Shown piece after piece: positions 1-64,000 of a stretch of 64,000 bases of DNA (positions within the stretch are counted from its first letter, which is position 1; each line of letters opens with the position of its first letter). The stretch is from Anaerolineales bacterium (lineage in GTDB: Bacteria > Chloroflexota > Anaerolineae > Anaerolineales > UBA4823): assembly GCA_003105035.1 (NCBI GenBank), contig PQAL01000037.1:9813-73812 (forward strand). The letters are read 5' to 3'. The notes below the pieces were generated by a model that was not told where the DNA came from, made no database searches, and saw only the letters and a program-made list of their open reading frames with translations. Made by a program: the position numbers and the translations under genes.

Positions 1-84
1 CATGGCTTGCTCAAAAAAGTGCGTGATTTGGGGATCCCGCTGCTTTCAGTAAATCTCGTTCAATCTCAACCCAAAAAGGAGTAG
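1..84 (+). CDS. C-terminal 27 residues of a truncated upstream gene
   Basis: Reading frame 1 is open from the window edge to a TAG at 82-84 and ends ...VNLVQSQPKKE. The stop lies 5 nt before the next start, and the AAAAAGGAG ribosome binding site of the dehydrogenase overlaps the last codons, so the two genes are probably co-transcribed. The LLKKVRDLGIPLLSVN stretch resembles the end of short (about 80-residue) hypothetical proteins often found beside such dehydrogenases. The function cannot be judged from so short a piece. Confidence 0.6.
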   Translation, partial: HGLLKKVRDLGIPLLSVNLVQSQPKKE

Positions 85-89
85 AAAAA

Positions 90-1091
90 ATGAAAGCGAT
101 TGTATACACAAAGTACGGCTCGGCCGATGTCCTGCATCTCCAGGAGGTGGAAAAGCCCACCCCAAAAGACAATGAAGTGCTGATCAAAGTTCATGCCTCA
201 ACTGTCACTGCTGGAGACTGCAACGCACGCGGTTTTGTCTTTGTCCCGCCTGGCTTTGGTTTCCTGTCACGCGTAATGTTTGGCCTTCGGAAACCCAAGC
301 AACCTATCCTCGGAACGGAATTGTCGGGCGAAATTGTCCAAGTTGGCAAGGATGTCAAACTGTTCAAGCAGGGTGATCAGATCTTTGGTATAAGTGAAAA
401 ATTTGGCGCATACGCCGAATACGCCTGCATGGCTGAAGACGCCAGCCTGGTCATGAAACCAGCTAATTTGACTTGCTCAGAAGCCGCTGCAATTCCATTT
501 GGTGCCAACACCGCACTCTATTTTTTGAGAGATATGGCAAAACTTCAATCCGGGCAGAAGGTTCTGATTATTGGTGCTTCGGGTTGTACCGGTGTTTATG
601 CTGTCCAGCTCGCCAAATACTATGGAGCTGAAGTTATTGGCGTGTGCAGTACGAGGAACCTGGAAATGGTACTTTCACTTGGGGCAGACCATGCAATCGA
701 TTACACGAAAGAAGATTTCACCCAGAACGGCGAGATATATGATGTTATTTTTGATATGGTCCCAGGCAAGTCTTCGTTTTCACGCTACAAATCGTCCCTT
801 AAACCCAACGGGCTATATCTAGCCGGGGCAGGTGGTTTGGAGTCATTGGCTCAAATGGCCTGGACTACGCTGACCGGCGGCAAGAAAGTGATCGCTGGGA
901 TGGCGCCCGACCGTGTAGAAGACTTGGTTTTCCTCAAAGAGCTGCTTGAGACCGGGAAACTCAAACCGGTGATTGACCGGCGCTATCCCTTGGAGCAGAC
1001 CGCCGAGGCGCACCGCTACGCAGATACGGGACGTAAACGCGGCAGTGTGGTCATTACGATCGCGAAACAGGAGGGCTCATCTCATGGATAA
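90..1091 (+). CDS. Zinc-independent MDR-family NAD(P)H-dependent alcohol dehydrogenase / quinone oxidoreductase
   Basis: The 333-residue protein has the two-domain layout of the medium-chain dehydrogenase/reductase superfamily. It has an N-terminal GroES-like domain (start MKAIVYTKYGSADVLHL, residues 1-120) and a Rossmann domain with the nucleotide-binding loop LIIGASGCTGVYAVQLAK near residue 160. The cysteine cluster of zinc-binding alcohol dehydrogenases is absent, which fits the quinone oxidoreductase branch that reduces quinones or enones with NADPH. The start is set by AAAAAGGAG 8 nt upstream. It lies directly after a truncated gene and overlaps the next membrane-protein gene by 8 nt, so the three look like one operon. 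The physiological substrate cannot be told from sequence. Confidence 0.9.
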   Translation: MKAIVYTKYGSADVLHLQEVEKPTPKDNEVLIKVHASTVTAGDCNARGFVFVPPGFGFLSRVMFGLRKPKQPILGTELSGEIVQVGKDVKLFKQGDQIFGISEKFGAYAEYACMAEDASLVMKPANLTCSEAAAIPFGANTALYFLRDMAKLQSGQKVLIIGASGCTGVYAVQLAKYYGAEVIGVCSTRNLEMVLSLGADHAIDYTKEDFTQNGEIYDVIFDMVPGKSSFSRYKSSLKPNGLYLAGAGGLESLAQMAWTTLTGGKKVIAGMAPDRVEDLVFLKELLETGKLKPVIDRRYPLEQTAEAHRYADTGRKRGSVVITIAKQEGSSHG

Positions 1092-1446
1092 AAAAATTAT
1101 CCTATCCGCAACCTGGGTGGTCGTCACGCTAATTTATCTGTATGGTGATGTCTTGCGCATCTACTATGGAGGCGACAAGGCAAAAATGTTGGCTGGCATG
1201 AATTTAAACCAGTTCGTTTGGCTGGGAATCGCGGTTTTGATGTTGACGCCCATCCTGATGGTTTTCCTGACCCTAGTATTGCCGCAACCTGCGAGTCGCT
1301 GGGCGAATATCATCGTGGCCGCCTTCTTTTTCCTGTTCAACCTGGTTGGCTTGCCCACCTATCCACCGTTATTTGACAAATTCCTGCTGGCGGTCAGCAT
1401 GGGATTCAATGTGGTCACGATCTGGTATGCGTGGAATTGGAGCTAA
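1084..1446 (+). CDS. DUF6326-type four-helix membrane protein
   Basis: This 120-residue protein starts at the ATG at 1084, inside the last codons of the dehydrogenase (8-nt overlap). A longer ORF from 973 would only add 37 polar residues read out of frame through the dehydrogenase gene. Four hydrophobic segments lie near residues 5-25, 43-66, 73-91 and 100-118. The first contains the YLYGDVLRIYYG signature typical of DUF6326 integral membrane proteins, which often sit next to MDR dehydrogenases. The function is unknown; the overlap suggests translational coupling to the dehydrogenase. Confidence 0.8.
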   Translation: MDKKIILSATWVVVTLIYLYGDVLRIYYGGDKAKMLAGMNLNQFVWLGIAVLMLTPILMVFLTLVLPQPASRWANIIVAAFFFLFNLVGLPTYPPLFDKFLLAVSMGFNVVTIWYAWNWS

Positions 1447-1533
1447 CATCTTGGAGTTTGCTAAGCAGTATGGCTGACTACCCTACGCAGGGATCGATTC
1501 TTCAAAATCTAGAACAACAGAAGGATGGAAAGA

Positions 1534-2157
1534 ATGAAAAGGATCTTTATAATCACAATTATTTTGATGGCGATAACAGCCTGCACAGGATTACAGTCGC
1601 AGGAACCTGAACTTACCGCGACGGACATTCCTCAGGTGAATATGCCCAATCCTGCCTCGGTCTATTGCGAGCAGAATGGGAATAAACTTGAGATTCAAAC
1701 GGCTTCCGATGGTAGCCAAAGTGGAATATGTATTTTTCCAGATGGCAGCACCTGTGAAGAGTGGGCTTACTTCCGGGGAGAGTGTGGTCCCGCAGCACAA
1801 GTTAGCCCAAATCCTCCTACGACTGTTGAGGCAACCTCAGAAGCAGGTGGCGGCGGTCCAGTAGAAAACGCCTCAGGCGGTTATATTCCACCCGGTACTA
1901 CGGAAGAGTTAGCCGATTGGTGGGGCGTCATCAAGGGTAATGCACCAGGTGCAGAGTTTGATGACTGCTTCGAGCGGCAAGATCTCGGGCAGATCATCTA
2001 TTTTGGCATCGATTCTAGAGACCCAGCAATTGAATCCCAGATTGTAGCGCTGCGCGACAGCGGGAAGATCGTCCATCTTTATGGCACCCTAGTAAGCAAT
2101 GTGCCTGATTGTAACGGTTCTCAGGTCCAGGTGGATCGCATCGAAGTTGAAGAGTAA
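1534..2157 (+). CDS. DUF333-containing lipoprotein with a C-terminal OB-like domain
   Basis: A signal peptide ends in the lipobox ITAC at about residue 18, so the mature protein is lipid-anchored. A linker leads to a DUF333 domain (NPAS.YC...NG...I, then GICIFPDGSTCEEWAYFRGEC), a small Cys-rich module found in secreted proteins. A Gly/Pro linker follows, then a roughly 95-residue domain (GGYIPPGTTEELADWWGVI ... GKIVHLYGTLVSNVPDC) with the strand pattern of an OB-type fold. I chose the ATG at 1534 over the one at 1525 because AAGGA lies at a normal distance only from 1534 (207 residues). It is alone between an operon and a strong hairpin. The function is unknown; binding of a small ligand in the envelope is a guess. 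Confidence 0.8.
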   Translation: MKRIFIITIILMAITACTGLQSQEPELTATDIPQVNMPNPASVYCEQNGNKLEIQTASDGSQSGICIFPDGSTCEEWAYFRGECGPAAQVSPNPPTTVEATSEAGGGGPVENASGGYIPPGTTEELADWWGVIKGNAPGAEFDDCFERQDLGQIIYFGIDSRDPAIESQIVALRDSGKIVHLYGTLVSNVPDCNGSQVQVDRIEVEE

Positions 2158-2172
2158 CGATCGACACATCCT

Positions 2173-2204
2173 GAGTAATCAGCCATCCCGTTGGCTGATT
2201 ACTC
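2173..2204 (+). terminator. Perfect 13-bp hairpin after the DUF333 lipoprotein gene
   Basis: GAGTAATCAGCCA (2173-2185) pairs perfectly with TGGCTGATTACTC (2192-2204) across a 6-nt loop, 15 nt after the stop codon. No T-tract follows, so it may act with Rho or protect the mRNA end rather than be a textbook intrinsic terminator. Confidence 0.65.
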
Positions 2205-2227
2205 TCGATCTACTATAAGGGTTGACT

Positions 2228-2392
2228 ATGAACCTGCTGGTTAAGATATTGGTGATGTTTGGAAGCTGTGCTTCCATCGGTTTTGGAATATGGCACTTTT
2301 TTGTTCCCAAATCATGAAATTGGTACTCATATATTGATAGCAATTCAACAGAGTTGGTCGCCGCTGTAGATAGAGCAAGGTTTTTTCTGTAA
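2228..2392 (+). pseudogene. Decayed small membrane-protein gene with an in-frame TGA
   Basis: An ATG at 2228 opens a 29-codon frame ending FGIWHFFVPKS and a TGA at 2315-2317. In the same frame after the TGA, the text continues NWYSYIDSNSTELVAAV and then a TAA at 2390. I recall Chloroflexota short membrane proteins with a FVPxIWNWYSYID motif, which suggests the TGA replaced a Trp codon and that the rest of the gene (further helices) is lost. TGA is a normal stop elsewhere in this window, so this is a nonsense mutation rather than recoding. Confidence 0.6.
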
Positions 2393-2693
2393 TTTTTTAT
2401 TACGCCTTTATAAGTAATCTATAAGTACTGAAGAATAACCCAAAAACCAACCGTGGAAAATCAAATAAGATGATGCTGCCCATTATTCCGCAAGCACTAA
2501 TATATATACTCTTATGACTCATTCTCTTTTTGGGAGTTTTTATTCTTGTAAATTGTTCTAAAAAGATCGTAGATCGAAATACATCAATGGACGGGACATT
2601 TGTCCCTCTCCACGCGGGACACATGCCCATCGACTATTACCAAAAAATAAAATACAATCTTTTTAAACGACAACAGATAGAATAATAAGAAAA

Positions 2694-2715
2694 CCCCTCT
2701 CCAATAGGAGAAGGG
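2694..2715 (-). terminator. Minus-strand terminator hairpin of element A
   Basis: CCCCTCTCC and GGAGAAGGG form a hairpin. On the minus strand it is followed by TTTTCTTATT, the shape of an intrinsic terminator for the small ORF transcript. The same block is in copies B (about 9230) and C (about 11555). A second GGAGAGGG about 30 nt away (near 2737) can pair with CCCTCTCC as an alternative. Confidence 0.6.
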
Positions 2716-2907
2716 CTAGTTTAGTTTACAAGCTGCGGAGAGGGTGGGTATGCACTCAGCGGAGCGTAAAGTCAACCGAGCCTTTCGGCTCTCGATCTGT
2801 TGAAAAACGGATGTGGAAGTGCTAAGATTTACCCTGTTGTGCACCTTCCACACGAGATCGCTTAGAAGCTGCTTAAAGATCTCACTTCTTACAAGCTTAC
2901 CTATCAT
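2716..2907 (-). CDS. Small ORF of element A (63 residues, unknown)
   Basis: The ORF starts MIGKLVRSEIFKQLLSDLVW. Its start is supported by GAGGAG 8 nt upstream and by a TTGACA-like box further up. The ribosome binding site and ATG are conserved in copies B and C. Copy C encodes a clearly related peptide (MIDKLVRSEISKQFLRDLVW...), sharing VFQQIESRKA and LTLRSAE. No known domain is recognised. The latter half also contains a GAGCC...GGCTC hairpin, so part of the conservation may reflect RNA structure rather than protein. Confidence 0.4.
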   Translation of the reverse strand: MIGKLVRSEIFKQLLSDLVWKVHNRVNLSTSTSVFQQIESRKARLTLRSAECIPTLSAACKLN

Positions 2908-3031
2908 TGTATATGCTCCTCGGCGATTGTCAAGGTATTGTGGGACATCGGGAGCAGGATTTCGACACTGGTGCTTAACTATCTGGAGTCTACCAGTATG
3001 TCACTAATGTTCATTTCCATTACTTTACGCT

Positions 3032-3331
3032 CTATCCAATAACGCCTTTCGTTGTCCAGGCGCAATCCGTCCAGGATCGAAAAAGCGGCTCGTAATCCGA
3101 ACTCTGCAGAAAACCAAATATCCGGAAGTGATAATTCTTCTCGACTACCACACGTGCGCCTAGGTTGCCCTTCGGCACCCGGATTGTGACGATATCGACC
3201 GCATCCTGGACTTCGTTGAGCGGCTTCTGTGGCAGGTCTGGGTCACGGTAGCAAGCCAGTCGGAAGAGCAGGTCATCGGCATACTTCCAGGTCCTGACGA
3301 CAATCCCTTCTAGAACGACATCATTGATCAT
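3032..3331 (-). CDS. Single-stranded-DNA-binding-protein-like OB-fold protein carried by element A
   Basis: From the ATG at 3331 the 99-residue protein reads MINDVVLEGIVVRTWKYADD and then LFRLACYRDPD. This matches the beta1-beta2 region of bacterial SSB-type OB folds, and it continues with VDIVTIRVPKG and a VEKNYHFRIFGFLQSSDYEPL strand typical of the family. A longer frame up to 3475 has no ribosome binding site, whereas GGAGG lies 5 nt before 3331. It lacks the long acidic C-terminal tail of housekeeping SSB, so it is a short mobile-element version that may bind ssDNA during replication or transposition. Copy C has a mutated homologue and B has lost it. The ssb assignment rests on my recognition of the motif pattern. 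Confidence 0.6.
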   Translation of the reverse strand: MINDVVLEGIVVRTWKYADDLLFRLACYRDPDLPQKPLNEVQDAVDIVTIRVPKGNLGARVVVEKNYHFRIFGFLQSSDYEPLFRSWTDCAWTTKGVIG

Positions 3332-3557
3332 TGCAACCTCCATTGATGAGTGGTTAATATAAATTAGCCGGAACAATTCTCCAGCAGGAGTATCCCGGCC
3401 AACGTGTGAGCGGTATTCGAATACACCAATCAGAACGTGAGTATGACGCCTGAGCCCGGGGGGGTCGTGTTTCATTGCTCAGGCTATGGTAATCATACAA
3501 GATTACGGCTTCATAGTCGATTCGGAGATGGCTCGTCAATGGCGGGACACATGTCCC

Positions 3558-4356
3558 AATATTCCAAATACTTGTAATATTCCGAAATTTGTCTGTTCTA
3601 GCTTTATTTAGCCGATGAATGTTTTGTTTTATCTCAACTCTTCGATAGAAAAAAAATGAACAATATTTTCAGAAGCAGGATGAAATCCAACCCAATCGAT
3701 TAGCAGTTGATGGCTGACATCACAAAAGCCATATCGCTTAGAATCACTGCTAATACTATCAGGACTCGAGCCCACGGGCTATTCAATACGATGGAGAAAA
3801 TACCGGGGTAAAAAGGAAAAAATAGCGTCTATTAAGTCTAAAATGTGCCAAAATCACCGTATAACTCGCTGCTCTCCTTGCATGCTATTTCAGAATAACT
3901 GTACCCGAATTGGACACGCAGTGTACCCATTACGCATCCATTCATCGTTGGGATACCTGACCCCGATTGAGTTCGAGCTCGCCTATCGGCTCGCTCTCAC
4001 TCAACCAATTTAGGGTACCCCCTAAGAATCCCTAAAAAAGTGTCCAGATAAATGGATCCATTAAACAATACCCCCGTGTAAATACTAAAACAGTTGTTTA
4101 CTGCCATTTTTACCGGTATAAGTAAATCTTCCTGCAATATTGACATTTTTTGACATTTTCAATAGTGGAACAAGCCTCCTCATAACAATGTACGAATTAT
4201 CGCTTTCCTACAACAAGAATGAGTCAATTGCTAGAAAGTATATAGTACTAAAACATTGATATCGAGTATCTATAAGGATCAAACATCATGGATATTTACA
4301 TAAATCGATAATATCTGAATGATGATTGCGCCTGTCTCCGTACTGACACCCGGAAG
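3558..4356. other. Non-coding stretch between element A and the insertion sequence
   Basis: No credible gene is seen. The stretch is AT-rich and contains the degenerate tRNA-like repeat, then a tail (CCAAAATCACCGTATA ... TGTACCCGAATTGGACACG, about 3850-3935) also found near 9827 and 12610. An inverted repeat follows near 3966-4010 (TTGAGTTCGAGC ... GCTC ... ACTCAA). It looks like decayed integrative-element end sequence. Confidence 0.45.
3757..3795 (-). repeat. tRNA/tmRNA-3'-end-like repeat A (degenerate)
   Basis: GGACTCGAGCCC followed by ATTCAATACGATGGA aligns with the better copies at 12514-12558 and 23892-23936. Read on the minus strand it resembles a T-arm (GGGCTCGAGTCC) of a tRNA-like 3' end. 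It is the most diverged of the three. The downstream stretch (CCAAAATCACCGTATA, then TACCCGAATTG) is shared with copy C. Confidence 0.45.
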
Positions 4357-4371
4357 AATGTAAAGCATACT
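4357..4371 (+). repeat. Left copy of the 15-bp direct repeat flanking the IS
   Basis: AATGTAAAGCATACT is identical to 5829-5843 on the other side of the IS. The right copy is part of the operator/promoter of the XRE gene, so this copy most simply records duplication of the target on insertion. Confidence 0.6.
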
Positions 4372-5828
4372 GTTAGATAAAGTTCAAAAGTGAACACCTT
4401 TAAAGTTGAAAAGTGAACCATTGCTCCTTAACAACTGAATTAAAGTTCAAAAGTGAACTCGCAAACCTTGCAATGGATAGACCACAGAATGCACCATTTT
4501 CTGCTGCCACCAAAGCCGACATTCAAAAGTTTGATGATCAAGATCCGGCACCAGGTGAAGCTCGACATCTTCGCGCAGTGGTACTTTAGGTACTTCAATA
4601 CTTTTGTTGAATACCGAAATTCGTCGATATCCATCCACGATGCGTGTATCACGCAAGCAAAATACATCTTTGAGTGAGGTGTATGGTTTGGGTAGTACAA
4701 AGGGGCGAAACAGGCTATTACCGAGTTGTTTGGCTTTGGCAAAACGGATGGCGGGGATTTCACCTGTGGTTGAATGCACCTGGTGGTTATTATAGCGGTC
4801 GATTTCTTCCTTCAAGACGCTACGGACCTCCTCCAGGCTAGTCAGCTTCTCCAGAGCACAGGTTCGGACAATGCGATCCTGTAACCAACGGTAAGGTCTT
4901 TCTACCTTGCCTTTGGCTTGAGGAGATAGGGCATAAGTGACCTGGACACCCATGATGCGCATCACCTGGCGCCATTGGGGATCGACATCATCAGTTTCCA
5001 GGACATGATTGCGCCAAAAGCTATCTCGATTCTGGATAAAGCGAAAGACACGCAGGTTATCCACATAGTAACTCAAAGGAACCCCGTAGGTCTGCATCAG
5101 GCGCTGAGCTGCTTGAATATGGCTCCAGGAAGTCTCTTGCGGGAAGAAATCCGCGAACAAGAGCTTGCGACTGTAGTCGTCAATGGAGGTGATCAAAGTC
5201 CATTTCTCCTGAGCATAAGGTGACCACAGGTGCAAGGAGGCATCGTGCTGAACCAGAGCCCCAATCGCCGTGGTTATCACTTCACGATCGTGAATCTTTA
5301 CCTTGTGCCGGGGCTTATAACAATTCAAGCGTTTGGCTCGTTCGATGATAGTCGGTACCGATATCCTGATGTCCTTTTTGCGAAGTCGATCGCGTAGAGC
5401 TGAGTAGTTGTACTCGTCGATGGGCAAACGGGGATCCTCAATCAGGTCTTTATCGCGGCGCAATTCCTGCTCGATCTCCATTTCGACCTGCTCTGACAGC
5501 TTAGGAGAACCGGTACGAAGGTAAGCAATGGAGAAGGTCTCTGGGTTAAGACGATATGCCTTCAACAGGGTAAAAAAACGGGTTTTACTCACTCCAATAA
5601 TTTCTTCTATCTCCATGCGTGTCATCAGGCCTTCACAAAAGCGCTTGAATAATAATCGGATCTGTTCGTCGGTGAATCGTTTGTGTAACTGGGTCATCGC
5701 ATCCTCTTTTTGGTGAGAAATCTACCATGACCAGTTCACTTTTCAGCTTTAAATACTCAGTTGAAGCGCTTTACCATGAGTTCACTTTTCAGCCTTAAAC
5801 AGTTCACTTTTGAAGTTTAAATGACACA
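4372..5828 (-). mobile_element. Insertion sequence with triple terminal repeats and one DDE transposase
   Basis: Each end carries three copies of a 17-nt repeat, AAAGTTCAAAAGTGAAC or a near variant. They lie at 4379, 4402 and 4442 on the left, and at 5734-5750, 5780-5796 and 5802-5818 in inverted orientation on the right, with nearly mirrored spacing. One transposase gene fills the interior. A 15-bp direct repeat, AATGTAAAGCATACT, flanks it (4357-4371 and 5829-5843). The outer ends read TGTTAGAT and ATGACACA if the repeat is a target duplication. The multi-repeat ends recall IS21-type transposase binding sites, but there is no istB next to it. Confidence 0.75.
4447..5697 (-). CDS. DDE (rve-type) transposase
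   Basis: This 416-residue protein has an N-terminal helix-turn-helix region (residues 10-50, MEIEEIIGVSKTRFFTLLKA). A retroviral-integrase-like catalytic core follows, with D152 in LVQHDASLHLW, D213 in YYVDNLR and E266 in AKGKVERPYRWLQ. It ends with a beta-rich tail (VPLREDVELHLVPD). This order and length fit IS481/ISNCY-like transposases that work without a helper ATPase. The start ATG at 5697 has GAGGATGCG upstream. The stop codon lies inside the innermost left terminal repeat, so the gene is packed wall to wall in the IS. All three catalytic acids are present and no frameshift is seen, so it may be active. Confidence 0.85.
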   Translation of the reverse strand: MTQLHKRFTDEQIRLLFKRFCEGLMTRMEIEEIIGVSKTRFFTLLKAYRLNPETFSIAYLRTGSPKLSEQVEMEIEQELRRDKDLIEDPRLPIDEYNYSALRDRLRKKDIRISVPTIIERAKRLNCYKPRHKVKIHDREVITTAIGALVQHDASLHLWSPYAQEKWTLITSIDDYSRKLLFADFFPQETSWSHIQAAQRLMQTYGVPLSYYVDNLRVFRFIQNRDSFWRNHVLETDDVDPQWRQVMRIMGVQVTYALSPQAKGKVERPYRWLQDRIVRTCALEKLTSLEEVRSVLKEEIDRYNNHQVHSTTGEIPAIRFAKAKQLGNSLFRPFVLPKPYTSLKDVFCLRDTRIVDGYRRISVFNKSIEVPKVPLREDVELHLVPDLDHQTFECRLWWQQKMVHSVVYPLQGLRVHF

Positions 5829-5830
5829 AA

Positions 5831-5890
5831 TGTAAAGCATACTTGACAAATAATAGAATTTCTGTATAATGATGTAAAGTGTACTTTACA
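5831..5890 (+). promoter_or_regulatory. Consensus sigma-70 promoter with two operator-like inverted repeats before the XRE gene
   Basis: TTGACA (5843-5848), a 16-nt spacer and TATAAT (5865-5870) form a near-perfect promoter. Operator 1 (5831-5848) is TGTAAAG-CATA-CTTGACA and overlaps the -35 box. Operator 2 (5873-5890) is TGTAAAGT-GT-ACTTTACA, with perfect 8-nt arms, just after the -10 box. Placement on both sides of the polymerase site suggests autorepression by the XRE protein encoded 14 nt downstream. Confidence 0.75.
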
Positions 5891-5903
5891 TAGGAGAGAA
5901 TGA

Positions 5904-6128
5904 ATGGGAGAAGATGTATTTACCCGTATTCGCGATTTTCGTGTGCACCGTGGGCTGACACAGGATGAGCTGGCACAAGCCGTGGGTGTATCCCGACAGA
6001 GCATCATCTCGATTGAGCGCGGCCGTTACACTCCTAGCCTGTTCTTAGCGCTACGCTTTGCTCAATTCTTCCAGTGTTCAACCGATGAACTTTTCAAGCT
6101 TAATCAGGAGGATCACTATGTTAAATAA
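5904..6128 (+). CDS. XRE-family HTH transcriptional regulator
   Basis: The 74-residue protein is almost only a Cro/C1-type HTH domain: IRDFRVHRGLTQDELAQAVGVSRQSIISIERGRYTPSLFLALRFAQFF. It is the size of small one-domain repressors that commonly precede short membrane-protein genes. It starts 13 nt after a palindrome and has AGGAGAG upstream. It overlaps the next gene by 11 nt, so it is translationally coupled to it. It probably binds the two TGTAAAG-type repeats at its own promoter and controls the small membrane-protein operon behind it. The IS is inserted immediately upstream but leaves the -35 and -10 boxes intact. Confidence 0.9.
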   Translation: MGEDVFTRIRDFRVHRGLTQDELAQAVGVSRQSIISIERGRYTPSLFLALRFAQFFQCSTDELFKLNQEDHYVK

Positions 6129-6345
6129 CCTGTTTTCCAATTGGTTTGGGATGGACGAACGCTTCATCATGCACCGCTATATCTCCACCCGCTGGTCGGT
6201 GATTGTGGGAGTGGTTTTAATGGCTGCCTGGGTGAATTATGAATTCATAGCCAATGATACGCTGCGAATCGACCTGCTGGTTTTCCTGGGAGCAATGCTT
6301 GTCACCAAGATGGCAGTCATGATCTACTACCGGCTGACGCACTGA
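6118..6345 (+). CDS. Small two-helix membrane protein of the XRE operon
   Basis: The protein of 75 residues begins MLNNLFSNWFGMDERFIMHRY, with hydrophobic segments about 28-48 (WSVIVGVVLMAAWVNYEFIA) and 53-70 (LLVFLGAMLVTKMAVMIYY). AGGAGG 7 nt upstream of 6118 decides the start; a frame from 6058 lies inside the repressor gene. It overlaps the repressor by 11 nt. Proteins of this kind commonly accompany stand-alone XRE regulators, but their role is not known. Confidence 0.8.
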   Translation: MLNNLFSNWFGMDERFIMHRYISTRWSVIVGVVLMAAWVNYEFIANDTLRIDLLVFLGAMLVTKMAVMIYYRLTH

Positions 6346-6400
6346 TTAGCAAGCTGCGGTATTTTGTACCTATTGGCATCACCCCGCCTAGGAGGAAGGT

Positions 6401-6649
6401 ATGGTCCAAAAAAGAAAAAACTACCTACCACAGGAATATATCCATATTGGGATGGCATTTTTCTTGTTGGGAATAGTCCTATCCATGGTAGCAGAAGACA
6501 GGATGATTGGGACTGTCTTTGCGAAGATGATCTCAGATCAAATATTATTAGCTGGCATCCAAGGCGCTTCAGCTGGCTTCTCGATCCCCATTTTTTGCGT
6601 CTCGATCTATTTCAACCTGCGCGGCTTGTTGATGCTTCGACGTCATTAA
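6401..6649 (+). CDS. Small two-helix membrane protein, third gene of the XRE operon
   Basis: The 82-residue protein starts at an ATG preceded by TAGGAGGAAGGT. It has hydrophobic segments near residues 14-31 (IHIGMAFFLLGIVLSMV) and 50-72 (GASAGFSIPIFCVSIYFNLRG). It follows the previous membrane gene by 55 nt in the same direction and probably belongs to the same transcript. No family is recognised. A longer overlapping ORF (6364-6903) in another frame is low-complexity and lacks a ribosome binding site. Confidence 0.7.
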   Translation: MVQKRKNYLPQEYIHIGMAFFLLGIVLSMVAEDRMIGTVFAKMISDQILLAGIQGASAGFSIPIFCVSIYFNLRGLLMLRRH

Positions 6650-6688
6650 TATATATTTGCTTTACAGAAGCAGCGGTAATTCGCTCTG

Positions 6689-6853
6689 ATGAATTTGGAC
6701 TATCCATATCGTCGTATAGAAAACCATCATGCAACCAGACGGAAAGTCAACCTAGCAAGAGCAGCTTGGGTAATTGCAGCGCAAACTGCGGGAATTGGAG
6801 CATCAGAAGAAATAGGAGCGCATTATACACCAGCAGGAACACCAGGCTCGTGA
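6689..6853 (+). CDS. Doubtful 54-codon ORF
   Basis: The ATG-started frame reads MNLDYPYRRIENHHATRRK and then an Ala-rich helix-like part (LARAAWVIAAQTAGIGASEE). Its composition is protein-like, but there is no ribosome binding site and no family is recognised. It could be a remnant of a longer gene or chance. Confidence 0.2.
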   Translation: MNLDYPYRRIENHHATRRKVNLARAAWVIAAQTAGIGASEEIGAHYTPAGTPGS

Positions 6854-7079
6854 GAAACAGCAGGAATGTAAATGGCTACTACCATAAAAAATCAATTGCT
6901 TAATCTTATAAATGCCCAGAATGACAATTAACTTTACGATGGGTATTAACCAGTCCGCTAGAATGGTTTGAAACTACCTTATACAGGCGTGTAAATCAAA
7001 AGTTCAGCAAAGTATCCTTGTGGTAATTGAACACGCCTCGATGGTTAACTTTATGATTAATCACTATGGAGGCACTTAT

Positions 7080-7331
7080 ATGAAAATCCGACCGTTCATT
7101 TTCATCATATTGGTTGGAATCCTGCTGATCACCTCTTGTGCTGCTTTTGATCGGGAGGTATCTACTCCCTTTGTATCTTCTACGGTAGCTGCTTCACCAA
7201 CACCTGGAATTACACCGTTGCCAACCACAACGTCCATCCCGTCTACATCTGGGTGTGAGTACTTGTGCTACAGTCTTCTTTTTGATAGTCCACACCTGCA
7301 TTCGAATGATCTGTTTGATAAATTTCTGTGA
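7080..7331 (+). CDS. Short lipoprotein, possibly truncated
   Basis: GGAGG 8 nt upstream sets the ATG at 7080. The first 20 residues form a signal peptide with lipobox ITSC (MKIRPFIFIILVGILLITSC). A Ser/Thr/Pro linker typical of Anaerolineae lipoproteins follows (ASPTPGITPLPTTTSIPST). After GCEYLCYSLL the text looks random and stops at residue 83. The anchor and linker are therefore credible, but the functional domain seems to be lost through truncation or frameshift. Confidence 0.55.
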   Translation: MKIRPFIFIILVGILLITSCAAFDREVSTPFVSSTVAASPTPGITPLPTTTSIPSTSGCEYLCYSLLFDSPHLHSNDLFDKFL

Positions 7332-7502
7332 CATCGTGGCCCTCCTTTTCTTGCTGCCCAACATCTGGCATTTCAGCGATATGGCCGATTGTGCAAGATT
7401 GAATCCGTTATAATTCTCCCTTCGTCTAAGGCTCTAAGCCGAAGACTAAATCCGCTGCAACCGGAGGTTGGGAGGCTCGCAATGTCTGAGCCCACATTCC
7501 AC

Positions 7503-8039
7503 TCATTCCTTTGGCTTGACATAAAAGCGATGCATACAGCAAGATTTTCCTTGCATCATTGTCCCCTCTAAATCAAGAACAATCTGAGGGTTGACCAGCT
7601 TCGTGAAGAGCACATCAGAACACACGGCAGCATAGCCATAGTCGCCAACTCCGGCATTCAAGAAAACTTCAGCTAAAAGGCATTCTGTTACCTTGACTTC
7701 AAAAATCTCCTCAATGCTTTTCCCCACCTCCCAGGTCAAAACATCCAATAAGTCTTGGTTTTCAGGATTAGCAGGATCATAGATTTCCTTGAACAAGGAT
7801 AAGTCATTCTTCCCTTTTGCTTTGACAATTTCTTCAGCAAATCCTTTGGTTTCTTGATAGGCTAATTCTTGAAGGGATTCGATTACTTTATCGCGACCAA
7901 TCATTTTCTCCAAAATCTTGAGATATGGAATAAAGTGTGATGCATATTCGAGCTCGATCCTTTGCTTGTGAGTCATGGGGCAATGTATCGGCTGGTCGAA
8001 CTTATGATGGATTACCTTGGAAATCTGTTTTTTTAACAT
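7503..8039 (-). CDS. L-2-amino-thiazoline-4-carboxylate hydrolase-family protein
   Basis: The 178-residue protein matches the ATC-hydrolase-like family in size and ending. The N-terminal half is helical (FIPYLKILEKMIGRDKVIESLQELA) and the C-terminal part is LDLEGTMMQGKSCCMHRFYVK, the characteristic T.MQG..YC...Y motif. Members are mostly uncharacterised; the founding enzyme opens a thiazoline ring on the way to cysteine. It is alone on the minus strand, with no obvious partner. The substrate cannot be inferred; several family members are likely not ATC hydrolases. Confidence 0.7.
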   Translation of the reverse strand: MLKKQISKVIHHKFDQPIHCPMTHKQRIELEYASHFIPYLKILEKMIGRDKVIESLQELAYQETKGFAEEIVKAKGKNDLSLFKEIYDPANPENQDLLDVLTWEVGKSIEEIFEVKVTECLLAEVFLNAGVGDYGYAAVCSDVLFTKLVNPQIVLDLEGTMMQGKSCCMHRFYVKPKE

Positions 8040-8236
8040 GAAACTCTATGGATGTTTTTATAATCCGCCCAACAGTTTGGATCACCTGCCGCCGGTTCTG
8101 GCAAAGTGACAAAATCATCATAGCATGAAAACTGGCAGATGGCAGCCTCGTACCTCCGACGCAGGCGGTCAGATGCAGCCGGTGTTGGATTGCCAAAGAA
8201 TGGCTAGCCGCCTCAGTAACAAGGCGATGAGAGTAT

Positions 8237-8416
8237 TTATACTCCTGAGCTCCGCCTGGCAAACCATTGGCCGGCCGTCACACCAGAACCAAACCCTAAT
8301 ACAAAGAGCCCGATTTTGGCCACCAATGAGATATCTCCCCAAAACACCACTGAGAAGCCGCCCGCAAAAATCAAGAACAGGATCGATAGGATAATCAGAT
8401 AGTTATTAGATTTCAT
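8237..8416 (-). CDS. Small two-helix membrane protein
   Basis: The 59-residue protein from the ATG at 8416 has two hydrophobic segments (residues 6-25 and 32-52). It reads MKSNNYLIILSILFLIFAGG ... LVAKIGLFVLGFGSGVTAG and ends RRSSGV. GGGAGG lies 7 nt before the ATG, which favours it over the GTG one codon upstream. No family is recognised. Confidence 0.6.
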   Translation of the reverse strand: MKSNNYLIILSILFLIFAGGFSVVFWGDISLVAKIGLFVLGFGSGVTAGQWFARRSSGV

Positions 8417-8596
8417 CACAAGACCTCCCTTACGAATTGTGAAATTGCGGCAAGACCAAAATTCAAGCCGGGCTGCTTAACCGGTGGATATTGCGCTATA
8501 TCACGGAATATTTATCTATATATAGTACTCATAGATATCTTATGCAGTTCAGGGTGTGTGTACTAATCGTGACCTGATCTATGCATCTACCAATAA

Positions 8597-8998
8597 AAGC
8601 TCTCTGAACAGGTCCACGATCGGGTTCGGTTGAAGGATTTCGCCCACTGGAGTGAGGAATACTATCTATACTGGATCAATAATACATCTTGTTCCACAAC
8701 AAACTCCACCCGAGCGAAATGGGAGGCTAAGGTATCGAACAATTACTGACGCATCTCGCTGCCGAGATAAAAGGTTCCGTAGCAACTCAAAACCAATGCA
8801 CTGAACCTGTCACAGTGAAACCCTTAGTGCACTGCTTTTTCTATACCTTGAAGTGCATAGCTATCCGCTTGAATTGGCATTTTAGTCAGTTCAGGGTTGA
8901 AGGTCGAAATATCTACCGACAGTGCTTTTAAAGACTGCGGATGAACGAGTGGTATACCATGACTGCTCCCGTTATGTACAAGGTAGATGAGGAGAATG
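8597..8998 (+). pseudogene. Tyrosine recombinase (integron-integrase-like) relic 1
   Basis: The frame from 8597 reads ALSEQVHDRVRLKDFAHWSEEYYLYWIN, which matches the SAM-like N-terminal domain of integron-type tyrosine recombinases (compare LLDQVRDRIRLKHYS.RTE..Y..WI). It then breaks by frameshift and several stops. Later LEVHSYPLELAF and KYLPTVL recur, at the place where the real enzymes read FLYREVLH.PL and R.K.LPTVL. The catalytic C-terminal half is absent. A second relic of the same gene lies at 11087-11465. Element B begins about 130 nt after this one. Confidence 0.65.
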
Positions 8999-9126
8999 AA
9001 AATTCAAGTCCCAGCTTGAAACCATGTTGACTGATAACAAGGTTTATATTTCTCAGTCACACTTTGGGAGGCTGTTTTTGTTCTAAACTATTCTAAGCAG
9101 GTATTAGAATAAATCTGTTGATGTTA

Positions 9127-9772
9127 GGGACATTTGTCCCTAATGGCACGGGACATCTGCCCATCGACTTTTACCAAAAAATAAAATACAATCTTTTTAA
9201 ACAACAACAGATAGAATAATAAGAAAAACCCCTCTCCAATTGGAGAAGGGCGAGTTAAGGTTACAACCTGCGGAGAGGGTGGTTATCCTTTCAGCAGCTT
9301 ATAAGTTCCCCCTTTGCCGGACTTAATAAATCTAATGTCAATATTGTCAAAGTGCAAGAGCTGACCGAAATAATCAGTTCGCGTCAAGCATCCTCACTTC
9401 TTAACCGCTTATCTAGCATTCTATATCCTCCTTAGCACCTGTCAAGGTCTTGTGGTGCATCTTAAGCAGGATTTCAACACCGGTGCTTATTTGTCCAACA
9501 TTTGCCTCTATGTCACAGTCATTCTCTTGTGACTGCAAACGTTCTCTGGAAGCCTCCATTGATGAGTGGTTAAAATAAATTGGCCGGAATAATTCTTCAC
9601 CTGGAGTATCCCGGCTAACGTGTGTGCATCGTTTGATTACATTTTACAGATTTTGAGTAGGGTGCCTGAGCCCAGTAGAGACGTGTTTCGTCGCTCAGGA
9701 TTTGATTATCTGAAAATCTATGACTTCCGATTTGGTGGACAAGTGTCCCGTCGAGAACAGGAAATATGTCGC
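9127..9772 (-). mobile_element. Copy B of the ssb-carrying terminal-inverted-repeat element (deleted copy)
   Basis: The left end has GGGACATTTGTCCC (9127-9140) and GGGACATCTGCCC 9 bp later. The right end has GGACAAGTGTCC (9737-9748) and a worn outer copy ending near 9772. The stretch 9165-9290 is almost identical to copy A. The ssb coding part is gone: only its leader (CCATTGATGAGTGGTTAAAATAAATTG, cut by deletion) is left near 9556. The small ORF keeps its AAGGAGG and ATG (9419) but stops after 11 codons (MLDKRLRSEDA, 9384-9419). This copy is 646 bp. Confidence 0.7.
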
Positions 9773-10079
9773 AAGTATTCGCATTTCGATCGCCCTGAAT
9801 TCACGCGTCGGTTCAACTAGAGATATTACAGCCCAAAATCACCATACTACTTGCTGCATTCGTTTCACTCGTTGCACACTGCTACAGCCTAACTGTACCT
9901 GATCTGAACCCGTTGTATTACGTAAGGAATGGCGAGCTGCAACCCTTTCTGTAGGGGGAAACTTGATTGATTTATCATTCCAGCACTTCGACGACCTGGT
10001 AGAGATCCACACTGACATGATCAAGCGATATTTTTCTATAGTGGATCTCAGGTTTATTTATCCAAGTGCAAGAGTTTAT
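9773..10079. other. Non-coding stretch after element B
   Basis: No credible gene is seen. TATTCGCATTTCGATC directly after the element also follows copy C. CCCAAAATCACCATA and CTGTACCTGATCTGAACCC (9834-9920) match the tails after copies A and C. The tRNA-like repeat present in the other two copies is missing here. Confidence 0.4.
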
Positions 10080-10919
10080 TCACTTTATGCCTTTGACATA
10101 AAAAACGGATTTAGTGAAATGAAGCCCATCTTCTTGCTTGCATGACTGAAGGTCTTTAAAAATGGCTTCTTTCATTCTCGTAAATTGATTGGCATCAATA
10201 AGCTCAATCCTGTCGAGCAGCGATTTCCAACCCAAACGCTGCATTTGCCTCCACCATTCTTCTTCGTCTGTCGACACAAATGTCATTGACTCCCCGCGAA
10301 CCTCTATTTCTCTAAAGCCAGCTTGGCGTAAGATGATCTCATATCCCGCCGGCTTTTCATAAGCCATGCCAATTGGATGCTGTTCTATGTATTCACTGTC
10401 ATGCAAGATCGCGGGATAGTGTCGAATCATTGCCTCTTCCATAAAGCGCAAATCCTCTTGCTCTTCCCAAGAACAGCAGACAAACTTACCCCCGTCTCGC
10501 AACACGCGACATATCTCCCTGGACTTCGTGTCTGACTGAGTGAACTCCCCTTGGGTAAAATTGAAGCAATCATACCAACCCATAAAGCCGCTTATCGCCA
10601 GGTCAAATGAGCCGGTTTGGAAACCTAGGTTCCAGGCATTCATGAATAACGCCGAAGCATTCTTCAGAATTTGCCGCTCTATCCTAGAGCAAACTTCGGG
10701 CGTTCAGTTTGGGCAAATGTCTATGCCGACAACATGACCACTTGAACCCGCTCTTTCTGCAGCTGGTAAAAGGGAAGACCCAGTACCGCAACCCAAATCC
10801 AACACCTTAGCTCCTAAGGGGATGGTCGCACACTCCACTAACCTGCCACCAAAGTAATCCCAATAGTCTGGACCGTCTAGATCTGACACGCCTACTGGTC
10901 TGCTCCAAATTCTCGCCAT
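10080..10919 (-). pseudogene. Class I SAM-dependent methyltransferase interrupted by one stop codon
   Basis: The first part (10919-10704) ends in motif I, KVLDLGCGTGSSLLPAAE, and VVGIDICPN, followed by TGA at 10704-10706. Reading continues in the same frame through TPEVCSRIERQILKNASALF into the second part (10643-10080): NLGFQTGSFDLAISGFMGW (motif IV region), CRVLRDGGKFVCCSW and a C-terminal domain. Total length without the stop would be 279 codons, normal for such methyltransferases. No frameshift is involved. The gene is thus a recent nonsense pseudogene, or two fragments of which the second lacks the SAM site. The substrate is unknown. Confidence 0.75.
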
Positions 10920-11086
10920 CTTCCTATCCTTTCCCGATACTTATGCGATCTAGTAATTCTGGGCACAACCCATTCAGTCTTAGAGCTTGCATCTGCAGCC
11001 ACCCAATTAGTGCATAACACGCCACCCTGTGGAATATTTAGCTATATACAAACCTAATAAATATTATACATCGAGGTTGGCAGGCG

Positions 11087-11465
11087 TCCCCCGAAAAAAG
11101 ACTCCTGGACCGGGTCATCAATCGGCTGCAGTTGAAGAATTATGTCTACCGGACTGAGAAATCGTAACTGTATTGGATCAAACAATACATATTGTTTCAC
11201 AACAAACGCCTCCTAAGCGGAATGGGGATTCAACGGAAGAATAATTCCTCACCCATTTCGCTGCTTAAAAGGTGCTGCATCAACTCAATACCCATGCACT
11301 CAGTGGGTTGAAGTGAGACTCTGAGAGCATAGATTTTTTATACGAGAGGTGCTTGACTTACCGCTCGATTTAACATTCCAATCATTTCAGGCGAGAAGGC
11401 CTATTCACCTGCTGATGGTACTTTCAAAGGTTAAGGTCGAACGATGGGCAATCCTTTGGTTATTC
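11087..11465 (+). pseudogene. Tyrosine recombinase (integron-integrase-like) relic 2, cut by element C
   Basis: From 11093 the frame reads EKRLLDRVINRLQLKNYVYR, then TEKS, a TAA in place of a Tyr codon, and LYWIKQYILFHNKR, a clear integron-integrase N-terminal core domain. After a frameshift it continues FLTHFAA and later VLDLPLDLTFQSFQARRPIH and LMVLSKVKVE, the loop before the catalytic domain. It ends abruptly where the terminal repeat of element C starts (11466), as if the element had inserted into the gene. It is a sister of the relic at 8597-8998. Confidence 0.7.
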
Positions 11466-11535
11466 GGGACATTTGTCCCTATTACCTCGGGACATCTGCC
11501 TATCGACTTTAGTCATCAGATAATATACAATGGTT

Positions 11536-11757
11536 TTATAGACAAAAAACCTTCTCCAAATGGAGAAGGGCCTGTCTACCGTCTGCGGAGAGGGTGGGTA
11601 TCCTCTCAGCGGAGCGTAAAGTCAACTGAGCCTTCCGGCTCTCGATCTGTTGAAATACGGTTGTCAAAGAACTAGGTTTTACCCTGTGGTATAGCTTCCA
11701 TACAAGATCTCTTAGGAACTGCTTAGAGATCTCACTTCTTACTAGCTTATCTATCAT
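11536..11757 (-). CDS. Small ORF of element C (73 residues, unknown)
   Basis: The ORF starts MIDKLVRSEISKQFLRDLVW and is the homologue of the small ORF in element A, with about three quarters of residues the same over the first 58. GAGGAG and the spacing to ATG are conserved. The last 15 residues (DGRQALLHLEKVFCL) read through the terminator-like hairpin and are not shared. No known domain. Confidence 0.35.
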   Translation of the reverse strand: MIDKLVRSEISKQFLRDLVWKLYHRVKPSSLTTVFQQIESRKAQLTLRSAERIPTLSADGRQALLHLEKVFCL

Positions 11758-11899
11758 TGTATATGCTCCTCGGCGATTGTCAAGTGATTGTGGGACATCG
11801 GTAGGGCGATTTTGACTTCTGTCACTGTATGTCCCATATCTTCCCCCATGTCATAAATGATCACTACTATACTTCGTTCACTCGTCCAAAAGCACCACT

Positions 11900-12078
11900 T
11901 GGTGTCAATGTGTAAACCATCCAAGATCGAAAACAGGAGCCCATAATCCGGGCGGGTCCTTACCCACAACACGCACCCGGCAGTCATATCGAGGTCCTAT
12001 CCTGGCTATTAAGGTCTTCCGCTCGACAATCTTTCAAGTCCTAACGATAATCCTCTCGATAACGACATCATTGATATT
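11900..12078 (-). pseudogene. Broken ssb-like gene of element C
   Basis: Aligned with copy A, the start codon is changed (CAT on the plus strand became ATT at 12076-12078). Then IND VVIERIIVRT is followed by TGA where copy A has the Trp of TWKY. Downstream homology continues to about 11900 (CCATCCAAGATCGAAAACAG compares with CCGTCCAGGATCGAAAAAGC in A), with deletions. It is not functional. Confidence 0.6.
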
Positions 12079-12513
12079 GGTAGCCTCCATTGATGAGTGG
12101 TTAAAATAAATTGGCCGGAACTATCCTCCAGCAGGAGCATCCCGGCCAACGTGTGTGTGGCGTTTGATTACGCCTTACAAATTATGCGTGTAGTGCCTGG
12201 ACCCCGTAGAGATCGTGTTTCGTTGCTCAGGCTATGATAATCATACAAGATTACGCTTTAAGTTCAATAGGCAGATGTCCCGTTGCGGTAGGGACAATTG
12301 TCCCGCATATTCGCATTTTGATCACCCCAATTTCCTTACACGCCGGTGACCCAAGGACAATGTTTCCATATTTATTGTTAAAATCAGGTCAAATCCAAAC
12401 GGTAAAAAGACAACGGATTGGTAATCATAAATCTACCATACATCATGAGTTACCGTGTAACTGAGGTCGGAGAGGCTACTGATCTAGGTGGCCCATTTCT
12501 TGGACTATATTAG

Positions 12514-12558
12514 TGGATCTGGTGGGATTCGATCCCGCGACTTCTTCAGTGCGATGGA
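12514..12558 (-). repeat. tRNA/tmRNA-3'-end-like repeat C
   Basis: On the minus strand this reads GCGGGATCGAATCCCAC (T-arm shape) followed by CAGATCCA (acceptor-like 3' half), preceded by CACTGAAGAAGTC. No 5' half of a tRNA or tmRNA is present. Spacing before the T-arm leaves no room for a normal anticodon arm plus variable loop, so a tmRNA 3' end fits better. It is in the same orientation as the copy at 23892-23936 and could be an att remnant of an integrated element. Confidence 0.5.
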
Positions 12559-13047
12559 TAAAAATGCAGGGGAAAACGTAAAAATAGCCGTCTTTTACAT
12601 CTAATATCGCCCAAAATCACTATACCGTTTCAGCATATTAGTACCCGAATTGTACCCGCGCTGAACCCCGATATGCATCGGTATGAAGCAAGGAAAGTTG
12701 AGCCGCAGCCCTGTCCTGAGGGGAAAAATAAATTATTTGCACTTATTTGCTTGATAAGTAAATTTGGAGCAGCACGAACGCTCTACCAATCGCTTAGAAG
12801 GACGTTACTGAAAAAACGCTTCTCCCTTCCTGTGTCTGCTATTTTTCCACCAGTCCATTGGACAGTGACGATGCAAGTACATTGGATGTGGTTACATAGG
12901 TCCAGTCAACACTTTGACGTGAGACAAAAGCGTCCAATAAATTTTCTTCCAATTGACCCATACCGCGGGCTGCCAATGGTAAAAAATGCTGATGCACTGG
13001 ATTTATTGTTCCACTTTACGTCGGAACCGCGTGTTTGCTGGTGAGAG
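12559..13047. other. Non-coding stretch before the sugar operon
   Basis: CCCAAAATCACTATACC and TACCCGAATTGTACCCGCG (12610-12660) repeat the tails seen after elements A and B. A 123-codon frame at 12673-13044 has no ribosome binding site and no recognisable domain, so I do not call it a gene. Nothing else is seen. Confidence 0.45.
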
Positions 13048-13076
13048 AGGAGACAGCAGTTATGCAGTTGTCTCCT
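13048..13076 (-). terminator. Hairpin downstream of the sugar operon
   Basis: AGGAGACA (13048-13055) pairs with TGTCTCCT (13069-13076). It lies 25 nt after the stop of the last gene of the minus-strand operon. No clear T-tract follows on the minus strand, so termination efficiency is uncertain. Confidence 0.45.
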
Positions 13077-13100
13077 GCTCGATTCGCTAGTCTGGCTTTC

Positions 13101-14018
13101 TCAGCAGTCTTCAACCGCAGCGATCAAATCGATAAGCTGTTCCACACGCTTGACGCCAACGATAAGTGAAACGACCGTCGGTTGTTCCAGTAAGGCTTTC
13201 AAAGCATGTTGCATCAGGGAGCGGCCCCTGACCTGGGCTTCTGCTTCAATATGCTCGAGCAAGTCGAAATTGGCCTCAGTTAGGTGTAGAGTCCACTCGG
13301 GTTTCTCAACCTGACGGGAATCCCTTGGAATTAACTGGCCGCGCCGGTATTTTCCACTAAGCACACCGCCTTGCAGCACCTGGTATGGAATTACTCCGAT
13401 ATGCTCGCCCTGGCACAGTGGCAGGAGCTCGTTTTCTACCTCGCGCTTAAGCAGGCTATAAGCCGGCTGGACCACGACCGGTCGACACCAGCTGTTCTCG
13501 TCGCATACCTTGAGTAGATCAGAAAGCTGCCTGTCTGAAAAGTTGGAAACCCCCCAGGCACGAGTCTTACCGGTTTTCACCAAATTGCTAAAAGCCTCAA
13601 CGGATTCGATCAGCGAGGTAGACGGATCTGGCCTGTGCATGTAATAGAGGTCAACATAATCACATTTCAACCGGGAAAGCGAGCGCTCGATCTCTCGCTG
13701 GATGTGTACCTTGCTCAACCCCTGGTCATCGTCCGACGGGCCGATCTTCATCCCGACCTTGGTCGCCAAGACAACTTTGTGCCGCTTGCCAATCAGCGCC
13801 TTCCCCAGGATCTCCTCAGCCACCCCGCCCGGGGAACCGACGAAGCGGGTGTAACCCTCGTATATGTTGGCTGTGTCAATAAAGTTAATACCATGTTCCA
13901 GAGCATAATGAGTCAGGCGGATGGCCTCGGCCTCGCCAACCGGGATACCAAAGGTCATCGTCCCCAGGCACAGTGTGGAAACCTGGAAGGGTGTGTTTGG
14001 GATCGCCCGCAGTTCCAT
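13101..14018 (-). CDS. Aldo/keto reductase
   Basis: This 305-residue TIM-barrel oxidoreductase has the AKR catalytic tetrad in place: D48 and Y53 (FIDTANIYEG), K87 (ATKVGMK) and H128 (YYMHRPD). The family signature is LKCDYVDLYYMH. NADPH-binding residues are in the C-terminal part (IVGVKRVEQL). Enzymes of this family reduce aldehydes or ketoses to alcohols. It is the last gene of the minus-strand sugar operon and follows the aminotransferase by 2 nt. In context it would act on a sugar-derived aldehyde or keto intermediate. Confidence 0.88.
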   Translation of the reverse strand: MELRAIPNTPFQVSTLCLGTMTFGIPVGEAEAIRLTHYALEHGINFIDTANIYEGYTRFVGSPGGVAEEILGKALIGKRHKVVLATKVGMKIGPSDDDQGLSKVHIQREIERSLSRLKCDYVDLYYMHRPDPSTSLIESVEAFSNLVKTGKTRAWGVSNFSDRQLSDLLKVCDENSWCRPVVVQPAYSLLKREVENELLPLCQGEHIGVIPYQVLQGGVLSGKYRRGQLIPRDSRQVEKPEWTLHLTEANFDLLEHIEAEAQVRGRSLMQHALKALLEQPTVVSLIVGVKRVEQLIDLIAAVEDC

Positions 14019-14020
14019 AA

Positions 14021-15265
14021 TTAATTAACTTTCATTGATGCAATACCAGCCTTTACAGATGCGACCAGATAATCGAGGGTTTCGTCTGGCATTCCAATCC
14101 ACCATGGGAAGCTAAACGAGTTATCCCACCAACCTTCCAAGGTTGGGCAGTCGTACTCGCCTGCACCCAACTTTTGGAAAAGGGGGTAACGATAGAGTGG
14201 GTAATACTGAACAATAGCGCGGATGCCCGCCTCACTGGTCAGGAAGTCCAACAAATCGTTCCGGGTCGTACCGAATGTCGATCCGTTAAAGTGCATCACG
14301 AATTGATGGAAGACGTGGCGGTAACCAGATGGAATTGCAGCAACCGATAGCTCGGGGATATCCGCAATTGCTTTTCGCAAGCGGGCAGCCTGGGCGATCA
14401 GGACATCGTTCGACTCATCCAGGGTCTTCAAGAGTTCGCTGCCGAGAGCGCATTGGGCTTCACCAATGCTGAAGTTGTTGGGCCAAATCGTTTCCATATC
14501 CAGGTCGACATTGGACATCGCCGGGACCCAGTAGCGTTCGCGTTCTCCCTGGAAACCGCGTACACCGTTATGGCGAAGACCGGGAACTAGGGCTGCGTCC
14601 GCATCAGACTTGACTGTCAGCACCCCGCCCTCCCCCAGGGTAGTGATATTCTTTGCTCCATGAAAACTGAAGCAGCCAAAATCGCCAAATGTGCCTACCT
14701 TTTGGTAGTTGATAGACGCACCGGGGGCTTGGGCACAATCCTCGACTACACGCAGGTTGTGTTTGTTGGCGATCTCCATAATTACCGGCATATCAACTGG
14801 CATACCTAGCAGGTGCACCACCACGAGTGTTGTGGTGCGCGGGGTAATTTTCCGTTCAATGTCAGAGGGATCGATCACCCAAGCGGCAGGATCGATATCC
14901 GCCCAGACAATCTTGGCGCCAGTTGTTCCGAATGGGATGGCGGTGGCGCAAAAGGTATAAGCTGGGATAATCACTTCGTCGCCGGGACCCAGCCCGCACA
15001 AGGTGGCAGCCAGGTGCAGGGCATTGGTGCAGTTGTCCACTGCAAAGGCGTGCCTGGCGCCCGTGTAGGCCTTAAAATCCGCTTCGAACTTGCGCAGGTA
15101 TTCGCCCTGGGTCTGGACCTCGGCCGTGCGCATCACGTTGACTACCGCGTTGATCTCTGCATCGGTGTAGAGCCTCATCCGGGCGGGAAAATTTACCTTG
15201 TAGCCGGACATCGAGCCGCGTCCGGAGGCATCCCCGGTTTTTGAAACAATGTTCTGATTGGTCAT
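14021..15265 (-). CDS. DegT/DnrJ/EryC1/StrS-family PLP aminotransferase
   Basis: The 414-residue protein has the fold and motifs of sugar aminotransferases: VDNCTNALHLA, EDCAQAPG (D176 binds the pyridine N of PLP) and SFHGAKNIT with the Schiff-base lysine K205. I start at 15265, where AAGGAG lies 8 nt upstream, not at 15313, which adds 16 residues without a ribosome binding site. Members normally aminate keto-sugars in envelope or antibiotic synthesis. Here the gene lies in an operon with a sugar importer and an aldolase, which suggests interconversion of an amino sugar and its keto form. The direction of the reaction is inference. Confidence 0.88.
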   Translation of the reverse strand: MTNQNIVSKTGDASGRGSMSGYKVNFPARMRLYTDAEINAVVNVMRTAEVQTQGEYLRKFEADFKAYTGARHAFAVDNCTNALHLAATLCGLGPGDEVIIPAYTFCATAIPFGTTGAKIVWADIDPAAWVIDPSDIERKITPRTTTLVVVHLLGMPVDMPVIMEIANKHNLRVVEDCAQAPGASINYQKVGTFGDFGCFSFHGAKNITTLGEGGVLTVKSDADAALVPGLRHNGVRGFQGERERYWVPAMSNVDLDMETIWPNNFSIGEAQCALGSELLKTLDESNDVLIAQAARLRKAIADIPELSVAAIPSGYRHVFHQFVMHFNGSTFGTTRNDLLDFLTSEAGIRAIVQYYPLYRYPLFQKLGAGEYDCPTLEGWWDNSFSFPWWIGMPDETLDYLVASVKAGIASMKVN

Positions 15266-15317
15266 TGGCAAACTCCTTGTATAAAACAAAAAAAATCGAA
15301 GTAATGATGGCAATCGG

Positions 15318-16244
15318 TCAGACTTGCATTGGTTTTAAAGCAGTATTACACATCTCAACCGCCCGATGGGCTTTTTCTATCAACCAGGCAGGAGCTTCTC
15401 CATCATGGTCAAGCAGGATGTTCTCACATGTGCCCCGCTGGCGCAGGGCCACATCGAGCAGATGGAATAGAGTGGATGATTCCGGACGGTCGTGGAGACA
15501 CTCAAACACCAGGTCCATCATCCGGTCAACGCCGGCCTGGATCGAATTAGCCTTTTCCTCCTGGCCGGAGCGGATTGCCCGGTAGAGGCCGACAAAAGTC
15601 TCCGGAGCGAGGTGGATTACACTAACAATGAACCCCGAAGCCCCACGGCGCAGAGACTCGGTAATGAGCTTTTCCTTTCCTTGCAACAGGGCAAAGTCTG
15701 GCCTACCGTGCAGGGCTTCCAGCAACAGCTCGAAGCGCGGCAGATCAGCGCTTGAATCCTTGAGGCCAAGGATATTACTGTGGTTCGCCAACTTGAGCAA
15801 AAGAGTATTAGTGATTTGCGAGTTAGTGAATTCAGGGATGTCATAGATCACAACCGGGATGGGGCTGGCATCTGCAAATTTTAAGAAAATGCTTTCAATT
15901 TCATCCTGGTCATAGCGGAAATAACCCGGCACGGTGGCGACTGCAGCTCGTGCGCCAGCGTCCGCCATCATCCGGGCGGACTCGATCATTTCTGGGAGTC
16001 CGAGTGCCGTGCAACCCCCAAGCAGGAGAATATCCTTGCCAATGCAGTCCACAGCAGCACGGCAGAGCCTGACACGGTCTTCGAGGCTGAACCAAGGGCC
16101 ACGCCCGGTGCTGCCTCCAACGAAGATGCCCTTGCATCCAGCCAATAGCATTTCCTTACAGACGGCCTTAAATCCTTCCAGGTCAATCTCGCCACTGCGT
16201 TGGCAGGGAGTGACTATCGGGACAATGGGACCTAAATCTTTCAT
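15318..16244 (-). CDS. DapA/NanA-family class I aldolase
   Basis: A 308-residue TIM barrel of the dihydrodipicolinate synthase / N-acetylneuraminate lyase family. The Schiff-base lysine is K162 (LGLKDSSAD) and the catalytic Tyr is Y134 in VIYDIPEFTN. The substrate-loop motif, GTTGE in lysine-biosynthetic DapA, is GGSTGRGPWFS here, so it is not a standard DapA. Such enzymes cleave or form 2-keto-3-deoxy acids with pyruvate. The ATG at 16244 with AAGGAG just before it is preferred to an upstream TTG at 16286 inside the previous gene. With sialidase-like and sugar-transport neighbours, cleavage of a keto acid sugar is likely. Confidence 0.85.
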   Translation of the reverse strand: MKDLGPIVPIVTPCQRSGEIDLEGFKAVCKEMLLAGCKGIFVGGSTGRGPWFSLEDRVRLCRAAVDCIGKDILLLGGCTALGLPEMIESARMMADAGARAAVATVPGYFRYDQDEIESIFLKFADASPIPVVIYDIPEFTNSQITNTLLLKLANHSNILGLKDSSADLPRFELLLEALHGRPDFALLQGKEKLITESLRRGASGFIVSVIHLAPETFVGLYRAIRSGQEEKANSIQAGVDRMMDLVFECLHDRPESSTLFHLLDVALRQRGTCENILLDHDGEAPAWLIEKAHRAVEMCNTALKPMQV

Positions 16245-16266
16245 ATGCTCCTTGTGCAACTCTTCT

Positions 16267-17283
16267 TCAGCATGAAAAATACTCAATTGGCACGGAAACT
16301 ACCCGAACCATTGTCGGAGAGAACATCCCAATAATCCAGGGAAGATCCCTTCGTGGATTGTTTGTGTAATAGGAAATAATTACCTTCCCGTTCAGAATTG
16401 CGGTCCCAGCATAGGCAGTATCGCCGGTGCTAGGCAGGTCGGCCAGCCAGGTCAACCCAGCGCCATCGAGACGGTAGAGGGAAGTACGTTTCCGGGCAAA
16501 GATGGATCCCTGCCCATTGAGCCAATCTCCGGTGTACGGCTGTGAGCGACCGACTGCATAACACTTCCCTGCAAAGGAAAACAGAGTCGGGCCATCCAGG
16601 CGGGAGACTTTGCTGTACACTTGTGTCCAGCGTGTATAGGGAGGCTCGGCGACCGAGAGGAGGGTCCCTGCCCGCCTTGACCCAGATAAGCCGCCAGCTT
16701 CGATACGCGTGACTGCCTGCAAGTGCCCATCTGGCAGAAAATCGATGGCACTCTCGTCTGCTCCACCGCCATCGCGGAGCGTTGAAACTGGTTGCCAGTC
16801 CAGACCGTTGATGGAGCACAGCAGCTGTGCGGCGCCCTTTTGGAGGTGATGAGCAGGAGCAAACCAGGTTCTTCCATCGACAGTCTTGGGTTTCCCTAAC
16901 AGCCAACCGGCTGGCCCAACTACTGTGAACGATGACCAGGATTCACCATCAGCACTGTCAAAGTGTACCGTCCGATATGGCTGTGGATCAAATGAACGAT
17001 TGAGAAGGGCATAGATAGTCAGGCGATCATGGATCACAGCCAATTTCGGGTCGCGGATATCTTCTCCGCCTCCGTCAAGACGAGAAACTTGCTCCCAATT
17101 CCGGGCATTTGATGAGCACATCAGAACGATCCGGCTGCGACGGCTGGCAAAGTGGGATGGAGAAGAGACGAACGCCAGCCAAAACATATCACGCCACACA
17201 ACCAGGTCAGTGAAAGCGTTGTGCAAGCCGTTGTCAAAAACAGTCCAGGAGTCAAGTGGGGAGACCGGGGAAGTCGAGTGCAT
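16267..17283 (-). CDS. Sialidase/GH43-like beta-propeller protein, cytoplasmic
   Basis: The 338-residue protein has repeated four-strand units typical of a five-bladed propeller: RIVLMCSSNARNWEQVSRL, VHFDSADGESWSSFTVV, LLCSINGLDWQPVSTLRDGG and SLYRLDGAGLTWLADLPS. Each carries the S.NG..W turn of sialidase-like repeats. GGEDIRDPKLAVIHDRL and RRSRIVL resemble acidic and arginine-bearing loops of exo-glycosidases. There is no signal peptide, so it would act on imported material. The exact family (GH33, GH43 or a non-catalytic relative) cannot be fixed by eye. It ends 22 nt before the aldolase and starts 2 nt after the symporter gene. Confidence 0.65.
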   Translation of the reverse strand: MHSTSPVSPLDSWTVFDNGLHNAFTDLVVWRDMFWLAFVSSPSHFASRRSRIVLMCSSNARNWEQVSRLDGGGEDIRDPKLAVIHDRLTIYALLNRSFDPQPYRTVHFDSADGESWSSFTVVGPAGWLLGKPKTVDGRTWFAPAHHLQKGAAQLLCSINGLDWQPVSTLRDGGGADESAIDFLPDGHLQAVTRIEAGGLSGSRRAGTLLSVAEPPYTRWTQVYSKVSRLDGPTLFSFAGKCYAVGRSQPYTGDWLNGQGSIFARKRTSLYRLDGAGLTWLADLPSTGDTAYAGTAILNGKVIISYYTNNPRRDLPWIIGMFSPTMVRVVSVPIEYFSC

Positions 17284-17284
17284 C

Positions 17285-18649
17285 TTATTCCTTCGGCAGA
17301 GTGCGTTGTTCCTCTAGTTTTACCCGTAGCTCTGCATGGCGGATGCGGTTCAATGGGTAGAACCAAGCCAGCACGATCCCGGCTACCAAGCAGACCGCCG
17401 GAATGGGGCCGATTAGAAGCTGCAACCCAAGGATGACGCTGCGGGGTTCGGACTTGGCATTGGCGACATATCCAGTCCATTCTAGCATCAGCATTACCAG
17501 TGGTATGGAGATCGACACAGCGACTTTTCGGAAAGTGGTCACCAAGCTGTAGAACATGCCCTCGTGACGCTGGCCAGTCTGCAGCTCATCCCACTCGACA
17601 GTGTCTGGAATCATCGACCAGGTCAGCAGCTGGACTGCGCCCAGGCCGATGCCCGCTAGTCCAGCCATCACCCCCATGGCGGGAAGCCCCCAACTTGGAT
17701 CCATGAATCCCATCACGATCATCACCGCAGCTAGGTAGACCATTGCGCCGATGTAGGCTCTTCGCTTATCCCAGTGGCTAGACGCCCATGACCAAAATGG
17801 CAGCGAGATCAGAGCGCCAACGAAAAGCAAACCAAAGATCAGGTCGCCGCTGCTGGCCAGGTTCATACGGTATCTCAGGTAATAGAGCAGAATGGTCTGC
17901 AAAACGTCGAAGGCAGTCCAGGAGAGAAGGAAGATACCTAGCACGTACAGGAAGGGCTGGTTACTGATCGCCGCCTTTAGGGATTCTTTGATCGATGGCT
18001 GTTTTTGTTCCTGGAACTCAGCGCGCTCGTGTGTACCGAAGAAGACCATGACCATCGGTAGGATGCTCAAGATAGCAACCCCGACTCCCACGCGCATTAC
18101 TATCGCCGCACTTTGCGAGTCCATCGTCCCAATAATGGCAAGTGGAACAACGTAAGCGATCATCGCTCCGATGATCGAGAAGACCATGCGGTAGGTGGTC
18201 AGTTTGGTGCGCTCGTCGTAGTCCGAGGTAAGCTCGGGAGTCAAGGCAAAGTAGGGCATGTATAGGATGGTGGCGGCGGTGTCGTAGAGAACGAAAGCGA
18301 ACGCATAATAGACCGCTAAGGCAATCTGGGAGTTGATAGGCGGTATCCACCACATCAGCATATAGACCAACGCAAATGGAATCATGCCGAAAAGAATGAA
18401 AGGGCGCCGCCGTCCCCAGCGGGTGCGCGTTCGGTCCGAGAGATAGCCGATGATCGGGTCGTTCAGGTAATCTACCGAACGTCCGATGAACAGAGCTACA
18501 GCTGCCAGGGCTGGACGCAACCCGACCACATCGGTCAAGAAGATGGCAAACAGCAGACCGACCATCGTATCAGCCAGGTTGATACCTGCATCACCCACCC
18601 CGTACATGATCTTTACTCGTCGTGAAAGCTTTTCGCCATTCGTGGCCAT
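17285..18649 (-). CDS. GPH-family sugar:cation symporter (MFS-type)
   Basis: The 454-residue protein has about 12 membrane helices and the GPH signature: KIMYGVGDAGINLADTMVG at the N-terminus, DYLNDPIIGYLSDRTRTRWGRRRPF after helix 2 and QTGQRHEGMFYSL mid-C-terminal half. These carriers import glycosides, pentosides or hexuronides with Na+ or H+. AAGGAG lies 8 nt before the ATG. Its place inside an operon that already has an ABC sugar importer suggests a second route or export of a product. Confidence 0.9.
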   Translation of the reverse strand: MATNGEKLSRRVKIMYGVGDAGINLADTMVGLLFAIFLTDVVGLRPALAAVALFIGRSVDYLNDPIIGYLSDRTRTRWGRRRPFILFGMIPFALVYMLMWWIPPINSQIALAVYYAFAFVLYDTAATILYMPYFALTPELTSDYDERTKLTTYRMVFSIIGAMIAYVVPLAIIGTMDSQSAAIVMRVGVGVAILSILPMVMVFFGTHERAEFQEQKQPSIKESLKAAISNQPFLYVLGIFLLSWTAFDVLQTILLYYLRYRMNLASSGDLIFGLLFVGALISLPFWSWASSHWDKRRAYIGAMVYLAAVMIVMGFMDPSWGLPAMGVMAGLAGIGLGAVQLLTWSMIPDTVEWDELQTGQRHEGMFYSLVTTFRKVAVSISIPLVMLMLEWTGYVANAKSEPRSVILGLQLLIGPIPAVCLVAGIVLAWFYPLNRIRHAELRVKLEEQRTLPKE

Positions 18650-18661
18650 CTTGTCCGCTCC

Positions 18662-19552
18662 TTATCCTTTTACAGCTCCAAAAGTGATGCCCTTAATGAA
18701 ATACTGCTGGAAGGCGATAAAAAAGACGATCATGAACAACGCTCCAAAGCTACCGCCCGCCATGGTCAAACCGATATCTGTGAGCATCTTGCCGGATGCA
18801 GGAGTGCGTGAGATGATCGAGACCCCCACCGGAATGGTGTATTGAAATTTGTTTTGAGCGATAACCATCTGCCACATAAAATAGTTCCAGGCCTGGTTGA
18901 AGGTGAAGATAGCCAGGGCAGCCAGGACTGGTTTCAGCAGTGGGAGAACAATGCGGTAGAATACATCCCATTCGGAAGCGCCGTCAATGCGCGCTGCATC
19001 GATCAACTCATCGGGGATGGTACTGCAAAACTGCTTGATCAGGAAAATACCGAACGGCGAGGCGATCATCGGCATGGCCATTGCAAAATATGTTCCACCT
19101 GTTGTGGATGTGAGATGAAACGCCCTTACCAGCAGGAAAAGCGGGATGAGGATAACCTGGTTAGGTAGGAACATCGTGGAGAGAAGGATCACAAACAGGA
19201 CATTTGACCCGGGGAACTTTTTCTTCCCAAAGCCATAACCAGTAAGCGCACTAACGATGAGAACCAGAACTACCGTCAGCAATGAAACCACCACGCTGTT
19301 GAACACCCAGCGCCAGATCGGCCAGGGACCACTAAAGAGTTGCGACCAGTTTTCAAGCGTCGGGTGGGACGGAAATAATTCCGGGGGTACAGCCATGGTT
19401 ACAGTCTGTAGCTTGAATGAACCAGTGAACATCCAGTAGAGTGGTAGCAGGAATGTGACAGCCAGGATGATTAACATCAGGTAGCTCACCAGATGGGTGG
19501 TTTTTTCAATGGCCAAACGTACGGTGTCCTGTTTCACAATGGAAGTTGACAT
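18662..19552 (-). CDS. Carbohydrate ABC transporter permease (MalG/UgpE type)
   Basis: The 296-residue permease has six predicted helices and the EAA loop at DELIDAARIDGASEWDVFYRIVLPLLKP, which docks on the ATPase. PLYWMFTGSFK at the first periplasmic loop is typical of the second permease of CUT1 sugar importers. It follows the first permease by 27 nt. No cognate ATPase is encoded nearby, so it probably uses a shared MsmK/UgpC-type ATPase elsewhere, as is common for CUT1 systems. Confidence 0.92.
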   Translation of the reverse strand: MSTSIVKQDTVRLAIEKTTHLVSYLMLIILAVTFLLPLYWMFTGSFKLQTVTMAVPPELFPSHPTLENWSQLFSGPWPIWRWVFNSVVVSLLTVVLVLIVSALTGYGFGKKKFPGSNVLFVILLSTMFLPNQVILIPLFLLVRAFHLTSTTGGTYFAMAMPMIASPFGIFLIKQFCSTIPDELIDAARIDGASEWDVFYRIVLPLLKPVLAALAIFTFNQAWNYFMWQMVIAQNKFQYTIPVGVSIISRTPASGKMLTDIGLTMAGGSFGALFMIVFFIAFQQYFIKGITFGAVKG

Positions 19553-19579
19553 GCCGAATATTTACTCCGGGCAAAAAAA

Positions 19580-20473
19580 TTATATATCCGTGCTCCGCCA
19601 GAAGCGGAGCTGGATGGCTGTGAAGAATAAGATGATGACCATCAATACAACACCTATCGCAGATGCTTTCCCATAATTACTGTTCAGGAAAGCTGTCTGG
19701 AAGATCAGGTAAACCAGTGATGTGCTAGTGTTATATGGCCCACCGCCAGTCACCATATAAATTACCTCCCAGAGTTGGAAGACCTGGATTGTCTGGGTGG
19801 CCAGGACGAACAGCAAGACTGGTCGAAGCAGTGGCAGCCGGATGAACCAGGCTTTTTGTAAATAATTAGCTCCGTCTACGGTTGCAGCATCCAGGATGTC
19901 CTGAGAGATGCCCGCCAGTCCGGCCTCGAACAGGATGATCGGTGCACCTATGGTGAATGTCAACACCACTGCGCAGACTGCCTGAAAGCTGTGGGGGGGC
20001 GTTGCCAGCCACAAGATTGGCTTCATCCCTACTAAACCCAGCAGATAGTTTAATACGCCATAAGTCGGATTGAAGATCCACAGGAAAACCACAGAGAGAA
20101 CCACCCCTCCGGCTACACCTGGGATGTAGAACGCGCCGCGGAAGAATGCCTGCGCCTTACGCCCCAGTGGATCAATCAAAAAAGCGATGACAAGAGATAT
20201 AAAGACGGTTGCCGGAACAATGACGAAAGCATAGCTGATGGTATTGACAAGCGCTCGTTTAAAGACCGGATCCTTACTCAATTGGACGTACTGGCTGAGA
20301 CCAACAAATTGTCGAGCGCCGATATCAAATGATGCTTTATAGAATGACAGGCTGATTGCAAATAGGATCGGAGCCAGCATGAACATAAAAAATGCCAGGT
20401 AACCTGGAGCGATAAAAAGATAACCCGACCAGCCCCTACGGATTTCCCTGGTAAGCGCTTTGATTTTTGCCAC
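19580..20473 (-). CDS. Carbohydrate ABC transporter permease (MalF/UgpA type)
   Basis: A 297-residue CUT1 permease with six helices. Its EAA loop is SQDILDAATVDGANYLQKAWFIRLPLLRP, and the N-terminus GYLFIAPGYLAFFMFMLAPILFAISLSFYK is typical of UgpA-like subunits. It pairs with the next gene to form the membrane channel. It is separated from the binding-protein gene by 113 nt that hold a strong hairpin. Confidence 0.92.
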   Translation of the reverse strand: MAKIKALTREIRRGWSGYLFIAPGYLAFFMFMLAPILFAISLSFYKASFDIGARQFVGLSQYVQLSKDPVFKRALVNTISYAFVIVPATVFISLVIAFLIDPLGRKAQAFFRGAFYIPGVAGGVVLSVVFLWIFNPTYGVLNYLLGLVGMKPILWLATPPHSFQAVCAVVLTFTIGAPIILFEAGLAGISQDILDAATVDGANYLQKAWFIRLPLLRPVLLFVLATQTIQVFQLWEVIYMVTGGGPYNTSTSLVYLIFQTAFLNSNYGKASAIGVVLMVIILFFTAIQLRFWRSTDI

Positions 20474-20508
20474 GCGTTGGTTACTCCTGCATACCGTTCT
20501 GGCTTGAG

Positions 20509-20540
20509 CCAGGCTGCCGGAGGTGCTCCCGACAGCCTGG
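20509..20540 (-). promoter_or_regulatory. Intercistronic hairpin between binding-protein and permease genes
   Basis: CCAGGCTG (20509-20516) pairs with CAGCCTGG (20533-20540), with a further short CGG/CCG pairing inside. The position right after the binding-protein gene suggests mRNA 3'-end protection or partial termination, giving excess binding protein over permease. Similar hairpins lie at the same place in the two other importer operons here. Confidence 0.6.
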
Positions 20541-20586
20541 TCGTATTTTTGGGATCAGTGGTTAATCTTCGCGGTGGAGAGATCCG

Positions 20587-22050
20587 TTACTTGCACCCCG
20601 CAATGATACCATCCGCCCGCAGGACAAATTCATCTAAAATGGCTTGAATGTCGGCATTGTCTTGCCAAATTTGTTGGCGAGCTTCCGCCCATGCTTGACG
20701 GACATCTGTATATCCGCACGGAACCCCGTTGACAAAGTAAGGGTCATAGGACCCGAACTTACGTGCCGCAGCAAGGGGTTCAGCCACGGCTGGATCGTCA
20801 CTCTGGAAGTTTGCATCAGTGCGGGCCGGTATTTTTCCCCACCCAACGGCAATCTGCGAGGCGATCTCAGGTTTCTGCATATAGTTGATCAGATCGTATA
20901 TAGCCTGGAGTTTGGCAGCGTCAGACTGTTTAAAGACGCCCCACACATCCGGGTTGGACATGCCCGCCGGGCTAACGGGTGCGCTGGGTTTATTTGGAAC
21001 CTGGACAAAGATATAGTCGAAGGGTTGGATGGTGCCGGCAGCGATCCCCTTTTTGGTTATGCTGTCATACCAGTTCCCTTGATCGAGCATAGCCACCTGC
21101 TGGTTCAGCCAATAGGGATCGGTTGTATCGTCGATCAGGCCGGCTGCACCTGGAACCATTAAGCCTTTTTCGTAAATACTATGCAGGAATGTAAAGGCTT
21201 CTAGGCAGGCCGGGCTATTTACGGTGTACTGTTGGGTGGTAGCATCATAATACTTACAGTCAGGCCAACCTGCCAGCCATTCGTTGGTTGCAGAGTCCAT
21301 GGAAGTGCTGCCTGCGAAGAAGGCTGTACAGTAGATATTATTTGCCGGATCGTTGATCGCTTCGCAGGCCTTCATAAATTCATCCGTGGTCCAGGCATAA
21401 TCCGGTCCCTGCGGCAGCAAGTCAGTCAGGCCAGCTTTCTCAAACAGGCTTTTGTTGACAATCATGTTCCAATAACCACCATCCGCCGGAATGCTCCACA
21501 TCATGCTGCCACCGTAAGAACCAGCCAGGACAGCTGGATCATATGCCGCGACATCCTCACTGGTCAGGGCAGGGGTTAGATCCTCGAGCAGGGTTGCATC
21601 CTGGTATTTCTTGACGCGGAATTTCGTGTCGAAGTATACATCTGGAGGTGTGCCTGCTGCGACTGCCGTATCCACCACAAGCGTGCTGCCACTGGCATCA
21701 TAGCCCTTCAGGGCGAAATCAATGGTAACGCCGGGGTGGTCAGCCTCGTATTGTTTGAATATATTGGCATACCAATCTGACCAGAGCGTGCCATCGGTCA
21801 TGGTAGCCCCTTCAGAGCCAAAAGCCCAGTAGCTAATATTGATGGGTTCGGGCTGGGTTGCTGTAGGAGCAGTGGTGCTAACCGGTGCCATGGTTGGTGG
21901 TAACGTAGCCGCGGGAACAGAGGTTGCAATCGATGCCTGAGTCGGTGCCAGTGTAGCTGCAGGGGCCGTAGTCGCCGCTGGTTGACAAGCTGCGAGCAGT
22001 GTGCTCAGGATTGCTAATACAGCCACTAAAAGAAAAATAGATTTCTTCAT
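20587..22050 (-). CDS. Extracellular sugar-binding lipoprotein (family 1 solute-binding protein)
   Basis: The 487-residue protein has a signal peptide with lipobox LAAC at about residue 21. A 45-residue Ala/Thr/Pro linker follows, then a periplasmic-binding fold beginning INISYWAFGSEGATMTDGTL. QYEADHPGVTIDFALKGYD, GTPPDVYFDTKFRVKKYQ and the hinge segments of CUT1 binding proteins are visible. It captures a carbohydrate outside the cell for the two permeases behind it. It is the first gene of the minus-strand operon, with a consensus promoter about 265 nt upstream. Confidence 0.92.
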   Translation of the reverse strand: MKKSIFLLVAVLAILSTLLAACQPAATTAPAATLAPTQASIATSVPAATLPPTMAPVSTTAPTATQPEPINISYWAFGSEGATMTDGTLWSDWYANIFKQYEADHPGVTIDFALKGYDASGSTLVVDTAVAAGTPPDVYFDTKFRVKKYQDATLLEDLTPALTSEDVAAYDPAVLAGSYGGSMMWSIPADGGYWNMIVNKSLFEKAGLTDLLPQGPDYAWTTDEFMKACEAINDPANNIYCTAFFAGSTSMDSATNEWLAGWPDCKYYDATTQQYTVNSPACLEAFTFLHSIYEKGLMVPGAAGLIDDTTDPYWLNQQVAMLDQGNWYDSITKKGIAAGTIQPFDYIFVQVPNKPSAPVSPAGMSNPDVWGVFKQSDAAKLQAIYDLINYMQKPEIASQIAVGWGKIPARTDANFQSDDPAVAEPLAAARKFGSYDPYFVNGVPCGYTDVRQAWAEARQQIWQDNADIQAILDEFVLRADGIIAGCK

Positions 22051-22228
22051 ATATCATTCTCCTTAGATATTCATAATGGAAAGAAATTTTAACAATAGTA
22101 AGCGGTGGGGTTGTCTCTTTACTAGAAGTTGCCTCCTTCCCGTACTGCAGGGTCTTTCGCACAAAAGGATCCAGTTATTTCTAAATTGCATTTGTTTGTC
22201 TAAATCTCTTATTGACGACGAATTCATG

Positions 22229-22257
22229 TTGACTTGGCATTCAAAACGCACTACAAT
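22229..22257 (+). promoter_or_regulatory. Probable promoter of the GntR gene (plus strand)
   Basis: TTGACT (22229-22234), a 17-nt spacer and TACAAT (22252-22257) fit a sigma-70 promoter. It would give a leader of about 200 nt that crosses the divergent promoter, so the two may interfere. A closer weak promoter cannot be excluded. Confidence 0.4.
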
Positions 22258-22313
22258 TGATAATATAAACTGAAGAAGATAACAGATAGCAGATATCAGA
22301 CATCTTATAAGTG

Positions 22314-22342
22314 ATTATACAAATATGCTGCCAAATTGTCAA
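22314..22342 (-). promoter_or_regulatory. Consensus promoter of the sugar operon (minus strand)
   Basis: On the minus strand TTGACA (22342-22337), a 17-nt spacer and TATAAT (22319-22314) form a perfect sigma-70 promoter. A stretch with repeated AGATA/TATC units (about 22278-22306) lies directly downstream and is a candidate operator for the divergent GntR protein; this is inference. Confidence 0.75.
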
Positions 22343-22466
22343 CAGGGAAAAACTAACTCACTTTAACCCTTATACCGCTGATTGAAATACAATCGGGAAC
22401 GATTGATCATAGACAAGCATATGTCAATCCTAGATTGTGTCAAATATAGCAAAACGGAGATTCGAG

Positions 22467-23204
22467 ATGAAACAATCGCTGCGGGGTCCAGCTCTTTACA
22501 AGGCCGTTCGTGATTACATCAAGGAATACATCCTGGAGAACGATTTAAAACCGGGTGATCCGCTTCCCACCGAAGGTCAATTAGTAGAAGACCTAGGTGT
22601 CGGGCGAAGTTCAGTGCGCGAGGCTGTCAAATCGCTGCAATCTTTGGGTATTATCGAGGTGCGCCAGGGGAATGGTCTCTTCGTGCGGGAATTGAACTTT
22701 GATCCCATGCTGGAAACGTTTCTTTTTGGCATGCAGTATGACCCGCATACCCTGGCTGAATTGGTTCAGGTAAGGACATGGCTGGAAGCTGCTGTGATTG
22801 GCGATGCTGTCGAACATATCCAGGATGAGGATTTAGCGAAGCTGGAAGCCATTATTAAAAAGTGGGAAGAACGTGTCCATATTGGTGAAGAATATGCCGA
22901 TCTAGATGAATCTTTCCATCAAACCATCTACAGCGTGATCGGCAACCAAACCTTGATGAAACTCTTTTCTGTCTTCTGGATTGTATTCGTTAACCTTGAA
23001 AAAGAAGTCACCCACGATCCAGATCCGCAGGAGGTGCTGAATTCACACCGTTCGATTCTAGCAGCGATCAAGATTCACGATCCTTCTCTGACTCGCCAAT
23101 ATCTTATCAGGCATTTTAACAGCATCAAGATTCGCACACAGAAATATCTTGAAAGCAATCCACTCAAAAGGAATGAGCTCCCGACTTATGAGGAATTGCA
23201 TTAA
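22467..23204 (+). CDS. GntR/FadR-family transcriptional regulator with FCD ligand domain
   Basis: The 245-residue protein begins at the ATG at 22467 (GGAG 8 nt upstream), which removes ten residues from the longest frame. Residues 10-75 form the winged HTH: LKPGDPLPTEGQLVEDLGVG, RSSVREAVKSLQSLGIIEV and QGNGLFV. The helical FCD domain follows, with metal/ligand residues in LDESFHQTIY, LNSHRSILAAI and LIRHFNSI. It is transcribed divergently from the sugar operon and is its probable repressor, released by a sugar acid or phosphate. It ends in the relic zone that borders the operon. Confidence 0.92.
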   Translation: MKQSLRGPALYKAVRDYIKEYILENDLKPGDPLPTEGQLVEDLGVGRSSVREAVKSLQSLGIIEVRQGNGLFVRELNFDPMLETFLFGMQYDPHTLAELVQVRTWLEAAVIGDAVEHIQDEDLAKLEAIIKKWEERVHIGEEYADLDESFHQTIYSVIGNQTLMKLFSVFWIVFVNLEKEVTHDPDPQEVLNSHRSILAAIKIHDPSLTRQYLIRHFNSIKIRTQKYLESNPLKRNELPTYEELH

Positions 23205-23398
23205 AAAAGCTTTCCCGGGCAGACCCTGGGATAGATTGGAAAATAACATCCCCTTTGGCGTAGGCATCATGGTTTTTGATAAGCTGGTTCATTACCCTTG
23301 ATATATCGGGCATTATGCAAATTGGCCTACTGCCTTTTCTTATCTAACCACCCATGATTTAACAGCAGTCGAGTCTGAGCTGATTCACCTGGAAGGGT

Positions 23399-23752
23399 AT
23401 GCCGAATACACATTTGGTTAGGGATACTCGCCAAACCTACCTTTCGATTAATGTGGAGCTTTACGCTTCACAGGCGAATGGCCCCTACAGCCGACACATG
23501 ACCACTCTCCTAAAATGTGACTTATTGATCATGGACGATTTCGACCCACAGCCCTTTCCTCCACCTGCCATCCAGGATCTGGACTAAACTATCTGCGAAT
23601 CCTATGAGCGCGGCTCGATTTTGGTCACTTCCAATCGTGCCTTCCAAGTGTGTGCGGAAGTCTTCAACAATGACCTGCTTTCTTCCGCCGCCTTGTATCG
23701 CCTAACCCATCAAGATCATACCCTCATCATTCAAGACGAATATTTCCGCTAA
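23399..23752 (+). pseudogene. istB: Relic of an IS21-type istB helper ATPase
   Basis: The frame contains LLKCDLLIMDDFDPQP (Walker B of IstB-like ATPases), then AIQDLD, a TAA at 23585-23587 and, in the same frame, TICESYERGSILVTSNRAF, LLSSAALYRLTHQDHTLII and EYFR before the real stop at 23750. This is the C-terminal half of IstB. The Walker A part is missing. It marks the former presence of an IS21-family element at the right border of the sugar island. Confidence 0.8.
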
Positions 23753-23788
23753 CAATCCAGGAAGAAGGAGGTGATATTAAAAGCGAAA

Positions 23789-23870
23789 GTGTAAACATTT
23801 CTTGAAGTGGTAAACACCCACCCGATTATCGCTGGTATACATGATCCAACTATGAGTGGTAAACATCGCC
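23789..23870. repeat. IS21-type terminal repeats beside the istB relic
   Basis: Four variants of TGGTAAACA occur at about 23789, 23807, 23832 and 23855 (GTGTAAACAT, GTGGTAAACA, CTGGTATACAT, GTGGTAAACAT). Multiple short repeats just behind istB are the usual right-end structure of IS21-family elements. Confidence 0.55.
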
Positions 23871-23891
23871 TGGCTATTGACAGTAATTAAA

Positions 23892-23936
23892 TGGACCTGG
23901 CGGGATTAGAACCCGCGGCCTCTTCAGTGCAATGGA
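23892..23936 (-). repeat. tRNA/tmRNA-3'-end-like repeat D (best preserved)
   Basis: On the minus strand GCGGG-TTCTAAT-CCCGC forms a perfect 5-bp T-arm, followed by CAGGTCCA like the 3' acceptor half, and preceded by CACTGAAGAGGCC. It aligns over its whole length with 12514-12558 in the same orientation, 11.4 kb away. No complete RNA gene is here. I read it as an attachment-site remnant. Confidence 0.55.
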
Positions 23937-24301
23937 TGAGGGAGGGGCTGTCCGCTACCTCTGATGCCAATTTTTTTTGGTTTTTACCCCTATAAATCCG
24001 GAAAAATGGGGGTAAAATGGTCCAAATGTTGATTTTTTGCCATGCCGATCACCTCTGGTTGCACACGGTTGCACACGGCATGAAGAAGGAAATGCAGGTT
24101 CTCCCTGTCCTGAAGCAAAAAATCTTGCTTGATCCAGCTAATGGATTACTTTGATTCAAGTCCCTAACCATCAGAATCAACTCCATCCTTAGGATCAACG
24201 AACAACCAGCATTCCTCACTGTTCTGGTGCAGGAAGATACCAATATTTAAATCAGCAAATAACATTCCGACAAAATCATATTAAGAGAAAAGGAGATCAA
24301 A
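23937..24301. other. Non-coding stretch between att-like repeat D and the excisionase-like gene
   Basis: TTTTACCCC pairs with GGGGGTAAAA (about 23982-24016) as a strong hairpin. GGTTGCACAC is repeated in tandem at 24056-24076. A 64-codon minus-strand frame (24049-24243) has no ribosome binding site or recognisable domain. Confidence 0.4.
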
Positions 24302-24329
24302 ATGTACAAGGATAAAGAGTTTCAGGATA

Positions 24330-24530
24330 ATGTTATTAAAAGACAGCACACTATTAAAATCAAAAAACGTTACTGAAATATTAAACATCAGCCATTCGAA
24401 GGCATATCATCTTATGCAAATAGGTGAAATCCCAACTGTTCGGATAGGAAAATTTCTGCGTATCCGATCGGAGGATTTAATAAAATATATTGAAGCAAAC
24501 ACTTATACATTTAGCCAATATTTTGAATAG
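24330..24530 (+). CDS. Excisionase-type (HTH_17) DNA-binding protein
   Basis: The 66-residue protein is one MerR-like winged-helix excisionase domain: LKSKNVTEILNISHSKAYHLMQIGEIPTVRIGKFLRIRSEDLIKYIE. Such proteins are plasmid or phage excisionases or small regulators. The strong AAGGAG site (about 24290) precedes an ATG at 24302 in another frame (a 24-codon ORF to 24376), so the excisionase start at 24330, with only AGGA in front, may be reached by coupled translation. It sits 400 nt from the att-like repeat and may belong to the same mobile element. Confidence 0.8.
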   Translation: MLLKDSTLLKSKNVTEILNISHSKAYHLMQIGEIPTVRIGKFLRIRSEDLIKYIEANTYTFSQYFE

Positions 24531-24570
24531 CAAAGTAGTATAACCTACAGACTTTCCATAGTGAATTGAT

Positions 24571-24600
24571 AAGGGAGGAATGTTAATTTCCCTTTTTTTC
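24571..24600 (+). terminator. Intrinsic terminator after the excisionase-like gene
   Basis: AAGGGA (24571-24576) pairs with TCCCTT, followed by a run of T. It lies 41 nt after the stop codon, and between it and the convergent lipoprotein gene there are only a few nt. Confidence 0.65.
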
Positions 24601-24606
24601 TTATCG

Positions 24607-26148
24607 CTATTTGAACAGGAGATCTGAGCTGGGAATCTCAGGCATGGCGATTGGCTGCGAGTACAGGTAGGCGCCCGTCGGGTGGCTCAGGTCGCCCAGC
24701 AGTTCCGTCCGTATGGCAACCAACTTTGCCTTCTGGTCGGAGGACAGGGACTGGTTGACAGCGGTGAGGTTCACGGCTATGTTGTAGATGATCTCGCCAT
24801 CGTATTCGCCGTATTGCTTCATCATGGCCATCACGATGGCCTTATCGGGGGTCTCGCCTGCCAAGAACTTGCGCAGCTGGATGGAGATCTGCTGGCGGAT
24901 GTCCACGATCCCTTGCAGGGACGGCTTCTGGATATCCACCAGGCCGGTGATTAACTGCGCCTGGTCGGAGGTCAGCGTGGACAACATTTCGTCACCCAGT
25001 TTGCCGGTCATGTCAGTCGGGATGGCGTAGCTGGAATCGCTCATCGCCTTGATGTCCTTCAGGTAGAAAGAACCGAAATAGGTTCCATGACGTTCCGGGC
25101 AGAAGTAGACATCCGCATCCACCGAGCCAACATACCAACTGAACATATCAGCAGCATAGGTCATCACGGCCACTTTCACGTCCCGGTCCAGCGAGCCCAG
25201 GTCCGCAGGCTCCGTCACGGTAGGCCATGTAAGCATTCCCTTTCCTTTCATAGAATCCAGGTAAGCCAGCTGATCCGTAGTGAAGGAGTTGATCATGCTG
25301 CCATACATCTGGGCACGCTCATAGCTGATCGCGCCGTCCAGCTGATAGAGCTCGGCTGAGTAGGCCTTGACAGCATCTTCGCTTAAGCCGGTCGTCCCGG
25401 CAGGCAGCTTGCCGTCCAATAGGTTCTGAAAAGCCTGGATTAGCACAAAACGTTTATAGCCGTACTCATTAATTGAGTCCACCTGGTTTTTTGCCAGTGC
25501 CACAAGTTGAACGCGCTGTGTGGCAGTCAAGACATTGAGCATGTTCATGGCGGCACTGGTCAGGAAGTCACCGGCATGACCCATCTGGCTGGGATCATTA
25601 TCGCGCAGGTACTGGAAGCCCCAGAAATCGGCCACTTTGCCGGGCGGGAAAAATGAGTCTGCACCCAGGTCACCCGTTAAGAAAGCGAGGGCGTCAAAGG
25701 AGATCGTCATCCCCTGGGCCTTATCCGAAATGGCTTGGTCAATGTTATAGGCAGGGCTATTGGCCACGGATTGATCGCTGCCTGGTTGATTTCCATTCCC
25801 ATCAAGCTGCACTGCTGCATTCGCTGGACCATGTTTCGGTGAGCAAGCCAGTAGAGACTCCACCATCTCGCAGACACCTGTTTCAGTGCCTTTTTGGGAG
25901 GTGAATTCACAAGCATTCTGTTCGCTTTTTCCTTCGCAGGCATCGATTGCCTCTTGCGGTGGTGTGCCTCCGCCTGTGGACGGGATATCTCTTGTTGGAG
26001 ATGCTGGGGTTTGCACCGCAGCAGTTGGCAGCTCTTGTGTTTGAGCAACAGACAGTTCAGTAGATTGGGCTAGTGGAGCGCTGCTCCCCGAGCAGGCAGA
26101 CAGAAGCAAGGCTACAAGCAACATCAGCCACACGATTTTAGTTTTCAT
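24607..26148 (-). CDS. Large secreted lipoprotein of unknown function with repeated LTxxQ segments
   Basis: The 513-residue protein has a signal peptide with lipobox LSAC (about residue 19) and a Ser/Thr/Pro linker. A Cys-rich module follows, DACEGKSEQNACEFTSQKG ... GVCEMVESLLACSPKHG, of the kind seen in YHYH-type secreted proteins. The C-terminal 350 residues are helical and hold three LTxxQ-like motifs (LTATQRVQLVALAKN, LTSDQAQLITGL, LSSDQKAKLVAIR), reminiscent of Spy/CpxP metal- or stress-responsive proteins, and a cysteine in DVYFCPERHG. It may be co-transcribed with the next upstream gene (42-nt gap). I cannot assign a function. Confidence 0.7.
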   Translation of the reverse strand: MKTKIVWLMLLVALLLSACSGSSAPLAQSTELSVAQTQELPTAAVQTPASPTRDIPSTGGGTPPQEAIDACEGKSEQNACEFTSQKGTETGVCEMVESLLACSPKHGPANAAVQLDGNGNQPGSDQSVANSPAYNIDQAISDKAQGMTISFDALAFLTGDLGADSFFPPGKVADFWGFQYLRDNDPSQMGHAGDFLTSAAMNMLNVLTATQRVQLVALAKNQVDSINEYGYKRFVLIQAFQNLLDGKLPAGTTGLSEDAVKAYSAELYQLDGAISYERAQMYGSMINSFTTDQLAYLDSMKGKGMLTWPTVTEPADLGSLDRDVKVAVMTYAADMFSWYVGSVDADVYFCPERHGTYFGSFYLKDIKAMSDSSYAIPTDMTGKLGDEMLSTLTSDQAQLITGLVDIQKPSLQGIVDIRQQISIQLRKFLAGETPDKAIVMAMMKQYGEYDGEIIYNIAVNLTAVNQSLSSDQKAKLVAIRTELLGDLSHPTGAYLYSQPIAMPEIPSSDLLFK

Positions 26149-26189
26149 ATTTTTTCTCCATTCTTTGATGATGATTTAGGTTGCAATAA

Positions 26190-27683
26190 TTAATAAGAAA
26201 TTTGCGTTTGGTTTATTCCTAATTTTCGGGTGTAGGTAACATGCAATTCGGCGCTAGCAAGTGTAATATCCCTGATAGCTTCCAGCAGCACGGCTCGATT
26301 GACCTGCGAAGCAGGTACAGATAATTGTGGTTGTGCGGAGAGGGCGTATACCGTATAGGTATAAACCTTCGATCCAAGACCTTTGGAACACGGCGGCGCG
26401 TATTCGTTCCTATCATTCACACTGTTGGTACCCAGCGTACCGACCCCGAAGCTGTTTTTTGTCAGCCTCGTAACGTCTGCCGGAATGTTGTACAGAACCC
26501 AATACCAATGAATGTCTTCGGGGCTGGCAACATGATGCATAATGATTGCATAACTCTGTGTCTTAGCAGAGGCACCACTCCAGGTTAGTGCCAAGGTCGT
26601 ACTGGCACCATCGCAGGTGTATTCAACCGGCAATGTGCCTCCTTCGACCACTTCAGGACTGATCAATGTAAAACCGCTGCTATTGGATGAGGTCCCAGGA
26701 TTGTTTGAAGACTGAGGACCATTCTCTGACATGTGGACGGTATACACAGCAGTCCTGGCGGTTATGAACAGTGTTTGATTGTCTTCACCGACAAAAGTTA
26801 CATTGGTGGGGTTTTCCGGTGTTGGTATATCTTTCAGGTGAACACCGGAGGCATCATAGATCTGGACCTGGTTGGGTGTTGTAAGGTAAACATTACCATA
26901 TTCATCCAATGTCATCCCATCCGACCCGGTGGACACAAACAAGCGTTTAGTAGATAAAGTACTGTCGCCATTGATGTCGTAGGCAAAGGTCTGCCCAGCT
27001 CCATAATCGGCCACGTAGAGCGTTTTTCCATCGTCCGTACCGACGATCCCGTTTGGCTTGACCATATCGCTGATCACGCGCATAACTTTGCTGTAGTCCG
27101 GCGAAAGGTAGTAGACATCCTCGCCTTCCTGCACGACCGGAGATTGGTACGCTGGGTCAGTGAAGTAAATTCCTCCCTGCGGGTCAATCCACAGGTCATT
27201 TGGCTCATTAAATCGGAGACCGTTGTACATATCGGTGAGGACAGTGATCTGGCCGTTTGGATTGATCGAGATTACCCGTCCATTGCCACCTTCACAGACT
27301 ATCAAGTTACCGCTCCCATCGAATGCCAGCCCATTAGGGCCGTTCAGCCCATCAAGAAAAAAAGTTACATTGCCAACCAGAGACCATTTATAAATCATGC
27401 CAGCACCGATGTCGGAAAAATATACGTTGCCATTTTGATCGGTCGCAGGTCCTTCAGCGAATTGATAACTGCCAATCACAGGGACAAGATTTAAGTTTTG
27501 AGAAAAGTTAAATCCGGGCATTTTGCTCATTGGGGTGACGGTAACCAGCTCCTGCGTTTCGTCAGCGCTGGACTCTATGAGGGTCTCCATCAACGTCCTG
27601 GTGTCTGGCACTTTACCGCAGGCAACAATTCCAGCAACAAAGGGGATGGCAATGAGTATAAACACATACTTGGCATATTGCAT
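26190..27683 (-). CDS. SMP-30/gluconolactonase-like propeller fused to a YbhB/PEBP-like domain, lipoprotein
   Basis: The 497-residue protein has a signal peptide with Cys in GIVACGK (residue 22). Residues about 75-310 form an SMP-30/gluconolactonase-type six-bladed propeller (FAEGPATDQNGNVYFSDIGAG, GPNGLAFDGSGNLIVCEGG, NEPNDLWIDPQGGIYFTDP, KPNGIVGTDDGKTLYVADYG). Residues 338-490 form a bacterial PEBP/YbcL-type domain (LTWSGASAKTQSYAIIMHH, PEDIHWYWVLYNIPAD, YAPPCSKGLGSKVYTYTVYAL). Propellers of this type open lactones; PEBP domains bind phospholipid-like or small ligands. The fusion suggests one envelope protein acting on a lactone or lipid-like compound. The substrate is unknown. Confidence 0.85.
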   Translation of the reverse strand: MQYAKYVFILIAIPFVAGIVACGKVPDTRTLMETLIESSADETQELVTVTPMSKMPGFNFSQNLNLVPVIGSYQFAEGPATDQNGNVYFSDIGAGMIYKWSLVGNVTFFLDGLNGPNGLAFDGSGNLIVCEGGNGRVISINPNGQITVLTDMYNGLRFNEPNDLWIDPQGGIYFTDPAYQSPVVQEGEDVYYLSPDYSKVMRVISDMVKPNGIVGTDDGKTLYVADYGAGQTFAYDINGDSTLSTKRLFVSTGSDGMTLDEYGNVYLTTPNQVQIYDASGVHLKDIPTPENPTNVTFVGEDNQTLFITARTAVYTVHMSENGPQSSNNPGTSSNSSGFTLISPEVVEGGTLPVEYTCDGASTTLALTWSGASAKTQSYAIIMHHVASPEDIHWYWVLYNIPADVTRLTKNSFGVGTLGTNSVNDRNEYAPPCSKGLGSKVYTYTVYALSAQPQLSVPASQVNRAVLLEAIRDITLASAELHVTYTRKLGINQTQISY

Positions 27684-27856
27684 GATTTCATCTCCGTTCC
27701 TCGAGTAACTTTATGATGACACATTGATTATGTCTGTCATGTCTTGATCTACGGACATTCCACTTGCGGTTATTCTTAGTTTATCCATACAGTAAGAAGA
27801 ACAGGAGTGCCTGCAATCACTATTCCCAGATTGTAAGTATGTAAGTATTCATCAAT

Positions 27857-27878
27857 ACCCATGACAGTAATCATGGGT
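27857..27878. promoter_or_regulatory. Palindromic operator-like site before the first two-component system
   Basis: ACCCATGA (27857-27864) and TCATGGGT (27871-27878) form an 8-bp inverted repeat with a 6-nt centre. TACCCAT fits the NarL heptamer rule TACYYMT, so autoregulation by the NarL-type regulator is possible. It lies 64 nt before the kinase start and between divergent genes. Confidence 0.45.
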
Positions 27879-27941
27879 TTAATTACCTGATGATGACCCC
27901 AAGCATGCAGGATTTACCTGGCTATATGATAAGATTTAGAC

Positions 27942-29186
27942 ATGCAAAATGAAGTTCTAAATAGCAAACGCGTTTTTCAAACTGCAGCCTGGATGTGGCT
28001 TTTTTACCTGGTATCTTTAGCCATCGTGGATTCGTTGATATACCATTCCAGCAGACCCTTTACCCCAATTTTGATTTATCACCTGCTCAATGGCATCCCG
28101 GCGCTAATCTTTTTAGGGATGTCTTACTCAAAATTGCTGGAAAACCGGGCAGGGCCCGTTGTGCCTATGATGATCGTACTCATAACCGCAACTCCCATCC
28201 TGGTTAACTATTTATTTAATCTGCACCTCCCGCCAGCCCCACTTTCTAACCTTGAGGGAATGATAATAAGACAATTGCCAGTACTGTTCATAGGATTGGT
28301 TTTGGTGGCCTGGCATTACAGCCTGATAACCATGATCCTTTATATTCTTGGTACCAATCTATTCGAATTTGCTATAGTCTTTGGTTTTGGTCTTATGGAC
28401 AGAGCACTTCTATCTGCTTTTTCTTTCCTCATCATTATCAGGACGGTTTGTTTTTTGGTAGTTGGCATTTTCATTAATCAACTGATCATTCATCTGCGCA
28501 AGCAGCAGGACTCTTTAATTGTTGCAAACAACCAGCTAACCCACTATGCCAGAACCGTTGAAAATTTAACCCTCAGCCGGGAGCGCAACCGTATGTCCCG
28601 GGAACTGCATGACACAGTCGTTCATACTTTGAGCGGGTTGTCGGTGCAGTTGGAAACCACTAAAGCCTATTGGGATATTGATCCCGATACTGCCAGGAAT
28701 CTACTCGATCATTCGCTTGAGGAAACTCGCACTGGTCTGCAAGAAACCAGGCGCGCCATCAAGGCGTTGCGTGCCAGCCCATTAGAGGATCTTGGGCTTG
28801 TCAGGGCTATTCAAAATTTGATCGAATCTGCACAGGAACGAGATCACTTAGTCATGGATGTCTCCCTTCCTGATCCAGACATTTTCATCTCTCCGGATGT
28901 GGAGCAGTGTGTCTATCGCATCACCCAGGAAGCCGTGGAAAATGTCATTCACCATGCACATGCCCATAATATGACCATTCGCCTGGTAGCTGTGAAGAAA
29001 GATCTTGAACTCGTTATCAAAGACGATGGTATTGGGTTCGAACCTGTAACAGATTTATCGCCCGGCCATTTTGGTATTGTCGGGATGAAAGAGCGTGTTC
29101 AGTTGGTGGGTGGTCAACTGACAATTGATAGTTCCTCAAATGGCGGAACAACCATCCGGCTTTACATCAAAGGAGGTATCGGATGA
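27942..29186 (+). CDS. NarL/DesK-type sensor histidine kinase, multi-pass membrane
   Basis: The first 185 residues of this 414-residue kinase form about six membrane helices with short loops. A coiled linker and a HisKA_3 dimerisation domain follow, with phosphorylatable H223 in RMSRELHDTVVHTLSGL. The ATPase domain has EAVENVIHHAHA (N box), DDGIGF (G1) and GHFGIVGMKERV (G2). There is no large extracellular sensor, so it probably senses a membrane state or compound. The stop overlaps the start of the response regulator (ATGA). TATGAT about 15-20 nt before the ATG and a poor ribosome binding site suggest a short leader. Confidence 0.92.
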   Translation: MQNEVLNSKRVFQTAAWMWLFYLVSLAIVDSLIYHSSRPFTPILIYHLLNGIPALIFLGMSYSKLLENRAGPVVPMMIVLITATPILVNYLFNLHLPPAPLSNLEGMIIRQLPVLFIGLVLVAWHYSLITMILYILGTNLFEFAIVFGFGLMDRALLSAFSFLIIIRTVCFLVVGIFINQLIIHLRKQQDSLIVANNQLTHYARTVENLTLSRERNRMSRELHDTVVHTLSGLSVQLETTKAYWDIDPDTARNLLDHSLEETRTGLQETRRAIKALRASPLEDLGLVRAIQNLIESAQERDHLVMDVSLPDPDIFISPDVEQCVYRITQEAVENVIHHAHAHNMTIRLVAVKKDLELVIKDDGIGFEPVTDLSPGHFGIVGMKERVQLVGGQLTIDSSSNGGTTIRLYIKGGIG

Positions 29187-29821
29187 GGGTAATTATTTGT
29201 GATGATCAAGCCATTGTGAGGGATGGATTGGAATTATTATTGAAACTCGAAAAAGATATGTCTGTGGTTGGTTTAGCTCAGGATGGTGCTGAAGCAATTG
29301 AGATGGTATCCAAATTTTCCCCCGATCTGGTGTTGATGGATTTAAAAATGCCAGGTATGAATGGTGTGGAATCTACCCGGAGAATCTGCACAGAATATCC
29401 ATCGGTGAAGGTGCTGGTTTTAACCACATTCGATGATGATGAGTGGGTTTTCGATGCCATTCGAGCTGGAGCATCTGGTTATCTGCTGAAAGACACTCCC
29501 CGCGAAAAACTGATTGAAGCCATCCGCGGAACCATGATTGGGAAAACCTATGTGGATCCGATCGTGGCGGGAAAATTGCTAGATCAGGTTGCAAGCCAAC
29601 AGGAACAACCTCAGACTTTGATCACCGATAAGCTCTCCGAGCGAGAAGTGGATGTTCTGCGATTGATCGCCCTTGGATTTTCCAATACGGAAATCGCAGA
29701 CAGGTTGCATCTATCTGAGGGTACGGTGCGAAATCATGTCAGTTCAATCTTTTCTAAACTCGATGTTTCGGATCGTACGCAAGCAGCGATTATTGCGATA
29801 AAGCATGGGCTGGACAGATAA
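29183..29821 (+). CDS. NarL/LuxR-type response regulator
   Basis: The 212-residue regulator has a receiver domain with acidic pocket CDDQ, phosphoacceptor D53 in LVLMDLKMPG, the TTFDDDEW switch region and K of GYLLKDTP. A LuxR-type HTH follows (LSEREVDVLRLIALGFSNTE, LHLSEGTVRNHVSSIFSKL). It overlaps the kinase by 4 nt and is its partner. The targets are unknown; the oligopeptide importer operon starts 425 nt downstream and the SMP-30/PEBP lipoprotein lies divergently upstream. Confidence 0.93.
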   Translation: MRVIICDDQAIVRDGLELLLKLEKDMSVVGLAQDGAEAIEMVSKFSPDLVLMDLKMPGMNGVESTRRICTEYPSVKVLVLTTFDDDEWVFDAIRAGASGYLLKDTPREKLIEAIRGTMIGKTYVDPIVAGKLLDQVASQQEQPQTLITDKLSEREVDVLRLIALGFSNTEIADRLHLSEGTVRNHVSSIFSKLDVSDRTQAAIIAIKHGLDR

Positions 29822-30159
29822 AATACTTACCTAGTCAACAAGGGTAGGCAGATTGAAGATCTAATCTCAGGGGGAGACAATAACCATTCACCCATTTTTA
29901 GTCATTTTGTGCAAGGATCAGTGAGAACATTCAATTCCTTATGATGATGTTCCAAGTTTAATGAAAGCCTCACTAATTCTAGTGATTCACTGGATACTCG
30001 AAATTACTAATTATTGCTAGTTGGTTTACTGCATCTTTGTGTTGTAAGAGAATAGCTGGTTGGATAAGATTAATCTATCCCTCATTAGATTTAGTCATAA
30101 GGTCTCTATCAATATAAGAACAAACTTTTCTCTGCATTGCTTTCTACCCAACCTTAGAC
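29822..30159. other. Non-coding stretch before the first peptide-type importer
   Basis: No ORF of note. GGATAAGATTAATCTATCC (about 30061-30079) is a weak inverted repeat. Otherwise nothing is seen; it probably holds the importer operon promoter, but no clear -35/-10 pair stands out. Confidence 0.35.
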
Positions 30160-30245
30160 GAGGAGGTGATCTATAAGGATTGTTTAAAACGATAGCAATA
30201 ATGTATATCAATATTATGAATCCAAATAGAAGAGGAGAAATGATA

Positions 30246-31919
30246 ATGAAACATGTCTATAAGATTAGTTTGATCTTGATTGTGTTGGTGATGGTATTAT
30301 CTGCATGTGGCCCAGCAGCAACGTCCACTACAGTTCCACCAACTGAAATCCCCGCCTCACCTGTTCCGCCGACCACTGCACCCACCGCAGCAGTGCAACC
30401 TCCCACAGCAGTCCCACCAACCGCGGTTCCACCTACTGAAGTTCCACCTACTGAAGTCTCTGGCCCACAAGGGACTTTGCGCGTGGCCTTATCCGGTGAG
30501 CCAGCCTCCCTATATATCCCAAACACTCCAGATATGAATTCCGATACCGCTGCGTCTCAGCTCTACGATCCACTCGTGCAGTTGGACGACCAGGGAAATA
30601 TCCAGCCTTCACTTGCTGAGAGTTGGGATATCTCTGCTGATGGGACAGAATACACCTTCCACCTACGAAAAGGAGTTACCTTCCATAATGGTGATCCTTT
30701 TACAGCTGATGATGTGGTCGCAACTTGGGAATATGGTAAGAATCCCGATACATCAAAATGGCCCGATCGGTTCGAGATTGCTAAGACTGTAGAAAAGATT
30801 GATGACTTTACAGTCAAAGTTACTACTGATGGTCCTAAACCACTCTTACTGATTACAATGTGGGATTTCTGGTCGATCATCCCCAAAGCATATATGGATA
30901 AAGTAGGCGTAGCTGGTTTCGAGCAGGCTCCAGTTGGTACCGGGCCCTTCGAATTCGTTGAATGGGTCAAGGGAGACCATATTACCTATAAGGCCAACCC
31001 CAACTATTGGCAAAGTGGTCTACCAAAGGCTGAAACACTTACCTTCCGCTTTATTCCAGATTCCGCCACGCGTGTGGCAGCTATTCAAACCGATGAAGTG
31101 GACATTGTCACTCGATTGACAGCTGAGGAATCCCAGAGCTTAAAGGATGTTTCAGGGGTCAAGACTCTTGAGTATCCCCTTACGCGTGAATATTACATTG
31201 CATTCAATAACCTGACGACGGGTATAGGCCAGCCGACCATGGATGCAAAGGTCCGCCAGGCCATGAACTATGCCGTGGATATCGACGGGATTTTGAAAGC
31301 CTTATTCCTCGGTTATGGGAAACGGTCGACAGGTTTCGTCGCCACTGGAGAGCTGGGTTATGGCAATGTCCAGCCATTCGCCTATGATCCAGAAAAAGCC
31401 AAGCAGCTTCTGAAAGAAGCAGGTTATGAAAATGGTTTCACAATCGACATGGCTTGCCCAGCTGGTGCTTACAGCTCCTTTGAGGAAGTTTGCCAGGCAA
31501 TCGTAGGAAATTTGGGCGAAGTAGGTATAACCGTTAACTTAAATATCATGGAATCGGGTCAATATTGGGACCTGGAAGCTAAGAAGCAGTTACCACCACT
31601 CTTCGGAGATGCCTGGGCTGATACCAGTGGTGAAGCCTACAACCGCTTATATGGCGCATTGGGCGGTAATAACGCGGCTTACTCCTCCTGGTCCGATCCC
31701 AAGATCGACGAGCTCCTAAAGTCGATCTCGGAAGAGGTAGATACTGCCAAACGTAAGGCATTGTATGAGGAGCTTCAGGTTTACATGCAGGTAAACCCAC
31801 CATTCATCTACCTGTATGAGCCCTATACTTTCGAGGCGACCAGGGATACGGTTCAAAACTACAGCCCACGCCACTCAGAGTTTGTTTACTTCACGAACAC
31901 AACAGTTGCCGCTCCTTAA
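30246..31919 (+). CDS. Oligopeptide/dipeptide-type substrate-binding lipoprotein (family 5)
   Basis: The 557-residue lipoprotein (lipobox LSAC, about residue 19) has a Pro/Thr/Val repeat linker (PPTAVPPTAVPPTEVPPTEV). An SBP family 5 domain follows: VALSGEPASLYIPNTPDMNS, LAESWDISADGTEYTFHLRK, GVTFHNGDPFTADDVV, PVGTGPFEFVEW and VRQAMNYAVDIDGIL. I start at the ATG at 30246 (GAGGAG upstream). A perfect AGGAGGTGAT at 30161-30170 instead points to a TTG at 30180 that would add 22 residues before the signal peptide. Such proteins bind peptides but also opines, glycosides or amines. It is first in an operon with two permeases and two ATPases. Confidence 0.92.
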   Translation: MKHVYKISLILIVLVMVLSACGPAATSTTVPPTEIPASPVPPTTAPTAAVQPPTAVPPTAVPPTEVPPTEVSGPQGTLRVALSGEPASLYIPNTPDMNSDTAASQLYDPLVQLDDQGNIQPSLAESWDISADGTEYTFHLRKGVTFHNGDPFTADDVVATWEYGKNPDTSKWPDRFEIAKTVEKIDDFTVKVTTDGPKPLLLITMWDFWSIIPKAYMDKVGVAGFEQAPVGTGPFEFVEWVKGDHITYKANPNYWQSGLPKAETLTFRFIPDSATRVAAIQTDEVDIVTRLTAEESQSLKDVSGVKTLEYPLTREYYIAFNNLTTGIGQPTMDAKVRQAMNYAVDIDGILKALFLGYGKRSTGFVATGELGYGNVQPFAYDPEKAKQLLKEAGYENGFTIDMACPAGAYSSFEEVCQAIVGNLGEVGITVNLNIMESGQYWDLEAKKQLPPLFGDAWADTSGEAYNRLYGALGGNNAAYSSWSDPKIDELLKSISEEVDTAKRKALYEELQVYMQVNPPFIYLYEPYTFEATRDTVQNYSPRHSEFVYFTNTTVAAP

Positions 31920-32017
31920 TAGAATTATTGCACATAGTTTCCTCAAAGAAATGAAAGCGAGTTTCAATGATGAAAATATACATTTCTTGAGGGAATCGTA
32001 TGAGAAAGTCAATGAAC

Positions 32018-32050
32018 CTTGGGGAGGGTTAAAGAATAACCCTCCCCAAG
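32018..32050 (+). promoter_or_regulatory. Perfect 14-bp intercistronic hairpin after the binding-protein gene
   Basis: CTTGGGGAGGGTTA (32018-32031) pairs with TAACCCTCCCCAAG (32037-32050) around a 5-nt loop. There is no T-tract, so it fits mRNA stabilisation or partial read-through between the binding-protein gene and permease genes. Confidence 0.7.
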
Positions 32051-32129
32051 TAATGATTATCAGGAACATTGTAGAAAGAACATAGCTGTAAAATATCTGT
32101 AGGCAGGCCTAGTAAGGAGGAAGATACAG

Positions 32130-33050
32130 ATGTTGCGCTATTTTTTGAATAAACTAGCTCTTTCCATCCTTTTGCTCCTCGGCGTACTGGCTTTGGTATT
32201 TCTCATGCTTCGCGTCACTGGAGATCCTGCTGCTCTCATGATGCCACGCGAAGCCTCGCCGCAGGAGATCGAGGCCTTTCGTGAAAAAATGGGTTTCAAC
32301 CGACCTCTCGGGGTACAGTTTGTTGACTTTATGTCAAAAGCGGTCGTCGGTAATTTTGGCAATTCCCTTCATTACAACACACCCGCCTTGCCCCTGGTGG
32401 TACAACGATTACCAGCCACAGTTGAATTGGCAGCTGTTGGGCTTCTCATGGCTCTTTTTATTGGCGTTCCATTAGGTCTTGTGGGAGGTTTTAACCCTGG
32501 AAGTTTGATCGACTCATTTGGCCGTTTGCTTGGTTTGTTGGGACAATGTATCCCCAATTTCTGGCTTGCACTTATCCTTATCCTTATCTTCGCTGTTCGC
32601 TATGGTTGGTTTCCTGCTTTTGGTCGGGATGAACCCAAATCGGTGATCCTGCCAGCGTTTGTGCTTGGGTTGGCTGTTATGAGTCAAATCCTCCGCATGA
32701 CCCGTTCTACTGTTTTGGAAGTACGCAGCGAGGACTACATTCGAACTGCACGCAGCAAAGGACTTAATTCACGTACGATCTACTTCAAACATGTGCTTAG
32801 GAATGTCTCCATCCCTCTAGTGAGCCTGATTGGAGTACAGTTCTGTTATATGCTTAGCGGTTCTGTCTACATCGAAACGATTTTCGCTTGGCCTGGAATG
32901 GGGCGGTTGCTTCAAGAGTCAATCGGCTGGCGAGATTTTCCACTCGTTCAGGCATTAGCGGTATTCACTAGTGTGGTGGTGATTACTCTGAATCTCGCAA
33001 CCGATCTGGCTTATGCATTGCTTGATCCAAGGATCCGTTATGGCAAGTAA
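32130..33050 (+). CDS. ABC transporter permease, DppB type
   Basis: The 306-residue permease has six helices. The start MLRYFLNKLALSILLLLGVLALVFLMLRV is typical of DppB/OppB, and its cytoplasmic coupling loop is YIRTARSKGLNSRTIYFKHVLRN. AAGGAGG lies 8 nt before the ATG. It overlaps the next permease gene by 11 nt. Confidence 0.93.
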   Translation: MLRYFLNKLALSILLLLGVLALVFLMLRVTGDPAALMMPREASPQEIEAFREKMGFNRPLGVQFVDFMSKAVVGNFGNSLHYNTPALPLVVQRLPATVELAAVGLLMALFIGVPLGLVGGFNPGSLIDSFGRLLGLLGQCIPNFWLALILILIFAVRYGWFPAFGRDEPKSVILPAFVLGLAVMSQILRMTRSTVLEVRSEDYIRTARSKGLNSRTIYFKHVLRNVSIPLVSLIGVQFCYMLSGSVYIETIFAWPGMGRLLQESIGWRDFPLVQALAVFTSVVVITLNLATDLAYALLDPRIRYGK

Positions 33051-33966
33051 TGCCTTGACCCCTCAATCCGACAGCCTGCTCACCAGTCAAAACACATTGA
33101 AGGATAAGCTGGGCTATTTATTGCGCTTGCTCCGGCGAGACCGGAGCGGCATCATTGGTCTAATCATGTTCACCATAGTCCTTTTTGCTGCAGTCTTTTC
33201 CCGCAATATCTCCACCCAGGATCCTTTAAAACAGCAACTAAGCGCCGGTAGAATGGCTCCAGCATGGACTGTAGGCGGCTCCTGGAGTCATCCATTTGGC
33301 ACAGACAGCCTCGGCAGGGACTTATATAGCCGAGTTGTTTATGGGGCACGTGTATCATTAACTGTCGCTTTCTTCGGCGTATTAATTGCCGCTACGCTTG
33401 GTATGGTCCTTGGTTTAATAGCAGGCTATTTCGGGGGAAAAACAGATACCATTATCATGACCCCAATCAATCTGATTCTATCATTACCTTACCTTCTTTT
33501 TGTTGTATTTATTGCTTCCATCCTGGGGCGGAGCCTGATCAATGTGATCCTGATTTTTGGAATCACAGATTCACCTATTTTCGCCCGCGTGACACGCGGT
33601 GAAGTATTACGCATCCGCGAAAGTGCATATGTAGAGTCAGCAGTCAGTGCCGGCGCGCGTTGGGGTCGGATCCTTTTTTCCCACATCTTGCCCAATCTTA
33701 TCGGTCCGATCATTACCTTAGCCACATTTGAAATGTCTGCAATGATCTTCTATGAAGCCGGCCTTGGATTTTTAGGTTTGAGTGTACCTCCTACGGTGCC
33801 TAGTTGGGGCAACATGTTAGCTGAGGGACGCAAGTACCTGGCAAATTATCCCTGGTTAACCACTTTCCCCGGTTTAGCTATCATGTTCACCTCGATGGCG
33901 ATGAACCTGCTTGGTGATTGGTTACGCGATGTCCTTGACCCCCGCTTACGACGGGCAAGGAAGTAA
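33040..33966 (+). CDS. ABC transporter permease, DppC type
   Basis: The 308-residue partner of the DppB-type permease starts at the ATG at 33040 inside the last codons of the previous gene. It has an N-terminal LLRRDRSGIIGLIMFTIVLF segment, FGTDSLGRDLYSRVVYGAR before the transmembrane core, coupling loop YVESAVSAGARWGRILFSHILPN, and the C-terminal FLGLSVPPTVPSWGNMLAEGR signature of DppC. Confidence 0.93.
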   Translation: MASNALTPQSDSLLTSQNTLKDKLGYLLRLLRRDRSGIIGLIMFTIVLFAAVFSRNISTQDPLKQQLSAGRMAPAWTVGGSWSHPFGTDSLGRDLYSRVVYGARVSLTVAFFGVLIAATLGMVLGLIAGYFGGKTDTIIMTPINLILSLPYLLFVVFIASILGRSLINVILIFGITDSPIFARVTRGEVLRIRESAYVESAVSAGARWGRILFSHILPNLIGPIITLATFEMSAMIFYEAGLGFLGLSVPPTVPSWGNMLAEGRKYLANYPWLTTFPGLAIMFTSMAMNLLGDWLRDVLDPRLRRARK

Positions 33967-33980
33967 GGTATCGGACGACG

Positions 33981-34985
33981 ATGTCATTGATTCTGGAGGT
34001 TAAGGATCTCATAACCAAATTCTATACTGTGGATGGTGTCGTTAATGCCATTAATGGGGTTAGTTTTAATTTATTTGAGGGCGAAACCCTGGCTGTCGTG
34101 GGTGAGAGTGGCAGTGGTAAGAGCGTTTCCATGTTGTCACTGCTTGGACTGATTCGTATGCCTCCAGGCCGGATTGAAGGTGGGGAAGCCCTATTCCATG
34201 GCTCGCATGGGACACGTGATTTGCTGAAACTCACTCAAAAGGAATTAAATGATGTGCGAGGAGGGCAAATCAGTTTTGTTTTTCAAGATGCACAAATGTC
34301 ACTTAATCCCATCCTCAGGATCGGTGATCAGATCTCAGAGACACTCACCCAACACATGGGATTAAACAAGGAACAGGCGCATGCCCGATCGATTGAACTG
34401 CTAACCGAGGTTGGAATCCCAGACCCGCAATTACGTTATGGTAATTATCCATTTGAATTTTCTGGTGGGATGCGCCAACGAGTGATGATTGCCATTGCTA
34501 TCGCCTGTAACCCGCAAATCGTCATTGCTGATGAACCAACGACAGCCCTGGATGTAACCATCCAAGCCCAAATGGTTAATATTTTCAAACGATTGCGCAA
34601 AAAACTGGGAATGGCAATTATATGGATCACTCATGACCTTGGAGTGGTAGCCGGGTTGGCTGAGCGGGTTCTCGTCTTCTACGGAGGGCGGGTCGTGGAG
34701 AGTGCTCTAGTAGACGACTTGTATGAGCACCCTGCCCATCCCTATACGATTGGGCTTCTTCAAGCACTGCCCCGGCTGGATACAAAGGAATCTCGCCGGC
34801 TAGTAAGTATTGAAGGCACCCCACCGGATTTGCTGATCCCACTTCGGAATTGTCCGTTTGCCTGGCGGTGCAAGTATGTATTTGAACGCTGTTGGAAAGA
34901 AATCCCACAACTATACCCGGTTGGTGAAAATCATATGACCGCCTGTTTCTACGACCTGGAGAAAGGCGATGTCCGTGATGCCTGA
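33981..34985 (+). CDS. ABC transporter ATP-binding protein, DppD type
   Basis: The 334-residue ATPase has Walker A GESGSGKS (41-48), signature FSGGMRQRV, Walker [13 protein letters not shown] and the H-loop THDLG. The C-terminal oligo_HPY-type cysteine region is present ([16 protein letters not shown]), as in subunits that carry a 4Fe-4S site. It overlaps the next ATPase gene by 17 nt. Confidence 0.94.
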
Positions 34986-36012
34986 GGATGGGGTTCTGAT
35001 CCGCGTCGTGAATTTAAAAAAATATTACCCGATTCACGAGGGGTTTTTCGCCAATGTTCGTCGTTGGATCAAAGCGGTTGATGATATCTCATTTGAAATT
35101 CATAAAGGCGAGACCTTGGGATTGGTCGGTGAAAGTGGTTGCGGTAAGACCACCACAGCACGGGCTATTCTTCAATTGCAACCACCAACAGCTGGAGAAG
35201 TATTCTTAGAAGACATTGAGTTAACCCAGCTTAGTTTTCAAAAAATGCGTCAGCTGCGTACTAGAATGCAAATTGTCTTCCAAGATCCGTATGCTTCATT
35301 AAATCCACGCCATTCGGTCGAACATATTATCGGAGAGCCATTGATCATCCATCATATGCTATCTGGAAAGGCTTTACACCAACGGGTGGCAGAATTACTT
35401 ACCCTTGTGGGGTTGGACCCTGCATACGTGCGTCGTTTTCCGCATGAGTTTTCGGGAGGTCAAAGACAGCGTATCATGATCGCCCGTGCGCTTTCTGTGA
35501 ACCCTGATTTCTTGGTTTGTGACGAGCCAATCTCAGCACTGGATGTATCTATTCAAGCCCAGGTGGTCAACCTGCTTCAATCCCTGCAGGAACAGCTTGG
35601 CGTGGCTTATTTATTTGTCGCTCATGATTTGAGTATGGTCAAGCATATCTCGCACCGTATTGTAGTCATGTATTTAGGTCATTGTATGGAATCGACTGAC
35701 CGCAACACCTTATTTGATGATCCACTACACCCATACACCCAGTCCCTAACTTCAGCAGTGCCCATACCTAATCCAAAGCTCGAGCGCAAACGACAAAGGA
35801 TCATCCTTAAAGGTGAACCGCCCAGCCCTGCAAATCCACCAACTGGTTGTGTTTTCCATCCCCGCTGCCTGCTCGCTGCAGAAATCTGCAAAACGGATAT
35901 TCCTGAGTTTAAAGAAATCTATCCTGGCCATTATGTCGCCTGCCATCTGGCTGATGCTGCAGGTCACAGTAAAATCCCCGAGTCTGCCCTCATCGACCAA
36001 GATCAGGGATAG
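34969..36012 (+). CDS. ABC transporter ATP-binding protein, DppF type
   Basis: The 347-residue second ATPase has Walker A GESGCGKT (55-62), signature FSGGQRQRI, Walker B FLVCDEPISALD and the oligo_HPY tail (PPTGCVFHPRCLLAAEICKT). The insertion after the first strand (EGFFANVRRWIKAV) is typical of DppF. Start at ATG 34969; an in-frame ATG three codons on is possible. With the previous four genes it completes an oligopeptide-type importer. Confidence 0.94.
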   Translation: MSVMPEDGVLIRVVNLKKYYPIHEGFFANVRRWIKAVDDISFEIHKGETLGLVGESGCGKTTTARAILQLQPPTAGEVFLEDIELTQLSFQKMRQLRTRMQIVFQDPYASLNPRHSVEHIIGEPLIIHHMLSGKALHQRVAELLTLVGLDPAYVRRFPHEFSGGQRQRIMIARALSVNPDFLVCDEPISALDVSIQAQVVNLLQSLQEQLGVAYLFVAHDLSMVKHISHRIVVMYLGHCMESTDRNTLFDDPLHPYTQSLTSAVPIPNPKLERKRQRIILKGEPPSPANPPTGCVFHPRCLLAAEICKTDIPEFKEIYPGHYVACHLADAAGHSKIPESALIDQDQG

Positions 36013-36202
36013 TGGAAGCCAGATGACTCCCGTAGGTTTAAACGGCAGATGGAAAAGCGTTTACACTCCTGGCAATCACCACAAACAATCTGCGTGTACT
36101 GCAGACATCTGGATAGTTGGCAATGACTCAGAAGATTATTGATGAAGGTATGCCTCAATACATATGCCAGGAGATATATACCTTGCTAAAAATTGAGGAA
36201 AA

Positions 36203-37480
36203 ATGAAAACGATCTCTGAAAAAGTCAAATTGGTTGTAGCAGGCGGGGGGACTGCTGGTCATATCGCCGCCATACAAGCAGCCCGCCTGGGGGTAAAAAC
36301 ATCAGTCATTGAAGCTGGGACCATGTTAGGCGGAACGATGACTGCTGGTGGCGTTTATATGCCCAATCATTTCTTCAGTACGAAGGGACCTGTTGTTCAA
36401 GGGATTCCCTGGGAGTTATATACCAAAACAAAAGAGATCGAAGGGCTTCCGATTCCAGATTATCGAAAGAGAAGACCGGTGGAATCACCTGGATATTACA
36501 GTTATATTAATATCCCGGTTTATGCCGCACTAAGCGAAGAGGAAGCGCTCAAAGCGGGTGTGGTCCTGCATTACCACGAGTTTATTGCTGAAGTTAAGTC
36601 TGCAGGAAATCTATGGGAGATCACCTCTTTTGGACGGGGAATCAAACGCATCACCAAAGCTAATGAGATTATTGACTGCACCGGCGATTCCGATATCGTA
36701 AGAATCCTGGGACTCAAGGTACTCAAATCTCGAGATTGCCAACCGGGTGCACTTCAATACAAGATCGAGGGCATCGAACACGAGCAGATATGGAAAGGAG
36801 AGGTCCAAACCATATACGAGGAAGCCATGCAAAACGGGATCTTACAAAAAGGTGATTTTGCATATCCAAACATGGAAACTTTCAAATACTACCTTGACCA
36901 TGGCGGTCATAATGCCACCCATATCTATGACGCCAACACATCCGATTGTGATGGTCAGACAAGGGCAAACATCGAGGGTAGAGTGCGTATGTTGCGGATG
37001 TTCAAGTTCGTCAAAAATTCAATCCCAGGTTGTGATAGAGCTGAAATCAAAATGATGGCGCCCTATGCAATTGCTCGTGAAACCTATCATACCCAGGGAG
37101 AATATGTCATTACGGGGGAGGATTTCCTCAAAGCAGTCAGTTTTGAGGATAAGGTATGTAATGCATTCAACTATATTGACATGCATAGTCAGGAAACAGG
37201 CTGTGAAGTCCAATTTCTCGAGACAGATGATCTCCTTCCAAAGGTTCCATTCCGAGCCTTGATCCCAAAAGACAGCCAGCGTATTACCGTGGCTGGTAGA
37301 AATATATCAGCAAACCGAGTTTCTTTTGCTGGAATCCGTGCCCAGTGTATTTGCATGGCCATGGGACAAGCCATGGGAGCAGCAGCTGCACTGGCTACTC
37401 AACGGGGGGTAGCCTCCAGGGATGTGCCCAGCCAGGATATTGTGGCTGTAACAGTTGAGCACGGAGCGGTTCCATTATGA
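36203..37480 (+). CDS. FAD-dependent oxidoreductase (FAD_oxidored type) 1
   Basis: The 425-residue flavoprotein starts with the dinucleotide-binding motif VVAGGGTAGHIAAIQAARLG and SVIEAGTMLGGTMTAGG, typical of PF12831-like oxidoreductases. IDCTGDSDIVRILG is the second FAD motif and ITVAGRNISANRVSFAGIRAQ closes the FAD domain. The central part is the substrate domain. It lies 190 nt after the importer genes and 21 nt before a paralogue. The pair probably oxidises an imported amine or amino acid or hydroxy compound; the substrate is unknown. Confidence 0.85.
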   Translation: MKTISEKVKLVVAGGGTAGHIAAIQAARLGVKTSVIEAGTMLGGTMTAGGVYMPNHFFSTKGPVVQGIPWELYTKTKEIEGLPIPDYRKRRPVESPGYYSYINIPVYAALSEEEALKAGVVLHYHEFIAEVKSAGNLWEITSFGRGIKRITKANEIIDCTGDSDIVRILGLKVLKSRDCQPGALQYKIEGIEHEQIWKGEVQTIYEEAMQNGILQKGDFAYPNMETFKYYLDHGGHNATHIYDANTSDCDGQTRANIEGRVRMLRMFKFVKNSIPGCDRAEIKMMAPYAIARETYHTQGEYVITGEDFLKAVSFEDKVCNAFNYIDMHSQETGCEVQFLETDDLLPKVPFRALIPKDSQRITVAGRNISANRVSFAGIRAQCICMAMGQAMGAAAALATQRGVASRDVPSQDIVAVTVEHGAVPL

Positions 37481-37501
37481 TTTTTTTGAGGATGAAAAGA
37501 G

Positions 37502-38860
37502 ATGGCTTATATCAATGATGCAGCAAGGCAGGTGCCGGTTATTACCGAGACAGATGTACTGGTAGTAGGAAGCGGTCCGGGTGGATTGGCTGCGGCAATA
37601 AGCTCAGCCCGCGCTGGTGTTGATACCATGCTTGTGGAGCGATTCGGTTGCCTGGGTGGCAATCTCACCATTGTAGGAGTGGAAGGTATCGCATGGTACC
37701 GTAAAGAAGGAACCATTGATGTAGAAGGAATCGGTATTGAATTTGAGCAACGCGCCAAAGTTATAGGTGCAACCAGCCCAGAGCCCCAATCCAAGAGTGA
37801 GGCGATCAATGCAGAGATGTTCAAATATGTGGCAGATGTGATGGTTCAAGAGGCAGGCGTTATTCCCCTACTTCACAGCGTTGTGATTGATACCATCATA
37901 GAAGATAGCATAATCAAGGGTGTTATCATCCACAACAAATCTGGCAGACAAGCAATTTTGGCAAAGCGGGTGATTGATGCTACCGGGGATGCAGATTTGG
38001 CATTTTTCTCCGGTGCCCCTTACAAAAAAACTCCCAAAGAAGAAATGCTTTCTGTGACGGTGATGTTTTCAGTTTCGGGGGTGAACAGGAAGCGCTTTCT
38101 TGAATATGTAAAAGGAAATCCTACCACCTATAAGGATTGGGGCAAGAATTGGGATATGCAAACAGATGGAAAGGAAGATGACCTTTTCAGCCCTTATCTT
38201 GAACATCCATTTAATCAGGCGCGTGAGCTAGGAGTAATCCCAAAAGGTCTCACGAGCATCGGAGGTACTTGGAGTACCATCACTGACTATGGAGAAGCCA
38301 CATATCTCAATATGATCCATATGACAAATTATGATGGCACGGATGTATGGGATCTGACCAAGGCAGAGATCGATGGAAGGTATCAAGCACTTCAGGCGAT
38401 TAAAGCTTTACGACACTTTGCTCCTGGTTTCGAAGAAGCCGAATTGAGGAATTATGGTATGACCGTGGGGATTCGGGATACCCGCAAAATTATTGGCTGG
38501 TATGAGCTGACCGAGCATGATGTAAAAAACCAGGCCCGTTTTGAAGATTCAATCGGCATATTCCCTGAGTTCATCGATGGCTATGGCGTCCTGATCCTTC
38601 CCACCACGGGCCGATACTATCAGGTTCCCTTTGGGATTTTGGTACCAAAAAACGTGGAAAATTTACTAATTGCAGGACGTTGTGTGGCGGGCGATAAGAT
38701 TTCACACGCCTCGGTACGCAATATGATGTGCTGCACGGTGACTGGCCAGGGTGCAGGTGTGGCAGCCGCGGTCTCGGTAAAGGATGGCGTAAAAACCAGC
38801 GAAGTTAAGATTAATCACCTTCAAAAGGCTCTTGAAAAGCAAGGGGTTCGAATTAAGTAG
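37502..38860 (+). CDS. FAD-dependent oxidoreductase (FAD_oxidored type) 2
   Basis: The 452-residue flavoprotein has TDVLVVGSGPGGLAAAISSA and MLVERFGCLGGNLTIVGVEG at the N-terminus. IDATGDADLAFFSGAPY and the C-terminal LLIAGRCVAGDKISHASVRNM complete the FAD-binding parts. It is related to the preceding gene product but differs in the middle domain, so the two may form a heteromer or act in sequence. It precedes an aminotransferase gene by 64 nt. Confidence 0.87.
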   Translation: MAYINDAARQVPVITETDVLVVGSGPGGLAAAISSARAGVDTMLVERFGCLGGNLTIVGVEGIAWYRKEGTIDVEGIGIEFEQRAKVIGATSPEPQSKSEAINAEMFKYVADVMVQEAGVIPLLHSVVIDTIIEDSIIKGVIIHNKSGRQAILAKRVIDATGDADLAFFSGAPYKKTPKEEMLSVTVMFSVSGVNRKRFLEYVKGNPTTYKDWGKNWDMQTDGKEDDLFSPYLEHPFNQARELGVIPKGLTSIGGTWSTITDYGEATYLNMIHMTNYDGTDVWDLTKAEIDGRYQALQAIKALRHFAPGFEEAELRNYGMTVGIRDTRKIIGWYELTEHDVKNQARFEDSIGIFPEFIDGYGVLILPTTGRYYQVPFGILVPKNVENLLIAGRCVAGDKISHASVRNMMCCTVTGQGAGVAAAVSVKDGVKTSEVKINHLQKALEKQGVRIK

Positions 38861-38924
38861 AACCCAAATAATACTAATACCCCAATATATTACTCATCGA
38901 AAGGAATTAAATACAAAGAATTCA

Positions 38925-40034
38925 ATGAACACTTACACTGATCTAAACACCCCCGAACGCATTCTGCTTGGCCCGGGTCCGAGCATGGTTCCCCCGCGTG
39001 TTCTTCAAGCCATGGCGCATCCACTGGTTGGTCACCTCGACCCGCAATTTATTGTCCTTATGAAAGAGGTCCAAGAATTATTACGCTACGTCTTTCAAAC
39101 AAAAAATCTCATGACCTTACCTGTATCAGGTACTGGAAGCGCTGGCATGGAAGCTGCGGTTGCCAACTTGATCGAACCGGGCGATTCCATCATGGTTGGT
39201 GTGAACGGTTACTTCGGTGAGCGAATATGTGAAATGGCGAGTCGTTATGGTGCTGTTGTTCATCGCCTGGATAAACCTTGGGGGGATGTATTTACACCAC
39301 AGGAGATTGATACAGCATTGACTCAAAAGAAGGCCAAGGTTGTCGCACTTGTGCATGCAGAGACCTCAACAGGTGCATTGACCCCCCTGGAAGGTATGGC
39401 TGAGATTGTCCACAAGCATGGAGCATTATTATTAATCGACTGTGTCACTTCGCTAGGTGGGATTCCGATCAAGATTGATGACTGGGATATTGATATTGCT
39501 TACAGTGGCACCCAGAAGTGCTTAAGCTGCCCGCCCGGATTGGCACCTATCACCATCGGGCACCGCGCTCAGGAAGCCCTCCACCAGCGAAAAACAAAGG
39601 TAGCCAACTGGTACCTGGATATGACCATGCTCGAGCATTACTGGGGTGAAGAGCGTACCTACCATCACACCGCCCCTATCAGCATGAATTTTGGTCTTCG
39701 GGAAGCATTACGTCTGGTTCAAGAAGAGGGATTGGAGGCACGATTTTTACGCCACAGGACGAATAGCGAATTTCTTTGGAATGAATTGGAGCATCTCAAC
39801 CTGAACTTGATTGTCCCACTTGATCACCGGCTGCCTTCTGTCACTACTGTGGCAGTACCAGATGGTGTTATCGATGCCGAGATCCGCAGGAGACTCCTGG
39901 AGGAATACAACATTGAAATTGCCGGTGGTTTAGGATCTTTCAAGGGCAAGGTTTGGCGCATTGGGCTGATGGGTTATTCATCACGCAAGGAAAATGTTGC
40001 TCTTCTGATATCAGCTTTGTCACGCGTGCTTTAA
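38925..40034 (+). CDS. Class V aminotransferase (serine-pyruvate / alanine-glyoxylate type)
   Basis: The 369-residue PLP enzyme starts near the conserved LNTPERILLGPGPSMVPPRVL motif. The PLP lysine is in YSGTQKCLSCPPGLAPITIG, and CVTSLGGIPIKIDDWDID is the cofactor-binding aspartate region. The longest frame would begin inside the previous gene, and the ATG at 38925 fits the family N-terminus although no strong ribosome binding site is seen. These enzymes convert glyoxylate to glycine or transaminate serine, alanine or phosphonates. As last gene of the importer-oxidoreductase operon it probably handles the 2-oxo product or the amine of the imported compound. Confidence 0.9.
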   Translation: MNTYTDLNTPERILLGPGPSMVPPRVLQAMAHPLVGHLDPQFIVLMKEVQELLRYVFQTKNLMTLPVSGTGSAGMEAAVANLIEPGDSIMVGVNGYFGERICEMASRYGAVVHRLDKPWGDVFTPQEIDTALTQKKAKVVALVHAETSTGALTPLEGMAEIVHKHGALLLIDCVTSLGGIPIKIDDWDIDIAYSGTQKCLSCPPGLAPITIGHRAQEALHQRKTKVANWYLDMTMLEHYWGEERTYHHTAPISMNFGLREALRLVQEEGLEARFLRHRTNSEFLWNELEHLNLNLIVPLDHRLPSVTTVAVPDGVIDAEIRRRLLEEYNIEIAGGLGSFKGKVWRIGLMGYSSRKENVALLISALSRVL

Positions 40035-40195
40035 TTAAAAATCGAAATCATCGCCAATTGAGTAGAGGATTAGACTATTGACATTTATACAAAGTGTGTC
40101 CGGATACAATAAGTTTAGACGCTTTATCTGGCTTGTCTGAATTTTCAACCTTGGTTGTTGAGTGATGTTTGGAATTGGCGTTTTATCTTCTTCAT

Positions 40196-40220
40196 ACCTG
40201 GTGCGATATAATGACCAGGT
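40196..40220. promoter_or_regulatory. Inverted repeat around a TATAAT box
   Basis: ACCTGGT (40196-40202) and ACCAGGT (40214-40220) flank GCGATATAATG, so a protein bound to the palindrome would cover the -10 box of the sensor kinase gene 78 nt downstream. The -35 region is weak. Confidence 0.45.
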
Positions 40221-40297
40221 CTAATGTTCAATAATATATTAGCCTATTTGTACCAAGTCACCTGGGTGATCGGCAGCATTTTTCCATGGAGATGTAA

Positions 40298-42610
40298 ATG
40301 ATTAGGACGCGGTTACTCATCGGTTTTGTGTTGGTAGCCTTGCTTCCTGTGATTGGTTTGGGTATTGGTACGTACATCGTCAGTTACCAAAGCGGACGTC
40401 AGCAATCCATTGATCGGCTCGAATCGGTTGCGGCTCGCAAGGAGTTAGCCGTTCAGGTCTGGGTACAATCTCTGCAAGAGGAATTACAGATCGCGGCACG
40501 AAGCGATTATTCTCCAAAGTTGGTCGCAAATGCGATACGTTTATCCAATGAGGGCGAAGTACATGCCTGGTACAACGATATGGTCCGGAAATGGCTGCAG
40601 ATATTCGTCAATCATTCCAATCAATTCAATGAGCTGTTTCTGGTTGATCGGAATGGTAAGGTCGTACTATCTACTGCACAAAATCGTGAACAAAGCAACT
40701 ATACAAATTTTATCTTCGATTCTAAGGGACTAGCCGAATCTTATACACAGCTTCCATTTATTCGGAGTTCTATTAATGCAAGCCCTGACGAATTGTATTC
40801 TGATATTTCGTCCGTCTTTGTGTTGATTCCAGTGAATGGCGATGATGGCCAACTGTTGGGTGCGATTGGTGGCAAAGCTCGGATTGATAGTTTACAAGCA
40901 GTTTTAAATGAAAAAACAGGCTTAGGTTCAACAGGACAAGCATATCTTGTCAACTGGAACCATTCCTTATTGATCGGTACAAATTTAGATGAGAGCTCAT
41001 TAAATGGAGCGATAGTAAATTCTATTCACGCCACAGGGATCGATTATGCCATCGATAATGCTGCTAATTTAGCTGGGATTTACAAGAACCCTCAGGGAAC
41101 AAACGTGGTTGGTATTTACCGATGGCTTCCGGATTTGAATGTCGTTCTATCGGTTGAACAAGATTCCTCAGAGGCTTTTCAAGCTGTCTCAGCTGGTACA
41201 GTGATGAATCTCATCGTCGCAGTGATTGCACTGGTTTTTGCAATACTGGCTGCGATGTATATGACCCGAAATATTGCGAATCCTATCGTTAATCTAGCTC
41301 GTACCGCCACTCAGATCGCACAAGGTGACCTAAATAAGACAGCAGATATAGTCCGTGAAGATGAGGTGGGCGCATTAGCCCGCGCATTTAATATTATGAC
41401 TGGCCAGCTTCGAGATTTGATCGGCTCTCTGGAACAACGCGTGGGTGAGCGAACCCGTGCTCTTCAGATTGCAAATGAATCATTGGAACGAAGAGCTTTA
41501 CAGATGGAAACCAGCGCTCAAGTTGGTCGCGAGATCACTTCAATTCTGGATCTGGACACTCTCTTGAATCGTGTGGTTGAGTTGATTCAGGATGCTTTTA
41601 GGTATTACCATGTCCAGGTGTTTCTATTGGATAGGGAGTCTAACCAGTTAGTATTGCGTGCCAGCAGCATGCGCCACCCCGTTCAATTTTCACGTTTGGA
41701 TGTAGGAAAAACAAGTATCAATGGTTTAGTTGCTGAAACAGGTGAAATCTCGATGGTGAACGACGTATCACAAAATCCAGATTTTTTGATTGATAGCGAA
41801 TTGCCTGAAACTCATTCTGAACTAGTCATTCCCCTTCGCCAGGCGGAGCATGTCATCGGGACGCTCGATGTGCAGAGCTCGAGCGTCAATGCCTTCAGCA
41901 AGGAAGATATCCTGGTAGTCCAGGGCCTGGGAGATCAGATCGCTGTGGCGATTGAAAATGCTCATTTATATGATAGAAGTCGGGAATTAGCGGTTCTAGC
42001 TGAGCGTCATCGACTGTCGCGCGAACTTCACGATTCGGTGACCCAGTCGCTTTACAGCCTGGTTCTCTTTTCCGAAGGCTGGCGCCGTACACTTGATACC
42101 AAGGTTGGCCCACAGATCGAAGAATATTTTAATCGAATTGGCGAGATTGCCCAGCAATCCTTACGAGAAATGCGCCTTCTCATCTATGAATTACGGCCTC
42201 CTACTCTGGAGCAAGTAGGCCTGCTGGGTGCTCTCCAAAAACGTATCGATGCTGTTGAAAAACAGGTCGGGATAGAGGCGCGGGTGGTGATGGAGGATTT
42301 CATTGACCTACCCATTGAACTAGAGCAAGACCTGTATTGGATCGCCCAGGAAGCCCTAAATAATGCCTTAAAACATGGTCACGCAACCCGTGAGGCTGTG
42401 CGGATTTGTACTGAGAATTCACATGTCATCTTGGAAATTACTGATAATGGCGTTGGTTTTGATCCAGATGACATTGAGCACCGAGGTGGAATGGGATTAA
42501 CCAGTATGGTCGAGCGGGCTAAAAACATCGGCGGTGAACTAACAATCAGCTCTCATTATAATGAAGGTACAATAGTAAGGACAAGTGTCCCATTTGTAAT
42601 GACATCCTGA
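40298..42610 (+). CDS. Sensor histidine kinase with extracellular Cache-like, HAMP and GAF domains
   Basis: The 770-residue kinase has TM1 at 6-28, an extracellular Cache-like domain (30-300: NELFLVDRNGKVVLST, FVLIPVNGDDGQLLGAIGGKARIDSL), and TM2 at 303-322. HAMP follows (323-380: IANPIVNLARTATQIAQGDL), then a coiled coil, a GAF domain (405-560) and HisKA_3 with H578 in HRLSRELHDSVTQSLYSL. The ATPase domain has EALNNALKHGHA, DNGVGF and GMGLTSMVERA. It is probably a receptor for an extracellular small molecule, plausibly the compound imported by the adjacent operon. It is followed by a NarL-type regulator after 40 nt. Confidence 0.93.
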   Translation: MIRTRLLIGFVLVALLPVIGLGIGTYIVSYQSGRQQSIDRLESVAARKELAVQVWVQSLQEELQIAARSDYSPKLVANAIRLSNEGEVHAWYNDMVRKWLQIFVNHSNQFNELFLVDRNGKVVLSTAQNREQSNYTNFIFDSKGLAESYTQLPFIRSSINASPDELYSDISSVFVLIPVNGDDGQLLGAIGGKARIDSLQAVLNEKTGLGSTGQAYLVNWNHSLLIGTNLDESSLNGAIVNSIHATGIDYAIDNAANLAGIYKNPQGTNVVGIYRWLPDLNVVLSVEQDSSEAFQAVSAGTVMNLIVAVIALVFAILAAMYMTRNIANPIVNLARTATQIAQGDLNKTADIVREDEVGALARAFNIMTGQLRDLIGSLEQRVGERTRALQIANESLERRALQMETSAQVGREITSILDLDTLLNRVVELIQDAFRYYHVQVFLLDRESNQLVLRASSMRHPVQFSRLDVGKTSINGLVAETGEISMVNDVSQNPDFLIDSELPETHSELVIPLRQAEHVIGTLDVQSSSVNAFSKEDILVVQGLGDQIAVAIENAHLYDRSRELAVLAERHRLSRELHDSVTQSLYSLVLFSEGWRRTLDTKVGPQIEEYFNRIGEIAQQSLREMRLLIYELRPPTLEQVGLLGALQKRIDAVEKQVGIEARVVMEDFIDLPIELEQDLYWIAQEALNNALKHGHATREAVRICTENSHVILEITDNGVGFDPDDIEHRGGMGLTSMVERAKNIGGELTISSHYNEGTIVRTSVPFVMTS

Positions 42611-42650
42611 ACTTTTTTTTGTGACTTGTTAGATTAATGGGAAGATAAGA

Positions 42651-43310
42651 ATGACTGTTATCCGGATCTTGATCGCAGATGACCATCCAATTATTCGGGA
42701 GGCTCTCCGTACGCTGATTCGCACAGATCCTGGCATGGAATTGGTCGGAGAAGCTGTGAATGGCACGGATGCTGTTGAAAAGGCGAGGACTCTGAAACCG
42801 AATGTGATATTAATGGATTTAGTGATGCCGGAAAAAGATGGTATCCAGGCAATTAGTGAGATCAAGGAAAAAGATCCGTCTGTGTCCATCCTTGTCTTAA
42901 CAAGTTTTTCAGAGGAGGATAAAGTATTTCCGGCTATTCGAGCTGGTGCATTAGGTTACTTACTAAAAGATTCTTCTCCTCAAGAACTGCTTCAGGCTAT
43001 TTACAATGTCCATCAAGGCAAAGCCTCCCTGCATCCGAGTATTGCCCTGCAATTGATGCGAGAAATTAACCGGCCATCAGATCTGCCCCCTGCAAAGGAT
43101 CCTTTGAGCGAGCGCGAGCTGGAAGTGCTTAAGCTGGTTGCCCAGGGATTGACCAATCACGAAATCGCAGAGCGCTTGTATATAAGTGAATGGACTGTTT
43201 CATCTCATGTCAGAAATATACTTGGAAAATTACATTTGGCTAATCGAACCCAAGCTGCTCTTTATGCACTGCGAGAGGGGCTTGCGGATCTAAAAAAGCC
43301 AAACCTATAA
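42651..43310 (+). CDS. NarL/LuxR-type response regulator
   Basis: The 219-residue regulator has a receiver domain with IADDHP, phosphoacceptor D56 in VILMDLVMPEKDG and K in GYLLKDSSPQ. Its LuxR HTH reads LSERELEVLKLVAQGLTNHE and LYISEWTVSSHVRNILGKL. It pairs with the Cache-GAF kinase upstream. It is convergent with the CoA-ester cluster (100 nt between stops). Confidence 0.94.
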   Translation: MTVIRILIADDHPIIREALRTLIRTDPGMELVGEAVNGTDAVEKARTLKPNVILMDLVMPEKDGIQAISEIKEKDPSVSILVLTSFSEEDKVFPAIRAGALGYLLKDSSPQELLQAIYNVHQGKASLHPSIALQLMREINRPSDLPPAKDPLSERELEVLKLVAQGLTNHEIAERLYISEWTVSSHVRNILGKLHLANRTQAALYALREGLADLKKPNL

Positions 43311-43410
43311 GTAACACCCACCATTATATATACTGGATGGCGCGTCTGATGCCAGGATAGGTAATAAATCATCCATTAGGCGCATGATCCAATCTGTACG
43401 AATCCCTTCT

Positions 43411-44997
43411 CTAATGCACAGACTTTTCGTGACCCTCCCAATACGGTTTTCGAATCTCCCTCTTTAGAACCTTTCCAGTGCCTCCTTTAGGTAACTCATC
43501 CCAAAACTCAACGGTCTTTGGAGCTTTATATCTCGCCAGATGCTCTTTCACAAATGCTATGATTTCATCTTCGGAGACCTTAGCGCCAGGCTTAAGCACT
43601 ACGATCGCTTTGGCAACTTCACCCCATTTATCATCCGGAACACCAATCACAACCGTCTCAAAAACCGCAGGGTAATTCAAGATTACCTTCTCTACCTCGA
43701 CAGAGGAAATATTCTCTCCGCCAGAGATAATGATATCTTTCTTGCGATCTACAATCGTTATATACCCTTCATCATCTACAACTGCCATATCCCCCGAATG
43801 GAACCAGCCATCCACAATTGCTTCTGACGTAGCTTGAGGATCTTTTAGATACTCCTTCATTACGATATTGCTCCTGAAAATGATCTCTCCCATGGTTTTT
43901 TCATTATGAGGGACATCTTGGCTCGATTCGTCGACTACACGCAATCTCACACCGACGATTGGTAAACCTGTCTTCACCTGTGTTTTCAGCCGTGTAGTTT
44001 CGTCTCCCTTTAGATGAGGCTTGGGACGCGCAATCACCCCAAAAGGAGAGGTTTCAGTCAGCCCGTATCCAACGATGGCTTTGCAACCGATTTCTTTTTC
44101 CAGGCTCTCGATTAATGAATAAGGAGATGGAGCACCACCAATGATAATTTCCTTCAAGCTGCTTAAATCCCGTTTCTTCAAGTCAGAGTGTGCCAGTAGC
44201 CCATTAAATATCGCCGGAACACCCAATATTTTAGTGATCCTCTCTTCTTCAATAAGCCTTAATACTTCCCCAAAGTCCATCTTGCGTAACATGACATGTT
44301 TACCACCTACTGCGGTTAGGAATTGTGGTGTACCCCATCCATTTACATGGAACAATGGCACGACATGTAATAAGGCGTCTTCATCGGTAACTTGAAACCC
44401 GTTTATAGCGCTTAGCGTGTGCAAATACAGGCTTCGGCTGGTGATTGCCACACCCTTGGGAGCTCCTACTGTACCCGAGGTATAAAATAGTTCAATCACC
44501 GCATTCTCATCTACTGCGTCCAGGTCGAATTCAGCTTGCGGAGATTGTTTTTCCAATACAGTCTCGTAATGGAGAGCCCAATCAACATCCCTTTCAGCTT
44601 CAATCACAATATAGTCTTTCACTTTCGGCAATCTTGGCCGCAGCTCTTCAACCATCGGAAGGAAGTCTTGATGAAAACATAAGACCTGCGCTTCAGCGTG
44701 ATTAAGGATATATTCAATCTCGCTGCTATTTAGTCGGATATTGATAGGGTTAAGCACACCCTGGATTTGCGGAACACCATAATAGGCTTCAAGCAACTGG
44801 TGTGAATTATAGGCAATGAAAGAGATCACTGTGCCCTTACCGGATCCTAAACCGCTAAGGGCATTGGCTAACCGATTGATGCGTTGATCATATTCCGCAT
44901 AGGTGAAACGCCTATCACCATCCACAATTCCAATCTTATTGCCATAAAGCTCCGCTGCTCTCTGCCTGAATTCCAAAGGTGTCAGTGGCACGAACAT
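43411..44997 (-). CDS. Acyl-CoA synthetase (AMP-forming) 1
   Basis: The 528-residue adenylating enzyme has the P-loop ELFYTSGTVGAPKGV, GYGLTETSPFG, the hinge DGWFHSGDMAVVDDEGYITI, DRKKDIIISGGENISSVEVE and the catalytic lysine motif PKGGTGKVLKREIRK. All core ANL motifs are intact. It activates a carboxylic acid to its CoA thioester via acyl-AMP. It is the last gene of the minus-strand cluster and follows EtfA after 4 nt, so the acid is probably an intermediate or end product of the pathway. Chain length cannot be told. Confidence 0.92.
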   Translation of the reverse strand: MFVPLTPLEFRQRAAELYGNKIGIVDGDRRFTYAEYDQRINRLANALSGLGSGKGTVISFIAYNSHQLLEAYYGVPQIQGVLNPINIRLNSSEIEYILNHAEAQVLCFHQDFLPMVEELRPRLPKVKDYIVIEAERDVDWALHYETVLEKQSPQAEFDLDAVDENAVIELFYTSGTVGAPKGVAITSRSLYLHTLSAINGFQVTDEDALLHVVPLFHVNGWGTPQFLTAVGGKHVMLRKMDFGEVLRLIEEERITKILGVPAIFNGLLAHSDLKKRDLSSLKEIIIGGAPSPYSLIESLEKEIGCKAIVGYGLTETSPFGVIARPKPHLKGDETTRLKTQVKTGLPIVGVRLRVVDESSQDVPHNEKTMGEIIFRSNIVMKEYLKDPQATSEAIVDGWFHSGDMAVVDDEGYITIVDRKKDIIISGGENISSVEVEKVILNYPAVFETVVIGVPDDKWGEVAKAIVVLKPGAKVSEDEIIAFVKEHLARYKAPKTVEFWDELPKGGTGKVLKREIRKPYWEGHEKSVH

Positions 44998-45001
44998 CAG
45001 C

Positions 45002-45997
45002 TCACCCCTTCTTCTTGTACTTTTTTAATTTATCGATAAGGATCGGCAGGAACTCTTGACAATCAGCCACGACACCAATATCCACCTTTTTAAAAACCGG
45101 TGATTTGGGATCGATATTAATGGCGAGCATGAATTTCGCCCCAGTCACGCCGACCATGTGCTGCTGTTCTCCGGATAAACCCACACCGATGTAGATCTCC
45201 GGCTTAACCATCTTCCCGCTCTGGCCGATCATGGTTTCGATTCCAGCCCAGCCAGCATCCACCACAGGCCTGGTCGAGCCAAGCCCTGCATCCAGCACAT
45301 TTGCCAACTCCACAATCTGCTCCCAACCAACCTGGTCTCCTGCCCCTGCTCCACCAGCTACAACCGTACGGGCTGATTCCAGATCCACACCTGTTTGTTC
45401 TTGGCGTACGATTTCCAGAATCTCGAGACGTGAAGTAATTTCTTCTGGAGGCTCGATCGTAATGATTTTCCCAGTGCGGTTTTTATCTACCGATGGTATC
45501 TGGAAGACACCCTGCGCTACCGTCGCCATTTGAGGTTTTCGCTCAGGGCAGACAATCGACATGAACCCTCCATAAGCCGGGATCTTTTGAACCAGATGCA
45601 TTTCTTGATCGAGTATCAGCTCTACGCAGTGAGCTGTCAGGCCAGTGCCCAGTTTAGCTGCCAGCAAGGGAGCTAACTCTCTCCCCATAAAGGTAGAGCC
45701 CAACAGCACGATTTCAGGGTTGTGTTTCTGGATTAGATCAACAAGGGTGGCAGTAAAAATCTGTGGGTGATAATCTCGAAAACAGGTATTATCACCTGCA
45801 TATATACAATCCGCACCTGCAGCAATCAGCTGATCGCATAAACCAGTAACTTTTTCACCCAACAGCACAGCATCAAGATGAGTTCCAAGTCCATCAGCTA
45901 AAGCCTTAGCCTTACCGATCAATTGAAGCGAGACTGGAAGCAGCTGTCCATTGATTTGTTCTGCAATCACCCATACCGGACTGTACTCTCGATTCAC
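45002..45997 (-). CDS. etfA: Electron transfer flavoprotein alpha subunit
   Basis: The 331-residue subunit has the FAD-binding C-terminal signature GQSGKMVKPEIYIGVGLSGE, QQHMVGV and MLAINIDPKSPVFKKVDIGV. It starts at an ATG overlapping the stop of EtfB (ATGA). It passes electrons from the acyl-CoA dehydrogenase two genes upstream to the quinone pool through an ETF:quinone oxidoreductase not found here, or takes part in bifurcation. Confidence 0.93.
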   Translation of the reverse strand: MNREYSPVWVIAEQINGQLLPVSLQLIGKAKALADGLGTHLDAVLLGEKVTGLCDQLIAAGADCIYAGDNTCFRDYHPQIFTATLVDLIQKHNPEIVLLGSTFMGRELAPLLAAKLGTGLTAHCVELILDQEMHLVQKIPAYGGFMSIVCPERKPQMATVAQGVFQIPSVDKNRTGKIITIEPPEEITSRLEILEIVRQEQTGVDLESARTVVAGGAGAGDQVGWEQIVELANVLDAGLGSTRPVVDAGWAGIETMIGQSGKMVKPEIYIGVGLSGEQQHMVGVTGAKFMLAINIDPKSPVFKKVDIGVVADCQEFLPILIDKLKKYKKKG

Positions 45998-46794
45998 TGC
46001 AGCACCCCCTTACGGACTAACACCTGGATTATACCTTCAGCTTTTTCATCCAAATTGCCTTCAATCATTTCACAAGCGCGTGTTTCTTCCAGATATTCCA
46101 GCTCAGTTACAATGGTTGGGGAACCTTTCTCTCCCACTTGCTCTGGTAGGAGTTCAAGATCATGGTAATTCAGTACACTAATCTGCTTATTACGTGCCTT
46201 AAGGATGCTCGAAAAACTAAGCGGCCTGGGAACGTTCAGCTCACGGGTGACGGTCACTACGGCCGGAAGCATCACTTTGACGATGCGATATCCACCTTCG
46301 ATGGACGCTTTTACGATCATATGAGTGGAAGAACTCTCCAGTATTTCTTTGACCATCGTTACCACGGGCCAATCCAAAAACATGGCCAGCTCAGGTCCCA
46401 CCCATTCTGTAGCCCCATCACTGCTCTCACGTCCGCAAAATACTAAATCGAAGGAGCCAAGTTTCTTAATCGCACACGCCAGTGTATATGCAGTAGCATA
46501 AGCATCTGCAGCCGCGAAAGCTGGATCAGAAAGCAAGTATCCATATTCTGCCCCATAGGCGAGGCACTCTATTACCACGTTTCCTGCTTCTGCAGGCCCC
46601 ATACTTATAACGGAGATCTCTACACCGAGCTTCGCTTTTAATTGAAGAGCAGCTTCCAAAGCATGTTTATCCAGCGGATTGATCACTAAGGGGATATCGA
46701 CCCTATTCAGCCTTTTAGTTTTAGGATCGATTCTTACTTTATCCGCCTTGTTCGGATCAGGTACAGCCTTTACACAAACTACAATTTTCAACAT
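45994..46794 (-). CDS. etfB: Electron transfer flavoprotein beta subunit
   Basis: The 266-residue subunit starts MLKIVVCVKAVPDPNKADKV and has DKHALEAALQLK, FDLVFCGRESSDGATEWVGP (AMP-binding part) and the C-terminal recognition loop region near LEYLEETRACEMIEG. It follows the acyl-CoA dehydrogenase after 81 nt and overlaps EtfA by 4 nt. Confidence 0.93.
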   Translation of the reverse strand: MLKIVVCVKAVPDPNKADKVRIDPKTKRLNRVDIPLVINPLDKHALEAALQLKAKLGVEISVISMGPAEAGNVVIECLAYGAEYGYLLSDPAFAAADAYATAYTLACAIKKLGSFDLVFCGRESSDGATEWVGPELAMFLDWPVVTMVKEILESSSTHMIVKASIEGGYRIVKVMLPAVVTVTRELNVPRPLSFSSILKARNKQISVLNYHDLELLPEQVGEKGSPTIVTELEYLEETRACEMIEGNLDEKAEGIIQVLVRKGVLQ

Positions 46795-46875
46795 TTCGCT
46801 CTCAATACGGCAGTATGTTGCAGTTCAAGCACCCATGATTGCATTTTCTTGAGCTACTCAACCTGACAAATGAAC

Positions 46876-48012
46876 CTAGGATAGAACCCATTTGGAGACA
46901 ATCACCTTCATAATATCTGAGGTTCCCGCGGAGGGTCCCAGTACGTATGCATCGCGGAGATAGCGGGTGACCGGAAATTCCTCCATGCAGCCATAACCAC
47001 CATGGATATCTACCGCATTTTTTGCGGCTCTCTGGGCCGCTTCGGTGGTGAAGTATTTGGCAACTGCCCACTCATTCCCCGTACGATCGCCCTTATCCTG
47101 CAGTGCAGCAGCCCGATAACCAAGCAGGCGACCTGCCTCAAGCTCAATTTTCATATCCGCTAACTTGAACTGTATCGCCTGTAAGTTGCTGATAGATTTC
47201 CCATATAAAATGCGGTTATTGGCAAATTTCGCCGCCTCATCCAGACAAGCTTGATGAAGACCAAGAGCACAACCCACCATACCCCCGCGACCCACATCGC
47301 TGATGGTTGCCATGGCAACGGTCATACCCTTTCCTTCTTTTCCCACCAGGTTTTCAGCCGGCACTACACAATCCGTTATCTCCAGCTCGCCCGTATTACA
47401 GCCACGCATACCCACTTTTCTCTCTTCATGGGTTGGCTTGAAGCCCGGAGTATCTTTTTCGATCAGGAAGGCTGAATAGGTGTCGGGGGTATCTTCTGAA
47501 ATGGCCAACACAATTTGAACATCAGCTATATGCGAGTTGGTGATAAAACATTTCCTCCCATTGAGCACATAAGAGCCATTCACTTTTTTATATGAGGTGC
47601 CACAACTTTTCGGATCTGAACCACCCGATGGCTCCGTCACAGCAGTGGTAGCAAAGCTTTCTACGGTTGCCAGTTTAGGCAAGTATTTTTTCTTCTGATC
47701 TTCTGTGCCAAACTTGATCAGCCCTTCTATTCCTAATCCACCAACTTGCATCATCATTGCTGTTGCAACAGATACACGGGCAATTTCTTCCAGAGCAATT
47801 AATCTGGCCACATAACCCAAGCCCAATCCGCCGTATGCTTCGGGAATAGTAATGGCCATCATCTCACCCTTGCCAAGAGCCTTAATAACCGGTTCCCAAT
47901 TTCGACCCGTTTCCTCCATCTTGGCAACATGGGGGGCAATTTCGATCTCGGCGAACTCACGGGCGGCTTTCCGAAATAAATTTTGTTCCTCGGAAAAAGT
48001 GAAGTCAATCAT
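46876..48012 (-). CDS. Acyl-CoA dehydrogenase-family flavoprotein without the usual catalytic Glu
   Basis: The 378-residue protein from the ATG at 48012 (TTGGAGG upstream) has the complete family fold: FTFSEEQNLFRKAAREFAE, VTEPSGGSDPKSCGTSYKKV, NSHIADVQIVLA, GRKCFITNSH, FGQK-type loop LYGKSISNLQAIQFKLADM and HGGYGCMEEFPVTRYLRDAY. The C-terminal YEGT..E motif that holds the catalytic base is here PSAGTSDI, with Ala (A362) in place of Glu. The alternative base position of isovaleryl-CoA dehydrogenase is also not Glu (SDVGRGG). It may use another residue or carry out another CoA-ester redox reaction. Electrons should go to EtfBA. Confidence 0.9.
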   Translation of the reverse strand: MIDFTFSEEQNLFRKAAREFAEIEIAPHVAKMEETGRNWEPVIKALGKGEMMAITIPEAYGGLGLGYVARLIALEEIARVSVATAMMMQVGGLGIEGLIKFGTEDQKKKYLPKLATVESFATTAVTEPSGGSDPKSCGTSYKKVNGSYVLNGRKCFITNSHIADVQIVLAISEDTPDTYSAFLIEKDTPGFKPTHEERKVGMRGCNTGELEITDCVVPAENLVGKEGKGMTVAMATISDVGRGGMVGCALGLHQACLDEAAKFANNRILYGKSISNLQAIQFKLADMKIELEAGRLLGYRAAALQDKGDRTGNEWAVAKYFTTEAAQRAAKNAVDIHGGYGCMEEFPVTRYLRDAYVLGPSAGTSDIMKVIVSKWVLS

Positions 48013-48081
48013 TTTTACCTCCAATAGAATGTTTATGATGTTCTTACATGTTCAAGAATTCGTACTTATATAAACTGTATT

Positions 48082-49281
48082 TTATAAACCTACAGTTTTG
48101 ACAATCAATGCACAACCCTGGCCACCTTCTGCGCACAGGGTAGCTAATCCATATCTACCTGATACACCTTCCTGCTTACGATGTCTCATCTCATGCACCA
48201 GGGTCACTACGATCCGGCAGCCAGATGAGCCGACTGGATGACCTAAGGCGATTGCACCACCATTGACGTTGACCTTAGCCCAATCCCAACCAAGCACCGC
48301 GCCTACCGATAGAACCTGCCCGGCGAAAGCTTCGTTGACTTCAATCAAGTCCATGTCATCGAGCTTCAACCCAGCTTTTCTCAAAGCCCTGGGAACTGCA
48401 TATGCAGGAGCAATTCCCATGCGATGCGGCTCAACGCCAGCATAATCGTAAGCGACAATTTCTGCCATTGGAACATAACCCAGCTTTTCAGCCTTCTCAG
48501 CACTCATGATCAGCATCGCGCTGGCTCCATCTGAGATACTGCAGGCATTGGCGGGAGTGACCGTCCCATTATCTTTGAAGCTGGCTGGAGCTAGGCTAGC
48601 TTTTTCTATTGTCAATCCGGGATTTATCGTCTCATCCTGGTTGAGAATGATCTTTCCCTCTTTCTTCTTGAAGATTTCAACAGGAATCACCTCATCGTTA
48701 AAACGCCCATTACTGTGAGCCTGGAATGCCTTCTTATGGCTGTTTACGGCGAATTCATCCTGTTGTAGGCGGGTGAGGTTGAATTCCTCGACCAAGTTTT
48801 CAGCCGTGCGACCCATGATCTGCTCGCAATTGGGATCGGTCAATCCTTCCCATAAAGCATCTGTAAATTGTGCATGGCGAAGCTTCAATCCCCAACGAGC
48901 ACCTCTCACGAGATAAGGAATATTACTCATCGACTCGACCCCACCCACCAGGTATACCTCTCCATCCCCTGTCTGGATACTACGATAAGCCTGGATGATT
49001 GTATCCATACCTGATACGCAGTTACGGGCAACCGTATAAGCAGGGAGATCAATCGGTAGACCTGATTTCAAAGCAGCGACACGGGCAATATTGGGGGCAT
49101 CGCTCGATTGGAAAACACAACCAAAAATAATCTCATCGATAGTTGTTGGGTCAAGTTTAGTACGTTCCAATATACCCTTGACGACAAATTGGAGCAACGC
49201 TACTGCATCGTAATCTCGAAACATACCCCCTAGATTTCCCACAGGGGTTCGGACAGCATCAACAATGACAACTTCTTTCAT
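48082..49281 (-). CDS. Thiolase (acetyl-CoA C-acyltransferase)
   Basis: The 399-residue thiolase has the nucleophilic Cys near residue 88 (VARNCVSGMDTI), GGAIALGHPVGSSGCR with the catalytic His and a second Cys in LCAEGGQGCALIV, where most have CxGGGxG. The ATG at 49281 has GAGGAG 9 nt upstream; the ATG three codons earlier has no spacing. It should cleave a 3-oxoacyl-CoA to acetyl-CoA, or condense two acyl-CoAs. It lies directly upstream of the acyl-CoA dehydrogenase. Confidence 0.93.
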   Translation of the reverse strand: MKEVVIVDAVRTPVGNLGGMFRDYDAVALLQFVVKGILERTKLDPTTIDEIIFGCVFQSSDAPNIARVAALKSGLPIDLPAYTVARNCVSGMDTIIQAYRSIQTGDGEVYLVGGVESMSNIPYLVRGARWGLKLRHAQFTDALWEGLTDPNCEQIMGRTAENLVEEFNLTRLQQDEFAVNSHKKAFQAHSNGRFNDEVIPVEIFKKKEGKIILNQDETINPGLTIEKASLAPASFKDNGTVTPANACSISDGASAMLIMSAEKAEKLGYVPMAEIVAYDYAGVEPHRMGIAPAYAVPRALRKAGLKLDDMDLIEVNEAFAGQVLSVGAVLGWDWAKVNVNGGAIALGHPVGSSGCRIVVTLVHEMRHRKQEGVSGRYGLATLCAEGGQGCALIVKTVGL

Positions 49282-49359
49282 GGTATGCATCTCCTCAATC
49301 TTTTATTATCAATAATCTGCAATTCCTGAAATACTTATATTAGAATCCTTTTTTCTGTC

Positions 49360-50553
49360 CTAGCCATCGATCATGGCTTGATACACAGCCGTTCGGAAGT
49401 CATTGGTCACTTGGTAAGTCCCGCTGGGGATATATTGCATCATCAGGATGCCTACCAGCTGCTCTCTTGGATCAACCCAGAAATGCGTATTCGCCCAGCC
49501 TCCCCAGCCATGCAACCCGACCGAGCCCATCATACCTGACTGGGCGACGTCCATCATCACACTATACCCCAGGCCAAAGCCCATACCAGGCATAGGAGTT
49601 ATCCCCATGACAATGGGTAACAATGCTGCGTGCAAATGGTTGCAGGTCATGTACTCCACTATCTTGGTGCCCAACAGACGCACCCCTTCCAGCTCCCCTT
49701 TATTCAAAACGCATTGGGCAAAGCGGTAATAATCTGCCAAGGTTGACACCATGCCTGAACCACCCAGGTACAGCTTGGTCTTGAAATAATCTCCGCCGAT
49801 AGCCTCATCGAGGACTGCCAAATCGCTCTCTTTCCCCTTCCCGTATAATGTCGACAACCGCTTGACTTTACTAGATGTCACCAAAAAAGCCGTATCTTTC
49901 ATTCCCAGCGGTTTACACACCTTATCATTTATGAAATCAGGCAATGGAGAACCCGAAATGATTTCAATCAACCGACCAATAACATCCGTAGCCATGCTGT
50001 AAAGCCATTTAGACCCTGGTTGAAAAGCCAGGGGTAGTTCAGCTATGCGCAATACCATTTCTTCCAGGGTGATCGTTGGATCAAAAAGATTGGCCTGGTC
50101 ATACAGCTTATCCACCGGCAATCTCGTGTCTGCATACCCTCCATAACTGAGCCCGGCGGTGTGATCCAACAAATCATGTATCAGAATTTCACGGTCCAGA
50201 TCCAATAGACGGCCTGCCTCCCCAAGCACCTTGCATTTTTTAAACTGAGGGATATATTTACTTAGTGGATCTTCCAAGCGTACTAACCCGCGTTCGAAAA
50301 GCATCATGAGGGCAGTGCTGGTAATCGGCTTGGTCATCGAATAGATCCGGAAAATCGTGTCAATGCTTATGGGGATCTTACTGGCAATATCCTGGTAGCC
50401 ACACTTATCGAAATACACTATGTTACCCTTGCGTGCTACCAGGGTGACGAAGCCGGCAATTTTCCCCTCATCCACATAACGTTGCATGAATTCAGTAATG
50501 CGGGTTAACCTCTCGCCAGAAAAACCCATTTGTTCAGGATTGGCAAGCTTCAT
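49360..50553 (-). CDS. Class-C beta-lactamase-family serine hydrolase
   Basis: The 397-residue protein has the SxxK motif S72-M-T-K75 in IFRIYSMTKPITSTALMML, the Tyr region SKWLYSMATDVIGRL and an HGWGGWANTHFW motif near the C-terminus. There is no signal peptide, so it is a cytoplasmic esterase or amidase rather than a beta-lactamase. Within a CoA-ester cluster it may hydrolyse an ester, lactone or amide substrate. It follows the 4Fe-4S gene after 18 nt. Confidence 0.85.
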   Translation of the reverse strand: MKLANPEQMGFSGERLTRITEFMQRYVDEGKIAGFVTLVARKGNIVYFDKCGYQDIASKIPISIDTIFRIYSMTKPITSTALMMLFERGLVRLEDPLSKYIPQFKKCKVLGEAGRLLDLDREILIHDLLDHTAGLSYGGYADTRLPVDKLYDQANLFDPTITLEEMVLRIAELPLAFQPGSKWLYSMATDVIGRLIEIISGSPLPDFINDKVCKPLGMKDTAFLVTSSKVKRLSTLYGKGKESDLAVLDEAIGGDYFKTKLYLGGSGMVSTLADYYRFAQCVLNKGELEGVRLLGTKIVEYMTCNHLHAALLPIVMGITPMPGMGFGLGYSVMMDVAQSGMMGSVGLHGWGGWANTHFWVDPREQLVGILMMQYIPSGTYQVTNDFRTAVYQAMIDG

Positions 50554-50571
50554 CGAGATCCTTATCCTTTC

Positions 50572-51291
50572 TCATTTTCCTACCGGGCAGGCAAGCTCAC
50601 AAGCACGGCAGTAACGCACATGATCTGTGCTCGGGTCGCCTGGTAAAGGCCTGACATTGGCCTCATCTTTTTTCATCTGGAGCTCGCAATACTTGCGTTC
50701 ATAAAAGCCACTTCTGAACGCATTTTGTGGGCAGGCACGGTAACAAGGCTTGTCACAAGTCAAACACGGGTCAAAATCAAGCGGACTGGTCGCTTCAAGC
50801 TCAATTTCAAGGAACATAGCCCGCAGGCGAACCCTGGGACCGTATTCCCGGGAGATCAATAGATTATTCTTGCCGATAATTCCAATTCCGGCCAGTGAAG
50901 AAGCATCCTTGAGGAAAATCCCGCCTTCCTCGATCTTATATGGTAGCGAAATGGAATTGATCCCTAGCTCGTCTTTAAACCAGGCCTTTTGTTTTTTCTG
51001 GATCCTGATCAATGCCCGGTTTCCTGGGGTTCCACCCGGCTTCGGGTCCCACCAATCTAGCTCAGGTTCGCTTTTCTTATGCAGCAGGCCGAAAACCAGG
51101 ATCGATCTGGCCCCTTCCGGCCATTCGGGATAACTCGTGAAATAGGAATAATAAGGATTTTGGGCGTATTTTAAATACGAAGGCGATTTCTTTAGGTCAT
51201 CCACACGGGCGATGCCTGCCAGGCTCGCTCCAAACTCTTCAACTTGCTGGAGCATCTGCTCTCTGATAATTATTGATTTATTGATTGCCAT
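50572..51291 (-). CDS. 4Fe-4S double-cluster protein related to QueG/reductive-dehalogenase-type proteins
   Basis: This 239-residue protein has a C-terminal ferredoxin-like part, CLTCDKPCYRACPQNAFRSG, and a second set YCRACELACPVGK, giving two clusters. The N-terminal half (GARSILVFGLLHKKSEPELD, LPYKIEEGGIFLKDASSLAG, IIGKNNLLISREYGPRVRLRA) is that of epoxyqueuosine-reductase-like proteins. It is shorter than QueG and lacks its HEAT domain. It may feed electrons to a redox step of the cluster; the partner is unknown. Confidence 0.8.
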   Translation of the reverse strand: MAINKSIIIREQMLQQVEEFGASLAGIARVDDLKKSPSYLKYAQNPYYSYFTSYPEWPEGARSILVFGLLHKKSEPELDWWDPKPGGTPGNRALIRIQKKQKAWFKDELGINSISLPYKIEEGGIFLKDASSLAGIGIIGKNNLLISREYGPRVRLRAMFLEIELEATSPLDFDPCLTCDKPCYRACPQNAFRSGFYERKYCELQMKKDEANVRPLPGDPSTDHVRYCRACELACPVGK

Positions 51292-51312
51292 GCATGTTCC
51301 TTCCTGGTCTCT

Positions 51313-51756
51313 TCAACCTACGATCACCCGACCATCCTCGAGAATAGCAAGCTGGTCTCCAGATTGCACAGTCTGTAAAAATTCATCACCCAATTGATCA
51401 ATGGTTACAATCCGACTTCCTGCCCATAGATCAGCGATGATCAAGCCGCCTGCGGCGAGTGGATCGATGACCTGGGAGAACAATACAGCTATGGGAGCGA
51501 CCCCCAGCCTAGCGGTGCGCTGCCAGACTGCCCCAGCCGAAGTAGACCCTGTTGTCTTTGGAATGCATAGGATCTTCCCGTCCAGTCGCCTCCCAAATAG
51601 CTCCAGGTTCCCAGAATCAGCACAAACCGCAGATCGTGCACCCTCGCGAAGGCAATCATAGAAACTTGCATAAGCGTTAAATCCCATACGGCCGACCAAC
51701 GCCTCCCCCTGCAACATGCCGGATATAACGGCCCTGCCCTTGAAAGTTCTATCCAC
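51313..51756 (-). CDS. Aconitase X swivel (small) subunit, DUF126
   Basis: The 147-residue protein is the swivelling domain of two-subunit aconitase X enzymes: FKGRAVISGMLQGEALVG, DGKILCIPKTTGSTSAGAVWQ and LAAGGLIIADLW. It overlaps the large subunit by 8 nt, so the two are translated together. Known aconitase X dehydratases act on cis-3-hydroxy-L-proline (bacteria) or mevalonate 5-phosphate (archaea). The substrate here is open. Confidence 0.9.
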   Translation of the reverse strand: MDRTFKGRAVISGMLQGEALVGRMGFNAYASFYDCLREGARSAVCADSGNLELFGRRLDGKILCIPKTTGSTSAGAVWQRTARLGVAPIAVLFSQVIDPLAAGGLIIADLWAGSRIVTIDQLGDEFLQTVQSGDQLAILEDGRVIVG

Positions 51757-53071
51757 TTTGCCGCACTCCTGGAATTTCGCCGTTTACTATAACCCTGACA
51801 AGCTCTTCATCTGGAAAGTACCTGGCAGAGGTATAAGCCCTGAGCTTGTTAGAGTTGGTGATTACAGGTCTTCCGGTATAAAGACCGGTTTCAAAGACAG
51901 TTTCACAGCAGGTGGAGCTGAATTTTACTCCAGCCATTAAGATCCGCTGATAAGCCGCCTGATTTGCCTGGAATATTTCGATTACCTGTGGGGCCGCACA
52001 CATAAGGGTATCCACCGCCAAATGATCTCTTCTCTGGCTCGCTAACCCCTTCTCAATTTGATCTGCCCACCAATAGATCTGTCTCAAGCTGAGGTGGGGG
52101 CAACCGATGTAACACTTTTCCGGTTTTGCATGTGGATCGGCCCATAAGATTGGGAAGGAGCGCACCAACCGTTCAAGCGTGGAATCATTAATGACATAGG
52201 TTTTGTAATTGTCAGGTAGTAAGCCTCGACCCTGCTCAATCGCTTCGGGTGTGATTTTCTCCGCATGATAAAGGCTCACTGCGCTATAGGTAGCCAGCAT
52301 AGCCCCCATTTCCTGGAGGTAATCAGTGGTTATTTCATCCATTTCCGTTGAAAGAAAACGATCCAACCCAATCAGGTATGGGACGCCGGATAAAACCTTT
52401 AATCCGATTGCGCTCCCCAGCAGCTGGGGGTTCGGTAAACGCTGTGTTTCGATCTCAATCAACCAGTCAGCTCGTCGGCCTTCATCAGTCAGCAGACCTG
52501 CCAGGGGCGTTTTTCCAACAATATTCTGCAGCAGATCTATGATCGCCCCATTGCGGTTCGTTCGAGCACCCAATACAGAATTAGCATAGATGGCACAGGC
52601 TGATTCTGACCATGCCAGGATCATCCCTTTCTTGGGAATGTTGCTGACCTCGGGTAAATATGGGTAACACGAGTAGGCATCCCTATCTCGTAGTCCCAAT
52701 CTCAGCATCAGGGTGTCGTAATGTTCCTGCCCCGATAATAATTCCAGGATGGCGTCCTCAATCTTCGGATCAAGGTCTAAATTCTCAAAATCCAATGGCG
52801 ATCGCGGATCCAGGGTAAATGGATACTTTGTCTTCACACCGGCTGCTACAAGCTCTTCAAGCATTTCAACGGGTGGCGCAATACCGGCAATACACCAGGG
52901 AATCACCAGATGGCCTGGACCATTGATGTCGACCAGGCGTTCTGCCTGGAGTGCCTCTGCATACCTCACCACGGTTTCCATGACCTTCTGCATGGTGGCG
53001 CCTTGCACGCCTTGCAGAATTCCTAGCTCATCCTGCGATAGCCTGACATGGAGCTGGTCGAGGTCAATCAT
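51749..53071 (-). CDS. Aconitase X catalytic (large) subunit, DUF521
   Basis: The 440-residue protein from the ATG at 53071 (AAGGA upstream; an earlier TTG lies in the hydrolase gene) has the family's WSESACAIYANSVLGARTNR motif. Cysteine-bearing segments KCYIGCPHLSLRQIYWWAD and GVKFSSTCCETVFETGLY plausibly bind the iron-sulfur cluster. VITNSNKLRAYTSARYF near the C-terminus is conserved. With the small subunit it should dehydrate a hydroxy acid without redox. Its place between an alpha/beta hydrolase and a 4Fe-4S protein in a CoA-ester cluster is unlike the proline or mevalonate contexts I know. Confidence 0.88.
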   Translation of the reverse strand: MIDLDQLHVRLSQDELGILQGVQGATMQKVMETVVRYAEALQAERLVDINGPGHLVIPWCIAGIAPPVEMLEELVAAGVKTKYPFTLDPRSPLDFENLDLDPKIEDAILELLSGQEHYDTLMLRLGLRDRDAYSCYPYLPEVSNIPKKGMILAWSESACAIYANSVLGARTNRNGAIIDLLQNIVGKTPLAGLLTDEGRRADWLIEIETQRLPNPQLLGSAIGLKVLSGVPYLIGLDRFLSTEMDEITTDYLQEMGAMLATYSAVSLYHAEKITPEAIEQGRGLLPDNYKTYVINDSTLERLVRSFPILWADPHAKPEKCYIGCPHLSLRQIYWWADQIEKGLASQRRDHLAVDTLMCAAPQVIEIFQANQAAYQRILMAGVKFSSTCCETVFETGLYTGRPVITNSNKLRAYTSARYFPDEELVRVIVNGEIPGVRQSG

Positions 53072-53084
53072 CCAAAATTCCTTT

Positions 53085-54146
53085 TCACACAATGCTCTTC
53101 AGGTATTGGTGGAAGGCTGCATTGAAATCGTTCGGCTTTTCCAGGAAGGGTATATGGGCTGCATCCTGAATGACGACTTCTTGATAAGACCCACCAGCAG
53201 CTTGATATTTTTCAAGCACGGCTCTAATCTGGTCGATCATCGGTTGGGGAGGATAAACCTCATCTCCCGGCCAGCCTGGAATATAGCCCAGCTTTCCCAG
53301 GTATCCCACATCCGATAGCGACTGATTCGATATGACCTGATCCCGCTCTCCACGGATCCAAATCAATGGGATCTTGATCCGCCCATCATAGATCTGGTTA
53401 ACATCGCCCAGGTATTTGGGTGAAGTGGCATTTTGAGCGCCCCACACACCCGGTGCTATAAACGGCCAGTTGGGTGAAGAAACGAAATCTCCAGGGATGT
53501 CTTTATCGCCCAGGTGCACATTGAGGACTGAATCCAGTAGTTCTTCTTCTCTGGGTGGGATAAAACCAGGACTGAAGAGTGTACGCATACTCGCACGTGG
53601 TGAAGATGGGCTATCTAGACTGCGATCTTTTGCTCCAGCCCGTTTGATGAGTTCCATATTGCTGGTGCCACCTCCAGTGCCAGCATGATCAGCATAACAG
53701 GGAGTGCCAATTTCATCTTTCGTTCCGCTGAAGCCAAATGGGGAGCCGGGGCTCACCAGGGTAATGGATGAAATGCGCTGGGGATGATCCACCATGAGTT
53801 GCCAGACGATGAAACCACCCAGTGAACAGCCTACAATGTGGGCTTGATCAATTCCAAGATAATCAAGTAAAGCTATGGCATCATCCACCCAATCCCTAAC
53901 ACCCCGCGTGGCATCAATCTTCTTTTGCAGGTCTGCCTCACCATAACCCCGCTGATCTGGGGCAATGCTCCAAAATCCGGACGGAAGCGCCAGTATGGTC
54001 TGCTCCCACCAGGTAGCACAGGACCAGTTCCCGTGCAGGAACAAAACCGGAGCGCCTTTCCCTTGCCGGCTGAATAACACCCGGGTGGTGATCCTGTTTG
54101 TGGTAATGGTTTTTGCTTGAATACCTTCTAGAGTTGGAATGTTCAT
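53085..54146 (-). CDS. Alpha/beta hydrolase
   Basis: The 353-residue enzyme has oxyanion loop LFLHGNW, nucleophile elbow GCSLGGF with S108, the Asp region WIRGERDQVISNQS and catalytic His in IQDAAHIPFLEKP. No signal peptide; AAGGAG precedes the ATG. Probably hydrolyses an ester, lactone, thioester or C-C bond of the pathway substrate. It lies between the KAS III-like gene and aconitase X. Confidence 0.9.
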   Translation of the reverse strand: MNIPTLEGIQAKTITTNRITTRVLFSRQGKGAPVLFLHGNWSCATWWEQTILALPSGFWSIAPDQRGYGEADLQKKIDATRGVRDWVDDAIALLDYLGIDQAHIVGCSLGGFIVWQLMVDHPQRISSITLVSPGSPFGFSGTKDEIGTPCYADHAGTGGGTSNMELIKRAGAKDRSLDSPSSPRASMRTLFSPGFIPPREEELLDSVLNVHLGDKDIPGDFVSSPNWPFIAPGVWGAQNATSPKYLGDVNQIYDGRIKIPLIWIRGERDQVISNQSLSDVGYLGKLGYIPGWPGDEVYPPQPMIDQIRAVLEKYQAAGGSYQEVVIQDAAHIPFLEKPNDFNAAFHQYLKSIV

Positions 54147-54176
54147 ATTTTTTCTCCTTTTTTCTCCCAGATTAGT

Positions 54177-55205
54177 TTAAGAAGCTCCCCATTTTACACA
54201 GGCAGCTCCCCACACATAGCCCACCCCGGCTGCCACGATAATCATTAAATCCCCATCCTTCAACTTACCTTGTTTCTGCCCCTCAATGATGTTGATGATG
54301 CTATCTTGCTCGCCTGAATGGCCGTAAGTGTCATTGTAGACTCCTTGCGCCTCGGTCAATCCAAGCAGCAGGAGCATCTCTTTGTAGGAAGAAGGCTTAA
54401 CCAAGATCATATTGAGAAAATCCAGGTCGCTGCGATTATATCCACTCTTTCTCAAGGCCTGATCGATGCAGTACAACCAGTTTTTCATGGAAACCTGGTT
54501 GAGACGCTCCTTCATCTTTTCCATGTCAAATACTTCGATCTTGAAAAGCCCTTTGGCTACTGCTTCATCCGTGGGGTGTTGCAGGGTCCCGCTGGCTGGC
54601 ACGACAATATTCCTGCTCAGGCAGCCATCAGTCATCAAGTGGCTGCCCAGAATGTGATTGGATGGCCAATCCCTCTTGATCAGCATTGCACCAGCACCAG
54701 CCCCCAGGTTGAAGGCGAAGCTGGTGCGCGTATTTTTCAAGTTGACGAAATCTCCCGCCCGGTAACCACCCGCAATCAGAACGGTGTTAATATCCGGATC
54801 AGAATACATCATATTCTTGGCCAGCTTGAGAGCGCTGATGGTTGTGCAACAACGCATGTGGATATCCATCGCCCAGGCTTTTTTCGCTCCAATCTGGTAT
54901 GCCAGGTCGATCCCCGCTGTCCAATTTATGTATTCTTTCCACTCCTCGGTCGTGCACAGCACCAGGTCAATCTCGTCTAGAGAAATATCGGTCTTTGATA
55001 AGCAATCCCTGGTTGCCCAGACGGCCATCTGGTTGGGCTGTTCCTCGGGTTCAGCCATGCGTTTTTCAGTAATGCCGAATTTCTCGCGGATCACCGATTC
55101 CTCAATTCCGCTCTCGTCTGCAATATCAGCAGCAGTGACAATATGATTGGGCAGATACATGCCCACACTGACAATTCCAGCTGAGAATCGGTTTTTCGCT
55201 GACAT
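54177..55205 (-). CDS. KAS III/FabH-like thiolase-fold protein with altered triad
   Basis: The 342-residue protein has the KAS III architecture: GIVSVGMYLPNHIVTAADIA, EESVIREKFGITEKRMAEPE and an active-site Cys in AMDIHMRCCTTISALKLA (C119). The His-bearing HQAN motif is replaced by LVKPSSYKEMLLLLGL and the GNTSAAS Asn motif by YGHSGEQDSI. So Cys is kept but the His and Asn are not at the usual places. It is unlikely to be a standard fatty-acid initiator. ATG 55205 is preferred over the GTG three codons upstream (AAGGTGAT spacing). It may catalyse an acyl transfer between CoA esters. Confidence 0.85.
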   Translation of the reverse strand: MSAKNRFSAGIVSVGMYLPNHIVTAADIADESGIEESVIREKFGITEKRMAEPEEQPNQMAVWATRDCLSKTDISLDEIDLVLCTTEEWKEYINWTAGIDLAYQIGAKKAWAMDIHMRCCTTISALKLAKNMMYSDPDINTVLIAGGYRAGDFVNLKNTRTSFAFNLGAGAGAMLIKRDWPSNHILGSHLMTDGCLSRNIVVPASGTLQHPTDEAVAKGLFKIEVFDMEKMKERLNQVSMKNWLYCIDQALRKSGYNRSDLDFLNMILVKPSSYKEMLLLLGLTEAQGVYNDTYGHSGEQDSIINIIEGQKQGKLKDGDLMIIVAAGVGYVWGAACVKWGAS

Positions 55206-55220
55206 CCTAATCACCTTGCC

Positions 55221-55979
55221 CTAAGTACCGACCACCAGGCCACCATCCACTCTCAAGACTGCTCCAGTGATAAAGCTAGCCTCATCCGATGCCAGGAAAA
55301 CATACGCATTGGCAACCTCGGAAGGCAGCCCGAAACGCCCCAGCGGCTGGTGCTTCCTAAATTCTGCCAGGATATTTTCAGGCATGCTTTGCAACATATC
55401 AGTCATAATCGATCCTGGTGCTATTGCATTAACCCGGATGCTATACCGGCCTAATTCGCGTGCCCAAACTTTGGTCATACCCACCACGCCGGCTTTGGAA
55501 GCTACATAATTGGTCTGGCCGAAGTTGCCATCCAGGCCAACCACAGAAGAAGAGTTCACGATCGAACCTGACCCCTGGCGGATCATGTACGGGGCTACCG
55601 CCTGGGTGCAATTGAATACGCCTTTTAGATTGATCGCAATGACCGCGTCAAAGGCCTCCTGTGACATCTGACTGACCAGCTGACCATCTTTGAATTTTAC
55701 TAATTGGCTGTCTTTGAGAATACCAGCGTTATTGATCAGGATATCGATCCTGCCTGATTTCCTGGCAGCCTCATCCACCCATGTTTGCACTGAACTCCGG
55801 TCGGAGACATCAACAATCGAGAAAGTGCAGCCCAGTTCGCTGGCTGTTGCCTCTCCCGCTGTTTCATTGATATCACAGATGAATACGCTGGCCCCCTGTT
55901 GGACAAAGGCTTTCGCAGTTGCCTTACCAATTCCAGCAGCACCACCTGTGATCAATGCCACCTTATCTTTGAGTCTCAT
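55221..55979 (-). CDS. Short-chain dehydrogenase/reductase (FabG-like)
   Basis: The 252-residue classical SDR has ITGGAAGIGKATAKAF, INNAG and the Ser-Tyr-Lys set in SIVNSSSVVG and GQTNYVASKAG. The C-terminal FLASDEASFITGAVLRVDGG is typical of FabG. It should oxidise or reduce a 3-hydroxy/3-oxo intermediate with NAD(P). It overlaps the acyl-CoA synthetase 2 gene by 4 nt. Confidence 0.93.
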   Translation of the reverse strand: MRLKDKVALITGGAAGIGKATAKAFVQQGASVFICDINETAGEATASELGCTFSIVDVSDRSSVQTWVDEAARKSGRIDILINNAGILKDSQLVKFKDGQLVSQMSQEAFDAVIAINLKGVFNCTQAVAPYMIRQGSGSIVNSSSVVGLDGNFGQTNYVASKAGVVGMTKVWARELGRYSIRVNAIAPGSIMTDMLQSMPENILAEFRKHQPLGRFGLPSEVANAYVFLASDEASFITGAVLRVDGGLVVGT

Positions 55980-57535
55980 GGTTTTTCCTCTTGCTTGTCA
56001 TTTTTAGATTTAACAAGTTTTTCGACTAACAATTTTTTATCCACCTTATTGGCGCCTGTTTTAGGCAGCTGGTTGAGAAAGATGACCGACTTTGGTACTT
56101 TGTAATGCGCCAGCCGATCTTTCATCCATTTGATCAGCCCTTCATCATTTAGTGTGCTATGTGGTTGCAGCACAACCACTGCACAACCCACTTCACCCCA
56201 TTTGGAATCTGGCATAGGGATGACCGCGGCTTCCAGGATGTCCGGGTGGCTATGCAGGATGTCCTCAATTTCAGCGGGATATATATTTTCACCCCCCGAT
56301 TTGATCATGTTTTTCAGCCGGCCGACGATATAGTAACAATTATCCTCATCCATTCTTGCGAGATCACCCGTATGAAGCCATCCATCCTCCAAAACAGCTT
56401 CGGTGGCCATCGGGTTTTTCCAATAACCTCCGAACACATGCGGGCCGCGCACCATCAGCTCGCCCACCTGATTAGCGCCCAATAGATTCCCACTGTCATT
56501 AACTATTTTTACGTCAACATGGAACAACGGCCGTCCCACAGATCCGATCTTATTTTTTGCCACTTCATTTGGCAACCAGAAGGTATTCGGGCCTGCTTCT
56601 GTCAGTCCATACCCCTCCTTGAATTCCACACCCTTCTTCCAAAAGGCCTCATAAACCACTCTCGGACAATTGCCACCGCCAGCCATCACCAAGCGCACCC
56701 TAGAAAGGTCCAATGACTCCCAGCGCGGGTGCTGGATCATTGCCAGCAGCATGACGGGCACACCAAAGAAAAAGGTTATTCCAAGCCCTTCGATCTGGTT
56801 GAAGATTCGATCAACATCAAATCCCTTGCATAGTATGGTCGTGCCGCCTACGTACACGATCGGCTGCATCATCACATTGATCCCACCGGTGTGGAACATC
56901 GGCATGTAATGGGGTACGATATCATCTGGCCGCAACCCCCAGCTAACCACGGTATTGATTGAGTTCCAGGTCAGTGAACGGTAATTCAGGATTGCACCCT
57001 TCGGAAGACCAGTTGTCCCACCTGTATAGCAAATAATCCACGGATCCTCCCAATCCAGCTCCACAGGTTCCGGCTGGGTCTCCGGCCACCTTCCAGCTTC
57101 CTCCAGCCAGGAGATATCACCGGTTCGTTGTGGTTGGCCAAGACAAATAAGCTTGGGTTCAGGTTTAACCCTTTGCCAGATCTGCTCGACCTGTGCTGTC
57201 CACTCAGGACCATACATCAATACTTTAGGTTCAAAATCGGTAATCAGTCTCCCAATCTCACCCGCCGTAAGGCGCCAATTAATCACCTGCAAAATTGCCC
57301 CTAACTTGTTACAGGCAAAGATCGTATCCAGATATTCCATCCGGTTCAAAGAATAAATGCAGATACGATCTCCATTTCCGATCCCGAGTGCCTGCTGGAA
57401 AAAGTTCGCCATACGATTAACCCGGTGATTCCAGAGTTGATAAGTAATTTCCAGGTTTCCATGCTCAGCATCAATGAGAGCTATCTTGTCGGGTGACAAC
57501 AACTCCCTTCGATATAGCCAATCACCAAAAAACAT
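55976..57535 (-). CDS. Acyl-CoA synthetase (AMP-forming) 2
   Basis: The 519-residue ANL enzyme starts at 57535, where TAGGAGG lies 5 nt upstream; the longer frame would overlap the HpaB-family gene. Motifs: IICYTGGTTGLPKGA, EGYGLTEAGPNTFW, DGWLHTGDLARMDEDNCYYI, RLKNMIKSGGENIYPAEIED and LPKTGANKVDKKLL with the catalytic lysine. It differs clearly from synthetase 1, so two different acids are probably activated. It follows the HpaB-like gene by 22 nt. Confidence 0.92.
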   Translation of the reverse strand: MFFGDWLYRRELLSPDKIALIDAEHGNLEITYQLWNHRVNRMANFFQQALGIGNGDRICIYSLNRMEYLDTIFACNKLGAILQVINWRLTAGEIGRLITDFEPKVLMYGPEWTAQVEQIWQRVKPEPKLICLGQPQRTGDISWLEEAGRWPETQPEPVELDWEDPWIICYTGGTTGLPKGAILNYRSLTWNSINTVVSWGLRPDDIVPHYMPMFHTGGINVMMQPIVYVGGTTILCKGFDVDRIFNQIEGLGITFFFGVPVMLLAMIQHPRWESLDLSRVRLVMAGGGNCPRVVYEAFWKKGVEFKEGYGLTEAGPNTFWLPNEVAKNKIGSVGRPLFHVDVKIVNDSGNLLGANQVGELMVRGPHVFGGYWKNPMATEAVLEDGWLHTGDLARMDEDNCYYIVGRLKNMIKSGGENIYPAEIEDILHSHPDILEAAVIPMPDSKWGEVGCAVVVLQPHSTLNDEGLIKWMKDRLAHYKVPKSVIFLNQLPKTGANKVDKKLLVEKLVKSKNDKQEEKP

Positions 57536-57557
57536 GCATCCTCCTACTTGACCATAT

Positions 57558-59018
57558 CTACTTTTGAGGCTCTGGAACAGCTTCTTCAATGCCCATCAAG
57601 GCTTTGGCATATTCGACATATTCCTCGAAAGGTGTGTTGAAGCGCACAATCAACCTGGCACCATCCGGCGAACCCCCTCCGTGCATACAGCCAGGCACAC
57701 CTCCACCAATAGTCAACCATTCTGCTAAGCGTGCACTTCTATAACGAGTTTCAGCACTGACAGGCCCAGCTTTATAATATTTTTGGAGGATTTTTCCATA
57801 TCGCTCATCGGTAAAATCCTCATAGGAAGGCATGCAGCCTGTTTCTACCATCCCACCACCGATCTCCTGCGTAAGGCGCTTGGTTTCATAAGGTAAAGTC
57901 GCTACCATGACCTTGTTCGTATGGGCAGTGAGCGGGTCGGCGAAAAAGGATCCGGAAGGATGCTGGGTGCCCAGTGCACATGCGCCAACACCCAGTCCAT
58001 AGGTGACCTGGTTATTGATGGACATATCGACCAGCTTATTCATAAAGGTTTTAGATGGCAGTCCATTAGCGCGTGCCACCAATACGGATGCGCCGATCAT
58101 CACGTCTCCCTGTCCGGATACACACGCACCAATACAAGCCCGGTAATTAGCGGTGAAGAATTGGATAAACTTACCAGTGTACTTGGCCTCTCCACACATA
58201 AAGACCCGTTCATTGGGGACGAAAACATCGTCAAATAATAAAAGTCCTTGCGTAATCCCTGTCCTCGGAACCTCGCCTTCAGCATACTCTCCCAGATCGC
58301 GCTGGTCACTCGGACGGGTGGCTTCAATAATGGTCAAGCCCTCGATATCACGCGGTACAACGCAGCACAACGAATAATCCTTCTCGGACTCCTGGTAAGC
58401 ACCGCCCGGAAGCAAAAATATTTCATTGGAGGCTGCAACCCCACAGATCATCAGCTTTGCGCCTCGAATGATAATGCCATCGCTTCGAATTTCCTTTATC
58501 CGCAGATTTACATCCGGGTCTGCTTGCTGGGAGGGTTTCAAGCTACGGTCGCCTTTTGCATCCGTGAGTGCACCCGCGACGACCAGACCATTAGCCTGGG
58601 CAGTCAGAATCCATGCTTTCAATCGTTCATGATATTGGGTGCCATATTCGGCATCCATATCCTGGGTGATTGCCCACATCACGTTTTGGGCATTCCAGCC
58701 AACACATACCCCTCCGGTACAGCTGCCCGTTCTCCGGTAGTTCTGCCGCTTCATTTTCATATTGGAGATCAGGTCGTCCGCGCTATTCATCATCGAATTC
58801 CAGCGATGGATTTTTTCACCGGTGAAAGATGACTTCGTGGTGTAGATATCGGCTAATTGGGGTTCATCTGCTGCGTCAAAATTACGGGCGTGGCTTTCGA
58901 CTGTGCGTTTTGTGGCAGGATGCTGGGTAACATCGGTGATTAATTGCCCAAATTTATAGATGTTCGGCTTCAGCTTCTTGAGCGATTCCAAATATTCGTG
59001 GCGGGTTTTCAGGGTCAT
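57558..59018 (-). CDS. HpaB-family flavoprotein (4-hydroxyphenylacetate hydroxylase / 4-hydroxybutyryl-CoA dehydratase-like)
   Basis: The 486-residue protein has the HpaB fold: the N-terminal EYLESLKKLKPNIYKFG, central acyl-CoA-dehydrogenase-like FAD part (LFDDVFVPNERVFMCGEA, GQGDVMIGASVLVARANGL) and the C-terminal helical bundle. 4-Hydroxybutyryl-CoA dehydratase binds a 4Fe-4S cluster through Cys99, Cys103, His292 and Cys299. Here C100 and C105 (SCTGGVC), C295 and C299 (YRACIGAC) are present, but position 292 is Tyr. So a cluster is possible but the ligand set is not standard. Monooxygenase or dehydratase/isomerase roles are both open. It starts the enzyme part of the cluster, next to the importer. 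Confidence 0.8.
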   Translation of the reverse strand: MTLKTRHEYLESLKKLKPNIYKFGQLITDVTQHPATKRTVESHARNFDAADEPQLADIYTTKSSFTGEKIHRWNSMMNSADDLISNMKMKRQNYRRTGSCTGGVCVGWNAQNVMWAITQDMDAEYGTQYHERLKAWILTAQANGLVVAGALTDAKGDRSLKPSQQADPDVNLRIKEIRSDGIIIRGAKLMICGVAASNEIFLLPGGAYQESEKDYSLCCVVPRDIEGLTIIEATRPSDQRDLGEYAEGEVPRTGITQGLLLFDDVFVPNERVFMCGEAKYTGKFIQFFTANYRACIGACVSGQGDVMIGASVLVARANGLPSKTFMNKLVDMSINNQVTYGLGVGACALGTQHPSGSFFADPLTAHTNKVMVATLPYETKRLTQEIGGGMVETGCMPSYEDFTDERYGKILQKYYKAGPVSAETRYRSARLAEWLTIGGGVPGCMHGGGSPDGARLIVRFNTPFEEYVEYAKALMGIEEAVPEPQK

Positions 59019-59051
59019 TTATAACTCCTCTTTACTAATTTCAGAATTTGA

Positions 59052-60110
59052 TCATTGTGATTGAACATATAAGCACGCAACCTGATGCTCTGAAGTCACT
59101 TTAACATAATCAGGATCGACTTCCCTACAATCATTATGTGCAACCGGACAGCGAGGATGGAAACGGCATCCGGGTGGCACATTTATAGGATTTGGGACTT
59201 CACCACTCAGGATCACCCTTTCGCGTTGCCTACGCGGGTTTGGCGCAGGTAGCACAGAAACCAATGCGCGGGTATAAGGGTGTTGGGGATTTGCCAAGAC
59301 TTCCTTTGTTGGCCCTAGCTCAACAATCCTTCCCAGATACATCACTGCGATTCGGTCGGTAAATATCCCTGCGGTTGCCAGATCATGGGTCGTGTAAATA
59401 ATCGTGATATTCCTTTTATTGCGCAGATCCAGCAATAAAGTTAAGAATTCGGCGCGGATGGAGACATCCAACATAGACACAGGTTCATCCGCGATCAATA
59501 GCTGTGGCTCGAGCACCAGTGCTCCGGCGATGACCACTCGTTGGCGCTGCCCGCCGGAAAGCCCATCGGGATACCTGCCCCAAAAATGATCTGCCGGGGC
59601 CAAACCGCTGGATTCCAAAGAGACCCTCACACGTTCCATCCGATCACTTTCCGAAAGCGATATTCCATGGATGTCTAGGGGTTCAGCGACGATCTCAAGT
59701 ATTTTCTGCCTGGGATCCAGTGATTCATAAGGGTCCTGGAAGACCATTTGAGCACGTTTTCTGAGAAGCAGGATCTGCTCACGCTTGTTCAATTTTGCCA
59801 GATCAACATTAACGGGATCATTTAAATCGCCAATCCTTCCCTGACTCCAATATGCTATATCGATTCCATCAAAGAGGATCTTTCCTTTGCTGGGTATCTG
59901 GAGACCTAATATATTCATTCCGACAGTCGTCTTCCCTGAACCAGATTCTCCCACCAGAGCTAAAATCTCTCCCTTATCTAGGGTAAAACTCACATCATCC
60001 ACGGCGTGAACTACTTTTGGTGGTTTGCGAGTCATTCGCGAAACGAGAGATTGCGAGATGGGAAAATATTTATATAAATTGATTACACTCAATAGCGTAG
60101 AGTCAGGCAT
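59052..60110 (-). CDS. ABC transporter ATP-binding protein, DppF type
   Basis: The 352-residue ATPase starts at the ATG at 60110, overlapping the DppD-type gene by 8 nt. The longer frame to 60311 adds 67 residues read out of frame through that gene. Motifs: Walker A GESGSGKT, signature LSGGQRQRV, Walker B LLIADEPVSMLD, THDLA and the C-terminal oligo_HPY part PPGCRFHPRCPVAHNDC. Together with the two upstream transporter genes it forms an oligopeptide-type importer. Confidence 0.93.
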   Translation of the reverse strand: MPDSTLLSVINLYKYFPISQSLVSRMTRKPPKVVHAVDDVSFTLDKGEILALVGESGSGKTTVGMNILGLQIPSKGKILFDGIDIAYWSQGRIGDLNDPVNVDLAKLNKREQILLLRKRAQMVFQDPYESLDPRQKILEIVAEPLDIHGISLSESDRMERVRVSLESSGLAPADHFWGRYPDGLSGGQRQRVVIAGALVLEPQLLIADEPVSMLDVSIRAEFLTLLLDLRNKRNITIIYTTHDLATAGIFTDRIAVMYLGRIVELGPTKEVLANPQHPYTRALVSVLPAPNPRRQRERVILSGEVPNPINVPPGCRFHPRCPVAHNDCREVDPDYVKVTSEHQVACLYVQSQ

Positions 60111-61089
60111 TTTGAATCCCGGATTGTTTCTGGTCGAATAAATGGCAGGCAATTGAATGATGCTGAGGGAATTCAACCAGCCGAGGTGGTTCCTGGCTAC
60201 ACAGATCCATGACCAGGTTACAGCGCGGGCTAAAACGGCAACCAGGGGGAAGATCATCCAAGCGTGGAGGAACTCCTGGAATAGAGACAAGTTCCGCAGT
60301 GAGATTGTCAATATCTGGGAAGGCTTTCAATAATCGCTGGGTATATGGGTGTTTGGCCTCGTTATAGATTATGTCACTTGAGGCGTATTCCGCCACCTTT
60401 CCGCCGTACATCACCAGTACATCATCACATAACTCAGCCACCACACCCAGGTCATGCGTGACCAGGATCAAAGCCAGATTCAGCTCACGCTGCAGTTTCT
60501 TTAGCAGCTGGGTTATCTGGGCCTGGATCATCACATCTAGAGCGGTGGTTGGCTCATCTGCGATCAATATTTTAGGATTGCACGATAAAGCCATGGCAAT
60601 AATTGCCCTCTGGCGCATCCCACCACTATACTGGTGAGGATATTGCTTAGCCCGTTCAGGGGCAATTCCAACCAAACTGAGTAGTTCGCCAGTCCTTTCA
60701 CGCGCTTCCCTTTTTGTTTTTACCTGTTTATGCTTCAGTAATGCCTCAACGATCTGGCTTTCAACCGTCCTCACAGGGTTGAGCGAATTCATCGCTCCCT
60801 GAAATACCATTGAAATTTCACCCCAGCGGACCTGACGCATTTGATCTTCGCTGATTTGAAGCAGATCGGTATGATTAAACAGAACCTGACCGTCAATAAT
60901 CCGCCCCTCATCGGGAAGCAACCGCATCAGTGCCAGGATGATGGTCGTCTTTCCACAACCACTTTCTCCGACGATCCCAAGCGAACAACCTGCCTCAAGC
61001 TTAAAACTAACCCTTTCAACCGCATTCAGGGCGGTATCCTCTTCGGTGAGGTAACAGATGGAGAGATTCTTGACATCCAGAATAGTCAT
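60103..61089 (-). CDS. ABC transporter ATP-binding protein, DppD type
   Basis: The 328-residue ATPase has Walker A GESGCGKT (41-48), signature YSGGMRQRA, Walker [18 protein letters not shown] and the Cys-rich C-terminus PPGCRFSPRCNLVMDLC. It overlaps the fused permease gene by 4 nt and the next ATPase by 8 nt. Confidence 0.93.
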   Translation of the reverse strand: MTILDVKNLSICYLTEEDTALNAVERVSFKLEAGCSLGIVGESGCGKTTIILALMRLLPDEGRIIDGQVLFNHTDLLQISEDQMRQVRWGEISMVFQGAMNSLNPVRTVESQIVEALLKHKQVKTKREARERTGELLSLVGIAPERAKQYPHQYSGGMRQRAIIAMALSCNPKILIADEPTTALDVMIQAQITQLLKKLQRELNLALILVTHDLGVVAELCDDVLVMYGGKVAEYASSDIIYNEAKHPYTQRLLKAFPDIDNLTAELVSIPGVPPRLDDLPPGCRFSPRCNLVMDLCSQEPPRLVEFPQHHSIACHLFDQKQSGIQNA

Positions 61090-63218
61090 TCAGATTTTCC
61101 CATCGCGGCAAAACCCTGGGGTTCTGGCTCACTGACTTTCAGTATGGATACCATCTTACGTGGATTGAAAAGGTGGTGGGTTTTTAACCTCGGATTGAAG
61201 ACTTCTTCAAGTGCAGTCCCAATCAAAACCAATGATAAACTAACCCATACAATGGCAAAACCGGGAGGCAACAGGAACCACCATGCCTGCTGGCTGATTC
61301 CCCTTGAAAAGGCAAAGTTCAGCATCATCCCCCAGCTCACTTTTGTGGGGTCCCCAAGCCCTAGAAATGCCAAGGAAGATTCAGCGATGATGGCTGTGGA
61401 AATATCCAGGATCCCTTGGGCAAGGATTAGAGGCACCACCTGTGGCAATATATGACGGACGATAATCCGAAAATCACTACCCCCGAGAGCTCTGGCACGC
61501 AGGATATATTGGCGTTCTTTGATCGAGATAACTTGTGAGCGTACCAGTCGAGCCATGTAGGTCCAATATAGTAGCCCAATCACCAGAATGATCTTATCTA
61601 ATCCACGTCCCCAAAAACTGATCACCACAAGCATGAGCGGTAGTGTTGGTATAACCATCAAGAAATCCACCAGCCGCATTGAAATTGAATCGGCATTACC
61701 ACCAAAATAACCGGCTATCAAACCAACTGATGCTCCAATAATTAACGACATGAATGCGGCTGAAAAACCCACTATGAGAGAGGTTCTGGATCCGTAAATA
61801 AGCTGGGATAAGACATCCTTGCCGGCATCATCCGTTCCTAACAGATGTTCTGTATCTGGTGGAGTTAGTATATCTGTTGACTTTACCCTTATTGAAGCCA
61901 TTTCTGCTAATGAATAGGGAGCGATTAATGGGGTAAAAATAGCGGTAATTATCACGAATAGTAGCATCGCTACCCCTAGCATGGCCATCGGCTTTCGTTT
62001 CAGAATTTTCCAAAAGGCTTTCATGCCACCCATAGTCGCCATTGGAAGACGCCAGACTAGCTTCAAAAGAGCACTGATCCATAAAGGCGTTTTTTTTATC
62101 CAGTTTTGGAATGATTTTGGGAAATGAGCCAGGCTTCCTATCAGATCCCGTATCCAATAGTATATACGTTTGAACAAGTTCTGATTTCTCTGCGTATAAA
62201 TTGGAGTTTCAAGTTTAACACGTGGGTCAAGCCAGGTATAAACCATATCCGCCAGGAAATTTGCAGTTATGACAGCGACTGCCAGGATCAGGAATGCGCC
62301 TTGCAGAACTGGATAATCTTGTTTTCCCACTGCATCAAAAATCAACCTACCAATACCCGGCCAGGAAAAGACAGTCTCAATTTGAATCGCCCCGCCAACG
62401 ATTAATGCCAGGTCGAGGGCAAGCAAAGTAACCATGGGCAGCATAGCATTTTTCATTGCATGGTCGCGTAGTATCTCAATAGTAGAGAGCCCTTTAGCTT
62501 TGGCAGCCAGGATGTAATCCTCGCTCAGCACTTCCATGACACTGCTACGCATGATCATCATGTAGGCGCTCATAAATCCAATCCCTAAAGCAATGGTGGG
62601 TAATATCAGGTGTTTAGCAACATCACCCCAATATACCAATCCATCTTGCGGCTTTAAACCCACTGTGACCATCATTCCCGTCGGCAGTTGTCCGCGCGCC
62701 AGGATCACTAGAATAATTCCAAAGAAAAAAGTTGGTATCGACCAGGTGAAAAGACCCCAAACTAAAATACTAAGGTCAATCTTGGAGCCGCGTTTGTAGG
62801 AGGCAATCACCCCTAAAATGGCACCCAAAACTATCGCAAACAACTGACCAGTAAATAAAAGCACCACAGTTTTCCATAAACGGTCAACTAAAATATATTT
62901 CACTGGTAATCGGTTGGAAAAGGAGACTCCAAGATTACATTGAGCCAGGTTGCGAACATATGCAGTAAACTGGCTGTCCAATGCGCCTTTTATATCGCCC
63001 TGCATCAGCTTTTGGGTATCCAACCAAATGGGTTTATCCAGCCCGAATTGTTCCCTGATCATTCTCATGGTTTCGGGTTTCATCCTGCCAATTCCCAACA
63101 ACGCCCGGGCAGGATCCCCTGGCAATATCCTGAACAGGTAGAAATTAAACACAATGACAATCAATAATGTAATAATTGCCAGACCAAATTTTCTTAATAA
63201 GTATCTACCGCGCTGCAT
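61086..63218 (-). CDS. Fused DppB-DppC-type ABC permease
   Basis: This 710-residue protein joins two permeases that are normally separate. Residues 1-330 are DppB-like: GRYLLRKFGLAIITLLIVIV, PGDPARALLG, coupling loop YILAAKAKGLSTIEILRDHAMKN and VYTWLDPRVK at its usual C-terminus. A linker of about 60 residues with many aromatic and basic residues follows. Residues 390-690 are DppC-like: ILKRKPMAMLGVAMLLFVI, LLGTDDAGKDVLSQLIYGSR, coupling loop YILRARALGGSDFRIIVRHIL and SFLAFLG-type end SSLAFLGLGDPTKVSWGMML. The reading frame is continuous, so it is a true fusion. Eleven or twelve helices are expected. Confidence 0.9.
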   Translation of the reverse strand: MQRGRYLLRKFGLAIITLLIVIVFNFYLFRILPGDPARALLGIGRMKPETMRMIREQFGLDKPIWLDTQKLMQGDIKGALDSQFTAYVRNLAQCNLGVSFSNRLPVKYILVDRLWKTVVLLFTGQLFAIVLGAILGVIASYKRGSKIDLSILVWGLFTWSIPTFFFGIILVILARGQLPTGMMVTVGLKPQDGLVYWGDVAKHLILPTIALGIGFMSAYMMIMRSSVMEVLSEDYILAAKAKGLSTIEILRDHAMKNAMLPMVTLLALDLALIVGGAIQIETVFSWPGIGRLIFDAVGKQDYPVLQGAFLILAVAVITANFLADMVYTWLDPRVKLETPIYTQRNQNLFKRIYYWIRDLIGSLAHFPKSFQNWIKKTPLWISALLKLVWRLPMATMGGMKAFWKILKRKPMAMLGVAMLLFVIITAIFTPLIAPYSLAEMASIRVKSTDILTPPDTEHLLGTDDAGKDVLSQLIYGSRTSLIVGFSAAFMSLIIGASVGLIAGYFGGNADSISMRLVDFLMVIPTLPLMLVVISFWGRGLDKIILVIGLLYWTYMARLVRSQVISIKERQYILRARALGGSDFRIIVRHILPQVVPLILAQGILDISTAIIAESSLAFLGLGDPTKVSWGMMLNFAFSRGISQQAWWFLLPPGFAIVWVSLSLVLIGTALEEVFNPRLKTHHLFNPRKMVSILKVSEPEPQGFAAMGKSE

Positions 63219-63237
63219 CGAGAATTCCAGGATGAGC

Positions 63238-63268
63238 CTGGTCGGTCAGGGTTTTCCTGACCGACCAG
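63238..63268 (-). promoter_or_regulatory. Perfect 13-bp intercistronic hairpin after the binding-protein gene
   Basis: CTGGTCGGTCAGG (63238-63250) pairs with CCTGACCGACCAG (63256-63268) around a 5-nt loop. It lies between the binding-protein stop and the permease start on the minus strand, in the same position as the hairpins at 20509-20540 and 32018-32050. Confidence 0.7.
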
Positions 63269-63282
63269 CATAATGATATTTA

Positions 63283-64000
63283 TTATTCGACTGGTTTAGC
63301 CTGAATAATTGACCATTTACCAAACAAATAGTTGGTATCGGGACTGAAACCAGTAAAGCGATCCGTGCGATACGCCGAAATCACGCTGTTATACAGCAAT
63401 ACAATCCAGGGTCGCTCGTTATAGATCTTTTCCTGCATCTGCTTGACGATATTGATCCGATCCTGCTTATTTAATGCCGTTCGTGAAGAGTTATAAAGTG
63501 TATCGTAATCTGCATTGCAATAGCCGGAATCATTCCAATAACCGATCTGGCCACAAGCAAATACTGTATTAAAGAAATCTGGATCCGGATCTCCACCCCA
63601 TAACCAATAGGTGAGATCGTAGTCATAATCGGTAAATACCTTGGTTAATTGCGTGTTGTAATCCACAGTCTCGATATCGATCGTAATACCTGCTTGAGCA
63701 AATCCATTCTTTATGATTTCAGCTAGACGGGCACTTGAAGCCTGGTTATCGATTAAGAATCGGTATTTCAGATCAGAGCCATCCGACCATTCCCGCACGC
63801 CATCGCCATTTGTGTCTTTATACCCTGCCTCATCTAAGGTTTGATTAGCCTTGTCTATATCAAACGAGATAGTCTGAACATCACTGTTATGCCAATCTAC
63901 CAATACCGGGGCAATATAAGTGGTCGCAGGAGTGTTGTAGCCCAGGAAAACAACATCATTGATTTGTTCACGATCAGTGGCATATTCCATGGCCTTGCGT
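63283..64000 (-). CDS. C-terminal part of an oligopeptide-type substrate-binding protein, cut by the window edge
   Basis: The frame is open to the window end; the visible 238 residues begin RKAMEYATDREQINDVVFLG, the conserved middle of family 5 binding proteins. They continue with DIDKANQTLDEAGYKDTNGDG, ARLAEIIKNGFAQAGITIDIE, YWLWGGDPDPDFF and the C-terminal RINIVKQMQEKIYNERPWIVLLYNSVISAYR. The N-terminus and signal peptide lie beyond 64000. It supplies the substrate to the fused permease and two ATPases downstream. Confidence 0.92.
   Translation of the reverse strand, partial: RKAMEYATDREQINDVVFLGYNTPATTYIAPVLVDWHNSDVQTISFDIDKANQTLDEAGYKDTNGDGVREWSDGSDLKYRFLIDNQASSARLAEIIKNGFAQAGITIDIETVDYNTQLTKVFTDYDYDLTYWLWGGDPDPDFFNTVFACGQIGYWNDSGYCNADYDTLYNSSRTALNKQDRINIVKQMQEKIYNERPWIVLLYNSVISAYRTDRFTGFSPDTNYLFGKWSIIQAKPVE

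Follow-up and report, generated by a model that had tools for sequence, protein, structure and literature searches.

The two adjoining genes described here probably encode a heterodimeric [4Fe-4S] dehydratase that represents a distinct subfamily of aconitase X (AcnX) and acts on a free, that is, not CoA-bound, beta-hydroxy acid of the form R-CH(OH)-CH2-COO-. The genes lie on the minus strand of a 64,000-nucleotide stretch of DNA from an Anaerolineales bacterium, the whole of which is called the window below, and have the following features, with residues assigned and numbered by alignment:

51749..53071, minus strand: AcnX large subunit (domains 1-3), 440 aa from the ATG at 53071, PF04412, residues mapped to 7CNR
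Large subunit, Cys135, Cys324 and Cys388: predicted [4Fe-4S] ligands
Large subunit, Glu156, Ser157, Lys409 and Tyr413: catalytic set; Asp88 is invariant
51313..51756, minus strand: AcnX small subunit (domain 4), GTG start, 147 aa, PF01989
Small subunit, Ser71: predicted general base; Thr72: carboxylate contact
Small subunit, FN-x-Y-A-S-F segment: subfamily-specific

The original prediction of a two-subunit AcnX was borne out, since both proteins match their Pfam families above cut-off (AcnX PF04412 for the large subunit, E 4.6e-75 and 253 bits against a cut-off of 31.5; PF01989 for the small subunit, E 1.2e-9 and 38 bits against 27), and the Ser base, Glu, Ser, Lys and Tyr of the family are kept in the alignment. 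Domain 4 is encoded by a separate small-subunit gene adjoining the large-subunit gene, as in type II (two-subunit) AcnX. The overlap predicted for the DUF521 and DUF126 genes is exactly 8 nt (51749-51756), and the predicted end of the pair, 53071, coincides with the ATG of the large subunit, the ORF of which spans 51749-53092 (minus strand) and opens at a TTG at 53092.

In a tree of 57 rows (IQ-TREE, LG+C20+F+G4), the window AcnX and 11 relatives sharing 50-66% identity formed one clade (support 100/99; the core), and the core together with four far rows (Rhodococcus opacus L058, and L072, L073 and L074; L numbers denote loci) was split with 100/100 support from all others, i.e., the type I rows, the Tk 7CNR sequence (residues 3-297 only), Chloroflexota copies and other plasmid types. 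The branch that separates core and far rows from the rest is the longest inner branch of the tree, while the placement of three rows with long ends (L064, L065 and L073) is unsure according to a program warning. The window large subunit hence falls outside both type I and type IIb, grouping neither with hydroxyproline dehydratases nor with Tk 7CNR and the UbiD-linked copies; the comparison covers type I and IIb-like rows, characterised type IIa not being among them. Dropped before tree building were L075, L077, L079 and L085 (the same genes as L007, L010, L014 and L030) and L026 (a shortened gene); the partial L035 and L047 were left off, and L104-L106 were obtained afterwards.

As the original prediction proposed, we compared the active site with both characterised groups, and found the catalytic residues kept and the substrate landmarks of both groups lost. 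Mapped by alignment, the Cys of sites A and B and the equivalents of Glu129, Ser130, Lys361 and Tyr365 are present in all 16 subfamily rows, and the site 1 Cys in 15 of them, the exception being L073 (Arg). In the small-subunit alignment, from which L074 is absent, the base is Ser in 14/15 rows (Thr in L042) and the carboxylate-binding residue is Thr, also in 14/15 (Ser in L073). The window protein has all three Cys ligands of type IIb (sites A, 1 and B), and for the same cysteine pattern a [4Fe-4S] cluster has been demonstrated in the Aeropyrum enzyme (PMC10040528). Because catalytic residues and cysteines are kept, the subfamily has, judging by this conservation, likely retained the removal of water from, or its addition to, a beta-hydroxy acid.

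The reference substrate contacts, in turn, come from structures 7CNR/7CNS and 7CNP/7CNQ, as given in PMC8184944. The phosphate-binding residues of type IIb (Gly48-Val49-Ser50, Asn53, Asn79) are not found in the window protein, where the loop reads VIPWCI and position 79 is Asp, and both the IIb phosphate loop (AGVSYKN) and the type I Asp203 are absent from the subfamily. The Asn79/Asn233 position is Asp in 11/11 core rows that cover it and in three of four far rows, the Ser131 position is Ala in 12/12 core rows, and the core rows carry an added small-subunit segment, Phe-Asn-x-Tyr-Ala-Ser-Phe. With the phosphate loop and Asp203 lost and these positions changed, the alignment suggests that the tail of the substrate is probably not a phosphate, nor a proline ring, bound in the manner of the known enzymes. 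An acidic pocket rich in aromatic residues would accommodate an amine or another donor group.

The source genome has two AcnX genes, the second of which (contig C5, 34% identity to the window copy) lies directly after a UbiD-family decarboxylase and keeps those phosphomevalonate dehydratase landmarks that were checked, so that the mevalonate role in this genome looks taken. The claim that proline and mevalonate neighbour genes are missing is therefore true locally, where neither a UbiD-type nor a hydroxyproline gene was seen beside the window AcnX (ORFs inspected by eye; tblastn with one UbiD query), but not genome-wide, given the C5 AcnX and its UbiD; it is this combination of local absence and presence elsewhere that strengthens the argument for a new substrate. 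Alternatively, the window AcnX might belong to the modified mevalonate pathway, as a mevalonate 5-phosphate dehydratase that has diverged. Its best PDB sequence match is indeed 7CNR, and it resembles type IIb (Aeropyrum pernix; 7CNR/7CNS of Thermococcus kodakarensis) in its two subunits, three Cys positions, Ser base, Glu, Lys, Tyr and carboxylate contacts. However, the phosphate loop is gone, Asn79 is replaced by Asp, the small subunit has its extra segment, a very long, supported branch parts the two groups, UbiD lies near none of the 14 core loci compared to 8/20 control loci (both defined below), and the canonical copy sits beside UbiD on C5 of the same genome, all of which makes this alternative extremely improbable.

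A hydroxyproline role akin to type I is also very unlikely. The original prediction had named clustering with hydroxyproline dehydratases and a matching reductase elsewhere in the genome as evidence for such a role; the clustering was not found, but the genome does contain one gene of the OCD/mu-crystallin family, which includes the proline-pathway reductase, on contig C38 and thus away from AcnX. Further, the hydroxyproline family's model is the only NCBIfam match of the large subunit (140 bits against a 700-bit cut-off), the fold family, Ser base, Glu, Lys, Tyr and two Cys are shared with type I, and MttB-type methyltransferases such as those near some relatives (below) could first demethylate a proline betaine. 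Against these points, the window AcnX is far from type I in the tree, and no proline racemase or hydroxyproline gene was noticed by eye in the window or the core loci, unlike in type I loci L059-L061. Type I enzymes, moreover, consist of one fused polypeptide that carries a [2Fe-2S] cluster and a CxC site and binds the proline nitrogen through Asp203 (PMC8184944), whereas the window subfamily has two chains and a third Cys at the aconitase-like site 1, and lacks both Asp203 and the third Cys of type I (CxC).

The subfamily is rare. A single genome-collection scan gave 12 relative loci, and pooling these with class-genome matches and removing duplicates left 14 distinct core loci, the window included; L040 and L046, which share their contigs with L033 and L034, and L099 (a fragment whose position suggests the contig of L047) were excluded from all counts. 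Four of 396 class genomes, one of them the source genome, had a relative at 60% identity or more, and in two of these four the contig breaks off within the gene. Further scans at E 1e-100 matched 4/340 genomes (two already found), 2/396 (one already found), 2/56 (one already found, one probably L047), 1/2 (already found) and 3/148 (one already found), while scans of viral contigs for relatives found none. A match in a phage collection, MT837347.1 ("Bacteriophage sp.", UNVERIFIED), was treated as a mislabelled bacterial scaffold, its genes looking bacterial by eye. The recurring gene neighbourhood described below was seen in records of Chloroflexota, Desulfobacterales/Deltaproteobacteria and Actinomycetota, and a far relative lies in a human-faecal scaffold. 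Rhodococcus opacus PD630 also carries a far relative (42%). The far loci occur in other settings (by eye, sugar-kinase-type genes in L105 and a DASS-type transporter in L072), and since the neighbour sets vary as well, a single substrate for the whole subfamily is unlikely.

In the window, AcnX is part of a same-strand (minus) run of genes, several of which touch or overlap, that extends from 43411 to the right window edge and would presumably be transcribed as a unit. In the order of transcription, the run and the regulator gene just outside the window are:

C37:74942-75526, same strand as the run: TetR, PF00440
63283..63999, minus strand: substrate-binding protein, family by eye, running past the window edge; falls in one cluster with its counterparts from other AcnX loci
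59052..63218, minus strand: Opp-type ABC transporter, named by eye (ATPases 59052-60311 and 60103-61089, fused permease 61086-63218)
57558..59018, minus strand: HpaB-family enzyme, PF11794 and PF03241; nearest PDB entry is 4-hydroxybutyryl-CoA dehydratase 1U8V (phmmer E 7.9e-92)
55976..57589, minus strand: AMP-forming acyl-CoA ligase, PF00501 E 2.4e-82
55221..55979, minus strand: SDR oxidoreductase, PF13561 E 6.5e-70
54177..55214, minus strand: KAS III / HMG-CoA-synthase-like protein, PRK06840 family, NCBIfam NF005308 417 bits (cut-off 315)
53085..54146, minus strand: alpha/beta hydrolase, 353 aa, PF00561 E 3.7e-22; a 62% homologue adjoins AcnX in L038
(AcnX large subunit, then AcnX small subunit, as above)
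50572..51291, minus strand: 4Fe-4S protein, 239 aa, distantly QueG/RDH-like, two cluster motifs by eye; homologues in L039, L043, L044 and L045
49360..50553, minus strand: serine beta-lactamase-fold (S12) hydrolase, PF00144 E 7.6e-62; homologues adjoin AcnX in four further core loci
48082..49290, minus strand: thiolase, by eye; homologues near AcnX in L033, L034, L043 (Pfam-confirmed) and L044
46876..48024, minus strand: acyl-CoA dehydrogenase, by eye; homologues in L035 and L045
45002..46794, minus strand: EtfB (45994-46794) and EtfA (45002-45997), by eye; homologues in L035
43411..44997, minus strand: second acyl-CoA ligase, last of the run, by eye; homologues in L033 and L042

The fused permease is a 35% homologue of OppB in L039, and the TetR shares 61%, 52% (partial) and 49% identity with TetRs near AcnX in L035, L037 and L045, respectively. 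The predicted CoA-ester context is supported, and the alpha/beta hydrolase neighbour is confirmed. The predicted QueG-like 4Fe-4S neighbour is present too, as a distant relative; we rejected its identity as a true QueG, the scores being far under the cut-offs (QueG model, 40 of 200 bits; reductive-dehalogenase model, 33 of 160 bits) and no Pfam model exceeding its own. Elsewhere in the window, a DapA-like ORF was observed at 15318-16286, 35 kb from AcnX.

Several of these neighbours recur. We counted markers by tblastn (1e-15, at least half of the query covered, 40% for TetR) within fetched regions averaging 16.0 kb for core and 18.0 kb for control loci; the window region is 32 kb, to include TetR, and several contigs are short. 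The 20 controls comprise 17 hand-picked Chloroflexota AcnX loci, the genome's own C5 copy and two plasmid loci. It is important to note that most marker queries came from core loci, which favours the core counts (that for UbiD was taken from the C5 control), and that related loci are not independent, so that p-values drawn from these counts would be optimistic; the marker families are nonetheless broad enough that zeros among the controls carry meaning. Opp-type transporters (9/14 core vs. 1/20 control loci) and CoA ligases or transferases (8/14 vs. 1/20) were the most frequent, followed by MttB or URO-D/MtaA-like methyltransferases (6/14 vs. 0/20, MttB-type in four), the S12 hydrolase and the 4Fe-4S protein (each 5/14 vs. 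0/20), thiolase (5/14 vs. 2/20), SDR and TetR (each 4/14 vs. 0/20), class III aminotransferase and corrinoid protein (each 3/14 vs. 0/20), acyl-CoA dehydrogenase (3/14 vs. 1/20), OYE-type ene-reductase (2/14 vs. 0/20) and the HpaB-family dehydratase (1/14, the window, vs. 0/20). Among the seven far loci, only OYE and SDR were found of the counted markers, each in two. The tree, the loss of both landmark sets and this distinct, recurring neighbourhood all support the original view that a new dehydratase substrate is plausible, and the natural substrate of the window AcnX is probably a third, beyond the two known.

A hint of what the enzyme might do comes from the OYE-type Fe-S ene-reductases, encoded directly upstream of AcnX in two core (L045, L048) and two far (L074, L106) loci. 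In L045 and L048, the OYE gene ends at most 25 nt before the AcnX large-subunit start or overlaps it, whereas L074 and the human-faecal scaffold L106 have, in the same place, another OYE group (68% mutual identity, 34% to the OYEs of L045 and L048). All four proteins contain a C-x2-C-x3-C...C motif and resemble BaiCD/bilirubin-reductase models with scores under cut-off. That two separate OYE groups share the same gene order with AcnX is the strongest hint of a module in which a free acid would be dehydrated and then reduced. In the window genome, no OYE homologue was found at 1e-20 (a search without a positive control), so the link applies to the relatives; in the window, acyl-CoA dehydrogenase and ETF could perform a reduction or oxidation after CoA ligation.

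Under the hypothesis of a free-acid dehydratase, Ser71 of the small subunit would take the C2 proton, and the C3 hydroxyl would go to the open iron of a cluster that has Cys135, Cys324 and Cys388 as its ligands, with Glu156 and Lys409 assisting and Thr72, Ser157, Lys409 and Tyr413 holding the carboxylate, to yield a 2-enoate. The latter is probably reduced by the adjacent OYE-type enzyme in some relatives. In the window, one of the ligases encoded in the run probably turns it into a CoA ester, which acyl-CoA dehydrogenase/ETF, SDR and thiolase would then, again probably, handle. Uptake through the Opp-type transporter and cleavage by an ester or lactone hydrolase would supply the substrate. 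The direction of the reaction, the free-acid level, the order of steps and the substrate are inferred. It is possible, with a distinctly lower probability, that the enzyme works in reverse as part of a CoA-late beta-oxidation, hydrating a 2-enoate to the beta-hydroxy acid, which SDR would oxidize to a beta-keto acid for activation by CoA ligase or transferase and cleavage by thiolase. Consistent with this possibility, L043 and L044 combine AcnX, thiolase, SDR, CoA transferase and the 4Fe-4S protein, the same enzyme classes occur in the window, with ligases, and hydration by an AcnX is real, since the PMDh assay of PMC10040528 started with the enoate and yielded mevalonate 5-phosphate. However, the substrates of SDRs cannot be read from sequence, and the OYE-type genes immediately preceding AcnX in four loci are what one would expect if the enoate is reduced rather than hydrated.

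As to which beta-hydroxy acid, the relation of the window HpaB-family enzyme to 4-hydroxybutyryl-CoA dehydratase and the GABA-type aminotransferases of the relatives point to C4 chains substituted at C4. In L034 and L039, a single run encodes AcnX large subunit, class III aminotransferase, corrinoid protein, MttB-type methyltransferase, a 3-hydroxyacyl-CoA-dehydrogenase-family protein and AcnX small subunit; an MttB-type gene adjoins AcnX on the opposite strand in L042; and in L048 three MttB-type genes accompany those of an MtgC-like corrinoid protein and a BCCT-family transporter. Four MttB-type proteins were scanned, and only one, from L048, exceeded the TIGR02369 cut-off. Other loci have SoxA/SoxB-like and homocysteine-methyltransferase-like genes (L045, every score under cut-off) or DUF169 and URO-D-family genes (L035, L037), the best models for the latter being MtaA/CmuA-type, under cut-off (152 of 235 bits for L037; the L035 gene was assigned via 69% identity).

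It is tempting, if speculative, to propose that the core subfamily has a third AcnX activity, the CoA-independent dehydration of carnitine or a carnitine-type C4 acid, i.e., 3-hydroxy-4-trimethylammonio-butanoate, its demethylated forms down to 4-amino-3-hydroxybutanoate, or the 4-hydroxy analogue; we regard this as rather unlikely. The cai/bbu systems for carnitine and gamma-butyrobetaine are similar in part: ligase or transferase, acyl-CoA dehydrogenase, ETF (which belongs to the cai system) and 4Fe-4S protein recur, L048 has the BCCT transporter, and the logic of dehydration and reduction is shared. Near AcnX, MttB was seen in four of 13 core loci with known gene density vs. 0.91 expected (P 0.008), a value that assumes independent positions, an assumption that fails as MttB genes cluster. 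Against the proposal, MttB lies nearby in only 4/14 core and 0/7 far loci, the far settings differ, and MttB is common, with matches in 12/12 other genomes tested (a single weak match in one) and in 199/392 class genomes, so that its presence in a genome is weak evidence; none was found near the window AcnX (tblastn of the region), the genome's ten MttB lying elsewhere. The bbu cluster combines CoA transferases and an acyl-CoA dehydrogenase with a di-4Fe-4S ferredoxin and a transporter for betaine/carnitine/choline (PMC8364193). In known carnitine reduction, CaiD dehydrates L-carnitinyl-CoA (PMC8604678), in contrast to AcnX, which here would dehydrate the free acid. Among the matches listed in a search of the open-access literature, we found no link between AcnX and quaternary amines.

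In conclusion, two reactions of AcnX have been proven, and several of its bacterial types have no known function (PMC10040528, PMC8184944). These include types IIc-IIf of Watanabe 2021 (PMC8184944), bacterial, two-subunit and without the landmark residues of either known activity, like the window subfamily, which, compared by description only, may be one of them. Since these types already lack a known function, an unknown substrate alone would not be new; what is added here is a defined subfamily with an active site intact by alignment, changed substrate positions and a recurring gene context. Further, if the carnitine-type proposal were true, crotonobetaine or an analogue would be made straight from the free acid, replacing CaiD, and this step would be tied to enoate reduction, to demethylation of the MttB type and to breakdown of the GABA/4-hydroxybutyryl-CoA type. 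It would amount to a CoA-free entry to crotonobetaine and gamma-butyrobetaine, two compounds of importance in anaerobic quaternary-amine metabolism.

The features considered here, in the window, elsewhere in its genome (G000) and in fetched loci, are the following.

Window, 57558-59018: 4-hydroxybutyryl-CoA-dehydratase-like protein (HpaB family), aligned to 1U8V.
L035, 16347-18327: DUF169 protein and URO-D-family (MtaA/CmuA-like) protein, in an aconitase X (AcnX) neighbourhood.
L037, 7044-8937: the same two kinds of protein as in L035, again in an AcnX neighbourhood.
L106 (MT837347.1), 366-4200: OYE-type Fe-S ene-reductase, AcnX large-subunit and AcnX small-subunit genes, in a human-faecal record titled 'Bacteriophage sp.'
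G000:C5:181231-184241 (L036, 8232-11242): AcnX gene pair of the canonical phosphomevalonate-dehydratase type, with a gene for a UbiD-family decarboxylase immediately before it.

In the alignment, the window's HpaB-family protein retains the Cys positions of 1U8V, with one extra residue between the first two, and has Tyr at His292; in 1U8V these Cys residues and His292 are ligands. By eye, 30180-40034 of the window holds another Opp-type transporter run, after which come genes for two FAD-dependent oxidoreductases and for a class V-like aminotransferase. Elsewhere in the genome, MttB-type genes occur on contigs C38 (L092) and C24 (L093), in both cases as arrays, and on C18 (L097) and C43 (L096); corrinoid proteins or an Opp-type transporter accompany them, and on C43 one MttB lies beside Rieske-oxygenase-like and long FAD-oxidoreductase-like genes (neighbours named by eye).

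Among the core loci, the DUF169/URO-D-family pairing was seen near AcnX twice, in L035 and L037. Despite its name, MT837347.1 is probably a bacterial scaffold. In the far relative L073 (7692-10853), the AcnX large subunit carries, as judged by eye, a twin-arginine-like signal, and a nearby SDR has a similar one; Arg occupies the site 1 Cys column, that of a predicted [4Fe-4S] ligand. This AcnX is perhaps an exported Fe-S dehydratase.

UbiD was found within the fetched region of 8 of the 20 control AcnX loci (the C5 locus included), adjoining AcnX in seven and lying 7 kb off on the opposite strand in L079. The combination of AcnX and UbiD on C5 of this Chloroflexota genome looks like the modified mevalonate pathway, which PMC10040528 describes as unique to archaea.
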